Source of the DNA: a virus | IMG/VR virus record: IMGVR_UViG_3300020573_000309 | Span: 1 to 31,054 of that record | Length of the DNA: 31,054 bases | Direction: 5' to 3' (one strand) | Shown here: positions 1 through 31,054 of the stretch, piece by piece | Numbering within the stretch: the first letter of the stretch is position 1 | Layout: the number at the start of each line of letters is the position of its first letter | Notes under the pieces: generated by a model | What the model was told of the DNA's origin: nothing | What the model saw: only the letters and a program-made list of their open reading frames with translations | The model's database searches: none | Program-made: the position numbers and the translations under genes

Positions 1-1
1 T

Positions 2-1906
2 TATAGAGAGAAGTGGACATTCGGTGGTGTATCTATTTTGGATTATATCAGTCTATACAAACAATATAATTTTGGTTTAGAAAGTTCATATACACTCAAT
101 CATATTGCAACAAAAGAATTGGGTAGAGGTAAGGTGGAGTATGAAGGAAGTTTGGATGATTTGTTCGTAAATGATTTGGAAAAATTCATTGAGTATAATA
201 TTGTCGATGTGGACTTAGTGGTATCAATGGATGAGAAGTTAAAGTTTATAGATTTATGTAGGGCGATATGTCACGCTGGCTATGTTCCTTACGAAGATTA
301 TATGTTTTCGTCAAAGTGGTTGGAAGGTGCTTGTTTGGCATACCTTAAAACTAAAAATATGGTTGCAACAAACAAACCCGCTGATAGGAGAGAAAGAATG
401 CAGGCTTTGAGAGATAACGACCAAGAAAAGTTTATTGGAGCATATGTGAAAGAACCTATTGTTGGAAAATATGATTGGATATATGATTTGGATTTAACAT
501 CTCTATACCCATCAATCATTATGACATTAAATATCTCACCTGAAACAAAGATTGGTAAGATTTCAAATTGGGATGCAGAACAATATATCAAAGGTGAGGA
601 AATCACTTATAAGTTAAAAGGTAAGGATGGTGATGAATACGAATACAACCGTCAGGAATTAGCAGATGTTATCAAAGATAGTAATTTGGGTGTAGCAGCT
701 AATGGAGTTCTTTATATGCAAGATAAACCAGGTTTGATTGCGGATATTCTAAATACATGGTTTAACAAAAGAGTTGAATATCGTAAATTAGAAAAGAAAT
801 ATGGTGAGGAAAAAAATACCGAATTATATGAGTTCTATGGTAAGAGACAACACGTTCAGAAAATCCTTTTGAACTCAATGTATGGTGTGTTAGGTTTGCC
901 GGCATTTCGTTTCTATGATGTGGATAATGCAGAAGCAGTGACACTAACAGGACAAGTCGTAATTAAAAAGACGGCTGAAATGGCAAATAGAAAATATTGG
1001 AAAGAATTGGGAACAACCGATGACTACAATGTTTATATTGATACTGACTCAATCTATATGATGGCAGAACCTTTGGTAAAGCATAGATACCCAGACTATA
1101 AACAATTTGATGAAAAGAGGATGGCAGTTGAGGTAGACAATATTGCAACCGAAACACAAACATTCTTAAACTCATTCTACGACTTATTAGCAGAGAGATT
1201 TTTCTTTATTCCAAAAGACAAACATAGATTTGAGATTAAAAAGGAATATATCAGTAAAGCAGGATTTTGGGTAGCAAAGAAAAGATATGCACAATGGATG
1301 ATTTTGAAAAACGGAATACCTTGTGACAAATTAGATGTTAAAGGATTGGATGTAGTTAGAAGTTCGTTCCCTAAAGCATTTCAAAAATTTATGTCCACAA
1401 TGTTGAAAGATATTCTAATGGGTAAGGGACACGATTATATTGATGATACTTTATTGACCTTTAAGAAAAGTTTACCAACACTTCCTGTAAATACAATCGC
1501 AAAAGGTGGAGCATTGAAAGAATTGAGTAAGTATGATAATGGTAGTTGGAAAACAGGTGACGCAGTAGCAAACTTTGAGAAAGGAACACCTGCACACGTT
1601 AAAGCCGGAATAACATACAATAGATTATTAAAATTCTTCAATTGCCCATATAAGCACGAACCAATTAGAGATGGTGATAAAGTAAAGTGGGTATATCTTA
1701 AAGACAACCCATTAGGATTGGATACAGTTGCATTCAAAGATTATAATGACCCAAAGGAAATTATGGATTTTGTGGAAACCTATGTAGATAGAAACAAAAT
1801 ATTTGAAGCAGAATTAGAAAACAAATTGGATGACTTTTATAACGCATTAAAGTGGGATAAAGTCACCGCAGATACAAAGACTGCAAAGAAGTTTTTCGCA
1901 TTTTAA
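2..1906 (+). CDS. 43: DNA polymerase, family B (T4 gp43-like), 5'-truncated by window edge
   Basis: Replicative DNA polymerase of the T4 type, with polymerase and 3'-5' proofreading activity. The reading frame is open from base 2, so the N-terminal and early exonuclease domains (roughly 270 residues, judged from T4 gp43) lie upstream of the window. Visible in order: the end of the exonuclease domain with the YNIVDVD Exo III motif, motif A DLTSLYPSII, motif B around KILLNSMYGVLG, and motif C YIDTDSIYM with its two catalytic aspartates. The thumb follows. The last residues, KKFFAF, resemble the clamp-binding tail of T4 gp43 (LFDMFDF), which fits the sliding clamp gene at 7172. The TTG at 38 is only an internal codon, not a start. 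Base composition is clearly less AT-rich than the genes that follow. Identification is secure; only the missing N-terminus is unknown. Confidence 0.96.
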   Translation, partial: YREKWTFGGVSILDYISLYKQYNFGLESSYTLNHIATKELGRGKVEYEGSLDDLFVNDLEKFIEYNIVDVDLVVSMDEKLKFIDLCRAICHAGYVPYEDYMFSSKWLEGACLAYLKTKNMVATNKPADRRERMQALRDNDQEKFIGAYVKEPIVGKYDWIYDLDLTSLYPSIIMTLNISPETKIGKISNWDAEQYIKGEEITYKLKGKDGDEYEYNRQELADVIKDSNLGVAANGVLYMQDKPGLIADILNTWFNKRVEYRKLEKKYGEEKNTELYEFYGKRQHVQKILLNSMYGVLGLPAFRFYDVDNAEAVTLTGQVVIKKTAEMANRKYWKELGTTDDYNVYIDTDSIYMMAEPLVKHRYPDYKQFDEKRMAVEVDNIATETQTFLNSFYDLLAERFFFIPKDKHRFEIKKEYISKAGFWVAKKRYAQWMILKNGIPCDKLDVKGLDVVRSSFPKAFQKFMSTMLKDILMGKGHDYIDDTLLTFKKSLPTLPVNTIAKGGALKELSKYDNGSWKTGDAVANFEKGTPAHVKAGITYNRLLKFFNCPYKHEPIRDGDKVKWVYLKDNPLGLDTVAFKDYNDPKEIMDFVETYVDRNKIFEAELENKLDDFYNALKWDKVTADTKTAKKFFAF

Positions 1907-1922
1907 TATTTAGAATAGAACT

Positions 1923-3251
1923 ATGAATAAAATTGCAATAGCATATGATAGAATAATTGGTAACTTTAGTGTACCAAATGCAATTCCATTTGATAAAATA
2001 CTTAATCTATTATTAAAATATGATGAGTTTACTAATAATGATTTTATCAAAAATTATCAAGATTATTATGAAACTCCACCAATTTATGCAAATTATTTTT
2101 TAGGAACACCTGTTTATGAATATGAAATAAAATCCACATTCCAATTGTGGGAAGATATGAAAGCTAATCAAAATGAACCATTTTTATATTTGGTTGAAAG
2201 TTTTGGAAAATTTTGTTTTTCTTTGGGATATGAAAAGGAAGAAGAATTAAAAGAACTCATGCAGAAAGAAAATAGAATGGAAATTGAAAATAGTTTTTTT
2301 AAAAATATTAATGAAAAAATTTTACTATTAGTAAAAGATGCTAAAGGATATATTGTATTAAATTGTTTTCACGAAGGACATGTTACCGAATTAGATATTC
2401 AATTTTTAGAAGAATTATTAAAAAAATATAATATACCAAAAGACAAATTTATTTTAATATATAATTCATTCAAAAAATTAAATACACCATTTGCATCATA
2501 TAATTATGATACACATTTATCTAAAAAATCAATAGAAACATTTGAATTAAATAAAGTTAATCTTTTAAATAAAAATAACATATATAAAAAATTAAATATA
2601 TTTCATATTCCTATACGAAGATTTAGAGAGCATAGAATAAAACTCTTAGAAAAATTATATAATTATGATAATAATTTTATAAAAAATAATATTATTTCAT
2701 ACGATGTAAATATGGAAAATAATAATAATGCATTGAACATATATTCAAAAAATGAAAATTTTAAAAATTATATTGAACAATCTAAAAATAAAAATATAGA
2801 TGAATATAATATGTCCGAATTAGGTGGATATGGTTGTGAAAATAGAGATGTATATTCAAAATCATATTTTACGGTAGTGTGTGAAGCTTATTTTAATGAA
2901 AATTGGAATTACATTAGTGAAAAAACATATAAACCAATAGCACACCAACATCCATTTATATTGTTAGGTAGACCATATACTTTAAGATATTTAAGAAAAT
3001 TAGGTTTCAAAACATTTTCACCATTTATAGATGAAAGTTATGATTTTGAAATAAAGGATGATAAAAGATTAGAAATGGTATATGAAGAAATTATAAGATT
3101 AAATTCTTTACCAAAAGAAAAATTAGATGAAATGTTAAAATCTTTAAACGATATTCTTATTTTTAATCAAAATCATTTAATTGAAATGAATAAAGATAGA
3201 AAATTAGAAAAAATGTTTATTAATTTTATTAATGAAACCATATTAAAGTAA
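1923..3251 (+). CDS. Putative glycosyltransferase-like protein, paralogue A
   Basis: A 442-residue protein of a phage-associated family I cannot name with certainty. The C-terminal part holds the strongly conserved SEKTYKPIAHQHPFILLG stretch. Such a Ser-Glu-Lys loop followed by a small-residue patch recalls the donor-binding half of GT10 fucosyltransferases, so a GT-B type transferase is my inference. A second conserved spot is N-x2-HEG in the middle (GYIVLNCFHEGH). It is a clear paralogue of the gene at 4662-6008; the two start alike (AYDRI / VYDRI) and are nearly identical at the 3' end. Local base composition is extremely AT-rich: bases 2641-2700 contain only 5 G/C. It overlaps the next gene by one base (TAATG), so the two are probably translated together. 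It could also be a non-glycosyl enzyme; nothing shows the substrate. Confidence 0.7.
   Translation: MNKIAIAYDRIIGNFSVPNAIPFDKILNLLLKYDEFTNNDFIKNYQDYYETPPIYANYFLGTPVYEYEIKSTFQLWEDMKANQNEPFLYLVESFGKFCFSLGYEKEEELKELMQKENRMEIENSFFKNINEKILLLVKDAKGYIVLNCFHEGHVTELDIQFLEELLKKYNIPKDKFILIYNSFKKLNTPFASYNYDTHLSKKSIETFELNKVNLLNKNNIYKKLNIFHIPIRRFREHRIKLLEKLYNYDNNFIKNNIISYDVNMENNNNALNIYSKNENFKNYIEQSKNKNIDEYNMSELGGYGCENRDVYSKSYFTVVCEAYFNENWNYISEKTYKPIAHQHPFILLGRPYTLRYLRKLGFKTFSPFIDESYDFEIKDDKRLEMVYEEIIRLNSLPKEKLDEMLKSLNDILIFNQNHLIEMNKDRKLEKMFINFINETILK
3003..3045 (+). repeat. 43-base identical block in paralogue A
   Basis: Identical to 5742-5784 in paralogue B; it encodes GFKTFSPFIDESYD. It belongs to a pair of blocks that show high DNA identity only at the 3' ends of the two genes. 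Confidence 0.85.
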
Positions 3252-4156
3252 TGATAAAGTTTGATTTAAAAAATAAAGCAGCAAGACCCGTACCTGATAT
3301 GGAGTTTTATTCTCAAGTTAAAAATTCTATATATTCTACAATTGATAACTTATATAATTCCGAATTACAATCAATTTTTTTAAAAAAATATAAAAATTGG
3401 ATACTAAATTCTAAAAATAATAAAATCATTGGATTGGATTCATTTAAAGAATTGACTTGCACATATGGAACGGCTCAATCTTTTGATGAGTGGTATTTTA
3501 AAAATAATAAAAAAAGATTAAGAATATTAAAAGGTGATTTTTTTTATCATTCAATTTGTACAAGAAATAAAATAGAATTTTGTTACTATGAAGATGCGGA
3601 TTTAAATGAAAATGATTTTATGATAATATCGGTACCATTTTCAGATAGTGGTAATGAACCTGATAATTTGGATAATATTTTAAAAAAATGTGAAGAGTTA
3701 AATATTCCAGTATTGATTGATTGTGCATATATGATTATGGCGGGTAATATAAATTTAAATTTAAATTATGATTGTATAAAATGTGTTTCTTTTAGCTTTA
3801 CTAAAGGATTTTATGGTTGCGAAAGATTAAGAATTGGAATTAGATTTAAAAAAGAATATGAAGATGATGGGATAGATGTTGCAAATTCTATGTGTATGAT
3901 ATCACCAATTGGATTAAAAGTTGCAATTGATATTATGGATAAATTTGACTTTGATTCTGTATATAACAAATATAGAAAGACACAATTAAAAATATGTAAA
4001 GAAAATAATCTAATTGCAAGCAAATCTGTTATATTCGGATTGGGTAATATTAGTGATTTAGAATTATCAATATTTAATAGAGGAACGAAATATAGAAGAA
4101 TTTGTTTATCCCAATTTATGGGAGATATGGAATTAGATAATTTAAAAAATAAATAA
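3251..4156 (+). CDS. Short PLP-dependent aminotransferase-like protein (fold type I)
   Basis: A 301-residue protein with the core signatures of fold-type-I PLP enzymes related to class I/II aminotransferases. D157 with Y160 (VLIDCAY) would contact the PLP pyridine nitrogen and ring. K185 in SFSFTKGFYG is the expected Schiff-base lysine. R192, R194 and R198 (CERLRIGIRF) follow as in the phosphate-binding segment. The family is normally about 380-400 residues, so this copy is short, mostly at the C-terminal small domain. Substrate and reaction cannot be read from the sequence: an amino-sugar or amino-acid transamination, or a side reaction, are all possible. It sits between two paralogous glycan-type genes and directly abuts the oxygenase at 4157, so it may supply or modify a group placed on a glycan. 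Confidence 0.72.
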   Translation: MIKFDLKNKAARPVPDMEFYSQVKNSIYSTIDNLYNSELQSIFLKKYKNWILNSKNNKIIGLDSFKELTCTYGTAQSFDEWYFKNNKKRLRILKGDFFYHSICTRNKIEFCYYEDADLNENDFMIISVPFSDSGNEPDNLDNILKKCEELNIPVLIDCAYMIMAGNINLNLNYDCIKCVSFSFTKGFYGCERLRIGIRFKKEYEDDGIDVANSMCMISPIGLKVAIDIMDKFDFDSVYNKYRKTQLKICKENNLIASKSVIFGLGNISDLELSIFNRGTKYRRICLSQFMGDMELDNLKNK

Positions 4157-4660
4157 ATGTATAAATTTTTAGGAAATTACGATTTTGATTTTACGATAAA
4201 TTTACAAGATTTTAAATTTAGAGACAATAAAGTAAATCATTATGATGATTCATTTGATTTGGAATCAAAGGCAGCAATTAAAGCTGGTTATGGTGAAAAT
4301 ACAAATGTTGAAAAATCTTATTATGAAGATTATCCAAACTATATGATTGAATACATTAAAAAATTCCCAATAGAAATGGTTAATACGAATTTTCATTATC
4401 ACAAACCAGGATATTTTATATCACCTCATAGAGACCATTTTAGAGGAATAACTGATAAAAAAAATAAAACACCATATAGAATATGTGTTTTTATGAATGA
4501 CTGGAGTTTTGGCCAAGTTTTAATGATAGGTGATTCCGTTTTATCAAATTGGAAAAAAGGAGATGCGTGGATGTGGGATAGTACAGAATTACACATGTCT
4601 TCAAATGGTTCGTTGGAAAATAAATTAACATTAATAATATCAGGTTTTATAAATGATTAA
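4157..4660 (+). CDS. 2-oxoglutarate/Fe(II)-dependent oxygenase-like protein
   Basis: A 167-residue double-stranded beta-helix protein. The iron triad is readable as H91-x-D93 (SPHRDHF) and a distal H146 (DSTELHMSSN), the usual HxD...H pattern. K156 in the last strand (NKLTLIISGF) may take the place of the arginine or lysine that binds 2-oxoglutarate. Enzymes of this class hydroxylate or otherwise oxidise proteins, small molecules or sugars. The gene starts immediately after the stop of the PLP gene and overlaps or abuts the following paralogue B, so it belongs to the same AT-rich cassette. This is the first of three such oxygenases in the window (also 21508 and 26597). The substrate is unknown. 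Confidence 0.78.
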   Translation: MYKFLGNYDFDFTINLQDFKFRDNKVNHYDDSFDLESKAAIKAGYGENTNVEKSYYEDYPNYMIEYIKKFPIEMVNTNFHYHKPGYFISPHRDHFRGITDKKNKTPYRICVFMNDWSFGQVLMIGDSVLSNWKKGDAWMWDSTELHMSSNGSLENKLTLIISGFIND

Positions 4661-4661
4661 A

Positions 4662-6008
4662 ATGAATAGTAGAATATCTTTAGTTTATGATAGAATTTTA
4701 TATGATTCACCCATACCAAATGGTGTATCTTGGTCTGTTATAAAAAATATTTTTAAAAATTATGGTGAAATTGATTTTTTAAATGAATACGTTAATAAAC
4801 ACACCGAATTATATAATGTTCCACCATCGGTAAATAATTCATTTTTAAGTAGTGAAGTATTTAGTAATATAAATTTTAAAAATTCAAATCAAATAATATT
4901 CGATTATATAGCAGAACGATTGAACTATGAATTTATTTATCCAATAGAAAGTTTTAGTAGATTCTTTACTTGTTTAGGATATGAAAGTGATGTACAATTG
5001 ACCGATTTATTAAATGGTATAATTGAAGATGAAAAAAGTTTTTTTAATTTTATTAATGAGGATATATTAAAAATAATAAAAGAAAAAAAAGGATACATTT
5101 TACTAAATCATGCACATGAGGGAGATGCGAATAAACTTGATATACTATTAATTAAAAAATTATTAAATAAATATGGAATACCCAAAGATAGATTTATATA
5201 TGTTTATAATTCATTTGATTTAGAAGGAATAAATTTTAAAAATTATAATTTTCAATGGCATTTAGCTAGGAAATCGACAGAAACACTTAAATTATACGAA
5301 TCCCAATTATTAAATGAAAATAATATATTTCAAAAACAAAATAAATTTAATTACCCAATTAGAAGGTTTAGAGGACATAGAATGGAATTATTAGAAAAAC
5401 TATGGTATTATGATAAAAATTTTATTAATGAAAATTTGGTATCATATGATATTGATGTTGAAAATAACAAAGGTGCACTTAGAAATTTTACAAAAGAGTT
5501 TGTAGATTTTATAAAAGAATCCAAAAGAAAAGTTATAGATACTGAGGATATGGAATCGGTTCAAGGATATAGAACTGAAAATAAATGGGTATATGAACAA
5601 TCTTATTTTTCAATAGTTGCGGAAACTATGTTTTATGAAAATTATAATTACGTTAGTGAAAAGACATATAAACCGATTGCACATCAACATCCGTTTATAT
5701 TATTAGGTAGAGCAAACACATTAAAATTTTTAAAACAATTGGGTTTCAAAACATTTTCACCATTTATAGATGAAAGTTATGATTCAGAAATGGATGATAA
5801 AAAACGATTTGAAATGATATATAACGAAATCATAAGATTAAATTCTTTATCAAACGAAGAATGTGATGAAATATTAAAATCTTTAAACGATATTCTTATT
5901 TTTAATCAAACCCATTTAATTGAAATTAATAGAGATTTAAAATATGAATATAAATTCGGAAATTATATTCATAGTTTACTTTTTCCAAAAAGAAATGAAT
6001 TAATATGA
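4662..6008 (+). CDS. Putative glycosyltransferase-like protein, paralogue B
   Basis: Paralogue of the protein at 1923, 448 residues from this start. It shares the N-x2-HEG spot (GYILLNHAHEG) and the SEKTYKPIAHQHPFILLG segment, followed by LGFKTFSPFIDESYD. I chose the ATG at 4662 because the protein then begins MNSRISLVYDRI, matching MNKIAIAYDRI of paralogue A. An in-frame ATG at 4653 would add three residues and overlap the upstream oxygenase by 8 bases. The N-terminal halves of the two paralogues are strongly diverged while the last 110 residues are close, down to identical DNA blocks of 43 and 37 bases. The function is presumably as for paralogue A, with a different acceptor or donor. The stop overlaps the next start by 4 bases (ATGA). 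Confidence 0.7.
   Translation: MNSRISLVYDRILYDSPIPNGVSWSVIKNIFKNYGEIDFLNEYVNKHTELYNVPPSVNNSFLSSEVFSNINFKNSNQIIFDYIAERLNYEFIYPIESFSRFFTCLGYESDVQLTDLLNGIIEDEKSFFNFINEDILKIIKEKKGYILLNHAHEGDANKLDILLIKKLLNKYGIPKDRFIYVYNSFDLEGINFKNYNFQWHLARKSTETLKLYESQLLNENNIFQKQNKFNYPIRRFRGHRMELLEKLWYYDKNFINENLVSYDIDVENNKGALRNFTKEFVDFIKESKRKVIDTEDMESVQGYRTENKWVYEQSYFSIVAETMFYENYNYVSEKTYKPIAHQHPFILLGRANTLKFLKQLGFKTFSPFIDESYDSEMDDKKRFEMIYNEIIRLNSLSNEECDEILKSLNDILIFNQTHLIEINRDLKYEYKFGNYIHSLLFPKRNELI
5742..5784 (+). repeat. 43-base identical block in paralogue B
   Basis: Partner of 3003-3045. A further identical block of 37 bases is at 5874-5910 versus 3135-3171, coding the segment around SLNDILIFNQ. Confidence 0.85.
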
Positions 6009-7120
6009 TTGATAAATTAAAAAAATATGTTTGTAAAATTCCATTTAGACATATTGAAATATTTGAAGGAAGAACGCATTTATGTTGTGCGTCTTGGTTA
6101 CCACATCCAATATTTCATACATACGACAATGGTATAGAAAACATAGATGTTTGGAATCACGATTTTACAAAAGAAATAAGAGAATCAATGTTAGATGGTT
6201 CTTATAAATTTTGCAGTAAAGAATTGTGTCCTCATTTAAATACATTATTAAATACCAATCAAGTTCCCGATGTCTTTGTTGAAAAGACAAAATTACCATT
6301 TAAAGATTGGGATGGGTATGTTATATCGGATAACCCACACGTAAATTCAACACCTGCATCTATTAATTTTACATTTGATTGGAGTTGTAATTTAAAATGC
6401 CCATCATGCAGACTTGATTTTATAATGGCAGATGGTAGCAAAGTTGATAAAATAAATACAACAATAGATTTTATAAATAAATTTTACGCAAAGGATGTTA
6501 GAAAAATATTCATAACAGGTTCTGGAGACCCATTTGCATCAAAATCATTTAGAAAGTTTTTACAAGAGTTTGACCCAAAATTATATCCAAATATAATGGA
6601 CTTACATCTATCTACAAATGCAAATTTATTTAATAAAAAACAATGGGATTTAATTAAAAACGCACATCCATATATTAAAACGGTTGAAATATCAATTGAT
6701 GCAGCAACAAAGGAAACATATGAAAATGTAACAAGAGTTGGTGGTAAATGGGATATGTTAATGGAAAATTTAGATTTTATTGGTGAAATAGATTCCATAA
6801 GAGATTTAAGATTATCATTTGTAGTACAGCAAACAAATTATAAAGAGATGTTTGACTTTGTTAAATTAATTCATTCTAAATTTGAAAAAAGAATTAAAAG
6901 TAGAACTCAATTAAAAGAAACAACTGTATATTTTGGAAAAATTGCACATTGGGAAGCTATGAATAAAGAAATATATGAAAGACAAGCCGTATGGATGTCT
7001 ACTCATCCTGAATTTGATGAATTGGTAGAACAAATTAAAAATGTATATACTTACCAAAATAAAATAAATATTCAATCAAATATGACAGATTTAATAAATA
7101 ATGAAATACATTTAATATAA
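6005..7120 (+). CDS. Radical SAM protein with cysteine-rich N-terminal domain
   Basis: A 371-residue radical S-adenosylmethionine enzyme. C128-x3-C132-x2-C135 (SCNLKCPSCR) is the canonical motif for the [4Fe-4S] cluster that cleaves SAM. The downstream segments ITGSGDPF, the GGEP-like strand, and VEISIDAATKETYENVTRVGG fit the barrel core of the family. Before the barrel lies a cysteine-rich region, C10, C27-C28, C70 and C75, that looks like a SPASM-type auxiliary cluster domain placed N-terminally. SPASM/twitch proteins commonly modify peptides or carry out sugar chemistry, but nothing here fixes the substrate. It ends the AT-rich cassette behind the polymerase and overlaps paralogue B by 4 bases, so co-expression with the glycan genes is likely. 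Confidence 0.88.
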   Translation: MIDKLKKYVCKIPFRHIEIFEGRTHLCCASWLPHPIFHTYDNGIENIDVWNHDFTKEIRESMLDGSYKFCSKELCPHLNTLLNTNQVPDVFVEKTKLPFKDWDGYVISDNPHVNSTPASINFTFDWSCNLKCPSCRLDFIMADGSKVDKINTTIDFINKFYAKDVRKIFITGSGDPFASKSFRKFLQEFDPKLYPNIMDLHLSTNANLFNKKQWDLIKNAHPYIKTVEISIDAATKETYENVTRVGGKWDMLMENLDFIGEIDSIRDLRLSFVVQQTNYKEMFDFVKLIHSKFEKRIKSRTQLKETTVYFGKIAHWEAMNKEIYERQAVWMSTHPEFDELVEQIKNVYTYQNKINIQSNMTDLINNEIHLI

Positions 7121-7122
7121 TT

Positions 7123-7153
7123 TTTGGAAATCTAAAAAATTAATCGTATATTA
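7123..7153 (+). promoter_or_regulatory. Putative Bacteroidota-type promoter for the clamp operon
   Basis: TTTGG at 7123-7127, a 19-base spacer, then TATATTA at 7147-7153. The same boxes at the same spacing occur at 10281 and 22181, and all three spacers carry ATT at spacer positions 12-14. The layout resembles the -33 TTTG / -7 TAnnTTTG promoter of Bacteroidota. It lies in one of the few real gaps of the window, 19 bases before the ATG at 7172, so the leader would be very short. Confidence 0.62.
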
Positions 7154-7171
7154 GTAAAACAAACATAAAAC

Positions 7172-7885
7172 ATGAACAAAAACAATTTATTAAAATTCAT
7201 TCAAAAGTATTCACTAGGTGGACTTATTGAATCAGTAGCGTGGAACGCAGAAGGAACAAAGTTATCAGTTAGATTTATTTCTGATGATAAAACATTATTA
7301 GGTGAGGTTGATTTCAACGCATTCACATCTAACCCATTTAATGTAGGTATTTACACAACATCATTATTAAAAAATATGATTGGTGTATTAGATAACGACA
7401 TTACATTGAAAGTAGATAAAGCAGGTGATAAAGCAGTATCATTAAAGTTATCATCCGATGATACAGAAACATCGTATCAATTGGCAGATTTAGGAGTTAT
7501 TCCACCTGTACCAGATTTGAAGCAATTACCTGATTTCAATATTGACATCGAAATGGCGTCAACTATGATTGACAAATTTATCAAAGCAAAGGGTGCATTG
7601 AGTGATGTGGATACATTTACGGTATTTACCGAAGGTGGTGATTTAAAGATGGCAATTGGTTATTCTTCAATTTCGACAAATAGAGTAACATTTACTGCAA
7701 CAAAATCATTTGATGGTGATGTTAAACCAATTTCATTCTCCGCAAAATATTTAAAAGAAATCCTTACCGCAAACAAAGAAGCAACATCTGCAAAATTAAA
7801 AGTATCAACTGATGGTTTGGCAAATGTTCAATTTCAAATCGATGACTTTATTTGCAAGTATTATTTAGTAGAAATCTCAAATTAA
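7172..7885 (+). CDS. 45: Sliding clamp, DNA polymerase processivity factor (T4 gp45-like)
   Basis: A 237-residue protein, close to the 228 residues of T4 gp45, that would form the trimeric ring tethering the polymerase and, in T4, also activating late transcription. Evidence is the whole-length pattern: an N-terminal helix (LLKFIQKYSLGG), alternating strands, a domain linker with DLGVIPPVPDLKQLP, and a second domain with VFTEGGDLKMAIGYSS, which parallels VKEGKIVINGFN of gp45. It has its own promoter-like element immediately upstream and leads a run of replication genes (dut, 44, 62). Base composition is markedly richer in G/C than the preceding cassette: bases 7501-7560 have 24 G/C. The sequence match to gp45 is distant but the position beside clamp-loader genes supports it. 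Confidence 0.88.
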   Translation: MNKNNLLKFIQKYSLGGLIESVAWNAEGTKLSVRFISDDKTLLGEVDFNAFTSNPFNVGIYTTSLLKNMIGVLDNDITLKVDKAGDKAVSLKLSSDDTETSYQLADLGVIPPVPDLKQLPDFNIDIEMASTMIDKFIKAKGALSDVDTFTVFTEGGDLKMAIGYSSISTNRVTFTATKSFDGDVKPISFSAKYLKEILTANKEATSAKLKVSTDGLANVQFQIDDFICKYYLVEISN

Positions 7886-7889
7886 TAAA

Positions 7890-8237
7890 ATGGCAAAAGA
7901 ACAATTAGAATTATTTCCAACAGAAGTTGGTTATGAATTATTCCCACAAGACGAATTACAACAACAAGACGCAGGTAGTATTGAAGTCGCAGAAGCACAA
8001 CCAATTGCAGATGCAGAATGGTGTTTTCAATTTTTTAACAATGAACCAATTGTATTTGCATGGTCAAACGAAGGTGAAGAACCTGCTCCATTGGTTTTAC
8101 AATTACAACCAAACGAAGGTGAAGGATTGAATTTTCAACAAAATGGAATGACATTTAGAATTTTCCCAAGACCAATTAGTGAAGAAACAAAACAACAAAG
8201 AGCAGAACAAAATGCAAGTCAAAATAAAGAAGCTTAG
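7890..8237 (+). CDS. Hypothetical acidic protein between clamp and dUTPase
   Basis: A 115-residue acidic, glutamine-rich protein I do not recognise. It has a tryptophan/phenylalanine patch (WCFQFFNNEPIVFAWS) followed by beta-prone stretches (APLVLQLQP, GMTFRIFPRP) and a charged, probably disordered tail. No cysteine motif, membrane segment or signal peptide is visible. It begins 4 bases after the clamp stop and its last 26 bases overlap the start of the dUTPase gene, so it is very likely co-translated with the replication genes. A regulator or small accessory protein of the replisome is a guess only. Confidence 0.72.
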   Translation: MAKEQLELFPTEVGYELFPQDELQQQDAGSIEVAEAQPIADAEWCFQFFNNEPIVFAWSNEGEEPAPLVLQLQPNEGEGLNFQQNGMTFRIFPRPISEETKQQRAEQNASQNKEA

Positions 8238-8643
8238 TCCAGAAGCAGTAATACCAACATATGCAAAAGATGGTGATGCCGGTATGGATTTGATTGCAAC
8301 ATCAATGAAGTTTGATGGTACACAAATTACATACGGAACAGGATTAGCAATGGAAATACCAAAAGGATTTGTAGGATTAGTATTCCCTCGTTCATCTATT
8401 CGCAAAACCGATTTATCATTAAGTAATTCGGTAGGTGTAATTGATAGTGGATATAGAGGTGAAATACAGGCAACTTTTAATCAAAGGTCATTATCATCTC
8501 AAAGTGGTAGTTTCGTATATGGTGTTGGTGATAGAATTATGCAAATTATGATTATCCCACATCCTCCGATTGAGTTTGAAGAAGTAGAAGAATTAACAAA
8601 CACCGAAAGAGGCGAAGGCGGATTCGGTTCAACTGGAAAATAA
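8212..8643 (+). CDS. dut: dUTP diphosphatase (dUTPase)
   Basis: Trimeric dUTPase that hydrolyses dUTP to dUMP and pyrophosphate, keeping uracil out of phage DNA and supplying dTMP synthesis. All five family motifs are visible in order: DAGMDL, PRSSI, GVIDSGYRGEI (with the catalytic aspartate), GDRIMQIMI, and the C-terminal RGEGGFGSTGK arm that closes over the substrate. From the ATG at 8212 the protein is 143 residues, typical for the family, and starts MQVKIKKLSPEA. An in-frame ATG at 8179 would add 11 lysine/glutamine-rich residues and overlap the upstream gene even further, so I prefer 8212. It overlaps the preceding gene by 26 bases and is followed by gp44 after one base. Confidence 0.95.
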   Translation: MQVKIKKLSPEAVIPTYAKDGDAGMDLIATSMKFDGTQITYGTGLAMEIPKGFVGLVFPRSSIRKTDLSLSNSVGVIDSGYRGEIQATFNQRSLSSQSGSFVYGVGDRIMQIMIIPHPPIEFEEVEELTNTERGEGGFGSTGK

Positions 8644-8644
8644 T

Positions 8645-9592
8645 ATGAGTTTTTTCGCAAACGATATAAACAAAAGAGAACATAGTTTGTGGGTGGAGAA
8701 ATACCGTCCACAAACTCTTGCTGACTATGTTGGTAATGAAACCATCAAAGAAACAATTCAGCAGTATTTAGATGCAAACGACATACCACATTTATTGTTG
8801 TATGGAAAAGCGGGCACGGGTAAAACCACACTTGCTAAACTAATCGTAAACACAATCAAATGTGACTTTATGATTATCAACGCATCGGATGAGAACAATG
8901 TTGATACGGTAAGAACAAAAGTTAAGAACTTTGCATCATCGGTTGGTTTTGCAGGTTTCAAAGTAATCATCTTAGATGAGTTTGATTATATGACACCAGG
9001 AGCACAAGCGATTTTGAGAAACTTAATGGAAACATTCAGCAAGCATTGTCGTTTCATCCTAACTTGTAACTACATTGAGAAAATCATTGACCCTATCCAA
9101 AGTAGATGTCAATCTTTCGCAATTACTCCTCCAACTAAAAAGGATGTTGCAGTTCAGGTAGCAAAGATATTAGATGCTGAAAAGATTAAGTATGAACCAA
9201 AGAATATGGCTGATGTGATTAATTCATATTATCCAGATATTAGAAGAATACTTAATACTTGTCAATTACAATCTGCAAAGGGAGAATTGAAAGTAGACCA
9301 TAGAGTAATGGTTGAAGCAAACTTTGCAACCAAACTTATTGACCTTTTAAAAGAAAGTGATGATAAGAGGAATATGTTTATGAAAATTAGACAGGCAGTA
9401 GCAGACAACAAATTAAACGATTATTCGGAAATGTATACAATGTTATACGACAAAGTGGATGAATACGCAACAGGAAATGTAGCAAATGTGATTTTAACTA
9501 TTGCAGATGGTCTTTCAAAAGATGCATTAGTAGTAGATAAAGAAATCGTATTTATGTCTACAATTATACAAATATTAAACATAATAAAATAA
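8645..9592 (+). CDS. 44: Clamp loader ATPase, large subunit (T4 gp44-like)
   Basis: AAA+ ATPase of 315 residues (T4 gp44 is 319) that with gp62 opens and loads the sliding clamp. Visible: the RFC-type entry WVEKYRPQTLADYVG, Walker A G54-KAGTGKT-T61, Walker B with D111-E112 (IILDEFD), sensor 1 at TCNY, and the trans-acting arginine finger S153-R154-C155 (IQSRCQSF). The remaining C-terminal part is helical and would form the collar. Neighbours are clamp, dUTPase, a zinc-ribbon protein and gp62, matching a T4-type replication cluster in which other small genes have been inserted. Its stop overlaps the next start (TAATG). Confidence 0.95.
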   Translation: MSFFANDINKREHSLWVEKYRPQTLADYVGNETIKETIQQYLDANDIPHLLLYGKAGTGKTTLAKLIVNTIKCDFMIINASDENNVDTVRTKVKNFASSVGFAGFKVIILDEFDYMTPGAQAILRNLMETFSKHCRFILTCNYIEKIIDPIQSRCQSFAITPPTKKDVAVQVAKILDAEKIKYEPKNMADVINSYYPDIRRILNTCQLQSAKGELKVDHRVMVEANFATKLIDLLKESDDKRNMFMKIRQAVADNKLNDYSEMYTMLYDKVDEYATGNVANVILTIADGLSKDALVVDKEIVFMSTIIQILNIIK

Positions 9593-9831
9593 TGGAACAA
9601 CAACAACAATTACCACCGAATTTTAATTTAAATGACGCAAGAGATATGGATTGTGATTGTGGTGGAAAGATTTTCTTACCAGGTTATAGATTCAAAAAAA
9701 TTAGTAGATTACTAACAGGTGCACCAAAGGATTCGGTTATGCCGATTGAATTGTATGTATGTGCAACTTGTGGTAAACCTTTAAATGAATTACTTCCACA
9801 AGAACTACAAGAAACAAAAATCATAGAATAA
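9592..9831 (+). CDS. Small zinc-ribbon-like protein between gp44 and gp62
   Basis: A 79-residue protein with two cysteine pairs, C21-x-C23 (CDCGG) and C57-x2-C60 (CATCGKPL), spaced as in a zinc ribbon. The knuckles are linked by a basic segment (GYRFKKISRLL). The N-terminus is a glutamine/proline-rich tail and the C-terminus is acidic. I do not recognise a named family. It sits exactly between the two clamp-loader subunits, sharing one base with each neighbour (TAATG on both sides), which points to a role tied to replication or clamp-dependent transcription, though this is inference from position. Confidence 0.75.
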   Translation: MEQQQQLPPNFNLNDARDMDCDCGGKIFLPGYRFKKISRLLTGAPKDSVMPIELYVCATCGKPLNELLPQELQETKIIE

Positions 9832-10280
9832 TGGCACAAAAGTTATTTGACCATATTAATGCAATAACTACCATACAAGACCCAAAGTATTTTGACAAAC
9901 TTTCAGAAGAAGATTTAAAAACTTGGAGTAACTTTATGATTAATAGATTTTTATCAATGAAGCCTGAATGGGTTGAATTGATTGCGTCTATATTACCCCT
10001 AACTCAAACTCTTTCCCCCAAAGAAATGTATAGTTTGTATATTAATGTTATTCCAAAAGGTAAATACTTTTTGAAATACATTAAAGGAAAATCCGAAGAT
10101 AAATACGAACAGTTCATAGTAGACCTTCTAAAGAAAGAATACGATTGTTCAGAAAATCAGGCAATTGATTATTTAGAGGTTCTTTATTCAACAAGAGAAG
10201 GTAGAGAATATATGAAATATGTTTGTGAAAAATATGGTATAGATAAAAAGCAGATAACTAAACTAAAACTTAAGATATAA
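9831..10280 (+). CDS. 62: Clamp loader small subunit (T4 gp62-like)
   Basis: Partner of gp44 in the clamp loader; the protein is 149 residues, shorter than the 187 of T4 gp62. The match is seen in the pattern LFDHINAI...DPKYF versus FFEIIGAIN...DYSKF of T4, in VIPKGKYFLKYIKGK versus AVPRGKRYGKW, and in LLKKEYDCSENQAIDYLEVL versus LLAKRYQVNTNDAINYKSIL. It has no ATPase motifs, as expected. The C-terminus is lysine-rich. It closes the replication run: the next gene has its own promoter-like element in the gap. The distant similarity plus position make the call fairly strong. Confidence 0.85.
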   Translation: MAQKLFDHINAITTIQDPKYFDKLSEEDLKTWSNFMINRFLSMKPEWVELIASILPLTQTLSPKEMYSLYINVIPKGKYFLKYIKGKSEDKYEQFIVDLLKKEYDCSENQAIDYLEVLYSTREGREYMKYVCEKYGIDKKQITKLKLKI

Positions 10281-10311
10281 TTTGGTAAATCCAATTATTT
10301 GTCTTATATTA
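10281..10311 (+). promoter_or_regulatory. Putative Bacteroidota-type promoter upstream of the nuclease gene
   Basis: TTTGG at 10281-10285, a 19-base spacer, then TATATTA at 10305-10311, identical in both boxes and spacing to the element at 7123. It starts immediately after the stop of gp62 and ends 8 bases before the ATG at 10320. Its presence argues against the longer reading that would begin with a TTG at 10299 inside the promoter. Confidence 0.62.
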
Positions 10312-10319
10312 CAGTTATT

Positions 10320-11204
10320 ATGGCAAGAGTATCATTTTCACAATATAGCATGTGGCATAACTGCCCACAACAATACAAATTAGCATACATAGATAAGTTA
10401 GGTGAGTCATCGTCTAACATTCATTCAATCTTTGGAACCGCAATGCATGAGACACTTCAAAACTATTTGGAGAAATGTTTAAGAATATCAAAGTCACAAG
10501 CTGACAAGATGATTGACTTACAAGAGTATTTAAAAGAAAGAATGAGAGATGCATATCTTAAAGAGACCGAAGGAGAAATAGGAAATACTACAATATGCAC
10601 CAAAGAAGAAATGGTAGAGTTTTTAGAAGATGGAAATGTCTTATTAGATTGGTTTCAAAAACCCAAAAACTTCAACAAATTCTTTTCGTTAAAACACGAT
10701 GAGTTGGTAGCAATTGAACAACCTATAAACACAAAGATTTCGGAGAATGTAAACTTTATGGGTTTCATAGATTTGATTATCAGAGATACATTTACAGGTA
10801 GATACAGAATAATTGACTTTAAAACTTCTACAAGAGGTTGGAGTAAGTATCAAAAATCAGACCCAGTTAAAAGTGCACAAATCCTTTTATACAAAAAGTT
10901 CTATGCTGAATTACTAAGTATTTCCGAAGATGTGATTGATGTTGAGTTTATCATTTTGAAAAGAAAAGTAGAGGTAAGAGAGGATGTTCCAACACATAGA
11001 ATTAGTAAACACATACCTGCGAATGGTAAGGTGTCTGTGAATAAAGCCTGGAAGGGTTTTACGGAGTTTGTAGAGAGTGTATTTGACAAAGATGGTAATT
11101 ATAAAACGGAAATAGAGTACCCAAAGAATGCAACTAAACTATGTGAATGGTGTGAGTTTTTTCATAGAGGATTGTGTGATAGAGGATTAAAAAATTTAAA
11201 TTAA
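10320..11204 (+). CDS. PD-(D/E)XK nuclease, Cas4/RecB (AddB) type with Fe-S cysteines
   Basis: A 294-residue nuclease of the RecB/Cas4 group. It has the opening SFSQYSMWHNCPQQYKL with C15, the FGTAMHETL histidine motif, the catalytic core GFIDLIIRD followed by RIIDFKTS (D...DxK), a glutamine/tyrosine helix (QILLYKKFY) and a C-terminal cysteine group LCEWCEFFHRGLC. C15 plus the three C-terminal cysteines are the classic four ligands of the [4Fe-4S] cluster of Cas4/AddB nucleases. I use the ATG at 10320; the 7 residues before it would come from promoter sequence. Likely role: processing DNA ends during phage recombination or replication, or host DNA degradation. No CRISPR genes are nearby, so a Cas4 adaptation role is not supported. 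Confidence 0.9.
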   Translation: MARVSFSQYSMWHNCPQQYKLAYIDKLGESSSNIHSIFGTAMHETLQNYLEKCLRISKSQADKMIDLQEYLKERMRDAYLKETEGEIGNTTICTKEEMVEFLEDGNVLLDWFQKPKNFNKFFSLKHDELVAIEQPINTKISENVNFMGFIDLIIRDTFTGRYRIIDFKTSTRGWSKYQKSDPVKSAQILLYKKFYAELLSISEDVIDVEFIILKRKVEVREDVPTHRISKHIPANGKVSVNKAWKGFTEFVESVFDKDGNYKTEIEYPKNATKLCEWCEFFHRGLCDRGLKNLN

Positions 11205-11225
11205 ACAATATATATTTTAAAAGTT

Positions 11226-12608
11226 ATGGCAAAAAAGAAGATTCTGTTATTGGCGGATGATTTAAGAATGGCAAGTGGTATTGCAAATGTTTCTAAGCAA
11301 TTAGTTTTAGGAACTGTTGATAAATATGATTGGGTACAATTAGGTGCAGCAATCAAACATCCTGAAGCAGGTAAAGTATTTGATTTAAACGATAGTGTTA
11401 GAGAACAAACAGGAGTTCAGGACGCAAGTGTTAAAATATATCCATTTGATGGTTATGGTAATGCCGATGTAATTCGTCAATTACTAATGGTTGAAAAACC
11501 TGATGCAATTTTACACTTTACCGACCCGAGATATTGGTTATGGTTATATGATATTGAGCATGAAATTAGACAAACTTGTCCTTTATTCTTTTATCATATT
11601 TGGGATGATTTACCAGACCCTAAATATAATAGAGATTACTACGAAAGTTGTGATTGGATTGGATGTATTTCAAAACAAACATATGGTATTACCCGTAGAG
11701 TTTGGGGTTGGGATAAAGAAAAACATTGGACTAAGCCTGCAGATTGGCAAGTAAGTTATGTACCACATGGTATCAATTCGGATTTATATAAACCAGTTGA
11801 AGTTCCAAAAGATTTTAAAGAAAGTATATTTGGAGATAAAGAATATGAATTTGTTCTTTATTGGAACAATAGAAATATTCGTAGAAAACAACCAATTGAT
11901 GTAATCTTAGCATTTGACAAATTTGTAGAAGCATTAAGACCCGAAGAAAGAAGTAAAGTGTGTTTATTAATGCACACTGCTCCTGTTGAAGAACATGGAA
12001 CGGATTTACCAAGAACAATTGCAGAATGTTGTTCACCTGAAACCAATGTAGTATTTGCACCAAATAGATATTCTGAGGAACAATTAAATTGGTTATATAA
12101 TATAGGTGATGTGACAATTAATGTGGCATCCAATGAAGGATTTGGTTTAGCAACGGCAGAATCAGTAATGGCAGGAACACCAATTATAGTAACGGTTACA
12201 GGTGGTTTACAAGACCAATGTGGATTTAGAGAAAATGGTACAGGTAGATTACTGACCGCAGAAGATTATGTTGAAATTGGTTCTTTACATGATAGACATA
12301 GAAAAGCGGGTGTAGTTTGGGGTGATTGGGTTAAACCAATTTGGCCAGTTCGTTCTACGACAGGTTCGGTTCCTACTCCATATATCTTTGATGATAGAGT
12401 TGATTTTGAAGATATTACTCCATTGATTATGGATTGGTATAAAATGCCAAAAGAAGATAGAGATGCAGCTGCATTAAAAGGTAGAAAACATTTCTTAGGA
12501 GAAGGATTGTTAAGTAGAGAAGCAATGTGTAAAGAATTAGTCGATGGTATGGAAGGTGCATTTGAAAATTGGAAACCGAAACAAAAATTTAAATTAATAG
12601 AGTTATAG
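11226..12608 (+). CDS. Glycosyltransferase family 4-like (GT-B)
   Basis: A 460-residue GT-B fold glycosyltransferase that would transfer a sugar from a nucleotide donor with retention. The N-terminal Rossmann domain begins KKILLLADDLRMASGIANVS, with the glycine-bearing acceptor loop usual for GT4. The C-terminal donor domain has the E-x7-E signature around residues 303-311 (NEGFGLATAESVMAGTP), ending in an IIVTVTGG strand. The insertion between the usual elements (IWPVRSTTGSVP) is not familiar. It starts 21 bases after the nuclease gene and is followed after one base by a second GT4 gene. Donor and acceptor are unknown. Confidence 0.9.
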   Translation: MAKKKILLLADDLRMASGIANVSKQLVLGTVDKYDWVQLGAAIKHPEAGKVFDLNDSVREQTGVQDASVKIYPFDGYGNADVIRQLLMVEKPDAILHFTDPRYWLWLYDIEHEIRQTCPLFFYHIWDDLPDPKYNRDYYESCDWIGCISKQTYGITRRVWGWDKEKHWTKPADWQVSYVPHGINSDLYKPVEVPKDFKESIFGDKEYEFVLYWNNRNIRRKQPIDVILAFDKFVEALRPEERSKVCLLMHTAPVEEHGTDLPRTIAECCSPETNVVFAPNRYSEEQLNWLYNIGDVTINVASNEGFGLATAESVMAGTPIIVTVTGGLQDQCGFRENGTGRLLTAEDYVEIGSLHDRHRKAGVVWGDWVKPIWPVRSTTGSVPTPYIFDDRVDFEDITPLIMDWYKMPKEDRDAAALKGRKHFLGEGLLSREAMCKELVDGMEGAFENWKPKQKFKLIEL

Positions 12609-12609
12609 T

Positions 12610-13878
12610 ATGAAACCAACATTAGTATTTCAGGCACCAATAGCAACAAGAAGTGGATATGGTGACCACGCGAGAGATTTATTACATTCTCTTTATAAAT
12701 TAGATAAATTTGAAATTAAAGTAATTAGTACTCGTTGGGGTAATACTCCAATGGATTCACTCAATTATGATAATCCATTTCATAAGTGGATAGTTGATAG
12801 TATTATTCCAAAAGTAGAACAAAAGCCTGACATTTATATTCAGGTTACTGTACCAAATGAATTTCAAGCAGTAGGACATTATAACATTGGAATTACCGCA
12901 GCAATTGAAACAACACATTGTCCATTAGATTGGGTGCATGGTTGTAATAGAATGGATTTAATTATAGTACCATCTGAACATTCAAAAAAGAGTTTAGTAG
13001 ATAGTGTTTATAATGAGGCCGACAACAATACAAAGCAATTAATAGCACAACATAGAATTCAAAAACCAGTTGAGATTCTTTTTGAAGGATTTGATGAAAT
13101 GGATTTTGGAACCGATGATGTGGTGAATGTAACTGAATTAGATACAATCAAAGAAGATTTTGCTTTCTTATTCGTAGGACATTGGTTGAGAGGTGATTTG
13201 GGTGAAGATAGAAAGAATGTGGGAATGATGATTAAGTCATTTGCAATGGCATTCAAAAACGAAAAGGTTAAACCAGCATTAGTTCTTAAAACTAGTTCAG
13301 CAGGATTTAGTGTAATAGATAGAGAAACTACTATTAAAAAAATTAAAGAGGTATTGGGAAAAGATTATAAGTCGGTTCCAATTTATCTTTTACATGGTGA
13401 CTTAACTCCATCCGAAATGAATGGGTTATATGAACACAAAAAGGTAAAAGCAATGTTAAACTTTACAAAAGGTGAAGGATTTGGTAGACCTCTTTTAGAA
13501 TTTAGTTTGACAGGTAAGCCGGTTATCGTAAGTAATTGGAGTGGACACATTGATTTCTTAAAACAAGGTGCAGTATTATTAGAAGGTGAGTTAAAACCTG
13601 TACATGAATCAGCAGCAGACCAATTCCTTTTAAAAGAATCACAATGGTTTAATGTAAATATTTCAAAAGCATTAGTTGCAATGAAGGATGTTTATAAAAA
13701 TTATAACAAATATAAAACCGAATCATCTAAATTGGGAAAACACAATAAACAAACATTTAGCTTAACAAAGATGACAGAAGGATTTGATACCATTTTAAAT
13801 CAGTATGGTATTTATAGTAAGATACAACCAAAATTCCAACAATTACAATTACCAAAATTGAAAATGTTAAGCAAATAA
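12610..13878 (+). CDS. Glycosyltransferase family 4-like (GT-B), second copy
   Basis: A 422-residue GT-B enzyme. The N-terminus reads FQAPIATRSGYGDHARDLL, the typical GT4 acceptor-side loop. The donor domain carries FTKGEGFGRPLLEFSLTGKPVIVS, where the two glutamates about eight residues apart form the E-x7-E motif, and the GHWLRG strand precedes it. A proline/glutamine-rich C-terminal tail is probably flexible. It differs strongly from the gene at 11226, so this is not a recent duplication. Its stop overlaps the next start (TAATG). The two GT4 genes probably act in sequence on one glycan, but this is inferred only from adjacency. Confidence 0.9.
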   Translation: MKPTLVFQAPIATRSGYGDHARDLLHSLYKLDKFEIKVISTRWGNTPMDSLNYDNPFHKWIVDSIIPKVEQKPDIYIQVTVPNEFQAVGHYNIGITAAIETTHCPLDWVHGCNRMDLIIVPSEHSKKSLVDSVYNEADNNTKQLIAQHRIQKPVEILFEGFDEMDFGTDDVVNVTELDTIKEDFAFLFVGHWLRGDLGEDRKNVGMMIKSFAMAFKNEKVKPALVLKTSSAGFSVIDRETTIKKIKEVLGKDYKSVPIYLLHGDLTPSEMNGLYEHKKVKAMLNFTKGEGFGRPLLEFSLTGKPVIVSNWSGHIDFLKQGAVLLEGELKPVHESAADQFLLKESQWFNVNISKALVAMKDVYKNYNKYKTESSKLGKHNKQTFSLTKMTEGFDTILNQYGIYSKIQPKFQQLQLPKLKMLSK

Positions 13879-14351
13879 TGATAAATTATAATCCAATATA
13901 TCGAAAATTCATAGATGATAGATATGTAATTAGTCCAAATAAAATGACAAGAGGTAAATTTTATTTGATTAAAGAATACGAATATGTGGATGGTACAAAG
14001 GGTAGATATAGTGATACAACTGCACCTATAATCTATACTTTATTTGCATCTGTATCCAAAGATATTGTACATGCCGTTAAAGTATCAAATATAAGTCCAC
14101 AAATAATAAAAAGATTTTTTGGCAAATTTATCAATGAAGATACGGAATTATTAGAAATGAAAGGTGGTGCAAAAAAATTCTATAAAGAAATTGTTTCAAA
14201 AATTCCTGTTGTATCAAATGATTCATATAGGACTTATAAAATAAGTGGATTTGGTAAAGTTATAGAATTGAATATGGATGTAAATGAATTGACCCCAAAA
14301 AGTAAAAATGTAATTGGAATAGATAAAAAATCACAAAAAAGAATATCATAG
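13878..14351 (+). CDS. Hypothetical phage protein
   Basis: A 157-residue basic protein I cannot assign. The opening, with RGKFYLIKEYEYVDG followed by IIYTLFASVSKDIVHAVKVSNISPQIIKRFFGKF, resembles a small beta-sheet module seen repeatedly in large phage genomes beside structural or glycan genes, but no function is known to me. There are no catalytic motifs, membrane spans or cysteines. It overlaps the GT4 gene upstream by one base and is 2 bases before the next gene, so it is part of the same transcription unit. Confidence 0.65.
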   Translation: MINYNPIYRKFIDDRYVISPNKMTRGKFYLIKEYEYVDGTKGRYSDTTAPIIYTLFASVSKDIVHAVKVSNISPQIIKRFFGKFINEDTELLEMKGGAKKFYKEIVSKIPVVSNDSYRTYKISGFGKVIELNMDVNELTPKSKNVIGIDKKSQKRIS

Positions 14352-14353
14352 TT

Positions 14354-14770
14354 ATGACATCAAAAGAATTCGTTATTTGGTTAAAAGGATTTACGGAAGG
14401 AGTGCATGAATTTGCAATTACTCCAAAACAATGGGATTACTTAAAAGAAAAGTTAGCAGAAGTAGATGACAATACAATCCCTATGGGTGGAGTAATTGTA
14501 GACCATAATACATTTAAAACAGTTTATCCAAATTGGACAGGAATTAATCCATACGGAACAAGAGGACCTGAAACACCGACGGGAACAACAATTACAACAA
14601 CACCTGGAACTACCGGATTTATTACAATTGCCAATCCAAATATAGCATCATTTGGTACAGGTAGTACGGGTATTTTAAATACATATAACCCATCAACATC
14701 AACTACATATGGATACCCGAGTGGTTCTGCATGGAGTTATACAAATTCAACAGACGAAAAAATATTTTAA
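14354..14770 (+). CDS. Small phage protein with Ser/Thr/Gly-rich tail
   Basis: A 138-residue protein in two parts. Residues 1-40 (MTSKEFVIWLKGFTEG..., ITPKQWDYLKEKLAEV) form a helical module that recurs in many tailed phages without known function. From about residue 65 the chain is low complexity, dominated by Thr, Ser, Gly, Pro and Asn, with runs such as GTTITTTPGTTG and PSTSTTYGYPSGS, and probably disordered. Its place between GT4 and GT2 glycosyltransferases makes this tail a candidate O-glycosylation acceptor, which is inference only. The stop overlaps the start of the next gene (TAATG). Confidence 0.7.
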   Translation: MTSKEFVIWLKGFTEGVHEFAITPKQWDYLKEKLAEVDDNTIPMGGVIVDHNTFKTVYPNWTGINPYGTRGPETPTGTTITTTPGTTGFITIANPNIASFGTGSTGILNTYNPSTSTTYGYPSGSAWSYTNSTDEKIF

Positions 14771-15393
14771 TGAAATTAAGTTACGCAATAACGGCTTGTA
14801 ATGAAGTCGAAGAAACAATTAGACTGGTAAATCAATTATTAAACTACAAAGAAGAAAATTCGGAAATTGTAGTGCTATTAGATACACCAAAAGCACCTGT
14901 TGAATTGGTTGAGTATTTGGAATTACAAGGTAAGGCAGACCACATTACACTTATTGAATCCGAATTTGATAATGATTTTGCACAATGGAAAAACTTATTA
15001 AACTCACAATGTAAAGGTGAGTGGATATTTCAGTTAGATGCCGATGAATATTTAACACCGGACTTAATTGTTAATATGGAATCCCTGTTGGATGCAAACA
15101 CCGATAAGGATATGATTGTCGTTCCAAGAATCAATACAGTTGAAGGATTGACCGACGCACATATTCAAAAGTGGGGATGGAACGTAAATGAAAAGGGCTG
15201 GGTAAATTTTCCAGATGTTCAAACTCGTATTTACAAAAACTCAGACAAAATTGGATGGATGAATAAAGTACATGAGAGGATAGTTGGGTTTGAATCATAT
15301 ACATCATTTCCAGCAGATGAAATATATTGTATTAGACATCCTAAAACAATCGAAAGACAAGAGAAACAAAATAACTACTACGATACTTTATAA
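14770..15393 (+). CDS. Glycosyltransferase family 2 (GT-A), WaaE/LgtF-like
   Basis: A 207-residue GT-A transferase. It begins KLSYAITACNEVEETI, the usual GT2 opening, and has the metal/donor-binding D90-A-D92-E93 (FQLDADEYLTPDL). The later part, KGWVNFPDVQTRIYKN...IGWMNKVHERIVG, matches the pattern of the WaaE/LgtF group that adds glucose to the lipopolysaccharide inner core. I start at the ATG at 14770, which overlaps the previous stop; an upstream in-frame ATG at 14731 would add 13 residues lying inside the previous gene. The similarity suggests a hexose transferred to a core-type sugar, without proof. Confidence 0.88.
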   Translation: MKLSYAITACNEVEETIRLVNQLLNYKEENSEIVVLLDTPKAPVELVEYLELQGKADHITLIESEFDNDFAQWKNLLNSQCKGEWIFQLDADEYLTPDLIVNMESLLDANTDKDMIVVPRINTVEGLTDAHIQKWGWNVNEKGWVNFPDVQTRIYKNSDKIGWMNKVHERIVGFESYTSFPADEIYCIRHPKTIERQEKQNNYYDTL

Positions 15394-16022
15394 TGGTTCA
15401 TGTATATTATCACATATATGCAATAGATGGAGTAGAGTCTATAATAGATGAACAACTTAATCTAATTAAAAATCATTTTGATTTTCCTTACATATTAAAT
15501 ATTGGCGTTTCTATTGCAGATGAAAATGTATCAACAACAAATATAGTAGAAAAAATAAAATCAAATCTAAGAGATGTTCGTAGTAAAGGTAATGAGTGGA
15601 CTACTTTAGATTTAATAAGAAACGACTTAGAAAAATTTGGTGATTCCGATTATATTTTGTATATTCATACAAAGGGTGCATCTAAACAAAATGATTTTCA
15701 ATATTCAAACATAATAAGTTGGAGACACCTTATGAATTATTTTAATATTGAAAAAGTAAAAAATGTATTTAAATTATTTGAAAAAACCGAATTTAATACA
15801 TATGGTGTAATGTTTAACGGCCGATTTTATAGCGGAAATTTTTGGTGGGCAAAGGGTGATTATTTAAAAACTATAAATTTAGATGGTTTAAGATTAAATA
15901 GAGCGGCCGCAGAAACCAATTATATTCAAAATGGAAAAGATTGGAAACCATACTCACCATATAATAATGAAAGTAATAATGATTATGGAACACATTTTAA
16001 AAGAGAAGAATATTCAAAATGA
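15393..16022 (+). CDS. Glycosyltransferase-like protein with HTKG motif
   Basis: A 209-residue protein of a type found among polysaccharide genes. The diagnostic spot is H92-T-K-G95 (YILYIHTKGASKQ), followed later by GNFWWAKGDYL, which together recall the HTK-containing domain of rhamnan synthesis RgpF-like proteins and related phage proteins. No DxD is visible. It lies between a GT2 and a GT-B gene, with one-base and four-base overlaps, so a transferase or glycan-processing role is likely. The exact reaction cannot be stated. Confidence 0.7.
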   Translation: MVHVYYHIYAIDGVESIIDEQLNLIKNHFDFPYILNIGVSIADENVSTTNIVEKIKSNLRDVRSKGNEWTTLDLIRNDLEKFGDSDYILYIHTKGASKQNDFQYSNIISWRHLMNYFNIEKVKNVFKLFEKTEFNTYGVMFNGRFYSGNFWWAKGDYLKTINLDGLRLNRAAAETNYIQNGKDWKPYSPYNNESNNDYGTHFKREEYSK

Positions 16023-16888
16023 AGATAACATTTATATACGACTATAAACCAAATGAAATCTGGTCAACACCACTATCTTTATTAAATGAATTTAAAGAAA
16101 GAGGTTGGGAAACCGAAATAGTTCCAATACCAAATGGTGATGATTCCGCATTACAATTGTGGATTCAACAAGATACACCAACCGATATTGTATTATTTAT
16201 GGATTGGGGTAGATTTGATTCTAAATGGTTGGATAAAAGTCTAAAACCTACGGCATTTTGGATTCAGGAAAGTGGTGATGACCCTCAAAATTTTGAAAGA
16301 AATTATCCAAAAGCAAATCGTTTTCATTATACAATTACTCCTGATAGAGAAAGTGCAGAAGAATATAGAAAACGAGGTATTGATTGTGATTGGGTTCCAC
16401 ATTGGGCAGATACTATGGTTCAGTTTCCAATGAATTTAGAACCTGAATATGTGGGCGTAACAAGCAGAGGTATAGGTGGTTCTGAATTTTTAGATTATCT
16501 TACAAATTGGGCAGAGGGTGCTATTGGAAATCAAAATGGTATGAATGCAGAAGAACACACTAAATTTTTGAATACTGGTTTAATGGTTATTCAAAACAGT
16601 AGATGGGGTGAAATAACTCGTAGAATTTTTGAAGGCATGGCTTGTGGTAAATTAGTATTGACCGATAGATTGGATGTAGTTAAGGGATTGGAAGAATTAT
16701 TTATAGATGGTGAAGAAATTGTTTTATATAATGATATGTTCGATTGTATTGAAAAAATGAACTATTATAATGAAAACGAAGAAGAAAGGGAAAAAATTGC
16801 ATATAATGGAATGGCAAAAGTTATATCAAATTATACACAAATACAAGTTGTCGATAGATTAATAGAAAAATTTAAAAATAAAGCATAA
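16019..16888 (+). CDS. Glycosyltransferase-like protein, CgeB type (GT-B)
   Basis: A 289-residue protein of the CgeB / Glyco_trans_1_2 type. The C-terminal donor-side element is readable at R201-G210 (RRIFEGMACGKLVLTDRL), containing E205 and followed by GLEELFIDGEEIVLYND, as in this family. The N-terminal half (KITFIYDYKPNEIWSTPLS...) is a Rossmann domain with a FWIQESGDDP strand resembling DUF3880. It overlaps both neighbours (ATGA upstream, TAATG downstream). Probably a retaining transferase; the sugar is unknown. Confidence 0.82.
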   Translation: MKITFIYDYKPNEIWSTPLSLLNEFKERGWETEIVPIPNGDDSALQLWIQQDTPTDIVLFMDWGRFDSKWLDKSLKPTAFWIQESGDDPQNFERNYPKANRFHYTITPDRESAEEYRKRGIDCDWVPHWADTMVQFPMNLEPEYVGVTSRGIGGSEFLDYLTNWAEGAIGNQNGMNAEEHTKFLNTGLMVIQNSRWGEITRRIFEGMACGKLVLTDRLDVVKGLEELFIDGEEIVLYNDMFDCIEKMNYYNENEEEREKIAYNGMAKVISNYTQIQVVDRLIEKFKNKA

Positions 16889-17535
16889 TGTATTTAGAAT
16901 TTATAATAGGAACAACTGCAAGACCACACCATTTGATGACAATGCTGGGTTCAATAAAAGCACAAACCAAAGGTAATTGTAAATGTCATATAATAAAAAA
17001 AGGTGACCCCGATGAAATGTATGATAAAGTTATTTCTTTTTATAAAAATAATGTTTTTGGAGACTATATGACATATACACAATTAAACAAAGCAATATCA
17101 GACCAATTCGAAGGGGAATTTAATTTATATGGAAATTTTGAATACGGTTTAAGTGTTGTTAATACAGATTGTGATTGGGTAATAATGACAAATGATGATA
17201 ACTATTATTCACAAGATACAATTAAAATATTAAACAAAGTAATAGAAAAAAATCCAAATGTAAATTTAATTTATTTTGATATGTTATACAATTCGGATAT
17301 GATAGACTCTACCGGTGAATATATTGGTTCATATGAATACTACAAGACATCTTTAGAATTTGGTTTAAATGATTTAGGTTGCTTTGCTTATAGAGCAAAT
17401 TTAACAAAAGACATAAAATTTGATAGAACTATTATGGAAGCTGATTTTTTATTTTTAAAAGAATATATTGAAAAGAATTGCCAAAACCCAGACCAAATAG
17501 AAAAAATAAATAAAGCACTTTTTATACACAATTAA
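16888..17535 (+). CDS. Glycosyltransferase-like protein, GT-A (family 2-like)
   Basis: A 215-residue GT-A protein. It starts LEFIIGTTARPHHLMTMLGSIKAQ, the family 2 opening in which a short strand is followed by a helix. The DxD equivalent is N102-D103-D104 in WVIMTNDDNYYSQDTI. Acceptor-side residues are not recognisable. The gene is more AT-rich than the GT4 genes and overlaps the previous stop. It is probably one step of the same glycan assembly as its neighbours. Confidence 0.78.
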   Translation: MYLEFIIGTTARPHHLMTMLGSIKAQTKGNCKCHIIKKGDPDEMYDKVISFYKNNVFGDYMTYTQLNKAISDQFEGEFNLYGNFEYGLSVVNTDCDWVIMTNDDNYYSQDTIKILNKVIEKNPNVNLIYFDMLYNSDMIDSTGEYIGSYEYYKTSLEFGLNDLGCFAYRANLTKDIKFDRTIMEADFLFLKEYIEKNCQNPDQIEKINKALFIHN

Positions 17536-17537
17536 TT

Positions 17538-18278
17538 ATGGAAAAATTACCAATTAGTATAGGAATATTATCCTGGCATAGTGGACAAGTATTAGTAGAT
17601 ACACTAACTACATATTACGAAAATGGTTTATTGGATATGGTAAACGATGTTACTATTCTATTTCAGGAAGTCACACCACAAGATATGGAAATTGCAAGAC
17701 ATTTTGGATTGGATTTCATAGGTTTACAAAAGAACATTGGAATAGGTCAAGCATTTATTAGATTAACCGAAAACGCAAAAGAGGATTATGTTTTAGTATT
17801 AGAACATGATTGGAATTTGATTGAGGATAAACAAACTACATACGATAGATTAAAAAGAAGTTATCAAGCAATTGAAATGGGATTGGATGTTGTTCGTTTA
17901 AGACATAGAGCAAATCCAGGCAACCCACATTTTTCATTTAGACACAAGGGTAAAGAACTTACTTATTATGATGATGAAATCGGTTGTCAATCTCCACACT
18001 TATTGGATTCATTGCATTGGTTAGACCCATCCGTTGAATTTCCTGATTTAATTAAAAAATCGGAAGATATGTTTTGGACTACCTCTCGTTATGGTAATTG
18101 GACAAACAATCCATGTCTTTATAAAAAACAATTTTATTTAGATGTAGTTAGACCATTTGCAGGAGAAGGTATTGCATTAGAAGGAAACATTAGTAAGTGG
18201 TGGGCACAACAGGAATATAAAGTTGGACATGGTGAAGGATTATTTAAACACAATGATTGGCAAAAATATGGAAAATAA
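17538..18278 (+). CDS. Glycosyltransferase-like protein, GT-A, with EHDW motif
   Basis: A 246-residue GT-A-like transferase. The start PISIGILSWHSGQVLVDTL and E89-H90-D91-W92 (YVLVLEHDWNLI) give the nucleotide-sugar site, with H in place of one acidic residue of DxD. The C-terminal part has a tryptophan-rich stretch (FWTTSRYGNWTNNP) and EGNISKWW. The last 13 codons plus the stop occur a second time, at 22264-22305, with only synonymous differences. The gene lies two bases behind the previous one. The 13-codon reading that overlaps its end (18268-18309) is probably not a gene by itself. Confidence 0.78.
   Translation: MEKLPISIGILSWHSGQVLVDTLTTYYENGLLDMVNDVTILFQEVTPQDMEIARHFGLDFIGLQKNIGIGQAFIRLTENAKEDYVLVLEHDWNLIEDKQTTYDRLKRSYQAIEMGLDVVRLRHRANPGNPHFSFRHKGKELTYYDDEIGCQSPHLLDSLHWLDPSVEFPDLIKKSEDMFWTTSRYGNWTNNPCLYKKQFYLDVVRPFAGEGIALEGNISKWWAQQEYKVGHGEGLFKHNDWQKYGK
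18237..18278 (+). repeat. Direct repeat, copy 1: 3' end of the EHDW glycosyltransferase
   Basis: 42 bases coding GLFKHNDWQKYGK and stop. Copy 2 is at 22264-22305. By eye the two differ at five positions, all at third codon positions and all synonymous. In both copies an ATG in another frame overlaps the last codons: at 18268 here it opens a 13-codon reading, in copy 2 at 22295 it opens the long transferase/methyltransferase gene. Confidence 0.85.
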
Positions 18279-18312
18279 AAAAACAACATTTAAAGAATAT
18301 ATAAAATAAAAT

Positions 18313-19599
18313 ATGATATATTTAAATAATATTAAGGGATTGGTAGGAAACCATGTAGCACCTTATATTTACAATGCAAAAACATTTGAAGCAGGTAAAA
18401 CGCCAATTTACTATTCAGGCCCATATTGGGATAACAAAGAAATAGAAGCAGCAATTGATACTTTCTTAAATGGTAAATGGATTACCGCAGGTGAAAAAGT
18501 TTATAAGTTTGAAAATAAATTTAGTAAAAAAATCAATGTTAAACATTCGCATATGGTTAATTCAGGTAGTTCTGCTAACTTAGTATTAATAGCTGCATTA
18601 AAGAAAAGATTTAATTGGGCAGATGATGATGAAATTATTGTATCATCAGTCGGATTTCCGACTACAATTTCAGTATTGTATCAGCATAGATTAAAGCCGA
18701 TATTTATTGACATTGAGTGGGATACATTAAACTTTGATTTAAACCAAATTGAATCAAAAATTACTGAAAAAACAAAAGGTATATTTGTATCACCTGTTTT
18801 AGGTAATCCTCCAGATATGGATAGATTGCAAGAGATTGCCGATAAGTATGATTTAAAGATAATTGGTGATAATTGTGATTCTTTGGGTACAAAATGGAAT
18901 GATAAACCATTAACTGACTACTATGTGGCATTTTCAAATTCATTCTATCCTGCACATCATATATCCACGGGTGAAGGTGGAATGATTTGTACAAACGATG
19001 ATGAACTGAAAGCATTATTTGTAAGTTATTCATGGTGGGGTAGAGATTGTTATTGTATCGGTTCTGCAAACTTATTACCATGTGGAACTTGTGGAAATAG
19101 ATTTGACAAATGGTTAGAAAACTACGATGATGTAATTGACCATAAATATGTTTTCAGTAATATGGGTTATAATTTAAAACCATTGGATTTACAAGGAGCA
19201 ATTGGAATTGTTCAATTAGAAAAATTAGATGAAATTGAAACAAATAGACGAAGAAGTAAAGAAAGACTTACTCAAATATTTGTTAACAATATACCTGGAT
19301 TAAGAGCTCCATCCAAATTAGATAAAGCTGACCCATGTTGGTTTGGAACACCATTTATTTGTGACGAACCAGAATTAAAACATAGATTGGTTACATTTTT
19401 AGAGGAAAATAAAATTCAAACAAGAAACTACTTTGCAGGAAATATTTTATTACATCCAGGATACGCATTCTTAGATGATTTTAAAAATTATCCAGAAGCA
19501 AACAAAGTATTAGATAAGGTATTCTTTATTGGAGCAGCACCTCATTATACTGATATGGTATTTGATTATATTGAAGAAGTTGTTAAAAAATTCAAATAA
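18313..19599 (+). CDS. rfbH: RfbH-type sugar-nucleotide 3-dehydratase (DegT/DnrJ/EryC1 family, PMP- and Fe-S-dependent)
   Basis: A 428-residue DegT-family protein that matches RfbH/DdhC (E1), the CDP-6-deoxy-4-hexulose 3-dehydratase that removes the C3 hydroxyl to start 3,6-dideoxyhexose synthesis. In NSFYPAHHISTGEGG the PLP-linking lysine of aminotransferases is replaced by H215, as in E1 (H220). Cysteines C188, C246 and C248 reproduce the C-x57-C-x1-C spacing that I recall for the [2Fe-2S] ligands of E1, with C257 or C260 as the fourth. The block RFDKWLENYDDVIDHKYVFS, then NMGYNLKPLDLQGAIGIVQLEKLD, is also RfbH-like. ColD, the other His-type dehydratase, lacks the cysteines. E1 needs a reductase partner (E3), which is not in the window. 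It starts a four-gene sugar module. Confidence 0.9.
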   Translation: MIYLNNIKGLVGNHVAPYIYNAKTFEAGKTPIYYSGPYWDNKEIEAAIDTFLNGKWITAGEKVYKFENKFSKKINVKHSHMVNSGSSANLVLIAALKKRFNWADDDEIIVSSVGFPTTISVLYQHRLKPIFIDIEWDTLNFDLNQIESKITEKTKGIFVSPVLGNPPDMDRLQEIADKYDLKIIGDNCDSLGTKWNDKPLTDYYVAFSNSFYPAHHISTGEGGMICTNDDELKALFVSYSWWGRDCYCIGSANLLPCGTCGNRFDKWLENYDDVIDHKYVFSNMGYNLKPLDLQGAIGIVQLEKLDEIETNRRRSKERLTQIFVNNIPGLRAPSKLDKADPCWFGTPFICDEPELKHRLVTFLEENKIQTRNYFAGNILLHPGYAFLDDFKNYPEANKVLDKVFFIGAAPHYTDMVFDYIEEVVKKFK

Positions 19600-20285
19600 T
19601 GAAGGTATTGGTTTTGGGAGATGGTTTACTTGGTTCCGAAATAGTTAGACAAACTAATTGGGATTGTATATCTCGTAAAAGGGATGCATTTAATATAAAT
19701 GATGAATCTACTTTTTCAAAATTATTAGGATACGATATCATTATAAATTGTATTGCAAACACAGACACATATTCTATTGACAAAAATTCACATTGGAATA
19801 CGAACTATAAAGCAGTTTACAATCTTATAAACTTTTGTAATTCAAATAACATAAAATTAGTTCATATTGGAACAGATTATTTATTTGCAAACAATATAAA
19901 TAAAAATGCAACCGAAGAAGATGTGCCGGTTCATTGTGAAAATTGGTATTCTTATACTAAATTGTTGGGAGATGGCATAATTCAATTATTATCTAATAAT
20001 TATTTAATATGTAGATGTACTCACAAACCATATCCATTTCCATTTGAAAAAGCATTTGTAGATAGAATTGGTAATTTTGATTATACACATAAAATAGCAG
20101 AACTAATAATTAAATTAATAAACGCAAACGAATCAGGAATATATCACGTTGGAACGGAATCAAAATCAATATATGATTTAGTTCATATAGATTTTCCAAA
20201 TGTAATGCCGGTAAATGTTCCAGATGGTTATCCAAAAAATACATCATTTTCAATCGATAAGTTAAATAAATTTTTAAATAAATGA
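19599..20285 (+). CDS. Short NAD(P)-dependent sugar reductase, RmlD-like (extended SDR)
   Basis: A 228-residue SDR of the RmlD (dTDP-4-dehydrorhamnose reductase) kind. The nucleotide-binding G7-x-G9-x2-G12 (LGDGLLGSE) and the catalytic T92 (HIGTDYLF) with Y117-x3-K121 (WYSYTKLLGD) are visible. The N-cap NCIANTD is typical. It is about 60 residues shorter than usual RmlD, mainly in the C-terminal substrate domain. It would reduce a 4-keto sugar nucleotide, a plausible last step for the product of the 3-dehydratase next to it. It overlaps both neighbours, by one and four bases. Confidence 0.85.
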   Translation: MKVLVLGDGLLGSEIVRQTNWDCISRKRDAFNINDESTFSKLLGYDIIINCIANTDTYSIDKNSHWNTNYKAVYNLINFCNSNNIKLVHIGTDYLFANNINKNATEEDVPVHCENWYSYTKLLGDGIIQLLSNNYLICRCTHKPYPFPFEKAFVDRIGNFDYTHKIAELIIKLINANESGIYHVGTESKSIYDLVHIDFPNVMPVNVPDGYPKNTSFSIDKLNKFLNK

Positions 20286-21508
20286 AAGAATTTACAGAAA
20301 TTGTAAAATGTCCAATAACAGATGATACGGAATATATAACTTATTTTGACTTAGGTGAATTTCCTCTAGTTAATAATTTATGTGCTACCAGAGAAGAATC
20401 AATAAATTGTAAAAGATTTCCACTTAAAGTTAATTTATTTACTAAATCAAATTTATCAGTATTAAGTCATTCGGTAAATAGTGAATTGATGTTTAGTAAC
20501 TATCTTTTTAAATCGGAAGTAAATATACCATATATTCATCATTGTGAAAAAATGTTTGATTACATATCCGGATTAACAAAACTACACTATAACGATTGTA
20601 TAGTCGATATTGGAGGAAATGATGGAACATTATTACAAGCATTCAAAAAAATGTCAAATATCAGATTACATTATTTGAACATTGACCCATCTAAAAATTT
20701 AGCAAAACTTTCGGAAGCAAAGGGAATACCCGTATTGAACGATTTCTTTTCATTAGAAACCGCAAAGAAAGTTGGGGGTAAAGTAAAAGTAATAACATCT
20801 ACGAATGTATTTCAACACCTGAAAGATACCAATTCATTTGCAGATGGTGTACACCATTTATTAGAAGATGATGGAATATGGTTGTTAGAATTTCCCTATT
20901 GGATACATGATTTAGAAACTAACCAATTTGACCAAATCTATCATGAGCATGTTTATTACTATTCAGTTAATTCATTAAAATTAATGATGGAAAAACATGG
21001 TTTTAGAATTATTAGAGCTGAAAAACAAAACATACATGGTGGAACTTTAAGATTGGTAATGATAAAGCAAACTTTTAATATTGAAGCAGATGATTCATTG
21101 GATTCAATTATAAAAAACGAAAAAAATTATGATTTGGAATATTATAAAAATTGGGGCAAGGATGTTTATATGCATTTAGATAAGTGTAAAGATATAATCA
21201 AACAACTTAAATCGGAAGGTAAAAATATTGCAGCATTTGGTGCAGGTGCCAAAGGTTGTGTTTTCTTAAATACTTGTGGTATTACCGATTCCGAAATTGA
21301 CTTCATAATTGATGATACGGATATTAAACAAGGTAAATATATGCCAGGTACGGGTATTAAAATAGTTGGCAGAGAATTTGTTAAATCCAAAAAAATTGAC
21401 TATATTGTAGTGTTAGCACATAATTTTGCCGATTACATCATTGATAGTTTTAAAAATGATTATGACGGAAAGTTTATAACATTTTTACCAGAAATTAAAA
21501 TTATATAA
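20282..21508 (+). CDS. Sugar C-methyltransferase, TylC3/NovU-like, with degenerate zinc site
   Basis: A 408-residue SAM-dependent methyltransferase with the three-part layout of deoxysugar C-methyltransferases (TylC3, NovU): an N-terminal substrate domain, a class I MTase domain (motif I IVDIGGNDGTLL) and a C-terminal Rossmann-like domain (NIAAFGAGAKGCVFLNTC). The signature segments FDQIYHEHVYYYSVNSL and HGGTLRLV are clear. These enzymes add a methyl group to a carbon next to a 4-keto group. The N-terminal domain normally carries four zinc cysteines in two C-x2-C pairs. Here only C10 of KCPITDD remains, and the second pair is absent (NLFTKSNLSVL). It follows the RmlD-like gene with a four-base overlap. 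Confidence 0.88.
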   Translation: MKEFTEIVKCPITDDTEYITYFDLGEFPLVNNLCATREESINCKRFPLKVNLFTKSNLSVLSHSVNSELMFSNYLFKSEVNIPYIHHCEKMFDYISGLTKLHYNDCIVDIGGNDGTLLQAFKKMSNIRLHYLNIDPSKNLAKLSEAKGIPVLNDFFSLETAKKVGGKVKVITSTNVFQHLKDTNSFADGVHHLLEDDGIWLLEFPYWIHDLETNQFDQIYHEHVYYYSVNSLKLMMEKHGFRIIRAEKQNIHGGTLRLVMIKQTFNIEADDSLDSIIKNEKNYDLEYYKNWGKDVYMHLDKCKDIIKQLKSEGKNIAAFGAGAKGCVFLNTCGITDSEIDFIIDDTDIKQGKYMPGTGIKIVGREFVKSKKIDYIVVLAHNFADYIIDSFKNDYDGKFITFLPEIKII

Positions 21509-22164
21509 TGTATTTACCTACTCCATACAAAATCAATTACGATACACAAAAGTATCCATTTAGAGAAATAGTTTCACAAATGTTAGAGGTATGGGATGGC
21601 GATACCATTCCATTAGAAGATTTACATTTATTGGAAAAATATGATACCTTTATTAAAGGAACCGAACAATCTACAAAATGGCATAAAATGTATTATGATA
21701 AATTTGCAAAAGAATTTTATCCACTATATTTTGAATTGATAAAAGAATTAAAAGAAAAATTTGAATATGATGAAATAATTTATCAAAAAATACCAACATT
21801 TAGAATACAATTCGCAGAAGGTAATTTGGGTGTATTTGAATGGCATAAAGACAGAAGTTATAATCATGGTACATCGGAAGTAAATTTTTGGATGCCGTTT
21901 GTAAATACCAATGAACAAAATACTATATGGATGGAGAGTAAAGAGGATAAAGATGATTATGCGCCATATAAAGTAAACTATGGTGAAATATTAGTATTTG
22001 ATGGTGCAAATTTACAACATGGTAATAAACCAAACGAAAGTGGTGAAACCAGAGTATCAGTTGATTTTAGATTAGTTGACCCAAATAAATTCATACCAAA
22101 TCAAAATGGTTCAATATATATGAAAACCAAATTTGATATCGGTGGTTATTTTGAAAAGATATAA
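21508..22164 (+). CDS. Phytanoyl-CoA dioxygenase-like / StrG-like 2-oxoglutarate oxygenase
   Basis: A 218-residue Fe(II)/2-oxoglutarate oxygenase. The metal triad is H113-x-D115 (FEWHKDRSY) and H171 (NLQHGNKPNESGETRVS), with R182 as the likely 2-oxoglutarate anchor. The stretches NFWMPFVNTNEQNTIWMESK and YGEILVFDGANLQHG resemble StrG of streptomycin biosynthesis, an oxygenase-type protein found in sugar clusters. It probably hydroxylates or oxidises the sugar made by the preceding three genes, with which it overlaps at its start codon (TAATG). It ends the sugar module, and a gap with a promoter-like element follows. Confidence 0.82.
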   Translation: MYLPTPYKINYDTQKYPFREIVSQMLEVWDGDTIPLEDLHLLEKYDTFIKGTEQSTKWHKMYYDKFAKEFYPLYFELIKELKEKFEYDEIIYQKIPTFRIQFAEGNLGVFEWHKDRSYNHGTSEVNFWMPFVNTNEQNTIWMESKEDKDDYAPYKVNYGEILVFDGANLQHGNKPNESGETRVSVDFRLVDPNKFIPNQNGSIYMKTKFDIGGYFEKI

Positions 22165-22180
22165 TATGACAAACAAAAGA

Positions 22181-22211
22181 TTTGGTAATATCAAAAATTA
22201 TTAGTAAATTA
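22181..22211 (+). promoter_or_regulatory. Putative Bacteroidota-type promoter upstream of the fusion gene
   Basis: TTTGG at 22181-22185, a 19-base spacer and TAAATTA at 22205-22211, differing by one base from the -7 box of the elements at 7123 and 10281. The same ATT is found at spacer positions 12-14. It lies in the longest gap of the window and would transcribe the tail relic and the gene at 22295. Confidence 0.55.
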
Positions 22212-22239
22212 GATGAAACAAAAAATAATATGAGTATTA

Positions 22240-22305
22240 ATGAAAGTAGGTATAAATATTGCAGGATTATTCAAACATAACGACTGGCAAAAATATGGTA
22301 AATAA
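22240..22305 (+). pseudogene. 21-codon reading containing the duplicated tail of the EHDW glycosyltransferase
   Basis: From the ATG at 22240 a short frame runs to TAA at 22305. After nine codons (MKVGINIAG, with the G shared) it becomes GLFKHNDWQKYGK, the exact C-terminal peptide of the transferase at 17538. It is best read as the relic 3' end of a lost or replaced paralogous transferase gene, since the DNA differs only at synonymous sites. A second short frame from 22230 runs through the same bases in another phase. The last 11 bases overlap the start of the gene at 22295. A functional micropeptide is possible but unsupported. Confidence 0.6.
22264..22305 (+). repeat. Direct repeat, copy 2: duplicated glycosyltransferase 3' end
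   Basis: Partner of 18237-18278. The two copies bracket the sugar module at 18313-22164, which makes the module look like a cassette inserted at, or exchanged through, this short homology. Confidence 0.82.
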
Positions 22306-23665
22306 TAAAATATTAGTTTGTATTGCGTTTCATAATAATATAGATAGAATACAATATATTAAAAAAGTAATTGAAAATTATAATAATTATCAATTAGATG
22401 TAGATATAATTGTGGATACAAATGAAACACTGGAATTAAATGTAAAAACAGTTGTACATAAGTTAGAACATCCATATCATCTTACATATATGCACCGAAA
22501 GCATTTTATAGATAATATTGATGTTTATGATTATTTTATGTATGTAGAGGATGATATGTTAGTACCATATGATTCATTTAATGAATATATCAATAACTTT
22601 GGTACATTGTGGAATATGGGATGTGTTCCATCTTTTATTAGGATTGAATCATATAACGATAGGCAATTTGTAACAGATATTATTAATAAACAAAACATTG
22701 AACCGATTATCGTAAATAATAAAATGTTTACTACATTGAGTGAACCATATCACGCTTTTTGGATTATGCCACAAAAACAATTAAAAGAATCTATAAATTA
22801 CAATTTTACGGATTTAAATACATCACGTGAAGATGCAGCATCTTATCCAATGTGGACATTAAATAAACGGCCATTGATTAGAATTGAAAATAATAAAATA
22901 AGTGAATTATGTTATTCATATCATTTAGCAAATAATTATGCATCGAATCCAGATACACGATTTGGAAAAATAGAAGTTAAAGATATTTTTAAAATAAATA
23001 ATATGATAGATAACACACAAGACAAGTTGATTATTGAACAAGAAAATTCAATAGTAAAAAGATATGATTTAGTAAATTATATTATAAATAAATATGAGTT
23101 TAAAGACTACTTAGAAATAGGTGTAGCATTTGGGCATTGTATTAGAAAAATAGAAGCACTAAATAAGGATGGTGTTGACCCCGTAGTAGAAGAAAATGTT
23201 ACTTGTCCAGAAATAAATTACAAAATGGGTTCTAATGAATTTTTTGCACTACCTGAAATAGCTAATAAAAAATATGATGTTATTTTTATAGATGGATTAC
23301 ATCATTCAGAACAAGTTGATATTGATATTAAAAATGCGTTAGAACATTTAAACGATGGTGGTTTTATATTTTTACACGATTGTAATCCATGCTCATATGA
23401 TTCACAATTAGTACCTAGACAAGCAGTTGCGTGGAATGGTGATGTTTGGAAATCTATTGTAAAATTAAGACATTTGGATATAAATTTAGATATATCAGTA
23501 GTTAATACTGATTATGGTGTAGGTGTGATTTCAAAAGGAAAAAATACACCAATTGATAGGTTCACATTAGAAGAATCTTTAAATTGGAATACTTTTGCAA
23601 GTGATAGAAAATATTTTTTAAACCTATTAGAAATTGATGAATTTTTTGATAAATATTCTTATTAA
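22295..23665 (+). CDS. Bifunctional protein: GT-A glycosyltransferase fused to class I methyltransferase
   Basis: A 457-residue two-domain protein. Residues 1-230 are GT-A-like: NKILVCIAFHNNIDRIQYI opens the nucleotide-binding half, and E85-D86-D87 (FMYVEDDMLVPYD) is the DxD equivalent. Residues about 260-450 form a SAM-dependent methyltransferase (Methyltransf_24-like), with YLEIGVAFGH near residue 273 for SAM binding and DVIFIDGLHHSEQ near residue 330, then GGFIFLHDCNP. I start at the ATG at 22295; the frame is open 36 bases further up, but a TTG there and the repeat argue against it. A transferase that adds and caps a sugar by methylation is the natural reading. Confidence 0.82.
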   Translation: MVNNKILVCIAFHNNIDRIQYIKKVIENYNNYQLDVDIIVDTNETLELNVKTVVHKLEHPYHLTYMHRKHFIDNIDVYDYFMYVEDDMLVPYDSFNEYINNFGTLWNMGCVPSFIRIESYNDRQFVTDIINKQNIEPIIVNNKMFTTLSEPYHAFWIMPQKQLKESINYNFTDLNTSREDAASYPMWTLNKRPLIRIENNKISELCYSYHLANNYASNPDTRFGKIEVKDIFKINNMIDNTQDKLIIEQENSIVKRYDLVNYIINKYEFKDYLEIGVAFGHCIRKIEALNKDGVDPVVEENVTCPEINYKMGSNEFFALPEIANKKYDVIFIDGLHHSEQVDIDIKNALEHLNDGGFIFLHDCNPCSYDSQLVPRQAVAWNGDVWKSIVKLRHLDINLDISVVNTDYGVGVISKGKNTPIDRFTLEESLNWNTFASDRKYFLNLLEIDEFFDKYSY

Positions 23666-23673
23666 AATATACT

Positions 23674-24465
23674 ATGAATAAGTGGTTAAATGCATATCTT
23701 TGGGGTTATAAAAATTGGGAAGCAGCTGATAATTCCTTGCGTAAATTCAGAGAGTTCTATCCTGATGGGGATATTTATATTAGTGTAGATGATAATGGTG
23801 ATTTTGAAAATTATACAAAAATAGCTGAAAAATATAATGCAGAATGTTATAAAAATCCATTTCAAATAGGATATCCTGGTAATTTTCAAAATCATAAAAG
23901 TGATAGAGAATGTTGGCCAAAAGATAACGCATTACTTTGGTGTGATAACATATATTGGGCCTGTAAAAAATCGGATTCTAAATTTATGGTTGTCTTAGAA
24001 GAAGATAGTTTTATTATCAAACCAATCAGTATTATTAAAAATAGAGAATTTGGAATATCAGTTTTAGAATATAATGCAAATATAATAACAGAAACTATAT
24101 TAAATATAATAGAACAAGTGGGGGGTAATACTAATGTTCCGTTAAATATATTTGGCAACAAAGGATATGGTGCTAGTGGTGGGTTTATTATAGATTGTCA
24201 AAAATGGATTTGGAGTTGGGAAAAGTTTAGACGGATATTAGAATTAAATTATGATACCATTGCATTGCATGATAAAATTATTGGTTGGCCAGATTGTTTA
24301 GGACAACTGGTCATTATGGCGGGTGGATATGATGTTATTCAAAATACACAAATGGTACAAGCTTGGTATCACGAACGACCAGATTTATATCCCAACTATA
24401 CCAATTGGAAAAACTACGAAATAGTTGATTATTTAAAAGATATAGAAGAAATTAAAAAGTTATAA
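23674..24465 (+). CDS. Glycosyltransferase-like protein, GT-A type
   Basis: A 263-residue protein. The start WLNAYLWGYKNWEAADNSL and DIYISVDDNGDF suggest a nucleotide-sugar fold, and E109-E110-D111 (FMVVLEEDSFI) sits where DxD is expected. GYGASGGFIIDC and a distal HERPDLYPNY complete the acceptor side. I do not recognise a named family, and the call rests on this motif order and the context. It ends with a one-base overlap with the next gene. Confidence 0.66.
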   Translation: MNKWLNAYLWGYKNWEAADNSLRKFREFYPDGDIYISVDDNGDFENYTKIAEKYNAECYKNPFQIGYPGNFQNHKSDRECWPKDNALLWCDNIYWACKKSDSKFMVVLEEDSFIIKPISIIKNREFGISVLEYNANIITETILNIIEQVGGNTNVPLNIFGNKGYGASGGFIIDCQKWIWSWEKFRRILELNYDTIALHDKIIGWPDCLGQLVIMAGGYDVIQNTQMVQAWYHERPDLYPNYTNWKNYEIVDYLKDIEEIKKL

Positions 24466-25220
24466 TGAAAGATTTAGTTATATCAGCAATAGCAAACTAT
24501 TTGCCAGAAAAGATTAAATTATACATTGAATCACTAAACGATTGTGGTTACGATGGTGATAAGGTGATGATATGCTATAACATACCAAAAGAAACAATTG
24601 ATTATTTAACAGATAAAGGTTGGGAATGTTATGGTGCTGAATTACAAGGTCATCCTCATATGAGAAGATTAATTGATATGTGGTGGTTCTTACAGAATGA
24701 TGTGAGAGAATGGAATCATATAATTACAACTGATGTTAGAGATATAGTGTGGCAAACAAATCCATCCAATTGGTTAGAACAAAATCTTAAAACGGAAATA
24801 CTATGTGCTTCCGAATGTGTGACATATGAAAATGAAGCATGGGGTTATAAAAATATACACGAAGGATACGGCCCGATGTTTTGGGAATGGATAAAACCAA
24901 ATATGATAGGAAATGTTGGAGTAATTGCCGGAAAATATAAATCGGTAAAAGATTTGTTAATGTTAAATTGGTTAGTATCACAATCAGGAGATGTAAGACA
25001 TTTCACCGACCAAAGTTCTTTTAATTTTATTATATCAAATAATTTAGTAAAAGATAAAATTGATATTAACTCCAACTTTGCATTACAAGTTGGAACTACA
25101 AAGATTGATTTTAAAATAGAAAATGATTTAGTTATGAACGGTGATGTTCCATTTGTATTAGTACATCAATACGATAGAAATTCAGAATTAAATACTTTAA
25201 TAACAAACAAATACAAATAA
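24465..25220 (+). CDS. Glycosyltransferase-like protein, GT-A type with TDVRD motif
   Basis: A 251-residue protein. The segment HIITTDVRDIVWQTNP (D90, D93) is the DxxD variant seen in a group of nucleotide-diphospho-sugar transferases where the chain continues into an acceptor loop. Later GNVGVIAGKYKSVKDLLMLNW and a Gln/Ser-rich HFTDQSSFNFI support the same fold. An upstream YLPEKIKLYIESL helix fits a GT-A entry. Acceptor and donor are unknown. It overlaps the neighbours at both ends by one base. Confidence 0.7.
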   Translation: MKDLVISAIANYLPEKIKLYIESLNDCGYDGDKVMICYNIPKETIDYLTDKGWECYGAELQGHPHMRRLIDMWWFLQNDVREWNHIITTDVRDIVWQTNPSNWLEQNLKTEILCASECVTYENEAWGYKNIHEGYGPMFWEWIKPNMIGNVGVIAGKYKSVKDLLMLNWLVSQSGDVRHFTDQSSFNFIISNNLVKDKIDINSNFALQVGTTKIDFKIENDLVMNGDVPFVLVHQYDRNSELNTLITNKYK

Positions 25221-25705
25221 TGATTGTAGGTAGAGGTGATATAGCTTCCGTATTAAACGACAGACACGGGGCAATTTTCTTTGCAGCTGGTGTTTCAAAA
25301 AGTACTGAAACTAAAGAAACGGAATTTCAACGTGAAATGGAATTATTGGATAAACAAGATAAAACTAAATGTCTATTTTATTTCAGTACAATTGCATTAG
25401 ATGATATTAATAAAAATAACGAATATCATAATCATAAACGCAGAATGGAATTACTTATAAAATCCAATTTTGAAAATTATAACATTATTAGAATTGGCAA
25501 TATCACATGGGGAAGTAATCCAAATACATTTATCAATTATATTAAAAACAAAATTAAAAACGGAGAGCCTGTTGAGATAAAAGATGAATATAAATATATG
25601 ATTGATAAAGAGCAATTAGTTTTATTAACGGATAATCTACCATTGATAGGTCAAAATCAAATAAGTGTGTTTGGTAGAATGGCAAAAGTAAAAGAATTAA
25701 TATGA
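25220..25705 (+). CDS. Short SDR-like NAD(P)-binding protein
   Basis: A 161-residue short-chain dehydrogenase-like protein. The glycine motif is reduced to G4-R-G6-D-I-A (VGRGDIAS), AAGVSKS follows as the second strand, and the catalytic set can be read as S56 (FYFSTI) and Y69-x3-K73 (YHNHK). After IIRIGNITWG the usual substrate-binding part is largely missing, so the protein is about half the size of an extended SDR. It could be a reduced sugar epimerase/reductase or a nonenzymatic remnant; the intact S/Y/K triad favours activity. It sits between two transferases. Confidence 0.72.
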   Translation: MIVGRGDIASVLNDRHGAIFFAAGVSKSTETKETEFQREMELLDKQDKTKCLFYFSTIALDDINKNNEYHNHKRRMELLIKSNFENYNIIRIGNITWGSNPNTFINYIKNKIKNGEPVEIKDEYKYMIDKEQLVLLTDNLPLIGQNQISVFGRMAKVKELI

Positions 25706-26595
25706 CAGAAATTGTAATTTGGATAGCACCAACCGATATTGATGATTTAGAAAAAACTTTGAATAGATTGAATGTTGGAAAAGATTATCTAACAAAAGAA
25801 CAATGTGAGAATATTAAATTTAATATTGTTATGTGTGTATCCGATGAGATAATCGATTGGAGTAAAAGTAGTGTTAGTATTGAGGAAGTTACTGAAAAGT
25901 TTTTAAGATTAAAACCATTAACCAAATGGGCAGCTCCTGGTATTTTTGAAACTACAACTACTATTAATGGTTGTACCTCAATGAGAAGATTATCGGGTTA
26001 TTCGGATTCAAATTATTATTTGTGGTTAGATACTGATATTATATTTGACCCATTAACATTGGCACATTCAATAAATTCAATAGACATAATTGAGAATGCC
26101 GGAATTACTAAATTTGTATGTATTCCTGAAATAGTAAGACAATGGGATTCAACTTGGGATTGTCTAGTAAATGAAAATTTTATAAATAAAACCATTGGAT
26201 ATCAGGCAACCAATAATCCACATATCGATGCTACTATTTATGGAGAACCTACATTAGAAGAACTTCGTAATAATGTACCTGGTCAACCATATATGAAATT
26301 CGGTGGTGGTTGGTTTGCATTAATATCAAAGGAGTTAATGAAAGTAATACCATTTCCAGAGAACTATGGACACTATGGATTGGATGATACTTATTTAATG
26401 TGGGGAGCACAACTATTACAAGACCCAATGATAAAACAATTCAAAATAAAAAATGTTGTTGTTTGTGAAAATTATTTTGATAGAACAACTACTTATAAAG
26501 AACAAATACAATTTATAGACAAACGAGAAGAGTTCAAAAAATATAATGAACAAATGTTTTATATAGGATTAGAAAATCTAATAAAAAATAAATAA
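25702..26595 (+). CDS. Glycosyltransferase-like protein, GT-A, with DxD and galactosyltransferase-like C-terminus
   Basis: A 297-residue GT-A enzyme. D110-T-D112 (YLWLDTDIIFDP) is a clean DxD for the metal and donor. The later FGGGWFALISKELM and GHYGLDDTYLMWG (an acidic pair as in galactosyltransferase-like acceptor loops) are the second diagnostic stretch. It overlaps the SDR by four bases and lies two bases before the oxygenase. It is more clearly a transferase than the two preceding ones. Confidence 0.8.
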   Translation: MTEIVIWIAPTDIDDLEKTLNRLNVGKDYLTKEQCENIKFNIVMCVSDEIIDWSKSSVSIEEVTEKFLRLKPLTKWAAPGIFETTTTINGCTSMRRLSGYSDSNYYLWLDTDIIFDPLTLAHSINSIDIIENAGITKFVCIPEIVRQWDSTWDCLVNENFINKTIGYQATNNPHIDATIYGEPTLEELRNNVPGQPYMKFGGGWFALISKELMKVIPFPENYGHYGLDDTYLMWGAQLLQDPMIKQFKIKNVVVCENYFDRTTTYKEQIQFIDKREEFKKYNEQMFYIGLENLIKNK

Positions 26596-26596
26596 T

Positions 26597-27280
26597 ATGA
26601 ATATTGAAAAAGCAAAAGAAACACTCCAAGCAAAGGGATATTGTAACTTTGACTTAAAAGAATTTGATGAAGAATTTTATAAATATTTGGAACAATTTAA
26701 ATGTACTGCAGATAAAAACTTAAAAGAACATATGAATAATTTAAGATTGGATGCAAATTTAAATAATACAAATTTACAAATAAATGAAAGATTTGAAACA
26801 TTTGATTTGGCAAAACAGAAAGCAGATGAAATATTAAATCAATCAAAATTAAACTTATGGCAAGTTTGGTATTTTAAACCTTTATATGAACTTGATAAAA
26901 GAAGTGTGGATGATATTGAATATATTAGAAACGCTTTTATAAAAGTAATTTCTTATTTGTATGATTTAAATGATTTAGAAAAAATAAGTGCATCATTAGA
27001 ATTTACATATTATGATATCGATGGAATGATAGAACCACATAAAGATGCACCTGAACATTATAGTGATAGGTTATGTAATATTTTAATATATTTAAATGAA
27101 ACATACGATGACAACGATGGTGGGTTGTTAGTTTTAAATGATGAAATAAAAGTATCGCCGACCTTTGGCAATGTAGCGGTTATTGATTTAAAAAAATTTA
27201 ATACTAAACATGAAGTTACAAAAGTTACAAATGGAATGGGTAGATATGCATTATTATCTTTTATTGGATTAAAAGATTAA
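26597..27280 (+). CDS. 2-oxoglutarate/Fe(II)-dependent oxygenase
   Basis: A 227-residue oxygenase of the 2OG-FeII_Oxy_3 type. H148-x-D150 (EPHKDAPEH), H205 (NTKHEVTKV) and R216 (GMGRYALLSF) form the full active-site set, on the strand order NILIYLNE...GGLLVLND...GNVAVIDLKK. It differs from the oxygenases at 4157 and 21508. It ends the second glycan run: a 48-base gap with no clear element follows. The substrate may be a glycan or a protein side chain. Confidence 0.86.
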   Translation: MNIEKAKETLQAKGYCNFDLKEFDEEFYKYLEQFKCTADKNLKEHMNNLRLDANLNNTNLQINERFETFDLAKQKADEILNQSKLNLWQVWYFKPLYELDKRSVDDIEYIRNAFIKVISYLYDLNDLEKISASLEFTYYDIDGMIEPHKDAPEHYSDRLCNILIYLNETYDDNDGGLLVLNDEIKVSPTFGNVAVIDLKKFNTKHEVTKVTNGMGRYALLSFIGLKD

Positions 27281-27328
27281 TTTAATAATAAAATTTAATA
27301 TTTATATCCGTATATACAATAATAAAAT

Positions 27329-27703
27329 ATGAAATTTGAAATAACACATCCCAAAATTTGGAAAGCAGTAAATGAAAAAAAGCTTCCAATGAAACATAAG
27401 ATTCAAATCTATGAAAAATTAGGCGGAGCATATCGTTTAGGTGAGGATGGTGGAGAACAGGTCTATAATAAAATGACAGAATTACTTAAAAGTAGAATAA
27501 ATGAAGGTCCTGAAACACAAGACCACGAAGTATCTATGGCAGGTGGTCAATTAGACGATATTATTAGAAACGCAACCGAATTGAAAGGTAAAGTAGGTCA
27601 AGAAGAAATAAATTTACCGGGATGGATTCAAGACCATATTTCACAAGCAATGCAATTTATTAACCAAGCCAACACAGGCTATCATAAATTAGGAGAAAAA
27701 TAA
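27329..27703 (+). CDS. Small phage protein with DHEVSMA domain
   Basis: A 124-residue protein. The C-terminal half, DHEVSMAGGQLDDIIRNATEL and LPGWIQDHISQAMQFINQANTGYH, is a helical module that I have seen at the ends of many T4-like marine phage proteins. Its role is not known. The N-terminal half is basic (IWKAVNEKKLPMKHKIQIYEKLGG). It precedes a membrane-anchored coiled-coil protein, with which it shares one base. Confidence 0.7.
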   Translation: MKFEITHPKIWKAVNEKKLPMKHKIQIYEKLGGAYRLGEDGGEQVYNKMTELLKSRINEGPETQDHEVSMAGGQLDDIIRNATELKGKVGQEEINLPGWIQDHISQAMQFINQANTGYHKLGEK

Positions 27704-28017
27704 TGGAAAATATTTATTCAGTATTAATTACGGCAATAACCGTATTAGGTGGTACGGGTGCATGGAGATATTACGAAAAAAGAGCTCTAAATAAAGAGAG
27801 AGATGATGATTTTGTGAGACACGATTGTAAAGACCGTATCTCTAAATTAGAAGCATTATTAGAAGCCGCTGCAAAAGAGAAAGATGACCTTCGTAATATG
27901 GTGTTAGAACTTACAAGAGAAGTAGCAGCATTGGGTGTTAAAGTTGAATTCCTTACAAAAGAGAACGATAAGTTAGAAAAGGCACTACCAAAAACTAAGA
28001 AACAATTAAATGGTTAA
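27703..28017 (+). CDS. Small membrane-anchored coiled-coil protein
   Basis: A 104-residue protein with one hydrophobic segment at residues 4-21 (IYSVLITAITVLGGTGAW), followed by a basic stop-transfer region and a long charged helix with heptads (ISKLEALLEAAAKEKDDLR..., ELTREVAALGVKVEFLTKEND). This layout fits an inner-membrane anchored coiled coil, such as an i-spanin or a holin-associated protein, but no lysis genes are seen beside it, so the assignment is open. It overlaps the HAD gene by 8 bases. Confidence 0.68.
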   Translation: MENIYSVLITAITVLGGTGAWRYYEKRALNKERDDDFVRHDCKDRISKLEALLEAAAKEKDDLRNMVLELTREVAALGVKVEFLTKENDKLEKALPKTKKQLNG

Positions 28018-28870
28018 TTTACTTAAAGAATTCTTTTTCGGCCAACGATTTGCAAAGTTAGGCGGCCGCAATATTGAATTGGGTAAAGTTTACGGAAACC
28101 CAATGGTAAACGCATTCACACCATTGCAAGAAGAAGAAACCAAAAAATTAAGAATATTTGATTTTGACGATACATTGGTTAAAACAAAATCTCACATATA
28201 CATTACAGGTAAAGACGGAAAAAAATCAAAATTAACTCCTGGAGAATACGCAGTGTATGAACCAAAGGACGGAGACAATTATGATTTTTCAGATTTTGAA
28301 CAAGTTAAACAACCACAAGAAATTAAAGGTGTAACTAAATTATTAAAAACAGTTGCAAACGCAGAAGGAGAAAGGAAGATAGTTATATTAACAGCAAGAG
28401 CTGCATACAAACCTGTTAAGGATTACTTACAAGATATTGGGTTGGAAGGAATATATGTAGTTGCATTGGCATCAAATAACCCACAAGACAAAGCGGATTG
28501 GATTGAAGATAAAATTAAAGCAGGATATAACGATGTCTTTTTTATAGATGATTCACATAAAAATATTACGGCAGTAAACAAACTTAAAGATAAATATCCT
28601 AATATCAAAATGAAGGTTAGTCATGTTAAGCACGATACCCCCGCACCCCCAAAACAATCTGATATGAAATCACAAAAGGATAAGGAAGCAACAAAAAGAG
28701 TTGAACCTAAAAAAAATAATATGAGTTTGAAAGCATTATTACCAAAGGATTTAGATAAAACAATCAAAAATCCAGAGACAGGTAATAAAATCAAAATTAA
28801 AACAGCATTAGGATACGATAAAACTAAACCAGCATACAAAGCGGCACAATTCGCATTAAAAAATAAATAG
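28010..28870 (+). CDS. HAD-superfamily phosphatase-like protein with lysine-rich tail
   Basis: A 286-residue protein with a HAD phosphatase core: D51-F-D53-D-T (IFDFDDTLVKT, motif I), KIVILTARAAYKP (motif II) and DVFFIDDSHKN (motif IV). The core resembles the phosphatase half of T4-type polynucleotide kinases. The N-terminal 45 residues are phage-specific. The C-terminal 80 residues are lysine-rich, with a repeat-like domain after residue 238 (SLKALLPKDLDKTIKNP, ALGYDKTKPAY). An ATG at 28721 in frame could start that domain alone. Activity on DNA or RNA 3' ends or on small phosphates is plausible. It is next to a P-loop kinase. Confidence 0.85.
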   Translation: MVNLLKEFFFGQRFAKLGGRNIELGKVYGNPMVNAFTPLQEEETKKLRIFDFDDTLVKTKSHIYITGKDGKKSKLTPGEYAVYEPKDGDNYDFSDFEQVKQPQEIKGVTKLLKTVANAEGERKIVILTARAAYKPVKDYLQDIGLEGIYVVALASNNPQDKADWIEDKIKAGYNDVFFIDDSHKNITAVNKLKDKYPNIKMKVSHVKHDTPAPPKQSDMKSQKDKEATKRVEPKKNNMSLKALLPKDLDKTIKNPETGNKIKIKTALGYDKTKPAYKAAQFALKNK

Positions 28871-28872
28871 TT

Positions 28873-29319
28873 ATGATATACCTTTTCACAGGTCAACCCG
28901 GAAGTGGTAAAACTACTCTGGCTAAAAAGTTACAAATGTGGTTACAAACTGATAAGAAAAATTGGAGAAAATCCGTATTTCATATTGACGGAGACCAATT
29001 AAGAGAACTATTCCCAAATACAGATTATTCCAAAGAAGGAAGATACAAGAACATTAACAAAGCATTTGATATAGCAAAGTTTTTAGACGCATCAGGGAAT
29101 GATGTCGTAATCAGTTTAGTTAGTCCTTATAAAGAATTAAGAGAGGAATTTAAGTCTCAATGCAAGGTACAAGAGATATATTGTCATACTAAAAAAATTA
29201 GAGGTAGAGAAGATAAGTTTGCGTTAGACTACGAACCACCTACGGAATTTTATGTAGACTTAGACACATCGGAAAATACGGATGATACCTTTAAAAAATT
29301 AATAAAAATGTTACTATAA
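28873..29319 (+). CDS. P-loop kinase, adenylylsulfate (APS) kinase-like
   Basis: A 148-residue P-loop kinase. Walker A is G7-QPGSGK-T14, followed by the APS-kinase-like HIDGDQLRELF and the EGRYKNI segment, where CysC proteins bind the substrate. VVISLVSPYKELREEF is the typical next strand. CysC makes PAPS, the sulfate donor for sulfotransferases; however, no sulfotransferase is visible here. Alternatively, with the HAD gene upstream, it may be part of a split polynucleotide kinase/phosphatase pair. It overlaps the SGNH gene by one base. Confidence 0.8.
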   Translation: MIYLFTGQPGSGKTTLAKKLQMWLQTDKKNWRKSVFHIDGDQLRELFPNTDYSKEGRYKNINKAFDIAKFLDASGNDVVISLVSPYKELREEFKSQCKVQEIYCHTKKIRGREDKFALDYEPPTEFYVDLDTSENTDDTFKKLIKMLL

Positions 29320-30161
29320 TGAATTTAAGTAAAATAAAAAAACTATACACAAATGGTTCCAGTATTACATGGGGATGGCCACTACATGAAGAAAGAATAA
29401 AAAAAGCATATTCAAAACTTGGTATAGATTATAAAAATCGTGAAGATGTTATTTGGCCAACTTTACTTGCAAATAATTTAAAATTAGAATTGGTAGAAGA
29501 TAGTAGATGGGGTGGTTCGGCCGATAGATTAATTAGAAAAACATATGAATATTGTTTTAAAAATTTTGATAAGTTAAATGAAACTTTATTTGTATTAGAA
29601 TTACCAATAGGATTTAGAACAGAATTATTTTCAAATACATTAAATAGAATTATAAATATAACACGTGGTAATATCGAAAATCCAATAGATGCAACCGAAT
29701 CGGCTGATTATGTAGATGTTTATCATCATGTCAGAAATTGGTTTGGTGAATTTGGTAATACACAATTTCAATACGATTCCCAATCTTTAAAACTAATGGG
29801 TTTGATTTCTTTTTTAGAATTAAATAAAGTTCAATATCTAATAATAGATGGTGGTGAATATCAAGATAATCACGATGTAAGTTATTCAATAAAAGAAATA
29901 AACAAAAAATTAAATGTTTATAATAGATTTGTTCAATTTGATGGTGGTAATAAATTTTGTGTTGTAGATTGGTATAAAAATTTCCATAAAAAATCATTAA
30001 CAGATGAAATCGGATACGATGACTATCACCCTGGTATAGGTGCACATAGATTAATAGCCGAATATTTAACTCACTATGTTAACAAATGGCCTAATATTGA
30101 AGGCCCTTTAGATTCTAAAAATATATTTAAAAAACTTTTTGCTAGATTAAATTTAATTTAA
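29319..30161 (+). CDS. SGNH/GDSL-type hydrolase (putative glycan esterase)
   Basis: A 280-residue SGNH hydrolase. Block I is NGSSITWG with nucleophile S15, block II is GG65-66 in SRWGGSADRLIRK, block III lies at LELPIGF, and block V is D234-x2-H237 (GYDDYHPGIGAHRL) with the catalytic Asp/His. This order matches a family that in phages and polysaccharide clusters removes O-acetyl or other acyl groups from sugars. It is AT-rich like the glycan genes, and no signal peptide is visible, which suggests an intracellular role on glycans made during infection. Confidence 0.82.
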   Translation: MNLSKIKKLYTNGSSITWGWPLHEERIKKAYSKLGIDYKNREDVIWPTLLANNLKLELVEDSRWGGSADRLIRKTYEYCFKNFDKLNETLFVLELPIGFRTELFSNTLNRIINITRGNIENPIDATESADYVDVYHHVRNWFGEFGNTQFQYDSQSLKLMGLISFLELNKVQYLIIDGGEYQDNHDVSYSIKEINKKLNVYNRFVQFDGGNKFCVVDWYKNFHKKSLTDEIGYDDYHPGIGAHRLIAEYLTHYVNKWPNIEGPLDSKNIFKKLFARLNLI

Positions 30162-30201
30162 TTTTTGATATACTTATTGGTATAATTAAATAGTTATTAG
30201 T

Positions 30202-30807
30202 ATGGAAAATGAAAACCAAGAAGTAGAAGGGTTTTTCCCAAATTTAGAAAATAGTAGAACTACAAAAAGAGGATTGGGTGCACGACCTTTAATGGAATCC
30301 CAAATCAAAGCAGCACAAGAAAAATCACGTTCGGCATTTGAAGCCGCAAGAACATTGGGTGTATCTTATAACACATATAAGAAATACGCAAAGATGTATG
30401 GTGTATTTGACGACCTTAAGAACCCATATGGTATTGGCATTGAAAAGGCCAAAACAATCAAAAACAAAAAATATCATATTGATGATATTATTGAAGGTAA
30501 ACACTTACACTACCCATTACATAAATTTAAAAACAAACTATTTAATAGTGGATATATTCCAAAAATTTGTAGTAGTTGTGGGTTTAGTGAAGAAAGAATT
30601 ACGGATGGTAAAATGCCACTATTAATTGACTTTCTTGATGGAAATTTGAATAATAGAAAATTAGACAATATTAGAGCATTATGTTATAATTGCTTTTTCT
30701 TATTAGTAGGTGAACGAAATGTAAAAAATTGGTACGCAGAAAACGGAGGACAAATAACAGAAGATGAAGAGAAAAATTTACAGGAGCAAAGTTCCATTCA
30801 GAATTAG
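30202..30807 (+). CDS. HNH-fold DNA-binding protein lacking the HNH histidines
   Basis: A 201-residue protein with an N-terminal helix-turn-helix-like part (EAARTLGVSYNTYKKYAKMYGVF) and a C-terminal HNH-type zinc-binding domain with C123-x2-C126 (ICSSCG) and C161-x2-C164 (LCYNC). In the usual HNH order, the catalytic His of LIDH is F144 and the His after the second cysteine pair is F165, so nuclease activity is unlikely. Similar proteins are common in marine and freshwater T4-like phages. It is probably a DNA-binding regulator. It has its own short upstream gap (30162-30201), and the following gene overlaps its end by 44 bases. Confidence 0.8.
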   Translation: MENENQEVEGFFPNLENSRTTKRGLGARPLMESQIKAAQEKSRSAFEAARTLGVSYNTYKKYAKMYGVFDDLKNPYGIGIEKAKTIKNKKYHIDDIIEGKHLHYPLHKFKNKLFNSGYIPKICSSCGFSEERITDGKMPLLIDFLDGNLNNRKLDNIRALCYNCFFLLVGERNVKNWYAENGGQITEDEEKNLQEQSSIQN

Positions 30808-31054
30808 TTTTGGTGGTGGTGGAACGGATATGCCTGATTATTGCAAGTATCATACTGGTGCTGTAATCAATACCACCATTCGTTTATTCACCCACACATC
30901 TTTAGAATTAAGAGATGATACCAAAGTTACCTTTAAATGGATAAATAAAGACGAATTTGAGGAGCATGAATTTAGTGATGACTTAGATTGTTCATACGGA
31001 TTAAAACTCTTTAAAGCAACTCATAATCACATTTGTAAACGATATAATGTAGAA
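30764..31054 (+). CDS. hddA: GHMP-family sugar kinase (HddA-like), 3'-truncated by window edge
   Basis: The window ends within this gene; 97 codons are visible from the ATG at 30764, without a stop. The opening KRKIYRSKVPFRISFGGGGTDMPDY, containing the PFRISFGGGGTD core, is the hallmark of D-glycero-D-manno-heptose 7-phosphate kinase (HddA) and related sugar kinases of the GHMP family, where the Gly-rich segment positions the sugar substrate. GAVINTTIRLFTH follows as expected. It would make a sugar-1-phosphate for GDP- or CDP-linked heptose. The start overlaps the previous gene by 44 bases in another frame. The rest of the gene would show the GHMP ATP-binding loop. Confidence 0.82.
   Translation, partial: MKRKIYRSKVPFRISFGGGGTDMPDYCKYHTGAVINTTIRLFTHTSLELRDDTKVTFKWINKDEFEEHEFSDDLDCSYGLKLFKATHNHICKRYNVE

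Follow-up and report, generated by a model that had tools for sequence, protein, structure and literature searches.

3,6-Dideoxy sugars occur rarely in bacterial surface glycans and are of antigenic importance there. What, then, does a phage do with a gene for the dehydration step at C3 of such sugars, on which nucleotide sugar does the enzyme act, and where do its electrons come from? These questions are raised by a 31,054-base virus record, the whole of which was analysed and is referred to here as the window. The initial annotation had proposed that it encodes an RfbH-type dehydratase with histidine in place of the PLP-binding lysine and with the cysteine spacing of the iron-sulfur enzyme E1. 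We consider it quite probable that the protein is a 3-dehydratase of the E1/SpnQ type, which would act most likely on dTDP-4-keto-6-deoxyglucose, draw on a general electron donor and provide its product to phage glycosyltransferases.

The gene and its surroundings

The window is assigned to a T4-like phage by its T4-like replication genes, a DNA polymerase (2-1906) and clamp loader subunits (8645-9592 and 9831-10280). From position 11226 onward it consists mostly of glycan genes (Table 1). The dehydratase gene is read cleanly from ATG to TAA, and the strand opposite is full of stops.

Table 1. Location of the dehydratase gene, its putative active-site codons and the adjoining genes in the window
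Feature	Position	Strand	Basis or remark
Run of glycosyltransferases and other genes, some of unassigned family, upstream of RfbH	11226..18278	+	
RfbH/E1-type NDP-4-keto-6-deoxyhexose 3-dehydratase, 428 aa	18313..19599	+	Sequence match, invariant residues, tree, fold
Codon of C188, putative cluster ligand 1 (E1 C193)	18874..18876	+	Alignment and conservation
Codon of H215, at the place of the PLP lysine (E1 H220)	18955..18957	+	Alignment and conservation; K in 3bb8
Codons of C246-Y-C248, putative cluster ligands 2 and 3 (E1 C251, C253)	19048..19056	+	Alignment and conservation
Clade-specific longer loop, 11 residues versus 7, ending at C260, putative ligand 4 (E1 C261)	19057..19092	+	Model confidence low at residues 250-258
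RmlD-like short-chain reductase, 228 aa	19599..20285	+	Start overlaps RfbH stop by 1 nt; likely 4-keto reductase partner
Sugar C-methyltransferase, 408 aa	20282..21508	+	4-nt (ATGA) overlap with reductase
ORF of unassigned family, 218 aa	21508..22164	+	Start overlaps methyltransferase stop by 1 nt; without Pfam match

Relation to E1 and active-site residues

The best solved relative of the protein is E1 (CDP-6-deoxy-L-threo-D-glycero-4-hexulose-3-dehydrase) with 3.3e-76 (phmmer against PDB), followed by the E1 H220K mutant and by ColD at 6.5e-50. The alignment to E1 is full-length at about 33-40% identity and proceeds without gaps over residues 119-221 (E1 124-226), which places C188 at E1 193 and H215 at E1 220; in 3bb8, the entry of the E1 H220K mutant, a lysine is found opposite H215. 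C246 and C248 correspond to E1 251 and 253, and C260 corresponds to E1 261 past a 4-residue insertion. H215, which H216 follows, and C188, C246, C248, C257, and C260 are present where the initial annotation had located them, and the E1 features it named (H220, C193, C-x57-C-x1-C) agree with the alignment.

An alignment of 57 diverse viral and cellular relatives, which share 33-85% identity with the window protein, contains 42 invariant columns. D186, which is assigned to PLP binding, C188, H215, C246, C248, and C260 are all among them, and the match of the histidine and the cysteines to E1 is therefore not due to chance. The other four cysteines (226, 257, 342, 350) are not invariant in these relatives. 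The ligand set considered initially holds for C188, C246, and C248. C257 is ruled out as a ligand, as its position is variable and several relatives have Q, G, N or S there; as read from the sequence, the fourth candidate is C260. The motif is C-X57-C-X1-C-X11-C in the window protein, with a final spacing of X7 in canonical RfbH.

The predicted structure points in the same direction. An AlphaFold2 model based on the 57 sequences reaches a mean pLDDT of 90.9, and Foldseek ranks E1 (3bcx/3bb8) first (E 7.7e-39, TM 0.85-0.87, 33-34% identity), with ColD next. Residues 250-258, the longer loop leading to C260, fall below a pLDDT of 50 and are hence poorly modelled, so that this model gives no proof that the cysteines cluster.

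Sequence and fold thus support the protein well as a member of the E1-type Fe-S dehydratases, and the proposal of such an enzyme in a phage, with His for Lys, is borne out. The NCBIfam RfbH model PRK15407 scores 358.9 bits, far above any other family, yet below the curated cut-off of 423; the protein is an RfbH relative outside the RfbH equivalog as defined by NCBI.

A mostly viral clade

Viral relatives were collected in a single IMG/VR scan, which yielded 71 loci, about 60 of them in a main group with 60-94% identity to the window. An unannotated 2.6-kb record of Salmonella phage S.Kent (H8) was left out, as it may represent bacterial DNA. Cellular relatives derive from a single genome scan. 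At 50-58% identity they comprise Nitrosomonadaceae, Bacteriovoracaceae, Polyangiaceae, Prochlorococcus, Rhodospirillales, an actinobacterium, and Nitrospirae, and those outside this group are all at 41% or below.

In a tree obtained by a quick search and supported by SH-aLRT only, a branch with support 99 separates viral genes (about 65 loci) and 8 rare cellular genes from the canonical RfbH genes of cells (30 in the tree). ColD-like genes, which encode the histidine but lack the cysteines, form a clade of their own (support 100). The window gene itself sits in an all-viral set of 22 rows with support 99. The division is mirrored by the spacing between the third and fourth cysteine: in the mostly viral clade, 33 of the 38 rows have 11 residues there and five have 12 or 13, whereas the spacing is 7 throughout the 30 canonical rows, including one with Met in place of the third cysteine.

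Two other classes of enzyme had to be considered. An ordinary DegT aminotransferase is ruled out by clade, by fold, and by the lack of a lysine at the PLP position, where the alignment places the histidine; no clustering with such aminotransferases is seen in the tree. A cluster-free enzyme of the ColD type is ruled out by the four invariant cysteines and the separate clade.

With E1/AscC/DdhC/RfbH (CDP-4-keto-6-deoxy-D-glucose 3-dehydratase), the phage protein has in common the fold, the histidine in place of lysine, D186, and four aligned cysteines with the X57 and X1 spacings. In contrast, the phage clade is separate, spaces cysteines 3 and 4 by 11-13 residues rather than 7, lacks a CDP-glucose 4,6-dehydratase partner, and is paired with an SDR or RmlD-like reductase. 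ColD (GDP-4-keto-6-deoxymannose 3-dehydratase) shares the fold, the pyridoxamine phosphate (PMP) mechanism and His for Lys; however, it has no cluster and needs no electron donor (PMC8987622), and ColD-like viral genes constitute a different clade.

The occurrence of rfbH among viral genes is already known. Passages of two reports name rfbH/ddhC/ascC among the viral auxiliary genes of offshore oligotrophic waters (PMC10653327) and rfbH for sargassum-associated viruses (PMC11295528); these passages list the gene without residue, clade or pathway analysis and without a dTDP context. In cyanophage S-H68, a related gene is annotated with the name of the CDP enzyme. The new part is the mostly viral clade together with its dTDP context.

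Within the tree, two phage genes are sisters of Prochlorococcus genes (L076:7950-9254 with L083:9974-11281, and L074:9953-11248 with L087:4441-5751). These pairs suggest an exchange of the gene between cyanophages and Prochlorococcus genomes.

Reductase partners and downstream genes

Among 58 main-clade viral loci with enough flank, 56 carry a short-chain reductase at position +1 or +2, which is a 271-aa SDR in 26 cases and a 228-aa RmlD-like protein, as in the window, in 30. The 271-aa SDR is approximately 48-56% identical to a cellular SDR: at 6 of 9 loci of the cellular relatives, this SDR overlaps the start of the dehydratase gene. The 228-aa protein contains GxGxxG and Y117-xxx-K121, both invariant in 19 homologues, and dTDP-4-dehydrorhamnose reductases make up most of its solved relatives. 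Further downstream, the methyltransferase has its closest solved relative in D-mycarose 3-C-methyltransferase (TylC3; 3.9e-60), whose substrate is a dTDP-sugar. In the 642-kb phage LR756502 (L073:9227-10645), the RmlD-like reductase constitutes one portion of a 472-aa protein, the start of which overlaps the RfbH stop.

The pairing also bears on whether the protein might serve in the cell mainly as a sugar aminotransferase, forming a 4-amino sugar. It belongs to the DegT fold family, and SpnQ, when deprived of its reductase, transaminates using PLP and glutamate (PMC8987622). We regard this role as very improbable: the histidine in place of lysine and the four cysteines are kept across viruses and cells, which argues for selection on the redox reaction, and the gene is almost always accompanied by a reductase.

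Which nucleotide sugar

The closest characterised relatives, E1 and RfbH, use a CDP-sugar (PMC8987622). Along this line, the phage enzyme could deoxygenate host-made CDP-4-keto-6-deoxyglucose towards sugars of the CDP-abequose/paratose type, as does RfbH of Salmonella or Yersinia. The gene contents speak against it. CDP-glucose 4,6-dehydratase was found above cut-off in none of the 34 viral records, which are fragments, so that these absences are weak, and in only 2 of 9 cellular genomes of the mostly viral clade versus 11 of 12 with canonical RfbH. A CDP pathway from phage genes is without support. The Nitrosomonadaceae genome L079 contains both forms: its ddhA-ddhB-rfbH-like cluster includes a second, canonical RfbH (L161), which the CDP genes accompany, and the clade form and its SDR reside on another contig. 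A counter-case is given by the Bacteriovoracaceae genome L080, where a CDP-glucose 4,6-dehydratase is located on the same contig approximately 18 kb from the gene; no canonical RfbH was found in the 16 kb around that dehydratase.

The partner reductases and other neighbours are of the dTDP type. In Marine virus AG-345-D19 (L076), RmlB (361.7 bits), SDR, and RfbH follow one another with overlapping ends. In L063 and L064, RmlB is the next gene 3' of RfbH; in L065, it lies two genes on. Cyanophage RN05-S has RmlB at 382.5 bits and RmlC at 221.6 bits, each exceeding its cut-off, beside an SDR of the clade type in the same island. Among the cellular loci, rmlA/rmlB adjoin the L080 module, rmlB is found near L082, and an rml operon lies 11-14 kb from L083. 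RmlB was not found in the window itself. The lack of CDP-glucose 4,6-dehydratase in the viral records and the presence of RmlB beside several relatives thus render a CDP role doubtful, and we rate CDP as the least probable of the three nucleotides considered. Of the initial label, the E1-type Fe-S dehydratase stands, and the specific designation as a CDP-RfbH does not.

A GDP-sugar is possible for some viral records, since 13 of the 34 encode GMD (348-453 bits), usually with a GDP-fucose-synthase-like gene; in L005 and similar relatives, the two are located 2-3 genes upstream of RfbH. The enzyme might then be an Fe-S counterpart of ColD that converts GDP-4-keto-6-deoxymannose, provided by the phage GMD, to a GDP-3,6-dideoxyhexose. 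However, GMD and the fucose-synthase-like gene already constitute a self-contained fucose pathway, strong GMD matches are lacking in the closest relatives L002/L003 and many others, and the GMD/Fcl pair of cyanophage S-CAM7 adjoins a ColD-like gene instead. GDP is accordingly unlikely, if marginally less so than CDP. We consider dTDP the probable nucleotide.

Electron donor

The initial annotation concluded from the lack of an obvious E3 gene nearby that the phage depends on ferredoxin or flavoprotein of its host. Neither a plant-type ferredoxin (Fer2) nor E3 was found in the 34 viral records. An E3-like gene was likewise not found beside the 30 canonical cellular RfbH genes, as judged by a regex scan with no positive control. 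The missing E3 near the phage gene is thus uninformative, and we dropped it as evidence for a host donor. Where contigs are comparable, Fer2 matches occur elsewhere in genomes with canonical RfbH.

Use of host ferredoxin or flavodoxin is nevertheless plausible by analogy to SpnQ (dTDP-4-keto-2,6-dideoxyglucose 3-dehydratase), which works with either of them and their reductases (PMC8987622). By its description, SpnQ combines Fe-S chemistry of the E1 type, a dTDP-sugar and a general ferredoxin or flavodoxin (PMC8987622), all of which resemble the scheme considered here; the substrate of the phage enzyme, in contrast, probably retains its 2-hydroxyl. Actinobacterial homologues (Streptomyces, Umezawaea) fall into the canonical X7 clade, SpnQ itself being outside the alignment. 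The cyanophages RN05-S and S-B43, isolates with a related gene, encode a ferredoxin of their own of about 100 aa.

Proposed pathway

From homology, residue conservation, fold, clade and gene partners, all read from the sequence, we infer catalysis, cluster assembly, nucleotide, electron donor and final target as follows, with E1, ColD, and SpnQ as the template (PMC8987622). PMP, held without a lysine, would form a Schiff base at the 4-keto group of a nucleotide-activated 6-deoxyhexose, most likely dTDP-4-keto-6-deoxyglucose supplied by the host or, in relatives, by a phage RmlB. H215 would remove the PMP proton, whereupon the C3 hydroxyl departs. The glucoseen-PMP adduct would be reduced in two one-electron steps via a [2Fe-2S] cluster on C188, C246, C248, and C260, with electrons presumably from a general ferredoxin or flavodoxin and not from a dedicated E3. 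The predicted product is an NDP-4-keto-3,6-dideoxyhexose, the C4 of which would be reduced by the overlapping RmlD-like reductase. In the window phage, the TylC3-like methyltransferase may add a C-methyl branch. Phage glycosyltransferases could then transfer the finished sugar to decorate an envelope glycan of the host or the virion.

More tentatively, and with slightly less than even confidence, we extend this scheme to the mostly viral clade as a whole. Its Fe-S 3-dehydratases and their dedicated reductases may generate dTDP-3,6-dideoxyhexoses from dTDP-4-keto-6-deoxyglucose for phage-directed glycans, in the window with a C-methyltransferase yielding a branched sugar. This would constitute a third nucleotide route beside those via CDP (abequose, paratose, tyvelose, ascarylose) and GDP (colitose). 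No paper on such a dTDP route was found, which is weak evidence of novelty, as most subscription journals lie outside the literature searched. A mostly viral branch with its own cysteine spacing, reductase partners and neighbours of the dTDP type would demonstrate that phages keep up an Fe-S sugar chemistry of their own while infecting, rather than only borrowing O-antigen genes of their hosts.

Further observations

In cyanophages S-CAM7 (L078:4025-7083) and ACG-2014f (L077:3990-7107), two nucleotide-sugar SDR genes are followed by a ColD-like 3-dehydratase gene (His, no cluster cysteines). The SDR pair of S-CAM7 is annotated as GMD and GDP-L-fucose synthetase, and a GT11 gene follows the ColD-like gene. 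We regard this cluster as a possible GDP-colitose pathway of isolated cyanophages.

Two phage contigs (L062:9247-16211 and L066:9929-15414) carry both an Fe-S RfbH-type and a ColD-like 3-dehydratase, with an RmlB-like 4,6-dehydratase directly after the ColD-like gene. At the canonical cellular RfbH loci L102, L108, L113, and L134, a second DegT protein of the His type without cluster cysteines is encoded a few kb away.

The window further contains a pair of paralogous ORFs of about 450 aa each (1923-3251 and 4653-6008), the first of which has no Pfam match. Between them lie an ORF with weak matches to PLP enzymes (3251-4156) and a hydroxylase-like ORF (4157-4660), and a radical SAM gene (6005-7120) adjoins this region. 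Towards the end of the window, an APS-kinase-like protein is encoded at 28873-29319, and the window end truncates a D-glycero-D-manno-heptose 7-phosphate kinase-like gene (HddA), of which the 5' part is present (30764-31054).
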